Shown here piece after piece: positions 1 through 64,000 of a stretch of 64,000 nt of DNA; position 1 is the stretch's first letter; each line of letters begins with the position of its first letter. The notes below the pieces were generated by a model. The model saw nothing but the letters and a program-made list of their open reading frames with translations. It was not told the DNA's origin and ran no database searches. The stretch is from Brachycybe producta (lineage: Eukaryota; Arthropoda; Diplopoda; Playtdesmida; Andrognathidae). The position numbers and the translations under genes were made by a program. The stretch covers positions 314,001 to 378,000 of the forward strand of contig JAUPFP010000002.1 of assembly GCA_036925085.1 (NCBI GenBank), read 5' to 3'.

Positions 1-1859
1 CAGAGCCGGGCGTATTCTCGGGTTGCACCAAGGGTGTACGTGTCCATTGGCGGTCACCTCCTGGTGGAGATAATCGTGGACACGGGAGCCGAAGTCTCGG
101 TTCTGAGCATGAAGGCGGCACGAGCGATGGGGTTACCCATTGAGGTACTGGAGGTACTGTGATGCCTTTTCGGCATGGGTGGGCACACCATCGTAGTAGA
201 AGGTGTTGCACTGGTAGACTTGACCATCTACCATAAGACCGTCAAGGCATCTCTTCTCCTTGTGAAGGGGAGGAGCGAAGCGATTTTGGGCGTTAATATC
301 GCCGCACGCTTCGGCCTGATGGTGGATATTGTGCACCGGAAAGTGTATTTCCGGGAGGATGTCTGGACCACACATCCAGATGCCCTTCAAGCCGCTTACA
401 CTGATCGAGCGCTTGGGAAACCTGTGGAGGTGGAAGTTGTTCCACCGCCGATACCAGAGGCTCGGCCTCAGAGACGGCAACTCCCAGAAGTTCCGGCGGC
501 ACTTGAGAAGGTTGACGTGTGGGTGAATCTTGTTTCACCGGAGCTGTGTGAGACCAGTGTTTCTATCGGGAGTGGGGAAGTGTGTTCCCTGCGACTGAGG
601 GAAAATGTCTGGCTACCACCCCACGTACAACGTGTCGTATTGGTGGGATTGGTAGAGCATGCCGGCCCTGGCCAGCTGCTTCTCGTGGAGCTCCAACGTA
701 AAGCCTTGGGTGGACCTGGTGTGTTGGCTGTGGCAGGAATTGCCGAGGCCAACAGGTTGGGCGAGTACGATATTTGGCTCGAGAACGTGGGAGAGGCACC
801 CATAGCCCTGGGGACAGTGGAGGCTGTGGCCATGGCTCAAGTTGTGGAGGCTGCCCTTGTGGTAGGGCTGGAAGAGCCGTCTGAGTTGAGAGGGAGAGGC
901 TCCACTCAGACGACGGTTTGACCAGGGGAGTCAAAGTCAAAGTTAAGAGGAGCGTCCGGATGCGGACGCCAGGTCCTCAATGTGACCACGGCTCCTACCC
1001 TTGAAGAATGTCTTAAGATTGGTCCCAATCTGAAGCCTGAAGAGGCGAGGCAACTTCGAGAGTTCCTGCTAGCACGCCGGGATCATTTTGCGTTTGATTA
1101 CACCGAGTTGGGTGAAACCTCCTTGGTGGAACATACGATTGATACCGGTGGGCAACCTCCAGTGTGAGAAGGATTGCGTCGAACCGCTCCAGCGGCCCGT
1201 GCGATCGAGAAAGAAGAGGTGGCGAAGATGTTGGATGCCGGTGTTATCCAACCTTCGTGTAGTCCCTACGCGAGCCCTATCTTCCTTGTTCGCAAGAAGG
1301 ATGGTGGCTTTCGTTTTTGCGTGAACTACCAGAGACCGAATGCCCAGACTAAGCTGGATCAGTATCCGTTGCCTCACATCGATGATGCGCTCGATTCGTT
1401 GGCCGGTGCGAAGTTCTTCGCAACCTTGGATCTGGCTAGTGGTTACTGGCAGGTTCGAATTGCTGAGCCAGACGTTGAGAAGACAGCATTTATTTGCTCT
1501 CAAGGTCTGTTTGAGTTCCGAAAAATGCCTTTCGGACTCTGTAATGCTCCAGCCATGATGCAGAGAGCACTAGACCTCTTGCTGGCAGGACATAAGTGGG
1601 AGACTTGTCTGGTGTACCTGGACGACATTATCGTCTTCGGGAACACATTCGTGCAGTTTCTTGGGAGACTGGCCACTGTCCTGGGACTGTTGCGATGGGC
1701 GGAGCTGAAACTCCAGCCGAAGAAATGTTTCTTTGGCTTTAACAAAGTGCGTTATCTCGGTCACATCGTGAGTGCCGAGGGAGTTGCTCCGGACCCGGAT
1801 CTCGTAAGATCAGTCCAGGAGTTCGATGTTCCGACGACGGCGACAGGCATCCGTAGTTT
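1..1859 (+). pseudogene. pol: pol remnant: aspartic protease, spacer and reverse transcriptase
   Basis: The reading frame begins within the retropepsin domain, whose active-site motif is DTGAE at about 79-93. It continues through the protease-RT spacer into RT, with the FATLDLASGYWQ block and a YLDD catalytic motif near 1615-1626. Three in-frame TGA codons interrupt it, at about 159-161, 919-921 and 1165-1167. For the last two, the related copies have an arginine codon (CGA or CGT) in register, so C-to-T change at a CpG explains them. The frame ends at the junction with the LTR remnant near 1860. Enzymatically dead. Confidence 0.85.
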
Positions 1860-1861
1860 CC

Positions 1862-2081
1862 ACTCCTACCACGATATTCTCGTCGTGGCAGCGGATCGAC
1901 CGTTGTGTCTGGCGAGTGAGACTCCGGGAGTCGACGTTTCCCATTGTTCACCGTGCAGAGGCGGCTACGTTTACGATCCCGTCCCCGTTTGGAGTCTGGT
2001 GCCGGGTAAGTTTTGGTAAAGTTCTTTTTGACCATACTAAATCTGCCCGTGGTATTGTGATGGACCAGTCGGGTCGTTACA
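1862..2081 (+). repeat. Family A LTR, 3' part only
   Basis: The segment matches the R/U5-proximal end of other family A LTRs: the atattctcg block, the caccgtgcagaggcggctac block, and a terminal GTTACA. It joins pol directly, with no U3 and no PPT, so it marks a deletion. Confidence 0.7.
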
Positions 2082-2676
2082 CTTTTGTACCATATATGGA
2101 AGATGTTCTTTGTACTTTGACTGTGACCATGATGCCATCTATTTCACCTAAAAGAAACTAGTTTTATAATATTGTTCAATGGAGTTATTCATCCATTTTA
2201 ACCCTATCTAAATGTTTTGAAATGTCTGATATTTAATGGAGAGGAGGATAAAACCTAAAATTTAAAAAATGTCCTAAAAATAGAAAAAATGCCTAAATTA
2301 TGCAAAAAATGTCTCAAAACCCAAAAAATGCAAAATAAAAATTACATTTTTGGAATCTGTATGAAAATAATCATATTTGAGTGTTATTTAGCATCGTGTC
2401 AGACCTTTCAGAAAAAAGATGAAATGTCATCAACATCCTAGCCCTAATCATCAATAACACAAAGGAAACTCACTTGATCCAACCATTAAGAAAATGAAAG
2501 GAGATGTACACGTCAAGGTAATTGGTGTCTTCGACCAAGCCATGGATATTCCATCCAGACATTTAATACAAAGATATCACGATCCCAGTGAAGCATATAT
2601 AGAAACTGCCTCTGAACCACATAGACCTACATGAGGTCACATTGGAGATGTTCAAGCCGGAGATTGTTCAATAAAC

Positions 2677-3690
2677 ATGTTTTCCTTTGATGAACAGATG
2701 GTTCACTGTAGTTTCTATGAAGAATGCATGACTTGTAATAAACAGCCCTCCTACTTAGAAAAATTGATTGAAACAAAAGAAAACATTCTACCTTTTTTTC
2801 TTTCCAATCACAAAATATTCATTGGGGAAGATGTAACTTTAAAATCCACTTTACTAACATCCAGTCCTGAAGTTATATTTGTAACCATGGTGGATTACAA
2901 GATAAAACTGAAAACTATAAAAGTTTGTCCCAAGATAGAACAAATCCTTTCTCATAAAGGATTTCACTCCTGTATAACACTTGCAACCTTAAAAATCCAA
3001 GCCTACAATACATGCCTACCAGGATAAGTCTAGGTACATTTCAACAGCATTCAATTGCTACACGATCTATATCATTAAAAAGCACATCAGATACATTTGA
3101 GATACAGATAAAACTTGATAAAATATGCATAAAAGACAAAATATGTCTTGTGTTCAAAGTAGGTTCCTCCTGTAAATTACTAAACATATGCCTAGAAGAT
3201 CCAACACTTTATTTTACAGCATTTACTAAGTGTCAATATTCATCAAGATACGGTGCTATTCATTCATCAAGTAGTTCAATGAGATTGTACAGTTTTTATG
3301 CAATGAAACCACCACCAGAATTCAGAAGACACATGAAAAGTGTCTCAGTGGATAGCCGAAGTAAAAGGACATCTAGAAGAAAAACGTTCACTAAGAGAGA
3401 AACACTCCAAGCGACGAACAACCAAGTGAAAGCCCAAAATTTTCAGGTTCCGGTTGTTCCTAAGAGAAAAACTCTTCTCCCAACACCTTTAACTATGTGT
3501 ATTCCTCTTTTGCCACTACTCATGTGTATGTCCAAACCAATTGACACCTCATCATAGCCAGCTTTACTACGGCAATTACCTTCAAGAGTTCGACCAGTGA
3601 ACCCCATCCGAAGTCAACCAAGTAGTCAAAGGAGAAAAATGCGGGCCATTATATCCAGAAACAGGCAGTATCAGCATCAACTGTACTAAA
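2677..3690 (+). pseudogene. Unidentified ORF remnants, possibly a retroelement envelope glycoprotein
   Basis: Two open stretches, 2677-3027 and 3012-3557, overlap in different frames and read like one frameshifted protein; a further piece near 3636-3700 continues it. Cysteines are regularly placed (CPKIEQ, SCITLA, NTCLPG, KDKICLVF, a CGPLYPETG piece near 3638), and the product is Lys/Ser rich. Some insect and nematode LTR elements carry class II-type glycoproteins with broadly similar Cys-rich C-terminal parts, so that is my guess, by weak resemblance only. There is no signal peptide or clear transmembrane helix. The upstream neighbour is the family A remnant but no linkage is shown. It could equally be an unrelated decayed ORF. 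Confidence 0.25.
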
Positions 3691-3699
3691 GGCACTTTC

Positions 3700-5137
3700 A
3701 CCTAACAGAACGCATCAACTTGACTCTTCATATTGGAAACAACTTTTGAAAACCCTTCCTACGAAGATACGTGCTTTAAGCCCTCTCAGGAACAAGACTG
3801 GTTCTCCAAAAAAGAACCATCCTGGCCCAATAAAAACAACTCATCAGGACAAACAAATATGCATACCATTACAGCACATTTTTCCATTAATTGACCTGGA
3901 ACCAGAACTACTTGTGCCTAAGGATAGTGTACCGTGAGTGTGTGCCACAGAAACCCTTGTGGAAAAAATACAATTTCTTACACCAGAATCCACAACAATA
4001 CAAAATGACTCCATAAAAAGGAATCAGGAGAGAAACGTCCAACGGAACCATAGAAGGTGGCAGAAGAAGGAAAACAAACGAAAAATGCAGGGCGGGCCTA
4101 CAAATGTTTAAACATTCGTTTTTAATAATCTTGGGGAAAGGGATGGTATGGAAACAATAGCCTTACATAACATTTCTCAATGAATGAAACACTTGTTTCT
4201 ATTCCCCTCCCCTCAAAGCAAAACTTTTGTGAAATATAAAATGACCCACTTAAAAAACTACCCCTCACTATTTTTTGTGTTTATTTTTTACATGTATTTA
4301 ATTTTTAAGTTCTTTCTTCTTTTTCAATTTTCTACCAAAAACTAGTTTTATTATTATCTTGTCCAGTTATTGTGCAATGGTTTAGGGCTTTTATTTCTTA
4401 TATATACACTTAGGGTGGAAGATAATTTTTTGTCTTTTTCTTTACTACTTTTTGTACACCATCTTATACAATCAATAGGGGCGCAAAAGACAATTTTTCT
4501 TGTCTCCTTAGCCAGACAATTTTTTATAGTTTAAACTAACTTTGTAATAATATACTGGGGATTAGAAAAACTGTTAGCTATAGTTTAGGGTCATCTTTTT
4601 TTCTAACTGTTTTTTTTGTATCTGTCCACTATTATTTATATATGTATTCTAGGCATATTTTTTATATTATTAGGAAAATTATTATGAAACTAACCAATAA
4701 CATGGGTTTATGAGGTAGAGTCCAGCCCCTCCAAAACTGAATAAAAAGAGCTCAAATTTGAGCCAAAGAGACAGAAAGCTTCTGAGCTTCATTTGGATTA
4801 CCCCTCTTCATTTGTGCTACCTTATCCACCCAGCAACATAACCCAAGGATTGTCCATCATTCTGCTGTGCACTGTGTTGTTTCCCCACAAACTATGAGCT
4901 GGTTCCCACTTGGGTTTTCTACACAAAGTTACTGTTGGATCTTCACAGTTGAAACCAAAAGAATTGACTGGGAACCTTGTATTAAGTTCATCATGTTCCA
5001 GTGTTTGTAAGTTGTGTATATGTTCTCATTTTGTTTTCATTTTGAATTGGTTTGTTTTGTTTTTATGGGTTACTATGTCTTAACAGATTTTTCAATATAA
5101 ATAGGTTTTTGTATTAAAGTTTTAAATGGGATTGAGT
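3700..5137. other. AT-rich non-coding stretch, possible 3' end of a retroelement
   Basis: No credible ORF. A purine run (ttggggaaagggatgg) near 4130-4145 could be a polypurine tract, and the following 0.9 kb has an LTR-like look: a 14-bp palindrome gctcaaatttgagc near 4750 and an aataaaaag signal near 4740. No second LTR copy is visible in the window, so the LTR interpretation is weak. Confidence 0.25.
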
Positions 5138-5151
5138 TAATAATAATAATG

Positions 5152-5235
<84 letters not shown>
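5138..5235. repeat. (TAA)n microsatellite
   Basis: About 98 bp of nearly pure TAA trinucleotide repeats, with two GAT interruptions. Confidence 0.95.
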
Positions 5236-5239
<4 letters not shown>

Positions 5240-5587
5240 CGTTTTTACAAAAAAATTCTGAATTGTGCCTTTGTTTTAAAGTCTTAACTGACTTAAGTGG
5301 ACCTGATAAATTAATAAATTGCTTTTTTTAAACTTAGAGGAAATAGAAACAACAGTTGCCTATGCATATGTGTTATTCATTTGTAATACTATGATATTAT
5401 AATATCAATTAAAATACGAAAAAAATCACTTTTTAACAGATAATAACAGAAGATAGTAATAATCTCAAATTTTTTTATTACAAAAATGACGTTTTTAAAA
5501 AATTGAAAATTCAGGAGCAATCCTGGCTCGCTTAGTTTTTTCTGGATCGTTTGTTTTTATTTTGGATTGGCATGGAACATTGTCAAC

Positions 5588-6361
5588 CCTCTGTACTAAT
5601 GTACAGAGGATTGACCTAGTTCTATCAGCTGACAACACCAATATTCTGCCTTGGGTCACCTATTGGATCTTGGTTCATTTTTCCTCCCAGTCCCACCCCT
5701 TAATACAAAGAGATCGTCCTGATAAGCAATAGCATTAAGTCAATGAGGTTGTGTTTTTCTATTGTAAGTTTGTATCACTTGAAGATAAGAATGAATCGTC
5801 TTTCTATATTTTGGTGACCACTGGTCAATCACATTGATTGGCCAGTTTGGTTTTTACTTGTGATTTTGCCCAATCAGAAAATACTGAGAAAGTGTTCTCA
5901 GTATCCTCTTTTTGGGTATAAAAAGACCTTGTTTTTGATGTAATTCAAGCATTCTGTGAACAGAGAATCTATGCCCAATTTGTGATAGACCTCAATGGAA
6001 AGAATGGTAAATAAACTGAACTTATGCTTTAAAATTGCCAAGTCTTATTTATTATACCTACTGGATAGAACTAAAGTTCTCTACTTCATCATCTCGAACT
6101 GCCAACCCAGGTGTAAACCTGGATCATCACTTCAAGGTGGAACTTCAAAGGACAACATGATCAACTAGCTTTTAATGGGTGAAAGCCAGAGAAGTAGCAG
6201 ACAGCTAAAAGATCAATTCTTACTGTAAAAGTTCAACAGGGAAGAACTTGTGAGGAATCGGAAAGGGATTAATTTGTTCCCTTCCTCCAGAGCCAGAATA
6301 GAATAAGCGGCATAGCCAACTGCTTTGGGATATTTTATCACCACAAAGGTGGTTCGTTACA
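5588..6361 (+). repeat. LTR of Ty3/gypsy family B2 (5' LTR of the 6.4-kb gag remnant)
   Basis: Ends in GTTACA at 6361, four bases before a PBS. It shares its layout with 33398-34189: a hairpin followed by ATTGACC (5588-5609 here), a CCAAT box near 5868, a perfect 10-bp inverted repeat atactgagaa/ttctcagtat at 5881-5904, and a TATA box (tataaaaag) at 5917-5925. The exact 5' boundary is not determined and may lie upstream of the stated start. Confidence 0.6.
5881..5925 (+). promoter_or_regulatory. Hairpin plus TATA box in the B2 LTR
   Basis: A perfect 10-bp inverted repeat with a 4-nt loop (5881-5890 / 5895-5904) lies 12 bp upstream of tataaaaag (5917-5925). The second B2 LTR has the same arrangement with a different stem sequence. 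Confidence 0.6.
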
Positions 6362-6365
6362 AATT

Positions 6366-6383
6366 TGGTGGAGGCGCCGGGTA
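6366..6383 (+). other. Primer binding site, tRNA-Ala-like
   Basis: TGGTGGAGGCGCCGGGTA lies just downstream of the LTR end. It is identical to the PBS of the unrelated near-intact family A copy. Its complement reads TACCCGGCGCCTCCACCA, which fits the T-stem/acceptor 3' end of a metazoan tRNA-Ala; the tRNA identity is from memory of that family. Confidence 0.65.
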
Positions 6384-6534
6384 GTTGAACATTTTGTTGC
6401 TCCCTAAGCTGCGGAAATCGTGTTGAAAAACATGCAGAAGAGAATCATCAACGTCAGAAACGACTAGTATTCAGAAACCACTCAAAGACCTGAGGGACCT
6501 CGAGAGACTGAGAGAGGAGAGCCGTTGAAAGAGG

Positions 6535-7620
6535 ATGACTGCTGCATTGAACAAAATCATCAGGAGACAGTGGACCCAACCGGAGGAGACCAGCGAAGAA
6601 AAGGAAATACTGCAACCCACTCCAGTTGTCATCAAGCCAGAGGTGCACTCCATTGATGGAAGCAGGATGCCAGAGGAAGCTGCCATTGCCAACATCATTG
6701 GAAAGCTGTCCAAGGAAAAACAGGATGAGTTGGTTCGTAAAATTTTGGGCAACGAACGAAGTGAGAAGAAAACAGGCTCAATCAACACTGAATTGGAATA
6801 GATTGAATCCGGGCGCAAGCCCAGTCTGGATGAAACTACCAAATGGACACCAGACCTGGGACCTACACCATACTCTGAGAGAAATTTGCTACATCCACTG
6901 CAGGGATTTACGAAATACGAAGGCAACGAGAACAACCTCCGCTACATGGAAGAATTCGAAGACATCGCTACCACACATGACTGGAACTCCCTGCACAGAT
7001 GCAGACACTTCACAGGGCTCTTGAGGAAGCATGCAATAAAATGGCTTGCACATTTTCGCTCACCTTATGAGATACAAGAGATCACCTGGTTGATCATGAA
7101 GGAGGGAATCATTGCTGAATTCCTCCTTCTGAACCAAAAAGTCCGCATGAATCGAGAGTTGATCAAGAGGTGTCAGCAAGACCACCACACTTTCCGGGTC
7201 TACGCTGAAAAGTATGCAGAAATGTATCGGAGGATTCATTCCAATGACAATGAATCTTTGCTGAAAGCTATGCTCTGAAAGAGTCTGCTACCAGCATTTC
7301 GAAAACATCTGTATGGGGCACAAAAGGATCGGTATTACGAGTTCATCAGCTTCACTACTCAAACTGAAGGTAAACTCGTTGATGAAAAGGAATTGATTTA
7401 CAAGACATCGGCTGGAACTACAACCAAAACGGGTGCAAGCCAGTCGATTCAAGCAAATCAACAAAGTCAACCTAAGGCGTCAAGCGGACAAGATAAGAAA
7501 TTGAACCCACCAGACAAGGAACATCACAACAGACTACCGATGTTGGGAGGCAGGCCACATTGGTCGTGACTGCCCAAATCCGGCAAGATCAAAACTGGAA
7601 CAAGAAAGGAGCGTTGCTGC
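6535..7620 (+). pseudogene. gag: gag remnant of family B2
   Basis: An N-terminal piece (6535-6801) and a capsid-like piece (6886-7278, in another frame) make up a gag-like protein. The second contains a retrotransposon-gag-type helical segment, with WLAHFRSPYEIQEITWLIMKEGII and a later YAEKYAEMYRR stretch. A downstream zinc-knuckle remnant at 7535-7573 reads YRCWEAGHIGRDC, so the first of the usual CX2CX4HX4C cysteines has become Tyr. A frameshift near 6800-6890 and a stop at 7276-7278 break the gene. It sits 150 bp downstream of the PBS, as expected for gag. It belongs to a Ty3/gypsy-type element by structure; the subfamily is unassigned. Confidence 0.65.
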
Positions 7621-7657
7621 GGCTACATGAACACCTGTAAACAGAGTCGACGAATAA

Positions 7658-8008
7658 TTGGCAACGACGCCAACAAAATTTTCGGATTCCGTTGAGGTTT
7701 ACGGAACTCATACCTTGCTGAATGGTATGAAAATGGTGCCTGTTTACGTAAACGGAGTGACACTATTCCCATTTGAAAAATCTAACCGAAGAGGCTTTAA
7801 ACTTCTAAGGGCACCACTCAGCCCCAAAGTCGTGATGCCCAAAACCGAAACGATTAAGGAAAAGGATAACGGAAACAACGAAGTCAACTTGGAGAGTCAA
7901 AACGGAGTCCAAGCTGCAAGGGAGCTTCAGGTTCGACAGAAGGGATCTATAGGGGAACCCAAAGACCTGTGCCAAGATGACCGACATACAGTGGGAGCAA
8001 AGAAATAA
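7658..8008 (+). pseudogene. Unidentified ORF downstream of B2 gag
   Basis: A 116-aa open frame follows the zinc-knuckle remnant where a protease would be expected. A segment reading KMVPVYVNGVTLFPFEKS resembles the strand before a retropepsin active site, but no DTG or DSG motif follows. It is probably a decayed gag-pol junction. Not recognised with confidence; no RT homology follows within the next kilobase. Confidence 0.3.
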
Positions 8009-8009
8009 A

Positions 8010-8612
8010 AGGCAAGCCAAATTGCAGTACGACAAAAAGCCTCAACAAGAATGTCATTGAAAAAGGAAATTGCAGTTAAAATCAAAGGTCGTATCATCCA
8101 TGAGGGAGGTCAACTCAAGAAACCACTGCAAAGTGGGCTGTCGAGACATTAAGAGAAATTAAATGTACGTGAGTTAGGAAAAAATCTCACTAGGTAGAGC
8201 TGGTGTCAACCCTATTATGCAATTGTTATGTATTGGTGGAGTGAATGGGCTTTTCTGAAGTGAATGGGCTTTATGTAAAATAAGAATGGATATGATAGAG
8301 GCTAGGTGTGACGTCATAATAACTAAAAAATAATGTTTTCAAAGTTTTTGGTGGCCATGTTCGTTTGCTGATCGAATTTTAGCGTTTTTTCCTCTTTCTA
8401 ATCATTTTAGAGATAAAATGAAAGAGATGAAAAATAAAGAGAACATAGAAATGTATTTAGTTATAAAATGTCATCGATGGACACTATTTGGACAACTCTT
8501 GAGGTAAGGTGAAAGTTTTGTTAGTGGGGAAAATAGTAGTACCAGTCGGCCTTATGTATGTGAAACATTTAAAAACACGGAAATAAGCTTGAAAATGGAC
8601 CTTATGTCCATT
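8010..8612. other. Non-coding AT-rich spacer
   Basis: Only short chance ORFs. Near 8235-8275 the phrase agtgaatgggctttt is duplicated a few bases apart. I see no other structure. Confidence 0.5.
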
Positions 8613-8648
8613 AATAGCCTCCTTTATAATATTATAAAGGAGGCTATT
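8613..8648. repeat. 36-bp perfect palindrome
   Basis: Each half reads aatagcctcctttataat, followed by its exact reverse complement with no loop. It sits at the left edge of the foldback element and may be its terminus or a separate small hairpin. Confidence 0.9.
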
Positions 8649-10345
8649 GTCCAATATACAATATTTCTAGTGGCAGTAGGAATGAAAAGACGGCCCCATA
8701 AGAAGTTAGCGGACAAAATTTTAACATAGAACTCTATGGAAAAATCGCTGCACCGGTAAGTTTTTTTGCAGTTTTCTAGCAAATTACTCATCCAATTGTG
8801 ACGTCCCGCCGGACCGTTACAATACACGATAAACAAAAACGCAAAAAGGCTCTTACTTACCGGTGACCAAGCTCTGATGACGGGGACAGGACCGTACCCG
8901 TAGCTGCCTCTCCACACGGTGCACCCCTTGGGTGTTGTCGGCGCGGAGCTTTCTCGACGGTGATACACGACAAAAAACACCGCCTCGTCGAGAATATCGC
9001 GGTGAAACTCCGGTTTCACCGCAAGCCGACACAATTTACAGGCCGAAAGAGGTCGGAAAGGACGGTGGCGTTGAACCCAACCCGGCAACCCACCCTCCCA
9101 CGGTAAACCCCAAGAAAAACACACGGACACAAAGTATAAAAAACGATGAACAAGTGTTTTAATTTACACTTCGGTGAACAAACGACAGTGATGATATTTA
9201 TAGAACTGGCTGGTTAATTCAACCAGCCAGGCACTATACAAAACAAAAGGCCACAGGCCAAAGGCAAAACAAAGACCCAAAATGCCAGACAGTGGAGGTC
9301 ACCCAGACCTCCACCCACAGGTCTAGTCTCCAGAGCTGCCTGCAACACACTGCCCACATCCTGTGGCTGACCAGGCCACAGGAAACCTCCAGGCAACTCC
9401 AGCTGGAGGGGACAGAGGTCACTTCTGACCTCTCACCCATAGACTTCATGGTGAAAGGTCTGCTGGCACCAAAATGGCGTCCATTCTAACAGCCTACTGT
9501 AGCTGTCAGGCAGACCACCATAGGGAATTCGTCTGCTCAATCAAAAAATTAAAATTGAGCAGACCAGGTTGCCACACAATTTATGAGAAGTTTTGAAAAT
9601 ATGAAGGCAGAAGTACATAGTTTCACATTAATGCATTAGTTTTTTTCGTTATTTTCTCAAAATTTACAAAAATTAGGCAAGTAATTTGCGAGAAAACAGC
9701 AAAAAAAAAATGTTTAACAGTTGGAGATTTCGGTATGTCGGTAAGTTCTTTTGCTTATTTCTTGCATATTAACTGAACAACTATCGTAAAATTTTAAAAA
9801 AATAAAGATAAAATTTCGTAGTTTGAAAGCCAGGCATTGGGTTTTGAATGTCTCGTTTTTTTTGTTTTCAATATTTTATTCTGAACCCTACACTGAATAG
9901 TTGGCGTGAATTTTTTGAATAACATAATAAAAACAAACGCGAAAATATTAAACATTGATTAATTATAGAACTGCCTATTTTTATCTTTATTTCTTTAAAA
10001 TTTCACAATAGTTGTGCAAGAATTCGCAAGAAAACAGCAAAAGAACTTACTGACATACCGAAATCTCCATTGGCCTCCATGTTAAGTTTCGTTTTACCGC
10101 AACGTTTAGAACAAAACATCAAAAAAATGTTAAAAAAAAACTAATGCAGGGATGTGAAACTACGTACTTTTGTCTTTAATTTTTTAAAAATTCACAAATA
10201 GCGGGCAAGTAATTCCTGAGAAAAAAGCAAAAAACTTAATGGGGAAGCAATTTTTCCATAGAGTTCTATGTTAAAGTTTTGTCAGCTAACTTCTTTGGGG
10301 GCCATCTTTTCACCTATTGCCACTAGGAGCATTTATTGAACATGA
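8649..10345. repeat. Foldback (long inverted repeat) element FB, copy 1
   Basis: The left arm (8649-8796 continuing at 9577 to about 9880) is matched in reverse complement by a right arm ending near 10328. The outer part pairs ctagtggcagtagg (8668-8680) with its partner at 10313-10328, and both arms share gaactctatggaaaaat and catagtttcaca/tacgtagtttcaca blocks. Arms are several hundred bp, imperfect, and meet near 9880-9900. A solo LTR is inserted in the left arm. It has no coding capacity, so it is a non-autonomous foldback or MITE-like element. Confidence 0.75.
8797..9576 (-). repeat. Solo LTR, family A
   Basis: A 780-bp LTR in reverse orientation (tgtgacgtcccgcc ... aggttgccaca). It is flanked by a 4-bp target duplication CAAT at 8793-8796 and 9577-9580. 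It interrupts the foldback element's left arm, so it is younger than the foldback. Confidence 0.92.
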
Positions 10346-11589
10346 AAAACTTTGATAATGGATTTTACTTATTTGTTTTTAAAATAGTTTCTATGCATTT
10401 TCCCCACATATTTTTGTGTTTTTCAGTGTGTATCTATACATCCCAATAAGGCAGTGGTAGGGTCTACTATTTTGGAAAAAAATGAAACTTTTCACCTTAC
10501 CTCATGAGCATATAACAATATTTGGGGCATGTAAGGGTATTGAATAACAGTTTACTGCTAAACACAAAATTTATGTGCTCGGAAAATATTTTCCCCATAA
10601 TTTTATAATTGTTTTATATGGCACGTAAGGCAAATAAGCCTATTTTCAAAAATAAAAAAAATACTGATTAAGAGGCACTGAGTTGCAGATTCACAGCCCA
10701 AGCAGAGTGCAGCACAGAAAAGCGAAGTGCTGTGTCGATTTCTGACACGTATATATATGACAATTCAGGATTCACTGAGGAATTCGCATTCAGGATTCGA
10801 TGAAAATTCACCGAAATCACAAGATGGGGAGATGGAATGAAATGGACGACTTTGAATTTGATCCATTATGATCAGAGGCATAAGGATGGTTCTTGGCACC
10901 TGGGAACAAGAGGTTAAATTTAAACCCCCAACAAATATTTTATTTGTTAATTATAAACAAAATCACTCTTCACAAAATTAGGCCTAACAAGAGAAGAAAA
11001 AGGGGGACAAATGACATGGGTGCCACTCTGAGAAAATAATAGAAAAACATCTCATTTATAAAACCTCTAAGGCTGTACCGGGCCCCCACACAGGCCTCCA
11101 TAATAACTGCTTTAAAGCCTACACTTACCAACAATTGAGTAAAAATGAGCTCAGCACTGCAGCTGCATGCTTTTATCTAGAACATGTAGCGATAGTATGC
11201 AGTACATAATAAAAGCAATTCTGTTTTTTCCAACATTGCAAAGACTCGCATGTCTGTGCATTTATAAATTTGGTTTGATGGGTGTATTAAATGAAAGTGT
11301 TATGTATCAATTTTAGCGTCTTTTCATGCCCCAGTTGGTGCCCCCAAGGCATGGTGGCAAGGGGCATGTGTTCCCCTGCCTCTAACCATGACTCTCATCA
11401 TGATGTGGGTAGACTACAGCTGCAAGGAATGGGGTACTCACCACTTTGTTATCAACTACTGAAATAAATGACATAACCAGAATTTTGACTCAATTACCAA
11501 TTATAAAATGGTATAATTAATTTATTCAGTCAAAATTGAAATTAAACAGAGTAGAAAACTCTGACTAACAGCTTACATGTGATGTTTTT
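10346..11589. other. Non-coding AT-rich DNA
   Basis: No ORF with recognisable content and no clear repeat boundary. I see nothing beyond AT-rich unique-looking sequence. Confidence 0.5.
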
Positions 11590-11690
11590 GAATAAAAATA
11601 TGTATTTTATTTCATTTATCACATAAACATTTGTAGACCTTTTTTGTTTACTGGCTGTGTAGGGGTGGTGAGAGGAGGAATGTGCTATCA
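11590..11690. repeat. Partial copy of the 12.5-kb repeat unit
   Basis: Matches the start of the units at 12460 and 12956: tttatttcatt..., then tgtaggccttttt, gtgtgggggtggtg-like and aggaggaa blocks. Truncated after about 100 bp. Confidence 0.55.
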
Positions 11691-11694
11691 TATA

Positions 11695-12230
11695 GGGCTG
11701 GCGATATTTTGGAAAAATTGAACGATATATTGAAATATCAAAAAAACCGATAAAATCGAAAAACCGAAAAAATCGAGAAAAAAAAATAGAAAAACATAAA
11801 ATTGAAAAAATCATGAAAATTGTAAAAGTGAAAAATTGAAATATCGAAAAAATTTAAAACCGATAAAATATAGAATAATGAAAATATATAAAAAAAATTG
11901 CAAACCTATAAAATCTGAATATATTAAAATTGAAAAACAGGAACAAATCGAAAAAAATCGAAATATCGAAAAAGTAGAAAAAATGATAAAATCGAAAAAA
12001 TCACTAAAATGAAAATTTTTTAAAAAAATGATAAAATTGAAAAAAAAACGAAAAAATCGAGATTAAAAGTATCAAAAAAAATATTGAAAAAACTAAAAAA
12101 AATCTAGAAAAAAGCAAAATATCGAGAGAAAAAAAAACCAAATAAAATCGAAAAATGGAAACATAAAACAATATAGAAAAACTGAAGACAAAAAATAGAA
12201 ATTACAGAAAAAAACTGCACTAGTATGAGA
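11695..12230. repeat. Degenerate (AAAATCG)-type low-complexity tract
   Basis: Over 500 bp of A-rich sequence punctuated by tcgaaaaa, gataaaatcg and gaaatatcg words, consistent with an old, decayed short tandem array. Confidence 0.7.
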
Positions 12231-12459
12231 GTGATTATTGTAAACCTACTCAAGTTTATTTCAAAGCTGTAGTGAAATTTTTATTTCATTTTTAATATAA
12301 AGTAAACTGAGAAGGATAGTAGGCTTACAATATTTATTCTAATTTATCCTATACTTATTTATCAGTGTTATTTGTGAATTCAATGCTTGAAAACTTGAAA
12401 TACCAAATAGCAAAAACCAATCTTTTTTATAAATGAAGTAACCTCCACACACTTTTTAT

Positions 12460-13805
12460 TTTCTCACTTTTTGCAAAAAAAGAGAAAAGACAGTTTTGAA
12501 AAAATGTTTTTGACGCGAAAAGTTTTTCGTCAATTTTGCGTTTTGTGAATTAGGCCTTTTTTGTTTGTGTTGTGTGGGGGTTGTGGGAGGAGGAAGATGC
12601 ATCATGTACTGATAAGGATCCCTCCCTATTCTATTGCTCTTTTCAAAGAAGAGAAAAGTTTTGAAAAAAGTTTTCGACGACAAACGTTTTTCGTCATCCT
12701 GCGTTTTGTGAGCATCATAAATTTGTGAAACTATACAGGTGACATGAACGAAGTGTGCCCTACAATTTGTGTCTTGTAACTTTTTTTCCAGGAGGCCCCA
12801 ATTTCGAGTTGGGACGAAAGTCGTTCTTTCCAGATGAATAAATCGGAATTGCGGTCTTTTAAAAAAGTAACAAGAGAATTGCACTGCACACTTCGTTCAT
12901 GTCACCTGTAAAGTTTGGTTAATTTCAGAATTTTTTGAAATTTTTTCAATAAAAATACATATTTTATTTCATTAGTTTGTAAGAGAGGTTGGTAGGCCTT
13001 TTGTTGGTTTATGTGTTGTGTGGGGGTGGTGGGAGGAGGAAGATGCATCGTGTACTGATAAAGCTCCCTCCCTGTTTTCAAAGAAGAAAAATGTTTTGAA
13101 AAAAAGTTTTTGACAGCAAACGTTTTTCGTCATCTTGCATTTTGTGATCATCGAAAATTTGCAAAACATTACAAGTGACATGAATGAAGTGCGCCCTACA
13201 ATGTTTGTGTCTTGTGACTTTTTTTCAGGAGGCCCCAATTTCGAGTTGGGATGAAAGTCATTCTTTCCAGATGAATAAATCGGAATTGCAGTCTTTTAGA
13301 AAAAAGTACCAAGACAAGAAAATTGCATGGCACTGTAACACCCTGTATTTCATCCTTCCGTCCCTCCCCTAGCATGGGGGTCTCTTGGGATATAAGGAAT
13401 GTATTTCCGTCCCTGTTGGAGACCCCAAAGCTACAAGACACATCTGGTTCCTGTATCGGCGGATGGTTACACATCGAAGCATGGTCCCCAGGGCATGGGT
13501 ACACCTGAAAAGGTGTGCACATGCTCTGGGTGCACATGCTCTGCTTTATTATGTCTTTATGGTTGGTCATAATAAAATAAGTATAACGCAGAACATGCAT
13601 CTGTCTCGCCTATCTTAATGATTCTTTTCAGCACAGCTACGATTCAACGGAATATCTAAAAGATTGACCCCAGCACCAGTAGGACTCAGGTGGTATATCA
13701 CAAACCCTCTCTTAACAAAAAGCGGTATCCGCTCTAGTCAAGAGAGTCTATAACCTGAGCCCCGTAACAAGAGCTCTACATTGTTACAGCACACTTCGTT
13801 CATGG
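12460..13805. repeat. Two tandem copies of a ~450-bp unit with a hairpin module
   Basis: Copy 1 (about 12460-12955) and copy 2 (about 12956 onward, interrupted by a solo LTR at 13334-13788) share the blocks gtgtgggggttg/gtggtgggaggaggaagatgcat, ttttcgtcat, caggaggccccaatttcgag and aagtcnttctttccagatg. The 3' part of copy 1 is bounded by an inverted repeat: gtgacatgaacgaagtgtg at about 12739-12757, matched in reverse by cacacttcgttcatgtcac near 12889-12907. This gives a ~175-bp MITE-like hairpin. Confidence 0.75.
13334..13788. repeat. Solo LTR, family C
   Basis: A 455-bp insertion starting TGTAACACCC and ending ATTGTTACA (6-bp terminal inverted repeat TGTAAC/GTTACA). It is flanked by a 4-bp duplication GCAC (13330-13333 and 13789-13792). 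It splits repeat copy 2, whose undisturbed version in copy 1 reads straight across the insertion point. It contains an acacct-gaaa-aggtgt hairpin near 13500-13516. Orientation not determined. Confidence 0.88.
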
Positions 13806-13904
13806 TCCCTTATAGAAGCCATTAGCCTCCAATATATTTTTTTATTTATATTTTTTCTTCATTGCATAAGGTAAAAAAGGCTGTAAAACCTTATGCATAG
13901 ACTA

Positions 13905-14515
13905 ATTGGACCATATGTCCAATAAGCACTTCTAATGGCAGTAGGCAAAAAGATGGCCCCTAAGAAATTAGCAGACAAAACTGTAGCATAGAACTTTATG
14001 GAAAAATCGCTGCACCGTTTTTTTCTTGTTTTTTAAAAAGTTACTCGCCCAATATTTGTAGTTTTTTGAGGTAATAAAGAAAAAAGTACGTAGTTTCACA
14101 TCCATGTATTAGTTTTATAATATCTGTTGTTGTTGTTTTTTTCAATGTTTTATTCTGAATGTACTTTGGTACACCCACATCGAAAAGTTGAGAGTGAATT
14201 TTTTTGAATAACACAAAAACAAACAGGAAAATATTTAATCAAACAATAATTGATTATAAAACTACCCATTTTTACCTTCATTTGTTTAAAATTTCACGAT
14301 AATTGTTCTGTTAATTTGCAAGAAATAAGCAAAAGAACTTACTGACTTATCAAAATCTCCATTGGTTTCCATGTTAAAAGTTTCGTGTTTAAAGCAACAT
14401 CAACAAATATCAAAAACAACAAAACAATGATTAATATTAAAAAAACTAATGCATTTATCTGAAACTACGTACTTTTGTCTTTATATTTTCAAAACTTCAC
14501 ATAAATTGGACAAAC
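13905..14515. repeat. Foldback element FB, copy 2 (truncated)
   Basis: Starts with tatgtccaataagcacttctaatggcagtagg-like sequence and the gaactttatggaaaaatcgctgcacc block of copy 1. It crosses the centre near 14200 and returns in reverse complement (tctccattggtttccatgtt, aaactacgtactttt). The right arm stops near 14515 without the terminal segment. Confidence 0.7.
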
Positions 14516-15153
14516 AGCAGTCGAGGACATAGGAACATGGTTTGCCAATGGCTAAATTAGCAGGATGGAAATGCACATCTGGTGATGCAACAACTGAATT
14601 ATATGGAATCCGTCATTTTGAGAGCAATCCCATGGTTGCAGGTTGTCCCCCTCAGGATGCTGGAAGATCTCAACATCCTATCGACAGAGGCAGAACCCGG
14701 AGCCAGGGATCAACAGGGACATTTGGATAAGAATCACTAGAATGAGGACAAGGACCAAAAATGGATCAGTGCGGACCAGTTCCACTCCACGCTGAAGAAA
14801 CCAGAGGAACGAGGCAGCGAGGAGGCATAATTTTCAAAATTGTTTTATTTTTAATTTTGGGATTAAAAGAAAAATAAGGGGTAAAAATTAAAATTTTGAA
14901 CGTTCGTTTCTTTTGAGGGGTTAAAAATCTGTTTTAATTTATAGGTTATTAGAAATTTAATTTGGGACAAAACTAATTTCTTTTAAAACATTTTGGAGGG
15001 TTAAAAAGGTTTTAACTGTTTTTTTAGTCAAGTTTAAGAAAAGAGGGTTTTCTTCTAACTTTTGCGTTAGTCAGAGTTTTGGGGAGGGAAACTTAAGGGG
15101 ATTTTATGATTTTATTTAAGTATTTATCTTTTTGAAGATGTCGTTTATTTTTA
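14516..15153. other. Non-coding stretch, possibly a retroelement 3' remnant
   Basis: A 62-codon ORF at 14542-14730 has no recognisable content. The later part is T-rich, with several gggttaaaa words. The run ccagaggaacgaggcagcgaggagg near 14800-14825 is purine-rich and could be a PPT-like tract, but no LTR follows that I can match. Confidence 0.3.
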
Positions 15154-15399
15154 ACTAGTGGGGTAACCGTGATAAATGACGGGAACAAAACAGGCAATTG
15201 TGCGCATGCGCATCGTTTTTTCCTTTTTTTACTCTTTTCATTTCAATTTTCGTCACCCCCTCCCACTTTTCTCTCTCCCCCGCTACACTTTTCAACCTTT
15301 TCCCCTCTCCAATTTAATATCATGGGGTTCTTGGATGGGAAGGGTGCAACATATAGTTGGTTCTTGGATGGGAAGGGTGCAAAACTGACTGACCATCAC
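15154..15399 (+). repeat. MITE-like family M, 3'-truncated copy
   Basis: Begins actagtggggtaac, continues through the tgcgcatgcgcatcg block, the CT-rich tract and the atatcatggggttcttgga block shared with 27283, 43496, 59750 and 60105. It has a short internal duplication of ttcttggatgggaaggg and is joined directly to family A pol sequence. Confidence 0.75.
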
Positions 15400-15419
15400 C
15401 TCTAAATTGCCCATACCTC

Positions 15420-17957
15420 CTGCTGTGCCTGGGAAGTCTCTGGTTTCTGAGACAGTGTCCCAGTCTTCTGCACGTCTAGGATTACCGTCCGGTGTTTACG
15501 GTAAGGTGGACGGGATGCAGAAGGTTGATGGTTTGAACCCACGGGTTCCCATTCCTGAGCTTCAGAGCTGAGCCTACGATGTGGGTTCACCACAAGTGTG
15601 GGTGTCGATAGGCAATCGTCTCTTGGAGATGATCATGGACACCGGTGCCGACGTGTCGGTCTTAAGCATTGCGGTGGCACGAGTGATGGAGTTGCCTATA
15701 GAGGAACTGGCGGTTCCTTCATTCCTCCTTGTGGTTCCGCCTGCACTCGAGAAGGTTGACGGGTGGGTGAACATTGTTTCACAAGAGCTGCCCGAGACCA
15801 GAACCTCTATCGGGCGTGGATAAGTTTGTTCTCTGCGACTGAGGGAGAATGTCTGACTGCCAGGCCACGTATGACGTGTCGTATCCGTGATGTTGGTAGA
15901 GTATGCCAGCCCTGGCTAGCTGCTTCTTGTGGGGCCACAGCAGAAAGCCTTGGGTGGCAGGTATTGCCGCAGCCAACCGGCTTGGCACGTACAATATCTG
16001 GCTCGAGAACGTAGGAAATGCACCCATTGCCCTGGAAACAGGAAAGGGTGTAGCCACAGCTCAAGCTGTGGAGCTGCCCTGGTGGTAGGGCTGGAAGAGC
16101 CGTCTGAGTTGAGAGGGGGAGACCCCACTCAGGTGACAGTTCGACCAGGGGAGGCCTCGTCTAAGTTGAGAGGGGCATCCGGAGATGGATGCCAGATGCT
16201 CAATGTGACAACGGCACCCACTCTCGAAGAGTGTCTTAAGATTGGACCCAATCTGAAGCCTGAAGAGGTGAGACGACTTCAGGAGTTCCTGCTGGAACGC
16301 CGAGATCATTTCTCGTTCGACTTTACAGAGTTGGGTGAAACCTTTCTGGTCGAACATACGATTGATACCAGTGGGCAACCTCCAGTACGAAAAGGATTGT
16401 GTCGAACCGCTCCAGCGGCCAGGGTGATCGAGAGAAAAGAAGTGGCGAAGATGTTGGATGCAGGGGTTATCCAACTTCGTGTAGTCTCTACGCGAGCCCT
16501 ATCTTGCTTGTTCGCAAAAAGGATGGTGGCTTCCGTTTTTGTGTGGACTACCAGAAACTGAATGCCCAGATGAAGCTGGATCAGTATTTATCGCTTTGCA
16601 TCGATAATGTGCTCGATTCGCTGGCCGGTGCGAAGTTCTTTGCTACTTGGACCTGGCTCGTGGTTACTGGCAGGTTCGGATGGCTAAACCAGACATTGAG
16701 AAAACAGCATTTATTTGCTCTCAAGGTCTGTTTGAGTTCTGGAAACTGCCTTTCGGACTCTGTAATGCTCCAGCCACCATGCAGAGAGCGCTAGACTTCT
16801 TATTGGCAGGACATAAGTGGGAGACTTGTCTGGTGTACCGGGACGATATTATCGTCTTTGGGCTGTTACGAGCGGCGGAGCTAAAACTCCAGCCAAAAAA
16901 GTGCTTCTTTGGCTTTGACAAGGTTCGTTATCTCGGTCACGTAGTGAGTGCCGAGGGAGTTGCTCCGGACCCGGATCTCGTATGGGCAGTCCAGGAGTTT
17001 GATGTCCCGACGACGGTGACAGGCGTCCGCAGTTTTCTCGGACTTGCCGGTTACTATTGGAGGTTCATCAAGGACATCGCCAAGGTGGCAAGGCCTTTGC
17101 ATGATCTGACAAAGAAGGATGCGTCCTTCGAGTGGTCGGATCAGTGCAAACAAGCGTTTGCTCGGTTAAAGGCATTTTTAACCGAAGCGCCGGTGCTCAC
17201 CATGTATGACCCTCGTGGTGAGATAATGATACACACTGATGCTAGTGGGTACGGTTTGGGAGTCGTAGTCTACTAGAAGTTGCCGGAGGACAGTATCCCC
17301 CGGGTTCATGAAAGGAGCGGAAACACGGTATTCGGTCACTGAGCAGAAGTGCTTGGCGGTCATGTTTGCCGTTGGTAAGTTCCGTCCTTAACTCTTTAAC
17401 CAGGAGTTCGTGATCGTGACTGATCACCATGCTCTTTGCTATCTGCAGACAGCCAAGAACCTGCAAGGCAGGTTGGGGCATTGGTGGATGCAGCTTCAAG
17501 AGTACCGGTTTAAGGTTCAGTATAGGAAGGGGACACTGCACGTGTATGCCGACGCTTTGAGTCGGTATTCTGTTCGTGAAGTGGCGGACCTTTCCTTGCC
17601 TGAATACGTTGAAGCTGACGTAGGTGAGGTGATTTACCAAATCCGTTTCGAGGTGGATTGGGTCAAGGAGCAAGAAGCCGATGGCTGGTGCTTCAAGGTG
17701 AAGTAAGTGAAATCTTCCGTGACCCCAACTCGAACCTCAGGTTCAAGTTTGTGTTGGCAGACGACTTGTTGTTTGCCATCAGGTTCATCCAGGATCGGTT
17801 GAGAACTGTGCTGGTAGTTTCGAAGTCGAAGTAAGGAAGCTACAAAATATTCCCGAAGCTGGTCACTTCGGGATGTTTAAGACATACCAGAGACTGCGCT
17901 CACGCTTCTACTGGGTTGGTATGAAGCAGGACATGCCCGAATATGTTAAGTTATGTT
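15420..17957 (+). pseudogene. pol: pol remnant: PR, RT, RNase H, integrase zinc finger
   Basis: The protease motif DTGADVS lies near 15637-15660. The RT block is spread over shifted frames (15929-16561, 16399-16794, 16647-17276), and the RNase H start HTDASGYGLG is near 17233. The RT aspartate motif reads YRDD instead of YLDD near 16836. Compared with the near-intact copy, 45 bp are lost after IIVFG near 16862, bounded by tttggg and cttggg, which looks like slippage between short repeats. A TAG at 17274-17276, a missing stretch after it, and several frameshifts inactivate it. The integrase HHCC region is readable to EYVKLC at 17957, where the foreign block begins. Confidence 0.85.
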
Positions 17958-18652
17958 TGGGGCCCACCACGGTTTTGGTAGAAACCCAGGGTGGCCCATC
18001 ACCAGGTGTCCGGTCAAAGGTCTGACAAAAGTGGTCCAAGGACGGAGAAATCCGTCCGTAAAAGCCTCCAATAAAGCTTCCATTACTGTCAATGTAAGAG
18101 AATTGACGGTAAATGTCTCTCCCGCCATTTCCAGTCTTGGTGCAGGAGAATTCACCGTGTGTCTGCCCCTAAAAAGGCAGACGACGGTAAAATCTCCATG
18201 GTGACCATGCATGAGGCGGCTGATTGTGTTTTAGCAGCTACTGCATGGCCATTAGCCGCTAAGATGGTGAATTTGGTGGCTGGGCGCCATTTTGTTTATA
18301 ATAAAAATAAACAAAGCACGCCGGCCACACGTTGTCTTATTAAGACGCAAATTCACCGTCATAGAAGCTGTCCAAGCCGGGAAAAAGAGGACATCGAAAG
18401 AAAAGTAAGTCCCTCTAAGGGGATTTCCTTCACCTGCATGTTGGCAGTTCTCTTTTATGTGTTAACGTTGTGTTTTACGGTCAATGACCGTATTCACACA
18501 TGGTGGAAGTGGTTTTGCCGCCATGAGTGTCATCATGGTGGCCATACCACTTCGGAAAGCACTTTTCCGGCGGGTTGAGCCCGTCCAAGCGCCGTTTCGC
18601 TTGGGAAGTCCCAAGTTCGACGGTGTTTGGATGGTAGAATCCCACCAGAGTG

Positions 18653-19040
18653 GTTCTCACCGTACGAAGGCGGTAAAACACGGTTTTGACAGTGAATTGC
18701 AAACTTTGGACGGTGATAACAGCATTTTGCACAGTAAAAGTCATTGCAAAGCCCTTTTCGACGGTTGGAACTTGGGGAGAGGGTGTTTTCACCGTCCGAA
18801 AGCAGTTAACCATGGTCTTTACTGTGGTTTACCGAGTTTGGACGGTGCAAACCGCGATTCGCACAATGAAAATTCGTGGAATACCCTTTCCGACGTTTCC
18901 GGAAGGGTGAAACGTGGTTTTCACCGCACGAAGATAGTAAAACACGGTTTTGACCGTGAATTACTGACTTTGGACTTTGAAAACAGAAATTCGCACAGTG
19001 AAAGCCCATGGGGTTTCCCTTTCTGCGGTAAAACATGTTT
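18653..19040. repeat. Three degenerate ~130-bp tandem repeats
   Basis: Units start near 18657, 18790 and 18920. Each begins with caccgt/caccgc-acgaa, followed by ggtaaaacacggttttgac-like, then ctttggac, then a cgcacantgaaa block. They lie in the leader-like part of the foreign block. Confidence 0.65.
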
Positions 19041-19217
19041 TTGACTGTTTGTTCCCTCTTCAATAGGTCCACCACGAAGAAAAAAAAGGAGGAAGACGAC
19101 GGGAGTGGCCAACGGTCCTCCTCCCTCAGCCTGCTGCATCCTGGGGATGCAAGGCTGTTGGAGTTGGGGTCGGAGGGCTCCCCAACATAGAGTGGGCTGG
19201 AAACGGCTGATGCTACC

Positions 19218-20310
19218 ATGGAATCTGTTGATTCCCTGGCAGCAGAGGCCGTGGAAGGTCTGGGGTCTGCCCAGTTTACTCCGACCGGTGTCGGAGCCTT
19301 CTCAGGCAGATACCTGCAGTCCCCCACCAGTGAAATGGCTGCTACCACCGTTCAGTCGGTGGCGGCGGTAGTTTCTCTGGTTGGAGAGGCTGCGGCAGCA
19401 GGTTCGGGTGGAGGGAAAGCGGCTACCGGTGTGGTAACCGCTAGTACATCGGAACCCAGGTCTCCGGCTGTTCGAGACCTCCTAGATTGGTCTAGGGTGG
19501 TGGAGGACAGTGAGGACGTCTCCTTGGGAGCGTTCTTAGTCATAGACACAGAGATGGAGGTCAAACCCACCGTTGATTTGGTGGTTGACGCCTCAAAGCA
19601 GTGGCGGAGTCACAACTCCTCTTCACAGGGCTCTGACGGGAGTAGTTCGACCTCTGGGGGCAAACCATCGAGTACCGGATCCCACGAAGTTCTCCCCGCC
19701 AATCCAATGTTTTTGGAGGCCGTGGCTGAGTCCCTGGCCGAAGAAGAAGGCCGCTTGGATCAGTTGGATGAAGGACCGTCAATTCTTCATCGGGGAGATT
19801 CCCACCATGCAGGTGAGGAAGGACGGCACAAAGAAGTGCAAGAAGAAGTCCGGAACTGCACGGATCACTCCTCGGGTCGAGGCTCTTGCATAGAGAGAAG
19901 CCAGGCTGAAGGTCCAGGAGGAGGCGTTGAAGAAGTTCACGCCTGCTCTAGGACTTAGAGCCGAGACTCTCGTCCGCCCTGACGGTTGTCCAGGGGCTGC
20001 TTGGCTGGAGAAGCTGGCTGCTGTGTCAGATCTGCCTGAAGCAGTAGCCGGATGCTCCAGCTGGCAGTCCGCCAACCCGAAGAGAGACCGGCGAGCGGAG
20101 AAGAAGGCTGCTCAGCCTCCAGTACCCGCTCCCGGTAAAACGGGTAAATCTGTAAGTGGTGGTGGTGGCAAGAAACAAAAGAGGTCCAGCCCTCACTTCC
20201 CACCAGTTGCCGAAAGCTCAAGAGGCAAGAAGGCCAGGTCCTCAGGTCAAGGAAAGGCCTCCGAACCTCGGAAGCCGGCGAGCTTAGAAGACATGCTCAA
20301 ATGCAAGTGA
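19218..20310 (+). pseudogene. Unidentified low-complexity ORF pair (gag- or ORF1-like?)
   Basis: An ORF at 19218-19958 (246 aa, Ser/Gly/Ala rich, acidic C-terminal half) overlaps an ORF at 19927-20310 (127 aa) in another frame. The second contains ALGLRAETLVRPDGCPGAAWLEKL, then a strongly basic tail (KRDRRAEKKAAQ, GGGGKKQKRSS, RGKKARSSG). Read together they look like one frameshifted protein with a basic, possibly nucleic-acid-binding tail. There is no zinc knuckle, no transmembrane segment and no motif I recognise. Its position after a hairpin/repeat-rich leader is what one expects of a retroelement's first ORF, but this is inference. Confidence 0.35.
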
Positions 20311-20484
20311 GCAGCAGGAGTTTGAGTGCCGAGCTGCGGAGTTCCCTCCTCGCTGGCCAGTAGCGAATTGCCCAGAGAGAGGTGATGCAGGCTTCCAGTG
20401 CACCAGCCCATGGTGCGGAAGCCAAAGCTACTGGTGACAAGATTCAGCCGACTCTTGCACCGAAGGTGAAGCCTCTCCTTCAAG

Positions 20485-20817
20485 ATGGTCGAGGAAGATT
20501 TGTCTCTGCACAATCATCCTGTCACTTCGGCTAAGGGTGCTTCTCCGAAGAAGAGTACGGCTCCGGCCGAGAAACCTTCGAAGAAGAAGTCCGAGAGGGC
20601 GAAGGGGGCTAACCACCCGCCTATGCCTGACCAGCCCAGTAAGTCATCGGGGTCAGTTAAGTCAGACACGATGCATGGTCAACCTTCCTCTCACAGGAAG
20701 AAAAAGAAAAAAGACCGTGAAAAGTCCAGACGTGAGAGGAAGGGGAGTCCAACACCCTCCAGTAGTAGGCGCCAGGAAGCTGAAACTGGAGGCATTGTGG
20801 CAGAGAAAAAGGAGTAA
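20485..20817 (+). pseudogene. Unidentified Lys/Ser-rich ORF
   Basis: A 110-aa frame dominated by basic and serine residues (KPSKKKSERAKG, HRKKKKKDREKSRRERKG). It probably continues the same decayed protein as 19218-20310. Composition alone supports nothing more specific. Confidence 0.25.
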
Positions 20818-21122
20818 TGGCGTGTTCAGGCAGGCATGCCGGCCGGGAGTCAGCCGGTCCATACCCGTCCCGTTGAGGCAGCGCGAATGGATGGCAGGTC
20901 GATGAGCGATGTTTTGGTCGGCACGCCTCCATCCTCCCCATAGGTGGATGCGGATGCGGTGGGAACCCTACACCGTGTGACTTTGCCCTCACCTAGCGGC
21001 AAAGGAACCTCGGTGGTAGGAGTCAGTGTTCCCCCAACAAGTGACCCTGTGACCCCTATTGGGGTACACCCTTCTTTCCGGTCCATAGTGGTGGGGTATT
21101 TGATACCCTAGGACCAGAAACA

Positions 21123-21385
21123 TTGACCTCTCCTAGGCCTGAGGCCGAGGGACGGCGTATTGGCGCATTGCCCCTGTATTCAGATGCAGAGGTTTATCTG
21201 AATAACCGACTGGGTTTTTGGCAGGACCAACCAGGAATAAAGGGTTGCCAATACCACAGCTACTACCGTCTGAATGAGCCACTTCCAGAGCCGTGGGTAG
21301 CAAGGCTACTGCCGTACAACATGCGCCATGTGGTGGCGTTTGGTTGTGGAGGTTTTCCGGTCATAATGGTCGTGAACCCAGTCCA
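21123..21385 (+). pseudogene. Unidentified ORF joined to integrase tail
   Basis: This 88-codon stretch has non-repetitive, globular-looking composition (QYHSYYRLNEPLPEPWVARL, NMRHVVAFGCGGFPVIM), unlike its low-complexity neighbours. The open frame continues to 21485, but everything after about 21385 is family A integrase tail in a shifted frame. I do not recognise the fold. It is truncated at its 3' end by the junction. Confidence 0.3.
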
Positions 21386-21827
21386 GCAATGCCGGGATAG
21401 TTCGTCTAGCCTGGCGTGCAGCCCCATTCATCCAACATTTGCTGGGATGTGGCCTAGGAGGTATGGCAGGTCAGTTTATTACTGAACCATTACCAGGGTG
21501 TGAAACCGAGCCCGCGGTTGCCCTGGTAGACTCCTAACAAGTCGGACGCTTCACACTCGTCGGCAACTCCAGGATATTTTTTTCGAATAATTTCGAGCCC
21601 TGGAGGAAAGCCGTCTTAGGGGGATGGTCTTTGATCCTGGTTTTGGGTGGCGTAACACCCAGATGTGCCTGTGGTGGGCACGTTGGTGGGCTGTGGAGTG
21701 GATGGGCTCCACTTTCGCGACACCGCCAGGGAAGCCATCCGGTACCTAAGAAGGTCAGGTTCAAGGGAGCAATTGTGGCTGTCTCGACTGACCTGTTCCC
21801 GAGATGGAACAGTTAAGTTGAGAGGAT
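21386..21827 (+). pseudogene. pol: Family A integrase C-terminal tail and PPT
   Basis: Matches the last ~110 codons of pol in the near-intact copy (blocks equivalent to FIQRLLGC, GGMAGQFITEPLPGCETEPAVALVD and CLWWARRW), with a 27-bp loss near the left junction and stop codons. A purine-rich run ending gttgagaggat abuts the LTR at 21828, in the position of the PPT. Confidence 0.8.
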
Positions 21828-22658
21828 TGTGGCAACCTGGTCTGCTCATTTTCAAATTTTTGAATGAGCAGACGAATTTCCTATGGTGGTCTGCCTGACA
21901 GCTACAGTGAATGAGCAGACAAATTCCCTATGGTAGTCTGCTTGACATTTACAGTAGGCTGTTGGGACGGACGCCATTTTGGTGCCAGCAGAACTCTCAC
22001 CATGAAGTCTATGTGTGAGAGGTCAGATGTGACCTCTGTCCCCTCCAGGTGGAGTTGCCTGGAGGTTTCTTGTGGCATGGTCAGCCACAGGATCTGGGCA
22101 GTTGGTTGTGGGCAGCTGGACTGACAACATCGAGGGTGGAGGTCGGGGAGACCTCCACAGTAACCTTTGTTCATCTTTCTTTTGTGCCTTTTGGCCTGTT
22201 GGCCTCTATTTATATTAAGTGCTTTTCGGCTGGTCAAACGGACCAACCTTTATGTAAATATTATTACTGCCATCATTATCGTTTTGTCATAAGTGTATAT
22301 TTAACACTTTTATTCATCTACACTTGTGTCGTGTTTTTTTCCTTTAGGATTTACCGCGGGAGGGTGTTTTTCCGGTCTGGGGGAAAACACCACCATCCAC
22401 TTCCGTCTTGTATCGGCCGGTAATCGTGTTGGCTTGTGGTGAAACAGGGGTTTCACCGCGATATTCTCGGCGAGGCGGCGTTTTTCGTCTTGTTTCACCG
22501 TCGGGGAAGCTCCGCATCGCCACATCCCGAGGTTCACCGTGCAGAGGCGGCTACGGGTGCGGTCCCATCCCCGTCGTCAGAGCTTGGTCACCGGTAAGTG
22601 AGTCCGTTTTTACGTTTTTATTTACCGTGCATTGTAACGGTCCGGGCGGGACGTTACA
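21828..22658 (+). repeat. 3' LTR of the rearranged family A copy
   Basis: 831 bp, TGTGGCAACC to GTTACA. It is about 35 bp longer than other family A LTRs because an internal U3 segment is duplicated: atgagcagacgaatttcc... near 21860 recurs as atgagcagacaaattccc near 21910. Confidence 0.9.
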
Positions 22659-22980
22659 TAAGTGCGGTTATATTTTTAAAAACTATTTCAAAATTGCGAA
22701 TGTCTATCTCTTATATTGAGTACACACGCTCATAATGGAAAAAAACATCCATTAAAATGCTCGCAAAAATACGTAAATACTTATTTTAAATAGCCGAAAA
22801 AAATCACCACTTGCACAATGTGCTGGCTTCACTGTGGATTAATTGTGGCTTTGAAAATTGTTTTATGTATTACATAATGATCATTTTAATGCATGTTTTT
22901 GCTTATGATCGCGCGTACTCAATATGAGTTAGAAATTCACTATTTTGAAATAGTTTTTAAAAATATAACTGCACTTACCA
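22659..22980. repeat. Palindromic MITE-like element
   Basis: About 320 bp with ~110-bp inverted arms. The left arm starts taagtgcggttatattttt. The right arm ends with its reverse complement (aaatataactgcactta) at about 22978, and the arms share gagtac-cgc words inwards. It lies immediately after the family A LTR. Confidence 0.75.
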
Positions 22981-23039
22981 ATTTTTTGTCATTATATCAC
23001 TCGATCTGCAATTGTGTATTTTAAAAATTACCATTTTTT

Positions 23040-23220
23040 TCTTTTAACATTGGGTCTATGGGTTCAATAGAAAAACGATGCTAGTGCTCTTTGCGGAGAT
23101 TTTTCGAAGTAATTTTGTGATGTAGCTTCTTAAATTGATAGTGTAAGATACTACCAGATATGACCAATACGACCTGTGCCCCGCGAGGGGGCGCCCCGAT
23201 GCCACGCATCCTTTGCTTAT
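23040..23220 (-). repeat. Family E short GC-rich repeat, reverse copy
   Basis: On the minus strand it reads gcaaaggatgcgtggcatcgg, a gcgccccctcgcggggc hairpin, aagaagctacatcacaa, then gagcactagc...cccatagac. The plus-strand copy at 58500-58670 has the same order. The GC-rich core stands out against an AT-rich background. Confidence 0.65.
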
Positions 23221-23244
23221 CGTGTTGAGCTGGCACTGGCAATT

Positions 23245-23590
23245 TGAACCCCAAAAAGCAAATTGAGGATATCAGACAATTAATTGTTTTAAAACTCTAT
23301 GAAATTTCAGAAGAATTGAAATTGGTTTACAAAATGTACCCATTAAAAGTGAATGGATGGTCTTTAGCATTGGTCAAACAAATTAGCATAATCTTAATTT
23401 GTGCAAAATATTACAATGAAAAGATAGTCACAACTTTCTAGAAAAGAATGAAAATTGACTTTGTCACCGGATATTAGTCATTGACGTTTTTCAGTTTGTA
23501 TTATGCTAATTTGCTTGAACCATGTTAGAGACCATTGACCATTAAAATGTTGTTTGGGGTTTGTAGAGCCAATTGAGTAACTTTGAAAAT
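23245..23590. repeat. Imperfect palindromic element
   Basis: The left arm (aaccccaaaaagcaaatt ... aaacaaattagcataat) is mirrored by attatgctaatttgcttgaacc ... gttgtttggggttt ending near 23562. Arms are about 110 bp and imperfect. The 65-codon ORF at 23244-23441 is a chance frame through it. Confidence 0.65.
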
Positions 23591-23778
23591 GCAACATTAA
23601 CCGTGTCCAGTGGCGTAGCTAGGCTTAATTGCCTTTCAAGTTACACCTGCTGCATGTTTACGTCGCACTTTTGGTGACAAGCCGTGGTCATAAGTGGGCG
23701 CACTTTGGTCAGAACTGAGCGGCACCTGTTTTGGTAAGGAGTTACTCTCGTCGTAGTTACGGAGTTACTTTACCCTTT

Positions 23779-24000
23779 TTGGGTCAAGTCGGATGAGACA
23801 TCGTTGTCGACAAATGTTAGGCTTAAAGCCTATTGCCTTAGTCCCATGTGTGTTTTACAGTTAACACAGACGTAGAGCCCACTTTTGGGATAAGTTGGAT
23901 AAGACATCGTTGTCAACGAATGTTAGGCCTAAAAGCAATCGACTTAGTCCCGTGTGGGGTTTTTACGTTTTTCATGAAACATAGAGCCCACTTTTGGCCC
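23779..24000. repeat. Two ~108-bp tandem repeats
   Basis: Units at 23779-23884 and 23885-23993, each ttgggn-aagt-ggat-agacatcgttgtc...cttagtccc...agagcccactt. A third unit starts but diverges after 23994. Confidence 0.8.
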
Positions 24001-24248
24001 AAACTCTCATGTGTAGTTATACACTAACACCACGAGAGGAGCCACCACCGTGCTTTGAGTGCACTAATGCCACTTGCACTTGCAGCCATTTTTTTTCAAA
24101 ATAAGCGGCAATTCAAACAGGGATAACTTAATAAAATCTTCACACAGATGATTTTTTTAACTAAGGACCCCGTGAAGATTAAATCTTTGAATAAGGGGCC
24201 TTACGGCCTTACGGTCTTCGATTAAATGTCGAAGTAGTATTCGGCCAA

Positions 24249-24510
24249 AAAGTGCATACATTTTTCGGTTTTTTATGCCTCTTTTCGGTGCACGCTCATG
24301 CAACAACTTTGCATGAGTAAAGAAAATTGTAATCATTACATTGGGACCGATTGTTCGAGCCAATCGCTGTTTCCATGTAAGATTCTTTGAATTTGAACAT
24401 ACAAGTTTTTGGGCTTTTATGTCATCTTTTGATGCATGCTCTTCCAAAGTGTGACTTATGGAAACCGAGCAGCTTACGGCAGAATCAATGGTTGGGGCCA
24501 ATCGATCTTT
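24249..24510. repeat. Degenerate ~125-200-bp duplication
   Basis: Two loosely similar stretches share acatttttcggttttttatg / acaagtttttgggcttttatg, gcacgctcatgc / gcatgctcttcc and ggaccgattgttcgagccaat / ggttggggccaatcg blocks. Confidence 0.45.
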
Positions 24511-24840
24511 CTGTGTAAGCAAAAAAAGAAAGATCAGTACCATCATCTGAGGAACCATGGGCCTTTTTTGAGCTCTTTGGTGGCCTCATTCTTTCTTTCC
24601 AACATAAGGTCGTTTGCTTTCTGTGCTGTCTGTGAATAATAATAGATTCATTTGGGCATTCAGCAGTCAATGCTGAACATACTGAATCACTTCTAAAATG
24701 TGTGTTGCTTTTGTCGTTTCAGTAACCCACTCATAATACGAAGTGCATATTAAAATGGGTAAACACAACAAGTCAAGGAAGGTGACTATATCAAATAATG
24801 TCGATGATCCATATAATTCTGGCAAAGCAAACGGTAAAGC

Positions 24841-25300
24841 TGTGGCAACCTGGTTTGCTCAATCAAAATTTTTGATTGAGCAGACGAACTCCCTATGGTG
24901 GTCTGCCTGACAGCTTGCAGTAGGCTGTTGGGTCGGATGCCATGTTTGTACCAGCAGACCTTTCACCATCGGAGTCAATGGGTGAGAGGTCAGAAGTGAC
25001 CACTGTCCCCTCCAGGTGGAGTTGCATGGAGGTATAAATGGCCTAGTCAGCCATTTGTTCTGGGCAGTGTGTTGTAGGCTCTTAGCTGGTGACCATCTTC
25101 ATACTGGAGGCCAGGGTGGCCTCCATTGTTTCTTTGTTTTGTTTGGTTTTGGTTTTACTTTGTTTTCCATGGGGGCTTGGCTGGTGGATTGCACCAGCCA
25201 AGTTGTGTGGATAATTAACCACTGCTTTACCGTGGGGTGGAGGAATCTGTGGGGATTTCCACTCTCTATATCTGGCTTGTTTTGGCCGGTGCTCTTCCTG
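24841..25300 (+). repeat. Family A LTR fragment (3'-truncated)
   Basis: Starts exactly at TGTGGCAACC and follows family A U3 through the hairpin (ttggctggtggattgcaccagccaa, near 25178-25202). It then has a shortened R region and stops near 25300, after ggccggtgctcttcc. No GTTACA end or target duplication is present. Confidence 0.85.
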
Positions 25301-25411
25301 AAATAAACCCTAAGGTTCTTGAAATAGAAGGTCATGTTTTGCCTCGTGATCTGAAGCAAAGTCAAAAATGTTCGCTATGCAGTTAGAAAGGCAAGACAAA
25401 TAAGTGGTGAT

Positions 25412-26174
25412 GTGTTTTATAATTTATACCATCTTGCAAAAGGAGAATTGTCAGAGTTTATCCTGAAAATTGTCACTTTTCTGGAGTTGATTGTTGCATG
25501 CAGTCACAAAGAAGCGATAACACTCGCTGATCATTTACTGGCTTGTAGTTTCATGAATCCTGACTTGGAGGAACTGCTGTCATATGATACGACTTTTAAT
25601 TTGTGTGAAGTACAATACAAATTTAACGATGAGAAATACAGAGGTGAAAGGTGACAATATTTTTTTTCTGTTCTTCTTTTTACACACAAATAAGTTTTAA
25701 AAAACACACAGGTTCATTTTCTGGGAAATTATTTGTGACTTGCTTAATTTAAACAAGCATGGATGAGATGTCCCTCTAGCTACAAATAGAGAGCAAGGAA
25801 TTGTAAAAGCTATATTAGAAACTGTGCCCTATTCAAAAACAAATCTTGTGTTTTGTCAAAATCATATTTTTGCAAGACATTAAGTTTTGATTAAAAAAAA
25901 GAAAGGACAAGCTGGTGATGTTTCTGGCTAAACAAATCATGTTAGAGGCCGTTTATTGTGTGAAAACACAAATGCATTTGAAGAGATGTATGATCTTTTT
26001 GAACTCAAATGGTCAAAATGTTTTGTAGATTATGCTAATGTTCATCTTAAAGATGAATTAAAAAAAACCATGGCATTGCAGCCATTACAAAACAGAAAAA
26101 ACTGGCATGTAAAAGAACAACTTCAAAAGGAGTCCCTGCAATTGCAACTCCCAGGTGTAACACTATGCAATTGA
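25412..26174 (+). pseudogene. MULE transposase core fragments
   Basis: ORFs at 25412-25654 and 25956-26174 flank a frameshifted stretch. The first carries EAITLADHLLACSFMNPDLEE followed by the SYDTTF catalytic block; the second carries FEEMYDLFELKWSKCF, equivalent to the C-terminal acidic helix region of the catalytic domain. Stops in the intervening 300 bp break the frame. Confidence 0.55.
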
Positions 26175-26482
26175 TGAAATTGTTTCAGAAGTAAAAAAAA
26201 CATGGTAAATCCAGATGTAGTGGAAAAGAAAAAAAAATATGTGAAATGTTGCAACCATTCATTGCTCGAATGTGCATTGATCAAGGGAGAGTATTCTTGA
26301 ATCCTGCAAATCAAGTGTATGTTGTTGGAAGTTCTTTTTGAGACAGTATTGTCACAGTGAACCTAAGAGCCAAGCAGCTTTGTCTAGTTCATAAAAGTTC
26401 ATGCTTTCATGTACTAGCTGTGTAGGCTTATAATGGTTCGAAATTACCCTCTACCACTGCCAAATACCACCTCACAGAACTA

Positions 26483-26800
26483 ATGAAAACAACCCCAAAA
26501 TCTGGAAAGAAAAAGCCACGAATTATTCACTATGACTACAAAATATTTGAGGCAAATGATTCTATTCTGGCAAGGCAGATTAGAAGTTCAACACCAAAAC
26601 ATGGAATACCTTTGGCTGAACTCACTAAGGAATTTGGGAAAAGAAAAGGATCTTCAACAGAATTTATAGATGATATAGATGTAGATGACAAACAGCTTTC
26701 TGCAATTTCTATGCAAGCAGTTGAACGAATTTCAGAAGAAATTTTTGAGCTGCCAACAAAAGCAACAATCTGTGCAATGTTTAAATTCTACCTCCTGTAA
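26483..26800 (+). pseudogene. MULE linker region after the SWIM finger
   Basis: A 105-aa open frame, N-terminally basic (SGKKKPRIIHYDYK), continuing the frame after the SWIM remnant and preceding the protease. No catalytic motif of its own. Confidence 0.45.
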
Positions 26801-26859
26801 ACACTAATCCCACTCTTGCAAAAGGATGAGAAATTGAAAATGGTGTCATTGCAGATTGC

Positions 26860-27282
26860 ATGAAAGTTGCAGTAAGCATGCACAGTATTAAAGAAAGAGT
26901 AGTGGTAGTTATTGATAGTTGTATTCTGTCAATAATTAACAAATACTATCACACATTAGTTGAGGAAATAATAAATACCCAGGCTCTAAACAGGGATTTA
27001 ATAGCTGTTTTTCTACCAATAATGAGTCAAGGTATTCATTGGACATTAGGAATAATCTATTTTGAATCAAAAACATTTGTAATACTTGATTCATACAGCC
27101 TCTTAGGTGCCGAAAAACAAAAAATTTGCTTTGCAAGTGCAAACTTGCAAGATTTAGTGAGAAATTGGACTTCTATTATCAGCAATGATTGCCCACAGCA
27201 ATGTAACACATTTCATTGTGGGATGTTTACTGCCATAAACTTCCTTTCGATACTGCAAAAAATAATACATAGTGAAACTGAA
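26860..27282 (+). pseudogene. Ulp1/SENP-like (C48) cysteine protease domain
   Basis: The catalytic set is readable in one frame: His in IHWTLGI (codon 27037-27039), Asp in VILDSYS (27088-27090), Gln in CPQQC (27196-27198) and Cys in FHCGMFT (27217-27219). Spacing and order fit the Ulp1 fold, which acts on ubiquitin-like modifiers in cellular proteins; in transposons its substrate is unknown. The open frame runs to 27357, but its last ~25 codons come from a family M repeat that cuts off the domain end. It sits downstream of the MULE transposase remnants. This is the best-preserved part of the transposon. Confidence 0.65.
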
Positions 27283-27490
27283 ACCTTCCCAACCTTTTCC
27301 CCTCTCCAATTTAATATCATGGGGTTCTTGGATGAGAAGTGTGCAACAGATAGTTGACCTTGAGAAAAAAACGGTTCATTTATTCATTTAAATTTAAATT
27401 TATATAAATTCTGACGTGCTTCACAGTTTTTGTCTTTGTTTGTACAGCGTTAGATCAGACAGATGGGACTTAATATATAGATATAATAAA
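27283..27490 (+). repeat. MITE-like family M, 5'-truncated copy
   Basis: Starts inside the family at ccaaccttttcccctctcc, contains the atatcatggggttcttgg and tagttgaccttgagaaaaaa blocks, and ends near a tatatagatata run. It fuses in frame to the protease ORF. Confidence 0.75.
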
Positions 27491-27544
27491 TGCATTCAAT
27501 GCAGTTTTAATCTAATGTTGTGGCACATTCTTTTCATTTCAAAT

Positions 27545-28060
27545 AATATGCCAGTATTTTTATTGATGCCATAAAAATGTTTCCTTTTGCTACTATTTTC
27601 TATTTTCTTTCTAAATAACAGGGCTTTTTTGAATGTTATGGAATACCAAAACAGACAAAAAATGCACACATTCTATTCATGCCAAACTGTATGCTGATGG
27701 CTCAGTGCCATAGTTGCAGGCTAATGAAGTGAATGGGTTTTCTGATGTAATTTTTATGGATACCATAAAAATGTTTCTCTTTGATACAGTATGTTTTGTT
27801 TCAGTTTTCTTGTAAGATTTTATCTGAATAACAGGGCTTTTTTCATGTTATGGAATATCAGAACTTCAGGTAAATTGCACATTTTCTTCATGCAAATTAG
27901 TATGCTGATGGCTCCATGCCATAATTGCAGGCTAATGAAGTGAATGGGTTTTCTGATGTAATTTTTGTGGACACCATAAACATGTTTCTCTTGTTACAGT
28001 ATTTTTATAGATTACCAAAAATCCACATTTTATTTATGCCAAATGGTATGTTGATTGCAT
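27545..28060. repeat. ~200-bp tandem repeats, about 2.5 units
   Basis: Each unit has ccataaaaatgtttc (27569, 27763, 27974), ataacagggcttttt, atgttatggaata, gtatgctgatggct and gctaatgaagtgaatggg in the same order. Spacings are 194 and 211 bp. Confidence 0.85.
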
Positions 28061-28740
28061 TTCTAGGTCATTCCACCTAAAGTTGTTTACCTTAGACATT
28101 TCAGCTAAAATATTACACCTAAACCAAATACTATTGTTTTTTTACTTATATGACAATACAGCTAAAGCCTTCACCTAATAAACGTTAAGTTAGTGAGTTC
28201 TTTAATATATTTACATCTAAATCCATTTAATTTAATAGTATGTTGCCTCATTTCGTTCACACACAAAACGTTTTTCTTCTAAACTTTTTTCTTTAAACAA
28301 TTTCACCAAAACAAATTCACCAAAATAAATTTCACAACTTTAACTCGACAAATTCATCAACATACAGATCACCTAAAATATTTTCATCTAAAGATTTTTC
28401 TAGTAAACAAGTTAACATAAAATACATTTGACCTTGTGTATCAAAACATTTGTTTCAAAAACTGTTTCACCTATATAACTTTTTTTTAGTACAAATTATG
28501 TTTGCAAAACTTGATTAAGGCTGTTTCTTTAAGCAAAATTGTGGCTAAAATTAATTTAAATTAGACACAAAAATAAGTGTAAGAAAGCTGAGTTATTTAA
28601 ACTTCTCTGTTAGTTGATTTTCTTTTCTCAAAAAGTGTATTTGTGTAATAGTGTACAAATGTTTAGATGAAAATATGGAATTTTTCTCTCTTGGTGTACT
28701 CTATTCTGCAGAGTTCCAATGATTTCTTGTTCCCTAAACA
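28060..28740. repeat. Degenerate short-repeat tract (cacctaaa-type words)
   Basis: Recurring cacctaaa, tcacctaaa, caccaaaa and catctaaa words every 15-40 bp to about 28480, then AT-rich sequence without features. A similar word pattern recurs at 58240-58370. Confidence 0.5.
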
Positions 28741-28767
28741 AGAAAACTCTGCCAGTGAGTATACACT

Positions 28768-29360
28768 TTGACGTGGTGGCAGAGTTTAAAGGTTAGTGAT
28801 TTCCTGAACCAAGTGATACTCTGGAGGATTGTGCAAATGAATGTTATTGCAAGTAGAAAAATATCAACACAAAAGATTTCATTTTTCTCGGTGATAATCT
28901 CAATAAAGCACTCTGGATCAAACAATGCAATTGATAAAGAGCTATCTGAGGATGCCTTGTTGGATGAGGTTGAGAATGGACCATTTGAAGCTGTTGTCTC
29001 TAGAAGAAAAAAGGAAGGTATGTCAATAATGGGTAATGGTTCTTCCTCAAGTGTCCTTATTGGATGTGCACCACATCTTAGGCTATTTGTGGGAGGATGT
29101 GTTTCCACTACCTCTTCTGAAGCTGTTAAGGAAATCTAAGTAATCAACATGTAACTACTATTACGGTGCTCAAGACATCAAGAATTGGCAGCAGGAGGAA
29201 CTTTTTCTTTGTTATTGTTGATGAATCTGACTGTACAGCCAGGCAACTGAGCCTCCAACTGAGAGAATGGATGGACTGAGTGGGAGGCTGCCCAACAAAG
29301 ATCGATAGAAATGACGATGGAAGGATCATCCAGACATCTAATCTGGGCATCTCTTTTGGT
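28768..29360 (+). pseudogene. LINE ORF1 remnant (RRM-like segment)
   Basis: The open frame at 28768-29139 contains an acidic segment, a basic RRKKEG stretch, then LFVGGCVSTTSSEAVKEI, which resembles the RNP2 start of an RRM as found in ORF1 of some CR1/Jockey-group LINEs. It continues with shifted frames through VIVDESDCTARQLSLQLREWMD to about 29280. It lies just upstream of the endonuclease-RT ORF, as ORF1 should. No zinc knuckle seen. Confidence 0.45.
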
Positions 29361-29399
29361 TTAAAGTGTGTTGTTTAATTCGAGGAGTATAATGAACAA

Positions 29400-32230
29400 A
29401 CTTAATTTATTGAAGGTTCTAGCTCAGTGAGAAAGTTATGATTGTATTTGTATGTGTGAGACCTGGATACCTAAAGAGACTCTTGATTCCTTTGTGTGTC
29501 CTCCAGGTTATAATATTGTGATAGGAGATAGAGAAAATACAAGAGGTGGTGGTGTCTGTATCCTGGTCAGAGATTCATTGTCCTATTTGCCTGTAACAAT
29601 TTAAAGACTTCATTTTGAAGGAGCTTGTGTTGAGCTCAAAAGTACAAAAAGTAGCATACAATTGGTGGTTTATTACCAGAGTCCAACCCAGGCTACTTCT
29701 ATGGATCATATGACGGCACTTATTCAAAGTATTAAAAATATTTGTAATGGGAATTGTCTGGTTATTATTGTTGGGGACATTAATCGCCCTGGTGTACAAT
29801 GGACAGAAAATTTAGGCCATAATGCATGTGTTGAATCTTTTGTCATGTCAATGTGTGAATTGGGTTTAACACAAAACATCATTTTTAAGAACCATGGTAA
29901 TAATATGCTTTCTTTATTATTTGTTAATAATGACTATAGTGTGGATTTGATAATGGCTGGTGAACCAATTTTTGACAGCAATAATCCTCTGCATCTCTCC
30001 ATTAATTTTCGGGTTCATGGTTATTTCATTAAAGATATGAATCCGAGACTTGGTAGGATTCTTGACCTTAAAACTCTTCAATCTATTTATCATCAACTTT
30101 TGTTTGAACTGATGTTTGTCCCTCATTCTGATAATGTGGAGGAATGTTGGCTGTTTCTGAAAGAGAGATTAATAACATGTCTGGACACTGAAGCTTCTAT
30201 TGTAAAAAAAATTTCCTTTTCCACTCACAATCCAAAGAGCTTATCTTGCAAAAAAGCATGCTTGGAAAGTAATGAGGGCTAATAGTACAACTTTTAATCA
30301 TGCTCAGTACAAATTACACCAATCTATATGTGCTATTCTTGTGAAGGATCATACTAGATCGTAGAAATTATTCTTGAGGGTGGTGACGTAAAGACGTTTT
30401 TTTAATTAGCTAAATCAAAAATTAGCACTAATAGGAAATTACCAATTCCCGCTCTACGTAATGACGATGGAATTATGTGTTTGGATCATGCTAGATTTTT
30501 GAAATTATTCTTGAGGGTGGTGACGTAAAGACGTTTTTTTAATTTGCTAAATCAAAAATTAGCACTAATAGGAAATTACCAATTCCCGCTCTACGTAATG
30601 ACGATAGAATTATGTGTTTGGATATACAGGAGAAGACAAATATTTCAAATGATCACTTCTTTAAGGTTTTTAAGCATAATAAATTAGATCTTGTGCAAGA
30701 CTTTAGTAGTTGTCATACTGACTATAGTATTGTGGATATTTTTACTACTGAGAAAGTTTGGAAAGAAGTTTTGCACATTAAGCCTGGTTCTGCTACTGGT
30801 CCGGTTAACATTCCTGCTCAAATTTTAAATTTTTGCTTCGAGATTTTATGTGTACCCTTGGCTTATATTTTTAAACTGAGCATGTTAAAGGGGGAACTGC
30901 CCAGTGACTGGAAGCTTCCTAATGTAACTGCAGACTATAAGAAGGGGAACAAAGATGACCCAAATAACTACAGACCAATTTCCATTACAAGTATAGGTGT
31001 TAGGGTAAAGGAAAAAAATTATTGCTAGGTTTTGATCACTCGTTTAATGAATAATAACCAAATTTCAAGTAAGCAATTTGGTTTTTTGCCTAGAAGGTCT
31101 ATTACTACACAACTATTGCATTGTATGGAACTAATAACAGAGTCTTTGGACAACAAAAGCCTTTAACTTGAATCACACATTGCTGAAACGTAAATTTACT
31201 GACAGAGATTTAGACCTCTTGATAATCAAATGGATAACAAACTTTTTAACTTTGCGACAACAGAGGGTTAAACTGGAAAATACATTTTCGCAATTGTCTG
31301 AAGTTATTAGTGGAGTACCAAAGGAAAGTGTGTTGGGACCATTGCTTTTTGGGTTTTTCATAGATGACTTGCCCTCAGTTATTGATAGTGTGCATACATT
31401 TTTATATGCTGATAATTCAAAACTGATTTCTGATAATTCAGCATGCTTACAAATGGGTATTGATTCCTTTGCATGCTGGTCAGAGTTGAACAAATTGGAG
31501 CTTGGGCTACAAAAGTGTGTTTTCATGTCACTGTGTTCTGGTAGTGGGCTTGATAAGTTTTGGTTAAAGGATTATTTCTTTGAGAAAAAGCATGAAGTGG
31601 CCAACTTAGGAGTTGTTATTAATGATAAACTGAGTTTTGTGGCACACTGTAGAAGCATTATTATGAAGGCAGAAAGTAGGGCCTGGATGATGAATAACAT
31701 TTTTGTCCACAGTACCTTATAAAGTGTATGTGTAACTTTTGCTAGAGTTCGCATCTCTGATATGGTCAGCAGGTAATACAACAGATGTGAATGCCATTGA
31801 AAGATTCCAACGTAAATTCACAAGTCAATTTGCAGAGTGTAATAACTTGAATTATGAGCAGAGGTTGGAATTATTAGGTCTCAGATCACTTAGAGAGAGA
31901 CAAATTGTAGCAGATATGGTGGTGTTCTTTAAGGTTGTACATGGTTGGTTTATTGTATGCCCAAGTTTATGTCAAAATTAAAGCCACTTAATTCACGAAC
32001 AAGGGGTCATGATATGCATTTCGTTTTGCCAAATTAGAGGTGTCAACATTGAAAGATGAGCTATCTAAATTGCTGTATTCCAATTTGGAATTGTCTGCCA
32101 ATTGAAGTTGTCCACTCTCCTACACCTGATGTTGTATGCACAAAATTATATGCCATGCAGATTTTAAAATGGTGTTCAGAGAAGAGTTTACTTGAATGAT
32201 TGTTATATTATTTCTAATTTGTTCACATTA
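29400..32230 (+). pseudogene. LINE ORF2 remnant: AP endonuclease and reverse transcriptase
   Basis: The endonuclease starts with ICMCETWIPKE near 29452 and GGGVCILVRDSL near 29550. The GDINRPGVQW block (29773-29802) corresponds to the GDFN catalytic motif. RT follows with KPGSATGPVNIP (near 30781), NNYRPISITS, SGVPKESVLGPLLF (31311-31352) and the catalytic box YADN at 31405-31416. The normal motif is YADD, so the second aspartate is lost. The C-terminal piece at 31739-31981 (ASLIWSAGNT, IERFQRKFT) completes the protein. Frameshifts, stops and a 137-bp internal duplication add to inactivation. Jockey/CR1 superfamily by structure. Confidence 0.75.
30346..30619 (+). repeat. 137-bp direct tandem duplication inside the LINE
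   Basis: Two nearly identical copies, 30346-30482 and 30483-30619, each starting ggatcat-ctagat and containing ttattcttgagggtggtgacg. The copies differ at only a few positions, so the duplication is recent relative to the LINE's decay. Confidence 0.92.
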
Positions 32231-32340
32231 GGATGTTGTGTTGATTTTTGATTTTTATGGTTTTATATTTTTTTACCAATATGCTCATGTTTCTTTATTC
32301 TTTTTCTTTTTTTATTTTTATCAATGACGTTATTTGTTAT

Positions 32341-32401
32341 ATGTTGTAATTCAACAGATATATAATAAAGTTTCTATTATTATTATTATTATTATTATAA
32401 T
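32341..32401 (+). repeat. LINE 3' end with (ATT)n tail
   Basis: ataataaagtttctattattattatt...: a polyadenylation-type signal followed by a trinucleotide tail ending near 32400. This is typical of CR1-group LINE 3' ends with short tandem tails. Confidence 0.6.
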
Positions 32402-33390
32402 AAAAGCAAACAATAAAATAAAAACTCAAAAATACACTTACCTAATGTTGAACAGTGTTATTGTAACTTTGTCCTGTATAATATGTGCATTTCATGCTGT
32501 AAAATAACCCATTATTTAAGAAAATGCTCCTAGATAAACTAGAAATAATTTTCCCCTAATTTTCCCCTTTTTTATAAAAAAACTGCAAAAAATAGATAAG
32601 TTGGACTTAATAGATAGTTGGACATTTCTATGCATACCTCCACCAAGAACACAGTGGCCTGCCTGCAAATGGCCTTAATATAACTTGTCCTACCTGCCCC
32701 TGCTCACTTTTTTAAGTACCCCCACCTACCCTTGATTACCCTCACCTGCCCAAAAATTTTGCGACCTGCCCAGAAATAATGAAATTCTGCCCATTATATA
32801 CAAAAAATTTCAAATTTTTTTTTAAAATTACGGAAGTTTTATTTTGGGCAGGTAGTGGTTCAGTTTAGTAGAGAGTACCCTCACCTACACTAGATTACTC
32901 TCACATACCCAAAAATATCGTGACCTGCCCAGAAATAATGATATTCTGCCTTTTCTGCCCATTCTGCCCATCCTGCCTTTTAGTATGACCCCTAAGATTG
33001 GCAAATCTTCATCCAGATTCACAACAGATCACATATATGGAAAGCCATTTTACTTTTTTATCCACATTTACTGGATTCCAAGAATAGAAATAAAATCTGA
33101 AAGTCCAGTAAAACGTGGAAAAACTAAAATGCTTTGCCATGCAGTACATGATTCACCCTGCAATGTCTTCCCATTGCATTTTATGCACAAATAATGCCAC
33201 CAGACGGAGCTAGCTTCATTTTTTGTTTTAGACCAGGCATTCAATGCTTTAACATAGAGAAGATAGGAAGTTGTCAGTCCAGGAAAGTAATATTGAGATG
33301 TTTTGGGCCTGCCACTTTTTATTAATTTAGTGCCATTTTAGTTTGGGTTTTTAAACTTTGTTTGCACCTTGTATTTTGTTTTAGCTTCTG
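32402..33390. repeat. Non-coding DNA with a ~160-bp direct repeat
   Basis: The segment near 32716-32792 (gtacccccacctaccc...gacctgcccagaaataatg) recurs near 32876-32951 with moderate divergence. Short cctgccc/ctgccca words recur around it. No gene. Confidence 0.65.
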
Positions 33391-33397
33391 GGCCACT

Positions 33398-34189
33398 CGG
33401 TACGTTTAGGTACCGATTGACCCAGATATTATTTTTAACTTGACTTTATCGTTCTCCCCTCTTATGCCATAGTTCTCAACTTTCACTAGAGTAGATTTTA
33501 TTACTTTTTGATTAAGTTGTTTACATTTTTCATTTACCCTTTTAAGAGGGCCATGAGTCATCATTTTGGCAAAAGAGACCAATACATTGATTGGTCTATT
33601 TGGACCCAAACTTTATTTTGTCCAATCAGAGAAATGTGTCCTGAGAATCCGACTTCTGGATTCTCAGGGTATAAATAGAGATGTGCCCAATTTTAGCTAG
33701 GTTTTTGCACATTATTTCCAAACGTGATTATTATTTTTATGTGTTGTGATTTAAAACGAAGTTATCATTTTGCCTATTTTTATATGTGGAATAAATCCCC
33801 AATTTTCTATTTAAACTACAGTGGTGATTTTAATTATTCTCGAGATCAATTATTTCGTGACTGTGCAATTCATCATTTCTTTGCAGCCCTACGCCATTTG
33901 GATACTCCAAGTCTTTGACAGGTGCAAGCTTGCAACATCAAGTTCATGAGTATATTCGCATTTTTTTCAAGGGTAAATTTACGAACACAAGTCAATGAAG
34001 TACAGAGACAAAAGATCCTCAAAACTGAGAGTCTTTATAAGAGACTAGTGAGGACATTAAATAGACCTTATATTGGTCTAGTCCTCCCGGGCCGATAGAA
34101 TTGGTGACATAGCCAATCACCTTTAATAAGAGTGAAAACTCGCTCATACCATTAGAAAAGAGCAGATTCTATCAGGGAGAAAAGTTACA
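33398..34189 (+). repeat. LTR of family B2, second copy
   Basis: Shares with the 5.6-kb copy: a hairpin followed by gattgaccc (cggtac/gtaccg, 33398-33415), ccaatcag near 33622, an 11-bp perfect inverted repeat cctgagaatcc/ggattctcagg (33640-33668) and tataaatag at 33670-33678. It ends gttaca at 34189. The 5' boundary is uncertain. No coding sequence follows, so it is a solo LTR plus leader or a decayed copy. Confidence 0.6.
33640..33678 (+). promoter_or_regulatory. Hairpin plus TATA box in B2 LTR copy 2
   Basis: An 11-bp perfect inverted repeat with a 7-nt loop lies one base from TATAAATAG. Confidence 0.65.
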
Positions 34190-34199
34190 TCACAAAATA

Positions 34200-34217
34200 T
34201 GGTGGAGGTGCAGGGTA
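34200..34217 (+). other. Primer binding site of B2 copy 2
   Basis: TGGTGGAGGTGCAGGGTA, 10 bp after the LTR end, matches the other B2 PBS at 16 of 18 positions. The following leader (gttgaaaaaca near 34258) also matches the 6.4-kb copy. Confidence 0.6.
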
Positions 34218-34289
34218 GTTTATAAAACTTTCTACCTTGTTTTGCCCTTGAAGAGCATGTTGAAAAACACAAAGCAGTATCATATTTCA

Positions 34290-36035
34290 ATTCTGTAAAC
34301 AATTTTGAATCAAAACAAAATTTTTGAAAGTTTTTTGTCACAATATATACGATAAACAGTGGTGAATACCAACGGAATAACCAAAGTTCTCCTAGCAACT
34401 CCTCCAATAAAAAGGATGGATACTTAATGTTTATAAAACATAGTCATCTTATATTATTAAAAGTAATTTTCTGAAAATAAAAATGACTTTAAAATAAATT
34501 AAGTTGAGTTAAGAAAATGTTAATTTTGAAATTAAGAAACTTACTAACAATCACTACAAGAGTGAAAAGGTAAACTAATTTTAAGATAACGTAAACATGT
34601 TAATGAAACATGGCCATCTTATGCTAATTTCAAAAGGATATAAATTTTTGTAACTTGTGAAATTGCAAAAATGAAGTAATGTGATGCCTATCATTATATT
34701 CATTATTTATGTAAGTGAGAAATTAATACAAAATTTTGGAAAGAATTGTTAAGTATGTTTATTGAAAACAGCCATTTCTTTAAAATTTCTTGTTTTTCTC
34801 TAAATAATAAGTTCAAAACAAACAAACAAAAAACTTTTTTAGTTTTTATTAATTTTAAACAAGAATATATAAGAATATAGAAGCAAGACAAAAAATACCT
34901 CTTGTAAATTTTGAGTTGTACAAAATTGACCAGATGGTACAAACAAACTGTATATTGTATAGGTTTGTATATTTTGAAATTGGACACAAATAAGACAATA
35001 ACACTGCTTTATTTATGTCTGAAATGAAGTGAAATGTTATACCTAAAATTGACACCCCGTGTTAATTGAAACTAACATCTACAATGTCCTTCTTCATCTA
35101 CATAAAATTTAGATAAATAAGGATGTGTGACAATATAGTCACTAAACAAATAGTGAAAACATGTTTAACTGTAAGTGTAAATAGCTTAATTCAAGTCTAT
35201 AAACTTGATGAAGTTCAATTGTAACTTTTAATTATTAATAATTACTGTATGCCCTTGGTGATAGGTATTAGTGTCTTAAGTCCATGTTAATTTTATGTTA
35301 ATCATTAATTCAGTGTCTAAATCATTTATGTGTCCTAACCAAAAACAATCAAAGGGCATGAATGTTCAGAAATACCTTTTAAAAGTTAAATTATTATTAT
35401 CTTATAAAAAGCAAATTAAAATACTTTACTTTTGATGTTATTGAATAGTTCAATACTATGAGAGGAGTTTTTATAACAGTATTGCTAAATATTATTTTTT
35501 TCAAAAAATCGATTTTATATCTAAATTTTGTGTCAGAATTATATTGTTGTCTCAACTATAAAATATGTCTAAGTGTGAAGACAAATGTTATTGTAAATAA
35601 CAAACTACAACTCTTAAAAAATTTAAATAACCTAGTGCCTTTTCCTTCAAAAAAGTGGTAATTACTGCCTCGTAAGTGCAAACATCACCGTGCAATAGTA
35701 TGGACGATCTCATCTTCATAGACATCTTAAAAATGTCCTAATTTTTGTTTTACTACAAAAAACAATCATCAAGAAACTATAAAACTTATCTAACTACTGA
35801 AGAGCACTACCTAAGTGAGAGAGCATTCTTAATAGCTGAACACAATCTTCTTCAAAAGACTTGATTAAGAATCATCTAGGCTAATGACATCTAAGAAAAA
35901 AGATCTTCCAGTCCAAAAACATTCTAGAGAGAAAGTCTTCAAGTTTCATTATTTTCATCAGGCATGCTACCAACCATATCTTCTACTAGCTATCATCCTA
36001 GGCACTGTGGCACCAAATATATAATATATGCTATA
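34290..36035. other. AT-rich non-coding DNA
   Basis: Strongly AT-rich. The ORFs present are Lys/Asn/Ile/Phe-rich chance frames. I see no repeat boundaries, RNA genes or domains. Confidence 0.5.
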
Positions 36036-36246
36036 TTCAATTCAATTCAATTCAACTCAGTACACCTGCAATCAGCTCGAAAGCCATGTGGCAGGGGGGA
36101 TTGCTCCCATTCATAAACTACTGTCATTTAAACAGAATAGGACATCATTGTTAAATTGAAATTGTCCTAACAAAGGGCTATCTACTGGAAGAGAATTCCA
36201 TAGTCGAATAACATTTGGGAAAAAAGACCAGAAATATGCATCAGTT

Positions 36247-38890
36247 CTAGCAGTTAATTTTTTGATGGCCTTGTCTACCCTTAAGAGGATTTCTAGTTAA
36301 TAAGCCATTGAGCAGAGCAATGTTATCATCAGTCAGCAACCATTCGAATAGGGCAAGGCTTTGCTCATTTCTTCTGGCTGTTAATGATTCCCATTGTAGT
36401 TCCTGGAGCATTGACGATACACTGTCGGTATACATATATCTTCCTTTCACAAATTTTGCAGCCCTACACTGTACCATTTCTATTTCATGTTTTGAGTTAC
36501 TTCTAAATGGATTCCAAATTAGTGAATAATATTCTAATATAGGTCTAAACAGGCTAAAATAACATGCCTCTTTTACATTTTGTTTACAATGTTTAAGGGT
36601 GCGTTGAACAAATTGCAGTCTTTGATTAGCTTTGCTGACTGCTTTGGTTATATGTTCTTTCCATAGCATGTCTTTTGATAAGGCTAAGCCTAAATAATTG
36701 ATTTTATCAACATGGGTTAGCTGAACATCCCTCATAGTGTAAGGTACCCTGCAAGGTTCATGTTTTCGGGAAACATGCATAATGTTGCATTTAATTCTAT
36801 TTAGTAGTAAATGCCACTCAGCACACCATTCTTCAATGCTATTTAGATCTCTTTGGAGGGCTTCAATGTCCTCATTACTCCTAATCCTTCTGTACACAAC
36901 AGCATCATCGGCAAATAAACACATTGTACTGCTGCACCTATCTGCCAGATCATTTATGAACAAAAGGAAAAGCAGTGGTCCAAGAATGCTACCCTGAGGT
37001 ACACCAGATGTTACTTGTGCCCAGTCTGACATGGCGCCATCAATTTGGACACGCAGTTGTCTATTGGATAAGAAAGATGACATCCATAAAATTACTTGGT
37101 TATTTATATTAAATGTTATCATTTTTTTTTAATTAGTAGTGAATGTTTTACTGTATCAAATGCTTTTGCAAAATCCAGAAATACCAAATCAAATTCGGCC
37201 TTACTGTTCAAACCAGACTGTATGTCTTGCATGAATAGTGCCAACTGGGTATCACACGATCTGCCTTTGTGAAAACCATGCTGATTTTCATGAATTAGTT
37301 TATGCATCTTTAAATGCTTGATTGTACAAGAATAAATTATGTGTTCAAGGGTTTTACAAACAATGGATGTTAAAAAAATTGGTCTATAGTTTTTTGGAAG
37401 GTGTTCATCACCCGTTTTAAAAATTGGACAAATGCTCGCTTGCCTCCATGCTAATGGCAATATTCCACTCTGAAGGGAGTCTTGAAAAAGTTTACTTAAA
37501 AATGGACTGACTTCTGCAGCCAACTCTTTTAGTAATCTTGGTAAATTTCATCTGGGCCTGATGATTTGTTTGTATCTAAATTACAAAGAAGGGTTTGTAA
37601 TCCAGTGGTGTCTATGACTATGTCTGGCATAACTTGAGGTAAGGTGTCCATTGGTTGTACCTTGTTACCATCATTAGAATGAAAAGATCAAACATCAGAA
37701 CAAACATCACCTAGGGGTGTCATAATTGAAGTTATGGTATTTGGACTTTTGTTGAGACTTTTTACATATTTCCAGAATGATTTAGGGTTTTTATGGAGTG
37801 AGACACCCAACACATTATTTGTAAAATTTAAGTGTTCCTTTTTAAGTAAACTTTTCACATGAGATCCCTGGAAGCTGAATTGTAATTTAGTAGTGGCATT
37901 AATATTTCTTTTCATTTTAGATTGAGTTTCGCGTTGCTTACGAAGAGCCCGGCGTATCTCATTTGTGTACCAAATTGGCTCCGAGCTTGATTTAGAATTT
38001 TTGAGTGGAATGAATTATTTTATTCCATTTGAAATTACTCTAACAAATGATGCCCACTGTTGGTTTACATCACTTGATTTAACATTATCATTATTCAATT
38101 CTTTTGACACATAAAGTTTAAAATTAGCCCAATCAGCTTTGTTGTACTGAAGAACATTTCTGGGAGCCTATTGGATTTTTTCAACTTGGGTAACTCCAAG
38201 TAAATCATTTTGTGATCACTTATGCCATCAACAACTTCAATTGATTGCACATTCTCTGGGGTGTTGGTCAATACTAAATCTTGAATATTAGCTGATGAAT
38301 TGGTGAGACGTGTTGGGGTTTGCACAAGCTGATCCAGGGAATACGTGTATACACAATCAAGCAGTATATCTATTAATTTATGACATGAAGTCTGGGAATC
38401 TATAGCATAATTTTTCCAATTTATTCCAGGAAGATTAAAATCACCACCAATGAGAACTGATGCATATTTGTGGACAGAAAATAAGGAGTCCAGACATTTT
38501 CTAAATTGGAGTAAGTCCTCCTCGTCATTTGATGGTGGATGTCTTCCATTTTTAAGCAAAATGCTACAACAAACAGCCTCACAGTCTCCCTCAAACAATG
38601 GCTCTATTTGACAAAAAAATTTTGTTGAAAACTAGAAATACTCTACCACTTTTTTTTTCTCCCTATCTTTTCGGAATATGCTAAATTGTTGGGGAAACAC
38701 TTCTTCAGAGGGAACATCTTCAGATAGCCATGATTCACCACCAAAAATAATATCAGGAAAATAGCTTTCTACTGCTTCTTTAAACTGAATTACTTTATTT
38801 CTTATACTTCGGCAATTCACTATTAGTGTTTTTAGTATATTACTTGAAGGCTTATTATTTTCTTTGTTGTCCTGAGAATCTTTCATTGAA
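36247..38890 (-). pseudogene. LINE ORF2: AP endonuclease and reverse transcriptase
   Basis: The endonuclease N-terminus is at 38632-38886 (LIVNCRSIRNKVIQFKEAV, GGESWL). Its C-terminal part is at 38095-38598, with GGDFNLPGINW and GISDHKMIYLE. The RT palm begins at 37119-37523 (KNYRPIFLTS, HGFHKGRSCDTQLA, FLDFAKAFDTV) and continues in another frame at 36247-37122 with SGVPQGSILGPLLFLLFINDL and a complete catalytic box FADDAV. The C-terminal segment has RPILEYYSLIWNPF and LQELQWESLTARR. Only a few frameshifts (near 37120, 37530-37690, 38030 and 38600) separate the blocks, so this copy is much better preserved than the + strand LINE at 28.8-32.4 kb. Confidence 0.85.
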
Positions 38891-38999
38891 GGCTTTTTAT
38901 TAGAAAGGGTTTCTTTTTGGATATTTGATTTACATGCATTAACTGAACGATCTTTCTTCCTAAAAGCAGGGCATTTAGCAATTAGTGGTTTCCCTGGAC

Positions 39000-39785
39000 A
39001 TTACTGCAGACAGATTTCCAGAGAACAGAGCTCAAGACATCCTTACCAGCTGCAGTCAGGTGAAGGCCATTTCATAGATAATACTCCTCAGGAGCTCTAA
39101 GAAGCTCCTGAGAAGCATCAGCATATGAGTAACCAGCACTACGACAGAGAAGAGAAATCTCTCGTGAGAGATCTGTCTCTCTAGAAAGATGTTTGAGTTG
39201 CTCAGCTATCCCCTTTGGTGCATCCATCTTGATATTGTTAGTGCCGGCATGCACAACCACAACAGGGTTAAGACTTGCTTTACTCAGTGCTGCCTCAACT
39301 CGAGTGGTTAAGTGCTCAACACGTGTGCCTGGATAACACCACGTAGTTGACTTTCCAGTTTTGCCGACCTTAACACCTCAAACGATACTGTCACCAATGA
39401 GATGCACATTGATAGGCTTGTCAGTTTGCGGGCTAACATTAGTGGAGGTAGAGGCAGGGGGCTCCCAAACCCCAGACAACACACCAAATCAGTTTCCAAC
39501 CATGGCAGAAGGACTACCACTAGCCACGACACTGGCAAAGCTTTTTCTCTGTGGCTGAAATCCTTTGCCTTTAACCACCGTCCATCGATCACCTGTCTGG
39601 GCTGCCCAATTCATAACAACAAGATCAGTCCCAACAGATGCATTGGATGTCGAACCGGATGCTGCATCACAAGTCTGGCACCCAACCTCATGACAAAACA
39701 ACAGGAGATGGAAATGGCTATACTAACAGATGCAATTCCTAAAACAATCTTCAACTCTCTCCTGAAAGACTTATATAAGTAATTA
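39000..39785 (-). pseudogene. LINE ORF1 with SGNH-hydrolase (esterase-like) domain
   Basis: Read across frames on the minus strand. A GDSIV block near 39390-39405 is the nucleophile motif of SGNH hydrolases, and VVVHAGTNN near 39240-39260 corresponds to the GxND block. The region 39072-39260 encodes AEQLKHLSRETDLSREISLLCRSAG. The upstream part (39489-39701) has a CHEVGCQTC cysteine cluster and WTVVKGKG. A stop follows GDSIV and a frameshift splits the domain. Esterase-type ORF1 proteins are established in CR1-group LINEs; their role is thought to be lipid or membrane association, not firmly known. Confidence 0.65.
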
Positions 39786-41091
39786 AATATTTATTTTCTT
39801 TTTTTATAAAACAGACCAATTGCTGAGATTTTTGCCATCAATATATTTAATAATTTTTTTACTACCTGACACTACTCCACCAGAAGATTGCCAAAATATT
39901 AACTGAAATGTGATTGGCTAAATAAGCACCAGGTATGTTAAGAATATTAAGGAAATCTTTCAAACTATGGTTGTGTTTTAATCAGCTTAATTAGCTTAAT
40001 CAGTTTTATCAAGCTTACTATTTAAGTTAGAAACTGGGTAACATCGTAATTTACTTTATGGCTTCAGAACAAATATTTTTCTTTCATTTGTTATGATCAT
40101 AACCTTATTATACAATTATTATTCTTATTGTTTCTTGCTTTCTAAACTTTGTTTGGAATTCCAAAATGTGTGGAAAACACAGAGCAATGCGCCAGTAATA
40201 CATTGATGGATAACTTTCCTGAAAAATGATGTTTATATCCTACAACTTGATTGCATTGATGTCTTTTGGGCAGATGATATGTTGTTTTTAAGGTGTTTTT
40301 TAAACTAGAAAATTGCATTTATTCATTTATTTTTATGAAAGATTCGCACGCAAAACTGTTGCAAAATTAACAATAGAAGAAGAAAAAACACGAGTGCAAC
40401 AGGATACAAGCAAAAATAAGGTGGCATACGTTGCCCACAAACGGACTGTGGTTTTCAAATGGTAGGATAACAAAATACTAATGAAAATTTTCTAGCAATA
40501 TAATAGGTGCACACGAGTAACTTATGAGTGCAAGTTCAAGCATAGATCATTGTGATGGCAATGGAACAATGTGTGAAACATGCCTTTGTTTGTAATTTTA
40601 TGAATTTCAAAATTTATAATTTAGAATTAATCAATTGAAAGTAAAATAATTACAACTAATCAACGAGAGCAAGTTTTTTGGGAAGAACATTTAAGTGACT
40701 TGTGTGTACTACTTGCCCAAAGTGCCAACTAAATAAACTGAAGTCAATTTTTTAGATTCTAAGGTGCAAATTGTGCACATGCTATATACAAACAAAAACC
40801 ACTCTTGATGTGAAGAAGGCCGCCATGAAATGAAAATTTGGGTGGACACGCCAGTGTCCAAAATGTGGATTTTAATGTGAAAAATCTGGAGGACGAAACT
40901 ACATGACATGACAAGTGGTGCTGGTCGTGTGGCAAAGGGCTTGACAAGAACAATCCCTTGTGCCATTTTAATAGTGAAAGTGACTCACCTTGTGCTGGAC
41001 TGCTCTGCTTATTGAATCTCGGACAACTGACAAGAGTTCTTGTAGAGGAGATCAACAGATTGGCAATTCAAATTGATGATAACTTCACATT

Positions 41092-41198
41092 AACTTCAAA
41101 CAGCAGATATCTTTTTTTCCATATATAACAATTCTACTGATATGTAAAATCAGTAGAATTGTTATATATTGCAAGAAAGATATCTGCTGTTTGAAGTT
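41092..41198. repeat. 50-bp inverted repeat (hairpin)
   Basis: The left arm 41092-41141 (aacttcaaacagcagatatc...) pairs with 41149-41198 around a 7-nt spacer, with about four mismatches near the middle of the arms. It is either a tiny palindromic element or a recent fold-back duplication. Confidence 0.92.
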
Positions 41199-41926
41199 AG
41201 CCAGTTACGGCTGCTCCACCATTATAAATCAAGTTATTGAGAGTTACTTCAATGGTCGAGATTTTAGCTCTCATTAATGTCATTGTCTTTACTTCCTATA
41301 CTTTTGTGGTTGGGTTAAGTTGAATAGTAAACATATGAATATGTTTCATTTATCATATTGTTTATTAGTTTTGTTTTTCTTCCTAAAAATGTTACCAATG
41401 AGCTCTTTCATGTAATTTTAAAAGAATGTGTGCAAAAAGTGCTTCCATATTTTTTGTACCCTGAAAAATAATTGTAATTTTTATGAAAATAAATCTCATC
41501 AATTAGGTTTCATTTTTTTATAAAAAGCAACTTATTTTTTCTACTTTTTGTATTAACCTGTGTATCTAATGAAAGTTAATCATACTCTTAAGAGAACAGT
41601 AGTTTTGTAAATAAACATTTTTTTATTAAAATCTAAGTGTATTCTATTTTTATGGTTAAAGTTTAAAATGAAATAAACTGTTTCAGTAATAATATTTATG
41701 AAAAGCGTTTTAATAGGAAAGCCTATTAAAGTGGTCAAAACTGAACAATGAAAAGATAAAGTACCAATTTTTGTATATTATTCTATTGTCATGCACTATA
41801 CTGCAAATCTAAACATAATTTTAGCAAAGAATAATTTTAAAATTCATGAGTTTGTTTGAATCAGAAATGTAATGAAATAATGTATATTGATAACATTTCT
41901 AGAAGATTTGTTTAAAACACTACTAC

Positions 41927-41930
<4 letters not shown>

Positions 41931-41995
<65 letters not shown>
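41931..41995. repeat. (TA)n microsatellite
   Basis: About 65 bp of pure TA dinucleotide repeat. Confidence 0.97.
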
Positions 41996-41998
<3 letters not shown>

Positions 41999-42326
41999 GA
42001 GGGACATTGACAAATTTACAGGCAACACAAAACTTACAAGGCTTATATAATTGGAAATTTCCAATAATTTATCAGTGAACTATTATTGCACAATTTGCTG
42101 AGAGGTGCCGAGAGATTGGCCGAGAGGTGCAACATCTATATACAAGCAATACACTTACTTTATAAATCCATCACAACACCCAATACATCACAAAACCTAA
42201 AACTCCATGACAATGCCCATGGCCCACACAATGGAGGTCTGGCAGGGCTCTAGCCTGGAGGCTCGAGATTAGGGGGCTTGGCATGGCAGGTTGGGCAACT
42301 AAGTGAGATGAACAGAAGACAAAAAG

Positions 42327-43044
42327 TGTAACAACCCGACTTGGGCCCTTTACAATGCCCGGTAAAACTTCTCTGTCTTACCGGAATCCAGACTCCTACG
42401 GGGTCCGGGATTGCAGCCTTAGCTGCCCTCTTGCACATTGTGTCGGGGTGGCATCAGCCAGCCCGAGTCTGACCCGCCGAGAAACGCCGGATGAAAGACC
42501 GACGAGAATGGCGAGAACCCACGGTGAATCCCATGGAGGGTTTCCCGTGAAACCGGTGTCGAGAAGTACCAGCCGCAAGCCGAACTGTACCGACTGTACA
42601 GGACGGTGATGGTTAGGGAGGACTCCCTCGCTGAAAACCCCTACCCTCCCCTTGGCAGCTTTACTAATAATTAACACAACTCAGTGTAGTATAGTGAAAT
42701 TAATAATAATTTATTCAGATATAAATATAAACACTTACTGAATAAATGAGATTCACCAGTATTCCAAAACAAACAAAGAACAAAGGAATCATCAAATGGT
42801 GGCCATCTTGGTCACCAGCACACACAACACATTCTTTTACATTTCAGAGTTTCACTACACTGTCCAGTATATAATGGCAGCTGCTAATATATATCCCCCA
42901 GGTTACTTCACCTGGGGGAGGACCGTGACCCTACCTGGGGTTCATGTCATCTGCTGGGCTGCCTACTATAGCAGCCTAGCCAATGACATAAGGATTCAGT
43001 CTGCCCCTTCCCATTACAGGCAGTTGTGAAACTGGGTCGTCACA
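42327..43044 (-). repeat. Solo LTR, family D (related to A)
   Basis: 718 bp from TGTAACAACCCGAC to GTCGTCACA, flanked by a 4-bp duplication AAAG (42323-42326 and 43045-43048). Orientation is inferred as minus because its reverse complement ends cggtaagacagagaagttttacc...gttaca, like the family A LTR 3' end. It contains a perfect 10-bp inverted repeat tcccccaggt/acctggggga at 42894-42919, adjacent to a tatatat run. Confidence 0.82.
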
Positions 43045-43048
43045 AAAG

Positions 43049-43495
43049 TGACTATAAAATGTTGGATTTTTGTCCATCCAACTAAAATTATTTTATCAGG
43101 CACATTACATTATCTTCTCATCATACTAACTTTTTGTTTCTACTTTACTGATAGCTATTACTGGGTGGGCAACCCTTAACCATAGCAGTAGGACCTATCA
43201 CCTGAATTATTGGCAGGCCCTCTGCCTATCAGGTAGTTAGAGGCCCACTTCAACTTGTGGGGGCCATGATAACACCAAATAAGCCACAACACAAAGTTCC
43301 ACAACACCAAATACACAACAACACATCCCACAACATGGCAACAATCACAAAATAATGTTTTGCAACAACACCAAATACACTACAACACAAACTGTGCTCC
43401 AACCCCTGAAAAGTCACAATACATTTTTTCACATGAAACATTTTTCAGAATAGGCCACATACATTAAAATCTAAGTTTTAAATTTATATTTATTT
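43049..43495. other. Non-coding spacer with aacaccaaatac words
   Basis: The tract 43265-43400 repeats acaacaccaaatacac-like words several times. No gene. Confidence 0.5.
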
Positions 43496-43860
43496 ACTAG
43501 TGGGGTAACCAGTCATAAATGATGGGAGCAAAATTCACAGGCAATTGTGTGCATGTGCGTCGTTTGTTCCTTTTTTACTCCTTTCATTTCAATTTCAGTC
43601 ACGCCTCCCCCTTTTTTACTCCCTCTACATTTCTCTCTCTCCCCCTCCTCTACACTTTCCAACCTTTTCTCCTCTCCAATTTAATATTATGGGGTTCTTG
43701 GACGAGAAGGGTGCAACATATAGTTGACCTTGGAAAAAAAAAGCTGTTCATTTCTTCATTTATTTAAATTTATATAAATTCCTATGTGCTTCAAGGTTTT
43801 TGTACAGTGTTACTCCACACACACACACAGACCTGGGATATTAGATATATAATAAGTAGA
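43496..43860 (+). repeat. MITE-like family M, full copy
   Basis: From actagtggggtaaccagtcataaatgatgg through the CT-rich tract and tggggttcttgga to a CA-rich run and gacctgggatattagatata. Complete compared with the other copies. Confidence 0.8.
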
Positions 43861-43990
43861 AGTGGGATGAATCCTATATTTTCTCAAATCCAATCCGAAT
43901 CCAATTCTAAAAGATTCTCGAATCCCTCATATAATAATCCTATAGTATTCATTATAAAGATACTGTTGTGGTTTGGTTACACACAACTGT

Positions 43991-44649
43991 TGTGGTTATT
44001 GCACAACTTTTTATTAATAAATTGAATATTTAATAATCTCAACACAAACACTGCAAATTGCATTTGAATAGCTTTATTTTATTTACTTGCATCGACCATG
44101 AGGTCCACCACTAGAGTTGCCAGAGGAATTGCGTGAGGTCGAAACCTGCAGAACAACACCTAAGCTGGTCCAAATGACCAAGTGTCTGTTTATGATCCAG
44201 AGGAACACTGGGGTTCAACGTGACAGTTAGATGACTAGCAAGACAAACTGTCCACATCGATAGGAGCTGCTGAAGGCACCCAAAATTTGCCCGTAAGCAC
44301 TGCCTTTGCAATGAGAAGGCTGGAAGGATATGGAGGGTTAGTGACCATTGCTGTAGTGGTGAACGTGGAGGGTTACTGACCATTACTGTAGTGGTGAACG
44401 TGGATGCTTTACATATATAATAATTGGTACATGATAATGAATTGCAAAGTACATGAAATGATACACAACCAGAAAACACATTGTCAAAAACAATCTAAAC
44501 AAGATAATCATAACGTAGATAAACTATAAGTTAAGACATAATGATATTTACACTAAATAATGTGTGTGCAGTTGTAAACATGCACGGTCATGCACCAAGT
44601 TACTGAAAATTATTTTGAAAGAGAAAATGAATAGCTGCTGATCACCACA
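43991..44649 (-). repeat. 3' LTR of the CsRn1-like element
   Basis: 659 bp with TGTGGT/ACCACA ends. A 34-bp segment (gttactgaccattactgtag...) is duplicated in tandem near 44330-44405. It matches the 5' LTR except for small indels and the 25-bp palindromic insertion there. Confidence 0.85.
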
Positions 44650-44668
44650 GTACTCCCCCCTAAGTGTT
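44650..44668 (-). other. Polypurine tract of the CsRn1-like element
   Basis: On the minus strand cacttaggggggagtac abuts the 3' LTR. This purine run is in the expected PPT position. Confidence 0.75.
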
Positions 44669-44699
44669 AACTGAGAGAGAAGAAAAAAAATAGAAAAGT

Positions 44700-45205
44700 T
44701 CAATGTCTGTTGAGAAATGCTTCTGCTGCTTTGCTTGTGAACCGAACTCGTCGTCCAGAACGGGTTGTGATGACTGGAGGTTCTGTAGCAACAGGTGGGC
44801 TTGCAGGAACAGGTGAGAGTGGCTGCTGGTCTTGAGTTGGTGTGATGAAAGCTGGTTTAAGGCGGTCTATAGAGATGCAGACTTTGTGACTGTTGATTCT
44901 AATCATGAAGAACTTTGGAGACCTTGAAAAAACTTCATATGGTCCGTCGTATGGTGCTTGAAGAGGGCGGCGCACTGCACTATGTCAAACGAAAACATGT
45001 GTGCAGTTGGAAAGTTTTTTGAATATGAAGACTGGATGTGTGCCATGATGCTGGGGTATCGATGGTCGTAAATTCCGCATGTGTGTTTCAAGTCGTTTAG
45101 CAAAGTCTGATGTATCGATGCTGTTGTCCTCCTGAGAAGTGAAGAATTCACCAAGAATTGACCAATGTTGCTGATGTTGCATTGAGGTCTTCTTTGAAGG
45201 AACAA
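44700..45205 (-). pseudogene. pol: Integrase C-terminal region with GPY/F module
   Basis: The frame 44700-44975 contains LQAPYDGPYEVFSRSPKFFMI, VCISIDRLKPA and a C-terminal TRSGRRVRFTSKAAEAF. This is the GPY/F-type module and tail that CsRn1-lineage integrases have. The 45205-44985 stretch links it to the core in a shifted frame. Confidence 0.75.
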
Positions 45206-46195
45206 CGGATACCTAGGAGTAAGATCGGTAGCTCTTCAGTCCACTTGTCATTACCACGGCACATGATGGCTGTTTTTAGCTGACGATGGAAACGTTCTAT
45301 GAGGCCATTAGATGCTGGATGGAAAGCTGTAGTACTAATTCGTGTTGTACCAATTAAAGTTGTAAGTGCTTTAAAAAGGTACAACTCGAACTGGCGTCTT
45401 TGATCTGATGTGATGTAGAGAGGTACACCAAATCTTGCAATCCAAAAGTTGAAAAATGCCGTTGCAACTGTTTCTGCTGTGATGTCCATGATGGGAACAG
45501 CTTCTAGCCATCGTGTAAAACGATCTATCATGGTGAGGCAAGAAGCAAATCCAGAAGATGGAGGCATGGGTCCAATAATGTCTATGTGGACATGCTTGAA
45601 GCGCATCTGTGGATGTGGAAATGCTGAAAGTGGTGCTGAGACGTGTCGAGTAACTTTGGAATGTTGGCATTGCAAACAGGAATGCACAAATGTTTTGCTA
45701 TCTTTTTCCATGTTTGGCCAAACGAAAGTTTTGTTGACTAGAGGCAAAGTTGCTTTAGTACCAGGGTGGGCAATATCGCGCAGGTTATGAAGAACTTGCT
45801 GACGAAAGTTCACAGGTACGAACAGTCTAGGTGAAGATGTAGACATATCACAGTATAATGGGTGTGATGTTGTAGGAAACTGCATTCTAGATAACTTGAG
45901 GCTTGTCTCTGAGTTGAGAAGATGCTGTAGTTCATCATCTGTTTCTTGAGCTTCAGAGATGGCTTGGAAGTCAAGGTCTTTAGAAATGGATTCTGTGCGT
46001 GACAAGGCATCAGCTGGAATGTTAGCTGAACCGGGAAGATGATGGATGTCCGTTGTGAACTGTGCGATGAGTTCAAGATGCTTAGCTTGCCTTGGTGATG
46101 CTTTCTCGGGTCGTTGTCTCCAAGCGTAAATGAGAGGCTTATGATCGGTGAAGAGGATGAATGATCTTGCTTCCAACAAAAATCGGAAATGCTTG
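45148..46195 (-). pseudogene. pol: RNase H end and integrase of the CsRn1-like element
   Basis: Starts in the RNase H domain ([23 protein letters not shown], with the catalytic Asp of TDHKPL) right after the solo LTR. The HHCC zinc finger spans [19 protein letters not shown] to SCLQCQHSK. The DDE core has [20 protein letters not shown] and [11 protein letters not shown]. The open frame is long (about 350 aa) and then breaks into the tail frame near 45150. Confidence 0.85.
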
Positions 46196-46994
46196 TGTGG
46201 CAACCTGGTCTGCTCCAATTTTGATTTTGATGGAGAATTTTCCTATGGTGGTCTGCCTGACAGCTACAGTAGGCTGTTGGGACGGACGCCATTTTGGTGA
46301 CAGCAGACCTTTCACCATGAAGTCTATGGGTGAGAGGTCAGAAGTGACCTCTGTCCCCTCCAGGTGGAGTTGCCTGGAGGTTTCCTGTGGCCTAGTCAAC
46401 CACAGGATCTGGGCAGTTGGTTGGAGGCTTGAACAGTGACTAGACCTGTGGGTGGAGGTCTGATTGACCTCCACTGTCCAGCATCTATTGGATCATCTTT
46501 TGTGCCTTTGGCCTGGAGGCTTCTTTGCCTTGTTTGTATATTTATGGGGGCTTTGCTGGTAGAAGTTTACCAGCCAAGTTGTGTAAATATTATTGCTGCC
46601 ATCATTTTGCATCTAATTCGTCGTAAGTGAATAAATCACTTTTAATCATCTTACCTTGTGTGTCGTGTCTATTTCTTGGAGAGTACCGCGTGGGAGGGTG
46701 GGATTGGCGGTTGGGGAATCACCACCGTCCTGCTACCGACTTGTTTCGGCCGGTACTCGTGTCGGCTCGCGGTAAAACTGGAGTTCTACCGCAATATTCT
46801 CGGCGAGGCGGCGGTCTTTCGTCGTGTTTCACCATCGGGAGAGCTCCGCGTCGGCACCACCCAAGGGGTGCACCGTGTGGAGAGGCAGCTACGGGTACGG
46901 TCCCGTCCCCGTCGTCAGAGCTCTGGTACCAGTAAGTGCGAGCGTTTTTAGAATTCGTTTACCGGGTATTGTAACGGTCCGGCGGGACGTTACA
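46196..46994 (+). repeat. Solo LTR, family A
   Basis: A 799-bp LTR from TGTGGCAACC to GTTACA in + orientation, with target duplication CTTG (46192-46195 and 46995-46998). It disrupts the CsRn1-like RNase H in antisense. Confidence 0.95.
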
Positions 46995-46998
46995 CTTG

Positions 46999-48247
46999 AC
47001 AGCAGAGTAGGCGGCAAGGAGTTTGCGATCATATGCTGACCATAAGAGTTGATTTGCACTGAGCTTCTTTGAGAAGAAAGCGAGAGGTTGCCAATCATTA
47101 TTGATAAGTTGCTGGACACTGGCACCGTAGGCAAAATTAGAGGCATTGACCATCAATGACAGAGGTACAGTGGGCACTGGGTGAGCAAGTAATGCTGCAT
47201 TGGCAAGGCTTTTCTTGAGGTTCTCAAATGCAGTGATTGTTTCTTCTGTCCATGAAATGGGTTGCTTGCTGGAGCGCTTGTGACCTTGAAGAAAGACATC
47301 TATATGTGCTTGGAATTAAGCTGCTTTCGCCAAGAAGCGACGATAAAAGTTAATCATCCCCAGGAATTGTCGAAGATCTTTGACAGTTGTTGGTAGAGTG
47401 TACTTCATGATGGTGTCCACTTTATCAGGTAATGGACGTGTTCCAGTGACATCAACGAGGTAACCCAAAAATTTATTGGAAGAAACTCCGAAGATGCACT
47501 TGGAAGGGTTGATTGTGACACCGTATGTGCTGAAACATTGGAAGAGTTGTCTAAGGTGGTCATGATGTTCATCATTGTTACGAGAGGCAATTAGCACATC
47601 ATCAATGTAGGCATAGCAGAGAGGTAAGTCTCTTGTAACTTCATTGATGAAGCATTGAAATGTCTGTGCTGCATTGCATAGTCCAAACGTCATACATGGG
47701 AATTCCCATTTGTGGATGTCTTCTTTAGCCACTGGAATTTGGTGAAAAGCTCGAACCAAATCAATAGCAGAGAAGATCGAAGAACCTGCTAAATTCTGTG
47801 TGAAGTCTTCAATGGGCGGAACTGGGTATCTGTCAGGGATGGTCCTGGAGTTGAGAGCACAGAAATCTCCACAAGGGCGCCATTCGAAATTTTTTATACG
47901 AACCATATGAAGTGGAGTTGACCAGTTGCTTTTGGAAGGACGGCAGATTCCGATTTGCAGCATGACTTTGAATTCACGTTTAGCAATGGCTAACTTAGAA
48001 CAGTCGAAACATCGTGGCTTGGCATAGACTGGTGGGCCAGGGGTTGTGGGAATATGATGCTCTGTCGTGTGTTGATGTCCTTTTGCATGGAGAAAGGTTG
48101 AGTTATGCTTGGAAATTCTGAGACAATGTTGTGATACTCAGAATCACAACTGACAGTTCGCAGGCCTAGTGTAGTAACACTATTGATGCACCCAGATGAA
48201 GAAAGACTGGTGGTGCTGTCTATGAGGCGTCGCTGTCCGAGGTCTGG
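46999..48247 (-). pseudogene. pol: RT and RNase H start of the CsRn1-like element
   Basis: The RT frame 47316-47963 has RPSKSNWSTPLHMV, GDFCALNSRTIPDRYPVPPI, FSAIDLVRAFHQIPV and the catalytic YIDDVLIA. The connection and RNase H (FLGMINFYRRFLA..., NASNFAYGASVQQLI, FFSKKLSANQLLWSAYDRKLLA) continue in other frames to the solo LTR. 48247-47964 holds the segment between protease and RT (DSEYHNIVSEFPSI). Stops at 48000-47964 and 47316 mark decay. Confidence 0.85.
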
Positions 48248-48251
48248 CAGT

Positions 48252-49046
48252 TGTAACGTCCCGCCGGACCGTCACAATAACCCCAGTAAGTTCACCCCAA
48301 AAAGGACGTAAAACTTACCGCTTAACCGGCTCCTTACGGGGACGGGACCGTACCCGTAGCCGTCTCCCACACGGTGCTCCTTGAGTTGTGTCGGCTCCAC
48401 GGAGCCACCCTCGATGGACACGGACGAGAACCACGCCGCCACGCCGAGAATATCGCGGTAGAACACCGGTTCTACCGCGAGCCGACACGAGGACCGGCCG
48501 AAACAAGTCGGTAATAGGACGGTGGTGATTTCCCCAAACCAGAAACCCACCCCCCTCGCGGTACTCCCCAAGAAAAGACTCGGACACAAAGTAAGATGAA
48601 TATAAAAGTGGATTTATTCACACTTACGTTGATTAGATGCATAAAACGATGGCAGTGATATTTACACAACTTGGCTGGTCAACTTCTACCAGCCAAGCCC
48701 CCATAAATATACAAACAAGGCCAACAGGCCAAAGGCACAAAAACAGAAGAGGCACTGGCCAGTGGAGGTCTCCTTGACCTCCACCCACAGGTCTAGTCTC
48801 ATGTACAGCCTACAACCAACTGCCCAGATCCTGTGGTTGACTAGGCCACAGGAAACCTCCAGGCAACTCCACCTGGAGGGGACAGAGGTCACATCTGACC
48901 TCTCACCCATAGACTTCATGGTGAGAGGTCTGCTGGCACCAAAATGGCGTCCGACCTAACAGCCTACTGTAGCTGTCAGGCAGACCACCATAGGGAAATT
49001 CGTCTGCTCAATCAAATTTAAAAATTGAGCAGACCAGGTTGCCACA
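48252..49046 (-). repeat. 3' LTR, family A (near-intact element)
   Basis: 795 bp, ending at the CAGT duplication. It contains the family hairpin ttggctggt/accagccaa near 48670-48697 and, on the minus strand, a tatatttatgggggc TATA-like run beside it. Confidence 0.95.
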
Positions 49047-49064
49047 ATCCTCTCAACTTCCCTG
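49047..49064 (-). other. Polypurine tract, family A
   Basis: On the minus strand cagggaagttgagaggat directly abuts the TGTGG start of the 3' LTR, where plus-strand priming is expected. Confidence 0.75.
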
Positions 49065-49123
49065 TTCCGTCTCGGGAACAGGTCAGTCAAGCCAGCCAGG
49101 ATTGCTCCCCGAACCTGACCTTC

Positions 49124-50053
49124 TTAGGTACCGGACGGCTTCTCTGGCGGTGTCGCGAAAGTGGAGCCCATCCACTCCGCAGCCCACCGACGTGCCCACC
49201 ACAAGCACATCTGGGTGTTACGCCACCCAAAACCAGTATCGAAGACCGTCCCCCTAAGACGGCTTTCCTCCAGGGCTCGGAATTCCTCGAAAGGAATATC
49301 CCGGAGTTGCGGACGCGTGTGAAGCGTCCGACTTGTTAGGAGGTCCACCAGGGCGACCGCGGGCTCGGTCTCGCACCCTGGTAGAGGCTCAGTTATAAAC
49401 TGTCCAGCCATACCTCCTAGGTCGCATCCCAGCAAACGTTGGATGAATGGGGCTGCATGCCGGGCTAGACGAACTATCCCGGCATCTAGCCCCACCACAT
49501 CCAAAATAGCAAACGTTTGCTGGACCGGAGCTGGAAGGAGATTATCAATCTCCATCCGGGGCTCACGGCCAAACAACAACTGATACGGAGAGACTTGCGT
49601 ACTCTCCTGGACAGCTGTGTTATAAGCCCACACGGCGGGCCGTAATTTATCCCACCAGTCATGCTGTTCCTTGAGGGGATCAAGGTACCGCTTGATGGTT
49701 TCCATTACGGTTTTATTTGTACGCTCCGTAAGCCCATTAGCTTGTGGATGGTACGCCGTCGTGAAGTGATGCGCTATGTTATAGCGCTCCCGGAACTTCA
49801 GCAGGACTTTGCTGGAGAACTGGGACCCACGATCCGAGACAAGAGCTTTCGGTGTACCATACACCGAAAAGATCTCGTCCTTCAGAAATTTCACCACACA
49901 GGCGGCCGTGGCCCTTCGTACCGCCCTTGCCACACCGTACCGGGTGAAATAGTCAACCATGATTAATACATAGGTGACTCCACCCACGGAGGCAGGAAAC
50001 GGTCCAACGAAGTCCATTCCCCAGGTATCAACTGGGTACTCCGGCACAATCGG
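49124..50053 (-). pseudogene. pol: Family A integrase core, downstream of a nonsense codon
   Basis: In frame with the rest of pol but separated by TAA at 50054-50056. It carries the DDE core: Asp in WGMDFVGPF, Asp in LVSDRGSQFSS and Glu in NGLTERTNKTV. The tail follows with SPYQLLFGREPRM and a C-terminal extension ending in a stop at 49124. All three catalytic residues are present and the frame is clean for 308 codons, so the single stop is the only lesion I can see. No chromodomain is recognisable in the tail. Confidence 0.9.
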
Positions 50054-53000
50054 TTAGAGAAATCCCTGACTTCGAGCGAACTGTCGCGCTCTCTGACACA
50101 CCAAACATGACTTAACATATTCGGCAGTGTCCCGCTTCATACCGATCCAGTAGAAGCGTGAGCGCAGTCTCTGGTAGGTCTTAAACATCCCGAAGTGACC
50201 AGCTTCGGGAATGTCATGTAGCTTCCTTAAGCAGAAAGCCCTGCATGACTTCGGAACTACCAACACAGTTCTCAACCGATCCTGGATGGATCTGATGGCA
50301 AACAACAAGTCATCTGCCACCACGAACTTGAACCGGAGGTTCGAGTTGGGGTCACGGAAGATTTCACTCTTCACTTTGGAGCACCAGCCATCGGCCTCTT
50401 GCTCCTTGACCCAATCCACCTCGGAACGGATGTGGTAAATAACCTCACCTACGTCGGCTTCGACGTATTCAGGTAAGGAAAGGTCCGCCACATCACGAAC
50501 AGGATACCGACTCAAAGCGTCGGCATCCACGTGCAGTGTTCCCTTCCTATACTGAACCTTAAACCGGTACTCTTGAAGCTGCATCTGCCAACGCCCCAAC
50601 CTGCCTTGCAGGTTTTTGGCTGTCTGCAGATAACAAAGAGCATGGTGATCTGTGACAATCACAAACTCCCGGTTAAAGAGGTAAGGACGGAATTTAACCA
50701 CGGCAAATATGACCGCCAAGCACTCCTGCTCGGTGACCGAATACCGTGTTTCCGCTCCTTTCATGAGTCGGCTTGCGTAGGCCAGAACACGGGGGACACT
50801 GTCCTCCGGTAACTTCTGGTAGACTACGACTCCCAAGCCGTACCCACTAGCGTCGGTATGGATAATTACCTCACCACGCGGATCGTACATGGTGAGTACC
50901 GGCGCTTCGGTTAAAAATGCCTTTAACCGAGCAAACGCTAGTTTGCACTGATCCGACCACTCGAAGGACGCATCCTTCTTTGTCAGATCGTGCAAAGGCC
51001 TTGCCACCTTGGCGAAGTCCTTGATGAACCTTCGATAGTAACCGGCCAGTCCGAGAAAACTGCGGACGCCTGTCACTGTCGTCGGGACATCAAACTCCTG
51101 GACTGCCCGCACGAGATCCGGGTCCGGAGCAACTCCCTCGGCACTCACTACGTGACCGAGATAACGTACTTTGTTAAAGCCAAAGAAACATTTCTTCGGC
51201 TGGAGTTTCAGCTCCGCCCCTCGTAACAGCCCAAGGACAGTGGAGAGTCTCTCGAGAAACTGCTCGAAGGTGTTCCCAAAGACGATAATATCGTCCAGGT
51301 ACACCAGACAAGTCTCCCACTTATGTCCTGCCAATAAGAGGTCTAGCGCTCTCTGCATGGTGGCTGGAGCATTACAGAGTCCGAAAGGCATTTTCCGGAA
51401 CTCAAACAGACCTTGAGAGCAAATAAATGCCGTTTTCTCAACGTCTGGCTCAGCCATCCGAACCTGCCAGTAACCACTAGCCAGGTCCAAGGTAGCGAAG
51501 AACTTCGCACCGGCCAATGAGTCGAGTGCATCATCGATGCGAGGCAACGGATACTGATCCAGCTTTGTCTGGGCATTCAGTTTCCGGTAGTCCACGCAAA
51601 AACGAAAGCCACCATCCTTCTTGCGGACAAGCAAGATAGGGCTCGCGTAGGGACTACGCGAAGGTTGGATAACTCCTGCATCCAACATCTTCGCCACCTC
51701 TTCTCTCTCGACTGCTCTGGCCGCTGGAGCGGTTCGACGCAATCCTTCACGCACAGGAGGTTGCCCACCGGTATCGATCGTATGTTCGACCAGAGAGGTT
51801 TCACCCAACTCTGTGAAGTCGAACGCGAAATGATCCCGGCGTGCCAGCAGGAACTCTCGAAGCCGTCTTGCCTCTTCAGGCTTCAGATTGTCACCAATGT
51901 TAAGACACTCTTCGAGGGTGGGAGCCGTCGCCACGTTGAGCACTTGGCGTCCGTTTCCGGACGCCCCTCTCAACTTAGACGAGGACTTCCCTGGTCGAAC
52001 CGTCCTCTGAGTGGGGTCTCCCCCTCTCAACTTAGACGGCTCTTCCAGCCCTACCACAATGGCAGCCTCCACTGCTTGAGCCGTGGCTACACCCTCTCCT
52101 GTTTCCAGGGCAATGGGTGCATTCCCCATGTTTTCAAGCCATATATCGTACGTGCCAAGCCGGTTAGCTGCAGCAATACCGGCCACAGCTAACACACCAA
52201 GTCCACCTAAGGCTTTCCGGTGCGGCTCCACGAGAAGCAGCTGGCCAGGGCCGGCATGCTCTACCAACGTCACAGATACGACACGTCGTACGTGGGCTGG
52301 TAGCCAGACATTCTCCCTCAGTCGCAGAGAACAAACTTCTCCGCGCCCGATAGAGGTTTTGGTCTCGGGCAGCTCTGGTGAAACAATGTTCACCCACCCG
52401 TCAACCTGCTCGAGTGCAGGCGGATCCACTGGGAGTTGCCGTCCCTGAGGCAAAGCCTCTGGTATCGGCGATGGAATTGCTTCCACCTCCCTAGGTTCTG
52501 CAAGCGCTCGATCGGTGAATGCAGCTTGGAGGGCGTCTGGATGTGCAGTCCAGACATCCTCCCGGAAGTAAACCTTCCGGTGCACGATATCAACCATCAA
52601 GCCGAAGCGTGAGGCGTGATCAACGCCCAACAACGCTTCCCCCTCTCCTTTTACCAAAAGGAGAGGCACCTTGATGGTTTTCTTGTGGATGGTCAATTCC
52701 ACATTTGTGACCCCTACTACCTCGATGGAGTGCCCACCCATTCCAAGAAGGAATGAAGGAACCGCCAGTTCCTCTATAGGCAACTCCATCACTCGTGCCG
52801 CCGTAATGCTTAGGACCGACACGTCGGCCCCGGTGTCTACGATCATCTCCAACAGACGATCGCCTATCGACACCCACACTCGGGGTGACCCTACATCATA
52901 GGCCCGGCTCTGAAGCTCAGGGATGGGAACCCTCGGGCTCCCACCATCGATCTTCTGCCTCCCGTCCACCTTACCGTCCACACCGGACGGTAATCCCAGA

Positions 53001-53389
53001 CGTGCAGAAGACTGGGGAACAGTCTCACCAACCAGAGACTCCCCAGGCACCACGGAAGGTTTGGGCACACCAACTCCTTCCGCCTGCTCGATGAGCGCAC
53101 GATCCAGCACCTCACCACTAGGCATATAGGGTGAGGGGGCAAACCAGCGATCCAGCTGGCTGCACACGGCCTCCAATGTGGAGCATGGCGATGGAAATAC
53201 CCACTGGGTAATTTCCGGGTCCGCAGACCTCGCCAGAGGCACTCCTGCCTTCCGCAGGACATCCACATATTTGGAGACCGCCCGGAGGTACGTCCCTCGT
53301 TCAGAGCTCAGGCCGTGACAGGCACCTGAGCTTTGAAGCTTTACCGGTCGCACACCACTCAGTTCGGTGGCGACCGGCGGCGGTTTAAC
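50054..53389 (-). CDS. pol: Family A pol: protease, RT, RNase H, integrase zinc finger
   Basis: The frame is open without an ATG and overlaps the gag end in the -1 frame. Residues are counted from the GTG at 53353: protease DTGADVS near 173; a beta-rich spacer about 300-430; RT with CVDYRKLN, TLDLASGYWQ (Asp ~623) and YLDD at ~685-688; RNase H with HTDASGYG (~832), the Glu of EQECLAV (~876), the Asp of TDHHAL (~901) and DADALSR (~943); integrase HHCC with His ~1046 and ~1053 and Cys ~1083 and ~1086. The frame ends at TAA 50054-50056, just past the zinc finger. Likely made as Gag-Pol by -1 frameshifting. Everything upstream of the stop looks functional. Confidence 0.92.
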   Translation of the reverse strand, partial: VKPPPVATELSGVRPVKLQSSGACHGLSSERGTYLRAVSKYVDVLRKAGVPLARSADPEITQWVFPSPCSTLEAVCSQLDRWFAPSPYMPSGEVLDRALIEQAEGVGVPKPSVVPGESLVGETVPQSSARLGLPSGVDGKVDGRQKIDGGSPRVPIPELQSRAYDVGSPRVWVSIGDRLLEMIVDTGADVSVLSITAARVMELPIEELAVPSFLLGMGGHSIEVVGVTNVELTIHKKTIKVPLLLVKGEGEALLGVDHASRFGLMVDIVHRKVYFREDVWTAHPDALQAAFTDRALAEPREVEAIPSPIPEALPQGRQLPVDPPALEQVDGWVNIVSPELPETKTSIGRGEVCSLRLRENVWLPAHVRRVVSVTLVEHAGPGQLLLVEPHRKALGGLGVLAVAGIAAANRLGTYDIWLENMGNAPIALETGEGVATAQAVEAAIVVGLEEPSKLRGGDPTQRTVRPGKSSSKLRGASGNGRQVLNVATAPTLEECLNIGDNLKPEEARRLREFLLARRDHFAFDFTELGETSLVEHTIDTGGQPPVREGLRRTAPAARAVEREEVAKMLDAGVIQPSRSPYASPILLVRKKDGGFRFCVDYRKLNAQTKLDQYPLPRIDDALDSLAGAKFFATLDLASGYWQVRMAEPDVEKTAFICSQGLFEFRKMPFGLCNAPATMQRALDLLLAGHKWETCLVYLDDIIVFGNTFEQFLERLSTVLGLLRGAELKLQPKKCFFGFNKVRYLGHVVSAEGVAPDPDLVRAVQEFDVPTTVTGVRSFLGLAGYYRRFIKDFAKVARPLHDLTKKDASFEWSDQCKLAFARLKAFLTEAPVLTMYDPRGEVIIHTDASGYGLGVVVYQKLPEDSVPRVLAYASRLMKGAETRYSVTEQECLAVIFAVVKFRPYLFNREFVIVTDHHALCYLQTAKNLQGRLGRWQMQLQEYRFKVQYRKGTLHVDADALSRYPVRDVADLSLPEYVEADVGEVIYHIRSEVDWVKEQEADGWCSKVKSEIFRDPNSNLRFKFVVADDLLFAIRSIQDRLRTVLVVPKSCRAFCLRKLHDIPEAGHFGMFKTYQRLRSRFYWIGMKRDTAEYVKSCLVCQRARQFARSQGFL
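53344..53389 (-). promoter_or_regulatory. Candidate -1 ribosomal frameshift signal at gag/pol
   Basis: GTTAAAC (53383-53389) lies in the gag frame as G TTA AAC. After a 5-nt spacer, CCGGTCGC (53370-53377) pairs perfectly with GCGACCGG (53344-53351), and the inner cacc/ggtg extends the stem by four pairs past one bulged base. The gag stop (53359-53361) is in the loop. The -1 frame is open from the heptamer into pol. Confidence 0.75.
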
Positions 53390-55134
53390 GAGGATCTCTC
53401 CTCGTCCTCCACGAGTCGATAGTAGAACTGGCCATCGTGAACGGTGGCCAGGTACTTACGACCCTCCAGCCAAACTGGTGCAACACCAGCGGTTGGCTGG
53501 AGGCTCTGACTTTCGTCAGGCACCACTCTAGCAACTTGCCCTTTGGCCGCAGCCTTCGGACAATCCTTCCTCAGGTGACCCATTTGGTTACACCCGAAAC
53601 AAGGACCTAGTCGCCGGAGTGAATCTCCCGTATGGTCCGTACCACGAGGCGTTGCCGCCGGCTGACCTCCGCCAGAGCCTGCCTGCTTCTTCTTCTTGCC
53701 TCCGGTCTTGGCTCCTGCTTTGTCCGACTTGGACGGTGCAGCAGCCTTCGCACCCGTTTGGCTTGAAGATGACGCCTTGGCAGCGCTCCCAGAGCTAGCC
53801 GTGGTTCCGGAGGACGGAGCGTTAGCCCTGTCCGGAGGAACCCCTCTTGTACGGGTAGGTAATTTACCTACAAGAAGCAAATCGGCTTCGACCAGCCGTG
53901 CCTTTCGGGCATATGCCTCCACCGTACCGGCCTTACAACCGATCAACTGATCAGTGATGGCCGTCTGGAGTTTCCGTTTGAAGCGAATGAGCCGACAGCT
54001 CTCGTCTTCGCCCGGAGACACTCGGTCGGACAGTTCCAAGAACCGCCAGTAGAATGCCTGTACAGACTCGGTAGCCCCCTGTTTCATGGACTCAAATTCA
54101 CCGAAACAGAGGCGAGCCTGATTGCTTGTGCTGAAGCGGCTACGCATAGCATCCTTCAGCTCCGTCCAGGTCAGGTCCGGAAGAGTTTCCACCAACGTGG
54201 CGTAATACTCTTCCGCCGGACCGTCCAGCAGAAACGTAAAGAAACTGCATCGGGATTTGTCCGTCCAGCGCTGAGCTCGGGCTTTCGCTTCGAACTTGCG
54301 GAGAAAAGGCGTCAAGTCCTCTCTGCCGTCGTAACGAGCAAAAGAGTGGACCGGGTTAAAGAACCCGAACGCCTGAACCTCCGCCGGAACCGCTGGAGCG
54401 GGCGTCCAAGCAGCGGCGCTAACCCTGCGAGGTTGCCTGCTCCGGTTCCCCGAAACGTCAGACTCCGACTCAGCTTCCGAGGGAATCATCATCTGAACCC
54501 TCGGCTGCTGTCCGGGTACAGCAGGAGCTCCCCGGCCAAGTCCCCGAGGAGACGGCCTGGGTGCTACCCGCGGAGGGACCAACCGGGGAAGTACCGGTGG
54601 TTCCTCTCGCCGTGCGCCTTCACGCACGGGCGACAGTGAGAACCGAGGTGCCACCCTCGGCTCAACCGACGACCGGGACAGTCGTCCTTCCAACCGAAGG
54701 ACATCTATCCCGTAAGCAATCTCAACGAGTTGCTGCTCGGATAGCCCGGCCAAAAAGGCCCGGCCCTCACGTGCAGTCTCGTCCGGGATTTCCACCATGT
54801 CCCTACGGGGCTGATCGCCACGTCCAACCGGACGGGCGACTGTGGAAACTTGGACAAGCGGCCGTGGCTGCTCGTCCTCCCCGGTGAGATCACCGTCGGA
54901 CCCACTGTCTTCAACCAGGTATTCCCCCGGACGGACGTCACGGCAGCGTTTCCGCACCGTGACCCAGTCCTCCGGGAGATCCCCGCCTATGCTACCGCTA
55001 GGTCCCTCTGTTTCCAGAGGATCCCCGCCTTCTGCCCCCACAAGGGGACGGTCGACTACGCGGCCGCGTAACTCTAACCCCGCATCTGCTCCAAGTTCCC
55101 GACCTCCCGTCGGTACTTTTGGGGCTGGCTCCAT
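53359..55134 (-). CDS. gag: Family A Gag, 591 aa
   Basis: Starts at an ATG after the hairpin leader (MEPAPKVPTGG). The N-terminal ~190 residues are charged and Pro-rich. The capsid-like helical region lies around residues 250-400 (AFGFFNPVHSFARYDGREDL, FLLDGPAEEYYATLVE, ESVQAFYWRFLELSDRV), as in retrotransposon gag domains. A Ser/Ala/Lys-rich linker precedes one CCHC zinc knuckle, CFGCNQMGHLRKDC, at about 512-525. The protein forms the particle and binds element RNA. The copy at 62097-63872 has the same length, with 34 differences by my count. No lesion seen. Confidence 0.95.
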   Translation of the reverse strand: MEPAPKVPTGGRELGADAGLELRGRVVDRPLVGAEGGDPLETEGPSGSIGGDLPEDWVTVRKRCRDVRPGEYLVEDSGSDGDLTGEDEQPRPLVQVSTVARPVGRGDQPRRDMVEIPDETAREGRAFLAGLSEQQLVEIAYGIDVLRLEGRLSRSSVEPRVAPRFSLSPVREGARREEPPVLPRLVPPRVAPRPSPRGLGRGAPAVPGQQPRVQMMIPSEAESESDVSGNRSRQPRRVSAAAWTPAPAVPAEVQAFGFFNPVHSFARYDGREDLTPFLRKFEAKARAQRWTDKSRCSFFTFLLDGPAEEYYATLVETLPDLTWTELKDAMRSRFSTSNQARLCFGEFESMKQGATESVQAFYWRFLELSDRVSPGEDESCRLIRFKRKLQTAITDQLIGCKAGTVEAYARKARLVEADLLLVGKLPTRTRGVPPDRANAPSSGTTASSGSAAKASSSSQTGAKAAAPSKSDKAGAKTGGKKKKQAGSGGGQPAATPRGTDHTGDSLRRLGPCFGCNQMGHLRKDCPKAAAKGQVARVVPDESQSLQPTAGVAPVWLEGRKYLATVHDGQFYYRLVEDEERSSLNRRRSPPN

Positions 55135-55149
55135 TTTTCACCGTAAATG

Positions 55150-55745
55150 AATGGTAAAATCTGGACAAAGCCACCAGATCTCGGGTTTCCACCGTCGAAA
55201 ACGGTAATCCCACGGACAAAAGTCCGTCAAATACCGTAACGAACGGATGGAACCGTGCAAAACCGCGGTATCACGGACAAAAGTCCGTGTCCCACGGTGA
55301 AGAACGGTCAGAGTTTGACCTTTACCGGTTTCTACCGCGGTATAACGGACAAAAGTCCGTCTCTCGCGGTGTACTTCACGGTAAAAGACCTTTTACCACT
55401 TTCTACCGTGGACCAACGGACAAAAGTCCGTACACCACGGTGTACTTGCGGTAAAATACCGTACACCACCAAAAACCACGGTACCACGGACCGTAGTCCG
55501 TGCCCCATGGTAATTCGACGGTACCAATACGGTTACCGACGGTAGATTTACCGTAAACCACGGTACAACGGACCAAAGTCCGTTCCCCACGGTATACAAC
55601 GGTAAATCAACGGTGAAACGGTCGTTTCCGCCGCTGTCCCACGGACCAAAGTCCGCGCCCAGTGACGTACTCTCACCGCACGGTGATTCGACCGACTTAA
55701 CGGTCGAACTCACGGTAAATCACCGTGCGAGAAGCGGGGTACAGG
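55150..55745 (-). repeat. Leader hairpin array of family A
   Basis: Seven inverted repeats of the form ACGGAC-4 nt-GTCCGT lie at 55212, 55273, 55345, 55416, 55486, 55568 and 55641 (each 16 bp), spaced 61-82 bp. They are embedded in runs of ggta/accgt words between PBS and gag. Confidence 0.92.
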
Positions 55746-55763
55746 TACCCGGCGCCTCCACCA
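55746..55763 (-). other. Primer binding site, tRNA-Ala-like
   Basis: On the minus strand, three bases into the internal region, it reads TGGTGGAGGCGCCGGGTA, identical to the B2 PBS at 6366-6383 and compatible with a tRNA-Ala 3' end. Confidence 0.7.
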
Positions 55764-55765
55764 AT

Positions 55766-56560
55766 TGTAACGTCCCGCCGGACCGTCACAATAACCCCAG
55801 TAAGTTCACCCCAAAAAGGACGTAAAACTTACCGCTTAACCGGCTCCTTACGGGGACGGGACCGTACCCGTAGCCGTCTCCCGCACGGTGCTCCTTGAGT
55901 TGTGTCGGCTCCACGGAGCCACCCTCGACGGACACGGACGAGAACCACGCCGCCACGCCGAGAATATCGCGGTAGAACACCGGTTCTACCGCGAGCCGAC
56001 ACGAGGACCGGCCGAAACAAGTCGGTAATAGGACGGTGGTGATTTCCCCAAACCAGAAACCCACCCCCCTCGCGGTACTCCCCAAGAAAAGACTCGGACA
56101 CAAAGTAAGATGAATATAAAAGTGGATTTATTCACACTTACGTTGATTAGATGCATAAAACGATGGCAGTGATATTTACACAACTTGGCTGGTCAACTTC
56201 TACCAGCCAAGCCCCCATAAATATACAAACAAGACCAACAGGCCAAAGGCACAAAAACAGAAGAGGCACTGGCCAGTGGAGGTCTCCTTGACCTCCACCC
56301 ACAGGTCTAGTCTCATGTACAGCCTACAACCAACTGCCCAGATCCTGTGGTTGACTAGGCCACAGGAAACCTCCAGGCAACTCCACCTGGAGGGGACAGA
56401 GGTCACATCTGACCTCTCACCCATAGACTTCATGGTGAGAGGTCTGCTGGCACCAAAATGGCGTCCGACCTAACAGCCTACTGTAGCTGTCAGGCAGACC
56501 ACCATAGGGAAATTCGTCTGCTCAATCAAATTTAAAAATTGAGCAGACCAGGTTGCCACA
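55766..56560 (-). repeat. 5' LTR, family A (near-intact element)
   Basis: 795 bp, tgtaacgtcc...gttgccaca on the + strand, with the CAGT duplication beyond it at 56561. It has the same length as the 3' LTR, and the two differ at three positions. Confidence 0.95.
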
Positions 56561-56564
56561 CAGT

Positions 56565-56959
56565 AGACCGTAGTGGCTTAGGAAATCAGCTCCGATGATG
56601 GGTGTGGTGACATCAGCTACAACAAACTTCCACAAGAACTGTCGGCGAAGCTTGAAGTCGAGGTTCAGTGTGATGCTGCCATAAGTTTTGATGACTGAAC
56701 CATTGGCTGCAAAGAGGTGATTTTCCTTGCAGGCCCGTCGTGATGTTAGATGAACTGGATACACACAAAGATCAGCACCAGTGTCAATCAGGTACTGAAC
56801 CTTTGTTACAAAGTCTGTAATGAAAAGGTGACAGCTGGTTGGAGTGGGATCAGTGGCCATCTCTACTGACCCGCTTGCTGGTTTCCCGAAGTCAAGGAAC
56901 ATGGCTTGGTGCACTTGCTGGCAGGGCTGCACAGGGATGTCACTGGACACAGGAAACAC
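56565..56959 (-). pseudogene. pol: Protease of the CsRn1-like element
   Basis: LFITDFVTKVQYLIDTGADLCVYP gives the retropepsin active site DTGAD. FAANGSVIKTYGSITLNLDF, KFVVADVTTPIIGADFLSHYGLL is the flap-to-C-terminal half typical of CsRn1-lineage proteases. The frame is open until the family A insertion at 56560, whose LTR supplies the stop. Confidence 0.85.
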
Positions 56960-57508
56960 TTTATGGCTAGTTGCTGATCGAAAAGTTTATTTGCGACTTT
57001 AGCGACAGTGTCGAGGTCACCGGGAACGATAGTGAGGATGCGTTGTACATCGGCTGGCAAACGAGAAATCCAAATGTTTCAGAGGACATCATTGCTCAGG
57101 CCATCAGCAAGAGTGCGTAGACATCTAAGGAACTGAGATGGTGTTCGGTCCCAAATTCCACGTTGTGCAGAAGCTGCGTGATGCAGCGATGCTTCGATTG
57201 TGAGAGTCTTTCAATGAGTGCTGCTTTGATGGTGTTATACTTGTCTGTGGCTGGCAGATTGCAGATGATGTCTTGAACTTCTTGGGCTTGACGTCAAGGC
57301 TGGTGAGTCTCTTGATGACATGGCCAAGTTTGGTTTCATCTTTGGTGATGCCAGCGAGGTTGAACTGAAGATCGAGGTTGGCAAACCACAGGCTGGGGTT
57401 GTCGTCCCAAAATGGAGGAGCGTTTAAGAAGACCGCAAATGTTGACTGGACCGGCAAATGCTGAGCTTGAAGAAACTGGTCCGGCGAAGACTGGACCGGC
57501 ATAGACAT
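56960..57508 (-). pseudogene. gag: Gag of the CsRn1-like element
   Basis: The frame 57125-57508 starts MSMPVQSSPDQFLQ and has the hallmark FLNAPPFWDDNPSLWFANLDLQF, then GITKDETKLGHVIKRL. It shifts frame near 57290 and 57125, continuing with MPADVQRILTIVPGDLDTVAKVAN (57060-56990), equivalent to the C-terminal capsid part. It begins only ~33 bp after the 5' LTR, so the leader is unusually short and I see no convincing PBS. Confidence 0.8.
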
Positions 57509-57541
57509 TTCTGGATTATGGGGTGGGGCCTAAGGCTCTGT

Positions 57542-58225
57542 TGTGGTTATTGCACAACTTTTTATTAATAAATTGAATATTCTCAACACGAACACTGCAA
57601 ATTGCATTTGAATAGCTTTATTTATTTGCTGCATCAATTTATTTACTTGCATCGACCATGAGGGCCACCACTAGAGTTGCCAGGGGAATTGTCTAAGGTT
57701 GAAACCTGCAGAACAACACTTAAGCTGGTCCAAATGACCAAGTGTCTGTTTATGATCCAGAGGAACACTGGGGTTCAACGTGACAGTTAGATGACTAGCA
57801 AGACAAACTGTCCACATCGATAGGAGCCGCTGAAGGCACCCCAAATTTGCTGTAAGCGCTGCCTTTGCAATGAACAGGCTGGAAGGATATGGAGGGTTAG
57901 TGACCATTGCTGTAGTGGTGAACGTGGAGGGTTACTGACCATTACTGTAGTGGTGAACGTGGATGCTTTACATATGTAATAATTGGTACATGATAATGAA
58001 TTGCAAAGTACAAGAAATGATACACAACCAGAAAACACATTGTCAAAAACAATCTAAACAAGATAATCATAACGTAGATAAACTATAAGTTAAGACATAA
58101 CAATATTTACACTACGCAACTGCGCACACATTATTATGTGTGCGCAGTTGTAAACATGCATGGTCATGCACCAAGTTACTGAAAATGATTTTGAAAGAAA
58201 AAATGAATAACTGCTGATCACCACA
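57542..58225 (-). repeat. 5' LTR of the CsRn1-like element
   Basis: 684 bp with ACCACA/TGTGGT ends. It is longer than the 3' LTR mainly because of a palindromic insertion at 58117-58150. It keeps the same tandem 34-bp duplication near 57890-57960. No target duplication is evident at the outer ends. Confidence 0.85.
58117..58150. repeat. 14-bp perfect inverted repeat unique to the 5' LTR
   Basis: caactgcgcacaca (58117-58130) and tgtgtgcgcagttg (58137-58150) surround a 6-nt loop. The 3' LTR has only one arm-like sequence here, so the hairpin was added after or during replication. Confidence 0.9.
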
Positions 58226-58234
58226 ATACAAATG

Positions 58235-58490
58235 GGTGTGAGACGTTTGCCCAAAAGGCACTTGTCCTAAATCATTTGTCTTAAAGGAACATTTGCCCTT
58301 AAACCATTTGCAATAAAGAGACATTTACCATAAAACCACTTGCCCTAAAAAGACATTTGTCCTAATCATTAGTGTAAATTCACGTCAATTGGCGTTTTTT
58401 GTACACCGCAGGTGCGCGAAACGCTAAACCGTATAAAAGAGAACAAAGAAGTGATTTTAGGGCAAATGTCTTTTTAGGCGGTGTCGGCTT
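58235..58490. repeat. Short degenerate repeat cluster with inverted end
   Basis: Words of the type acatttgccctaaa recur roughly every 17-22 bp from 58240 to 58370. The segment ending near 58482 reads ttagggcaaatgtcttttta, the reverse complement of the cluster motif. Confidence 0.6.
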
Positions 58491-58499
58491 AACAGGTTA

Positions 58500-58670
58500 A
58501 GCAAAGGATGCGCCGCATCGGCGTGCCCCTGTGAGGGGTTGCTGGGCGTCGCCTGTGATTTGGTTATATCTTAAGAAGTTACATCACAATGCAAATAGCA
58601 CTGGTGTTTCACTGGCATTTGGTATTCTTTTTTCTACTGAGCCCATAGACACAATTCTAGCAAAACTAAG
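58500..58670 (+). repeat. Family E short GC-rich repeat, + copy
   Basis: gcaaaggatgcgccgcatcgg, a cccctgtgagggg hairpin, aagaagttacatcacaa, gcaaatagcact and cccatagacacaatt match the minus copy at 23040-23220 in order. Confidence 0.65.
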
Positions 58671-58728
58671 AGGTAGTTTTAGTTTGCAGGTGTTCCTCCA
58701 AGTAGCATTGTGGAGGAATGATGTCACC

Positions 58729-58760
58729 CCACCTGAGTATATAAGTCTATACTCAGGTGG
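58729..58760. promoter_or_regulatory. 13-bp inverted repeat containing a TATA-like core
   Basis: ccacctgagtata (58729-58741) and tatactcaggtgg (58748-58760) flank taagtc, so gtatataag sits at the tip of the stem. No gene or LTR boundary was identified around it. Confidence 0.5.
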
Positions 58761-59100
58761 TCTCTGGGCACTTGTTTGGACCCTGGAAGTCTTGTCAGCC
58801 AAAGGCTCTGCTCCATCTTCATGTAGTCTTTGTTTTTTTTTTTGGTTTTTAGTTTTATGGATTTCCAAGTTGGCACTTCATGGCCATCCTGGCAGCCATA
58901 ATTTTTATTGTGTAAAGTTTGGTTTTATTGCTTTATTCTACTGTGTCTCCACTATTATTTTGGGCCTCAACTTGGGGCGTTATTGTTGTTGTTAGTGAGA
59001 ACCGTATTTCGCACTATCCAAATCCCCTGGGATGGTTTCGTCCAGTCTTCATCATTCGCAAGGGACACCTGTATTTCATCGATTGTTGCCACAAAAATTC
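58761..59100. other. Non-coding spacer
   Basis: Overlapping ORFs in several frames (58531-59271) show no domain and no consistent frame. Nothing further seen. Confidence 0.4.
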
Positions 59101-59740
59101 TATGGTGCCACTCAATGTGTGACTCCATGCAAACCTCCCTGTTGCCCAAAAAGTTCAACACCAAACATTCTGTGTTTTGTTTTCACCCGGACCAGGAGTT
59201 GGGTAAGCATTGGAGGTGCTGCCACTTGTGTGGCGAATTCTTTTAATAACCTAAGTGGAGTTTCATCTTGACCTGATGACTTGTTGACAACCAGATTGCA
59301 AATAAGCATGTCATTGGGGTGTAATACTATTTTTGGCATACTTGCTTGTGAAAATGCTAGTGTTGAATATCATTGTCTTCATCCTTGTGAAAGAAACTTT
59401 GCAAATCTTCATTAAATTTGTTCGTGGCACAATCACCATTAGATGTTTTTTAAAAATATGGTGTTTGTATTTTTGTTAAGACTTGACTTACTTATAAAAT
59501 TGCTTGGGGATTTTTTGAAGGAGGCTTTTTATCTGAGATCATAAAGAATTGAGTTCCACCCAATGTTTACATTGTCATCATTTTTTATTTTGGAAGGAAT
59601 TTGTTGCTGATTGGGAAGGGCATGGTGTATCTCAGTTGTGTACTAAACTGGATCTGAAGTTAATTTAATAGTTTTGAAAGGAACAAGATTTTTGGTTCTT
59701 TGTGCAATGGCGTTTACAAATAAAGCCAACTGCTGGTCAA
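59101..59740 (-). pseudogene. LINE RT fragment
   Basis: The minus-strand frame 59112-59339 contains NLVVNKSSGQDETPLRLLKEFA, matching the start of LINE RT domains (N-KSSGPDEIP type). The adjoining 59340-59740 resembles, in decayed form, the region between endonuclease and RT in the 36-39.8-kb LINE. Heavily decayed and 5'/3' incomplete. Confidence 0.55.
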
Positions 59741-59749
59741 CATTATTAG

Positions 59750-60104
59750 ACTAGTGGGGTAACCCGTCATAAATGACGGGAGCAAAATTCACAGGCAATT
59801 GTGCGCATGCGCGTCGTTTTTTTCTTTTTTTTTACTCCTTTCATTTCAATTTCAGTCACCCCCTCCCACTTTTTTCTTTCTCTCCCCCTTCTACACTTTC
59901 CAAACTTTTCCCCTCACCCCTCCCACTTTTCTCTCTCTCTCTCTTTCTCCCCTTCTACACTTTCCAAAAAAAGAGTTCAACATATAGTTGACCTTGAGAA
60001 AAAAAAAGGTTCAGTTATTCAAATTTATATAAATTCCGACATGCTTCAATGGTTTTTGTTACTCCACACACACACACATACACAGACCTGGGATATTATA
60101 TATA
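59750..60104 (+). repeat. MITE-like family M, copy in tandem (first)
   Basis: actagtggggtaacccgtcataaatgacgg start, CT-rich middle, CA-rich stretch and gacctgggatattatatata end. It is followed directly by the next copy. Confidence 0.85.
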
Positions 60105-60510
60105 ACTAGTGGGGTAACCCGTTATAAATGACGGGAGCAAAATTCACAGGCAATTTTGCGCATGCACATCATTTTTTCCTTTTTTACTCCTTTCATTTCA
60201 ATTTCAGTTTCCCCCTTCCACTTTTCCGCCCTCCACGTTTTTCTCTCCCCCTACACTTTCTCCTCACCCCTCTCACTTTTCTCTTTCTCCCCCTTCTACA
60301 CTTTCCAACCTTTTCCCCTCACCCCCTCCCACTTTTCTCTCTCTCTCCCCCCCTTCTACACTTTCCAAAGGAAGAGTTCAACATATCGATGACCTTGAGA
60401 AAAAAAAAGGTTCAGTTATTCAAATTTATATAAATTTCGAAGTGCTTCAATGGTTTTTGTTACTCCACACACAAACACAAACACACAGACCTGGGATTTT
60501 ATATATATAT
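60105..60510 (+). repeat. MITE-like family M, copy in tandem (second)
   Basis: Head-to-tail with the preceding copy, same start and end blocks, ending gacctgggattttatatatata. The CT-rich tract is longer. Confidence 0.85.
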
Positions 60511-60668
60511 AATAATAATGTCTCTTTTAGTTCATTTGTGACATATATCTTAAAGTGGTCCTAATTTGCTTTTTTTATGGTGGAACTGGTCAGGCAGGTG
60601 AATACTTTTTCAGTTTAAGTGATGACCTCACGATAAATCATTTTGTGATCAATTAAGTCACCAGCTAT

Positions 60669-61467
60669 TGTGGCAACCTGGTCTGCTCAATTTTTAAATT
60701 TGATTGAGCAGACGAATTTCCCTATGGTGGTCTGCCTGACAGCTACAGTAGGCTGTTGGGACGGACGCCATTTTGGTGCCAGCAGACCTCTCACCATGAA
60801 GTCTATGGGTGAGAGGTCAGAAGTGACCTCTGTCCCCTCCAGGTGGAGTTGCCTGGAGGTTTCCTGTGGCCTAGTCAACCACAGGATCTGGGCAGTTGGT
60901 GGTAGGCTTTGAGACTGGATAGACCTGTGGGTGGAGGTCAAGGTAGACCTCCACTGGCCAGCTTCTGGTTCTTCTTTGTTTGCCTTTTGGCCATTAGGCC
61001 TTTGTGTATATATTTATGGGGGCTTGGCTGGTAGAAGTTTACCAGCCAAGTTGTGTAAATATCATTACTGCCATCATTTTCATCGTAATACGTCGTAAGT
61101 GAATAAATCACTTTATATCATCTTACCTCGTGTGTCTGTGTCTTTTTATTGGGGAAGTACCGCGTGGAAGGGTGGGATTACCGGTTGGGGAGTCACCACC
61201 GTCCTGTTTCCGACTTGTTTCGGCCGGTCTTCGTGTCGGCTCGCGGTAGAACCGGTGTTCTACCGCGATATTCTCGACGTGGCGGCGTGGTATTTCGTCG
61301 TGTCCGTCGGGCGTGGCTCCTGGAGCCGACACAACTCAAGGAGCACCGTGCGGGAGACGGCTACGGGTACGGTCCCGTCCCCGTGAGGAGCCGGTTGAGC
61401 GGTAAGTTTTACGCCGTTTTTGGAGTGAACTTACTCGGGTATTGTGACGGTCCGGCGGGACGTTACA
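60669..61467 (+). repeat. 5' LTR, family A (+ strand copy)
   Basis: 799 bp, TGTGGCAACC to GTTACA. A tatatatttat run is at 61007-61017, and an 11-bp perfect inverted repeat cttggctggta/taccagccaag is at 61023-61050. Confidence 0.95.
61007..61050 (+). promoter_or_regulatory. TATA-like run and hairpin in family A LTR
   Basis: TATA-like sequence at 61007-61017 is followed 6 bp later by a perfect 11-bp stem with a 6-nt loop (61023-61033 / 61040-61050). The hairpin is retained in every family A LTR here that covers it. Confidence 0.55.
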
Positions 61468-61469
61468 AT

Positions 61470-61487
61470 TGGTGGAGGAGCTGGGCG
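61470..61487 (+). other. PBS position, diverged
   Basis: TGGTGGAGGAGCTGGGCG: the first nine bases match the other copies' PBS, and the rest has changed (gcgccgggta elsewhere). Confidence 0.6.
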
Positions 61488-62096
61488 CCTGTACCCCACC
61501 TCTCGCACGGTGATTTACCGTGCATTCGACCGTTAAGTCGGTCGAATCACCGTGCGGTGAGAGTACGTCACTGGGCGTGGACTTTGGTCCGTGGGACAGC
61601 GGCGGAAACCACCGTTTCACCGTTAATTTGCCGTTGTTTACCGTGGGGGACGGACTCTGGTCCGTTGTACCGTCGTTAACGGTAAATTTACCGTCGGTTA
61701 CCGTATTGGTACCGTCGAATTACCGTGGGGCACGGACTACGGTCCGTGGTACAGTGGTTTTCGGTGGTGTACGGTATCGTACCGCAAGTACACCGTGGTG
61801 TACGGACTTCTGTCCGTTGGTCCACGGTAGAAAGTGGTAAAAGGTCTTGTACCGTGAAGTACACCGTGAGAGACGGACTTTTGTCCGTTATACCGCGGTC
61901 GAAACCGGTGAAGTAAACTCTGACCGTACTTTACCGTGGGACACGGACTTTTGTCCGTGATACCGCGGTTTCGCACGGTTCCATCCGTTCGTTACGGTAT
62001 TTGACGGACTTTTGTCCGTGAGATTACCGTTTTCGACGGTGGAAACCCGATATCTGGTGGCTTTGTCCAGATTTTACCGTTCGTTTACGGTGAAAA
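61488..62096 (+). repeat. Leader hairpin array, + strand copy
   Basis: Seven inverted repeats, the first imperfect: 61577, then acggac-4 nt-gtccgt at 61650, 61732, 61802, 61873, 61943 and 62004, each 16 bp. Spacings are 73, 82, 70, 71, 70 and 61 bp, the mirror of the order in the minus copy. Confidence 0.92.
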
Positions 62097-63872
62097 ATGG
62101 AGTCAGCATCAAAAGTACCGACGGGAGGTCGGGAACTTGGTGCAGATGCGGGGTTAGAGTTACGCGGCCGCGTAGTCGACCGTCCCCTTGTGGGGGCGGA
62201 AGGTGGGGATCCTCTGGAAACAGAGGGACCCAGCGGTAGCGTAGACGGGGATCTCCCGGAGGAATGGGTCACGGTGCGGAAACGCCGCCGTGACATCCGT
62301 CCGGGAGAATACCCGTTAGAAGACAGTGAGTCCGAAGGTGATCTCACCGGGGAGGACGAGCAGCCACGGCCGCTTGTCCAAGTTTCCACCGTCGCTCGTC
62401 CGGTTGGACGTGGCGATCTTCCCCGTAGGGATATGGTGGAAATCCCGGACGAGACTGCACGTGAGGGCCGGGCCTTTTTGGCCGGGCTATCCGAGCAGCA
62501 ACTCGTTGAGATTGCTTACGGAATAGATGTCCTTCGGTTGGAAGGACGACTGTCCCGGTCCACGGTTGAGCCGAGGGTGGCACCTCGGTTTTCACTGTCG
62601 CCCGTGCGTGAAGGCGCACGAGGAGAGGAACCATCGGTACTTCCCCGGTTGGTACCTCCGCGGGTAGCACCCAGGCCGTCTCCTCGGGAACTTGGCCGGG
62701 GAGCTCCTGCTGTGCACGGACAGCAGCCGAGGGTTCTGATGATGATCCCCTCGGAAGCTGGGTCCGTGTCTGACGTTTCGGGGAACCAGAGCAGACAACC
62801 TCGCAGGGTTAGCGCCGCTGCTTGGACGCCCGCTCCAGCGGTTCCAGCGGAGGTTCAGGCGTTCGGGTTCTTTAACCCGGTCCACTCTTTTGCTCGTTAC
62901 GATGGCAGAGAGGACTTGACGCCTTTTCTCCGCAAGTTCGAAGCAAAAGCCCGAGCTCAGCGCTGGACGGACGAATCCCGATGCAGTTTCTTTACGTTTC
63001 TGCTGGACGGTCCGGCGGAGGAGTATTACGCCACGTTGGTGGAAACTCTTCCAGACCTGACCTGGACTGAGCTGAAGGATGCTATGCGTAGCCGCTTCAG
63101 CACAAGCAACCAGGCTCGCCTCTGTTTCGGTGAATTCGAGTCCATGAAACAGGGGGCTACCGAGTCTGTACAGGCATTCTACTGGCGGTTCTTGGAACTG
63201 TCCGACCAAGTGTCTCCGGGCGAAGACGAGAGCTGTCAGCTCATTCGCTTCAAATGGAAACTCCAGACGGCCATCACTGATCAGTTGATCGGTTGCAAAG
63301 CCGGTACGGTGGAGGCATATGCCCGAAAGGCACGGCTGGTAGAGGCCGATTTGCTTCTTGTAGGTAAATTACCTACCCGTACAAGAGGGGTTCCTCAGGA
63401 CAGGGCTAACGCTCTGTCCTCCGGAACCACGGCTAGCTCCGGGAGCTCTGCCAAGGCTTCATCTTCGAGCCAAACGGGTGCGAAGGCTGCTGCACCGTCC
63501 AAGTCGGACAAAGCAGGGGCCAAGACCGGAGGCAAGAAGAAGAAGCAGGCAGGCTCTGGCGGAGGACAGCTGGCAGCAACGCCTCGAAGTGCGGACCGTA
63601 CAGGAGATTCACTCCGGCGACTAGGTCCTTGTTTCGGGTGTAACCAGATGGGTCACCTGAGGAAGGATTGTCCGAAGGCTGCGGCCAAAGGGCAAGTTGC
63701 TAGAGTAGTGCCTGACGAAAGTCAGAGCCTCCAGCCAACCGCTGGCGTTGCGCCAGTTTGGCTGGAGGGTCGGAAGTACCTGGCCACCGTTCACGATGGC
63801 CAGTTCTACTATCGACTCGTGGAGGACGAGGAGAGAAACTCGTTAAACCTCCGCCGGTCGCCACCGAACTGA
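62097..63872 (+). CDS. gag: Family A Gag, 591 aa (second copy)
   Basis: A complete frame from ATG 62097 (MESASKVPTGG) to TGA 63870-63872, collinear with the minus-strand copy without indels and about 94% identical. The same capsid-like region and a complete CCHC knuckle CFGCNQMGHLRKDC (residues ~512-525) are present. Differences cluster in residues 40-80 and 195-240, outside the capsid core. That pattern is consistent with selection on capsid and zinc knuckle, though I have not tested it. Confidence 0.95.
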   Translation: MESASKVPTGGRELGADAGLELRGRVVDRPLVGAEGGDPLETEGPSGSVDGDLPEEWVTVRKRRRDIRPGEYPLEDSESEGDLTGEDEQPRPLVQVSTVARPVGRGDLPRRDMVEIPDETAREGRAFLAGLSEQQLVEIAYGIDVLRLEGRLSRSTVEPRVAPRFSLSPVREGARGEEPSVLPRLVPPRVAPRPSPRELGRGAPAVHGQQPRVLMMIPSEAGSVSDVSGNQSRQPRRVSAAAWTPAPAVPAEVQAFGFFNPVHSFARYDGREDLTPFLRKFEAKARAQRWTDESRCSFFTFLLDGPAEEYYATLVETLPDLTWTELKDAMRSRFSTSNQARLCFGEFESMKQGATESVQAFYWRFLELSDQVSPGEDESCQLIRFKWKLQTAITDQLIGCKAGTVEAYARKARLVEADLLLVGKLPTRTRGVPQDRANALSSGTTASSGSSAKASSSSQTGAKAAAPSKSDKAGAKTGGKKKKQAGSGGGQLAATPRSADRTGDSLRRLGPCFGCNQMGHLRKDCPKAAAKGQVARVVPDESQSLQPTAGVAPVWLEGRKYLATVHDGQFYYRLVEDEERNSLNLRRSPPN

Positions 63873-63887
63873 GTGGTGTGCGAACGG
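63842..63887 (+). promoter_or_regulatory. Candidate -1 frameshift signal, + strand copy
   Basis: GTTAAAC at 63842-63848 (gag frame G TTA AAC), 5-nt spacer, ccggtcgc 63854-63861 and gcgaacgg 63880-63887. The outer stem has one mismatch relative to the minus copy; the inner cacc/ggtg pairs are kept. The gag stop is in the loop. Confidence 0.7.
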
Positions 63888-64000
63888 TAAAGCTTCAAAG
63901 CTCAGGTGCCTGTCACGGCCTGAGCTCTGAACGAGGGACGTACCTCCGGACGGTCTCCAAATATGTGGATGTCCTGCGGAAGGCAGGGGTGCCTCTGGCG
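63846..64000 (+). CDS. pol: Family A pol, 5' end
   Basis: Open in the -1 frame from the heptamer to the window end. It encodes the same N-terminal pre-protease segment as the minus copy (GLSSERGTYLR, SKYVDVLRKAGVPL near the end). Truncated by the window. Confidence 0.85.

Follow-up and report, generated by a model that had tools for sequence, protein, structure and literature searches.

A regular array of hairpins with compensated outer stems in the leader of a Ty3/gypsy-type retrotransposon of the millipede Brachycybe producta

The leader of a long terminal repeat (LTR) retrotransposon of Brachycybe producta carries seven regularly spaced hairpins between the primer-binding site and gag. Comparison of related leaders supports a chain of hairpins in the sense RNA, in which each unit would have a near-invariant 6-bp inner stem with a tetraloop that is free in sequence and mostly rich in U, enclosed by an outer stem of about 7 bp that stays paired through compensatory changes or G.U wobble. 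We regard it as highly probable that this leader is a sense-RNA structure under selection and not merely palindromic DNA. The window analysed is a stretch of 64,000 nucleotides (contig JAUPFP010000002.1, positions 314,001 to 378,000); positions below are those of the window.

The hairpin array and its host element

A search of the window for ACGGAC-N4-GTCCGT with at most two mismatches gave 14 matches, against a mean of 1.05 in 100 dinucleotide shuffles, none of which reached 14. Seven of the matches form an array at 61577-62019 on the plus strand (copy 1), with units starting at 61577, 61650, 61732, 61802, 61873, 61943 and 62004 (spacings of 73, 82, 70, 71, 70 and 61), and the search thereby confirmed the seven leader hairpins, spaced 61-82 bp between the primer-binding site and gag, that had been noted in a preliminary description. 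That description had placed all seven in one ACGGAC-GTCCGT class, which holds exactly for six; unit 1 (61577..61592) reads GTGGAC-TTTG-GTCCGT, with two mismatches that both still allow G.U pairs. The loops are TTTG, TCTG, TACG, TTCT and, in three units, TTTT, so that four of the loops listed earlier (TTTT, TTCT, TACG, TCTG) are present while the fifth, TTGG, is absent, the loop of unit 1 being TTTG. The remaining seven matches are the same seven-hairpin array in a second copy of the element, at 55212..55656 on the minus strand (copy 2).

In each full unit, a small internal loop separates the 6-bp inner stem with its 4-nt loop from an outer stem of about 7 bp. Including the outer stem, unit 2 spans 61640..61676 (inner stem 61650-61665), unit 3 61722..61758 (61732-61747, TACG loop), unit 4 61792..61828 (61802-61817, outer stem ACCGTGG/CCACGGT), unit 5 61863..61899 (61873-61888), unit 6 61933..61969 (61943-61958, outer stem ACCGTGG/CCGCGGT) and unit 7 61994..62030 (62004-62019, outer stem ACGGTA/TACCGT), all on the plus strand. 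The earlier statement that the stem is constant and the loop variable is thus true of the inner stem, whereas the outer stem varies; the copy 2 array, the covarying outer stem and the related leaders had been left out of that account. Two further hairpins, a 7-bp stem GCACGGT/ACCGTGC and a 9-bp stem ATTCGACCG/CGGTCGAAT, lie 5′ of the array at 61505..61547 (plus strand).

In copy 1, the array is preceded by a 5′ LTR at 60669..61467 (plus strand; TG...CA, ends placed by eye) and a primer-binding site region, TGGTGGAGG..., read by eye at 61470..61486 (plus strand, approximate extent), and is followed by a gag open reading frame of 591 aa at 62097..63872 (plus strand), whose ATG is the first past the leader. 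The element extends beyond the end of the window. No tRNA was predicted by ARAGORN in either the window or the host mitochondrial locus. The COX1 match on host contig C442 contains ten internal TGA codons, suggestive of an animal mitochondrial code, and the order COX1/COX2/ATP6 looks arthropod-like; additional COX1-like stretches on contigs C1 and C17 are probably nuclear mitochondrial DNA copies. The 5′ LTR of copy 1 contained six perfect stems of 8-12 bp, compared with 0.0 in 10 shuffles; 61023-61050 and 61241-61268 are examples of these LTR hairpins.

Copy 2 has the organization LTR-leader-gag-pol-LTR over about 8.3 kb at 48252..56560 (minus strand, ends by eye) and is flanked by a 4-bp duplication, ACTG, also read by eye. 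As its two LTRs are 99.6% identical across 780 bp, the insertion appears to be recent. The LTR of copy 1 (60673-61465/6 used) showed 89.5-89.6% identity to those of copy 2, and the two gag products 94.2%. Pfam searches of three reading frames of copy 2, each searched separately, gave gag, protease, reverse transcriptase (RT), RNase H and integrase domains; the gag product matched Retrotrans_gag and, barely above the cut-off, zf-CCHC, and the pol domains follow the Ty3/gypsy order protease-RT-RNase H-integrase in two stretches searched separately. A PHROGs scan of gag gave no match. By its LTRs, pol order and CCHC-type gag, the element that hosts the array is a Ty3/gypsy-type LTR retrotransposon.

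The pol frame of copy 2 stops ahead of the integrase core, and copy 2 seemingly lies within a further gypsy-like element, of which a pol-like match with 30% identity covers 46998-48080. Other full or partial LTR copies of the lineage occur at 46200-46992, 8801-9572, 21832-22656 and 24845-25208 (76-92% identity in pieces to the window LTR), and related pol and integrase gene fragments at 1-1860, 15407-17959 and 21388-21746 (63-90% identity in pieces).

Leader families, covariation and probable selection on the stems

The host assembly (295 Mb, 442 contigs) contained 2341 exact copies of the motif, compared with 9 for a reversed-pattern control. Among the 50 matches listed, all on contig C1, 49 lay in leaders of families A, B or C and one (L018) was isolated. 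Leaders were grouped by eye into families A, A′, B and C. Family A is the window type, with seven units (eight in L015); A′ comprises L089-L092; family B carries eight units with the window stem together with variant-stem units, such as GTGGAC/GTCCAC and GCACGGT/ACCGTGC; and family C is older, with fewer recognisable units. The start of the primer-binding site is alike in the A, B and C leaders.

The copies compared were the 30 fetched from the best 40 matches per query, a sampling that biases them to young and intact ones. The preliminary description had proposed comparing hairpin number across copies; under lenient matching (up to 5 of 12 stem positions changed per unit, 2 nt spacing tolerance), unit order and spacing were retained in 33 of the 34 family A and 30 of the 32 family B copies tried, and the three copies that failed (L016, L065 and L008) were excluded from later counts. 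With at most two mismatches allowed, one unit was missing in two B copies (L072 and L076).

Gag products of families A and B share 50.5-52.3% identity over at least 532 residues in 17 of 30 B copies, the others matching in shorter pieces; an earlier value of 34.8% was discarded, as a copy used for it had a broken frame. RT/RNase H identity between A and B was 89% in two B copies, with pol placed by distance from the leader, and the RT piece of family C was not found in the one stretch searched (L096). A more distant element at 6361-7485, whose primer-binding site is almost unchanged and whose gag shows 23% identity, lacks the array in its leader; the array is therefore not universal among relatives. 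Among viral contigs, no relative was recovered by the array pattern or by an RT piece (11 pattern matches, none confirmed).

Pairing across the whole unit was scored in 55 units, drawn from ten leaders (the two of the window and eight at other loci). Compensated outer stems include ACCGTGG/CCGCGGT, ACCGTGG/CCACGGT, ACCGTAG/CTACGGT, GCCATAG/CTATGGC and ACGGTGG/TCACCGT. In the structure given above, 90.6% of cells were paired, a value that fell to 29-46% when the partner was slid; a few B-type units are one base off in register and were partly scored unpaired. Cells with both sides changed numbered 43, against 13.8 in shuffles, and the covariation score was 0.285 against 0.198 (0 of 500 shuffles equal or higher), although the 55 rows are related by duplication and descent and such kinship inflates covariation scores. 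Three of five covariation measures exceeded all 500 shuffles; double-change pairs (7 vs 5.6) and further pair types (23 vs 20.9) did not stand above them. Unit-to-unit identity was 0.98 in the inner stems, 0.66-0.67 in the outer arms and 0.33-0.34 beyond them, and linkers within arrays were near shuffled identity (0.54 vs 0.48 and 0.58 vs 0.50). A search of known RNA families gave a sole match, which lies outside the array and scored 20.9 bits where the gathering score is 53.

For an estimate of selection, a change private to one copy was taken as neutral and one shared by at least four copies as inherited from source elements; changes in two or three copies were kept outside the main tests and the outer stem of B unit 5 outside the scoring. 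Per site, private changes were similarly frequent in inner stems (0.20), outer stems (0.21), loops and internal loops (0.17 each) and flanks (0.28). Shared and private counts were 2:36 in inner stems, 6:38 in outer stems, 5:10 in loops, 9:17 in internal loops and 13:46 in flanks, and the inner stems differed from loops and internal loops combined (14:27; p 0.002). Changes that kept a pair, as against those that broke it, were 7:1 among shared and 28:49 among private changes (p 0.007), counts that are not independent, since units are kin by duplication and copies by descent. When changes in two or three copies were added, the contrast between inner stems and loops persisted (15:36 vs 33:27, p 0.008), and the ratio of kept to broken pairs (16:13) did not differ from that of private changes (p 0.12). 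As shared changes avoid the stems and private changes do not, the array is most likely under selection and not a set of neutral repeats. The preliminary description had named stems and loops evolving neutrally, or unit number collapsing freely, as signs that would speak against a functional array; tests on the fetched copies found neither, in line with constraint on the hairpins.

Sense RNA or a DNA site

The identity of the stems and the freedom of the loops would be explained most simply by mutual pairing of the units, and next by a DNA dimer site. According to the latter explanation, the array would be a series of dyad sites for a dimeric host DNA-binding protein, serving as an insulator, enhancer or chromatin anchor in the manner of the gypsy repeats, and we consider it unlikely. 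Its half-sites lie 10 bp apart, one helical turn, and are near-invariant around a free spacer, and there are precedents for protein sites in leaders: gypsy carries 12 repeats in its 5′ untranslated region that bind the insulator protein Su(Hw) (PMC4276936), HP1a interacts with the leader repeats of ZAM (PMC5408687), and MOF and MSL proteins were found at the copia leader (PMC2443393). CGG-CCG palindromes are also repeated in Sirevirus LTRs (PMC2829016). Against it, the outer arms vary from unit to unit with compensation, and the wobble at the first pair and the composition of the loop follow the sense strand, biases that a site in double-stranded DNA would not explain.

Among fixed non-CpG wobbles of the first pair, 408 were G.U (G.T on the sense strand) and 6 were A.C, with the strand assigned from TTTT/TTTG loops; the 408 derive from a few fixed units spread by transposition and therefore represent few independent events. 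CpG decay in dead copies is expected to be equal on both arms and served as a control, which gave 53 T.G and 75 C.A (p 0.06), leaning against G.U if anything. In the 55 units, G.U and A.C stood at 86:21, where base composition alone would give about 2:1, and private changes were evenly divided (23 G.U, 23 A.C). Loops on the sense strand had more T than A in 14 of 15 unit types, with one tie. Together, the wobble count and the decay control favour selection on a sense RNA. An added DNA role may coexist with it, as the nearly invariant inner dyad with its free 4-bp spacer resembles a dimeric DNA site.

Folding energy was discarded both as evidence and as a strand test: leader z values were -7.6, -9.6 and -13.3 (25 shuffles each), and 300-nt tiles of LTR and gag were as stable as the leader, with antisense z of the same order. 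In gag (62097-63872), three of five 300-nt tiles gave z of -5.5 to -6.6 in sense and -4.9 to -5.1 in antisense against shuffles. The lower energy of the unit majority in sense than in antisense (13 of 15) was set aside because of G- and T-rich stretches.

Possible roles of the array

The best explanation, which we advance tentatively, its functional part being conjectural, is that the hairpins of the full-length sense RNA would form a multivalent platform on which genomic RNA is selected and dimerised. As all inner stems have the same sequence, a 5′ arm could find its partner in the 3′ arm of any unit, on the same molecule or on a second one, and the array would then pass from local hairpins, which leave the RNA open to translation, to a cross-paired or dimeric RNA that Gag would bind through its zinc-knuckle end. 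The leader sequence permits both states in model folds: when the complete leader was folded to minimum energy, unit 2 cross-paired with unit 5 in the two A copies and unit 4 with unit 6 in B, all other units remaining local, whereas with pairs limited to 120 nt the local inner stems formed (probability >0.6) in 5 of 7 units of copy 1, 7 of 7 of copy 2 and 8 of 8 of B. Kissing-loop dimers are an improbable route, as no common loop was self-complementary by inspection. An invariant inner stem with a variable loop suggests either pairing between units or readout of the stem; hairpins read by proteins usually show the reverse, with the loop constrained and not the stem. Recognition by Gag fits poorly with an inner stem that stays constant while Gag is about 52% identical between A and B. 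In its boldest form, which we think improbable, the array would be a new genome-recognition device, in which seven or more copies of a self-complementary stem would let a translatable local chain interchange with a cross-paired, multivalent dimer or condensate, the loops being free since only the identity of the stems would matter.

Control of translation, a doubtful alternative to such a platform, would have the AUG-poor hairpin leader slow or redirect ribosomes by slow scanning, shunting or internal entry, and so set how much of the RNA is translated relative to how much is replicated. ATG is absent from the window leader (4.4 expected) and from the R-U5 region (4.1 expected; extent taken from an RNA start inferred from a TATA-like stretch), with 4 of 500 shuffles as low in each case, while CAT is not depleted; ATG is also scarce in the leaders of copy 2 (1 vs 4.6) and family B (2 vs 7.1), and gypsy has been reported to have two internal ribosome entry sites (PMC4276936). 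However, avoidance of AUG suggests only scanning to the gag AUG and leaves the invariant stems unexplained, and TAG is depleted as well in A, not in B, so that composition may contribute.

A platform for a host RNA-binding protein, acting in export, stability or shelter from silencing, appears rather unlikely. The inner stem would then be read by slowly changing host factors and not by Gag, which agrees with its constancy despite the divergence of Gag; on the other hand, sequence-specific recognition of RNA stems is rare. Neutral tandem duplication of a functionless chance hairpin by template switching is very improbable and poorly compatible with the present data: the families do differ in unit number (seven or eight for A, a higher number for B and few that can be recognised in C copies), and other LTR elements also have repeats in their leaders (PMC5408687), but the linkers are near shuffled identity where inner stems are 98% identical, shared changes avoid the stems, and nearly all copies tried retain the array.

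Retroviral and Ty1 packaging leaders have few distinct hairpins, often with kissing loops, and no regular array of one hairpin. Like the millipede leader they are structured, and they carry packaging signals in cis (for Ty1, PMC5454406). The Drosophila gypsy leader likewise has repeated short sites in a Ty3/gypsy 5′ untranslated region, but these are reported to be sites for an insulator protein (PMC4276936), whereas in the sense RNA of the millipede element the units are dyads in which compensation appears to preserve pairing. Tirant and ZAM of Drosophila also carry tandem leader modules, variable in number in Tirant, where their role is given as unclear; these are modules of 102 bp and 307 bp, and the section describing them does not mention hairpins (PMC5408687). 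The motif of the Sireviruses, plant Ty1/copia elements, is similarly a dyad in many copies with a CGG-CCG core (e.g. CGGACCGTCCG), but it lies in LTRs and before env, in another superfamily and kingdom, and is proposed to form regulatory boxes; the sections describing it contain no compensated outer stem (PMC2829016). With its Ty3/gypsy domain order and its position in the leader, the millipede array does not belong to the Sirevirus motif. Among the titles and abstract openings searched, in a literature coverage mostly outside subscription journals, none describes such a leader hairpin array.

Beyond yeast and the retroviruses, little is understood, to our knowledge, about how LTR retrotransposons keep translated and packaged RNAs apart. 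With its regularity, its compensated stems and its natural variation in unit number, the array would allow each unit to be tested on its own. Leader repeats that are commonly read as DNA sites merit a check for RNA pairing, and the comparison of G.U with A.C, controlled by decay in dead copies, can be applied to the repeats of gypsy, Tirant and the Sireviruses.
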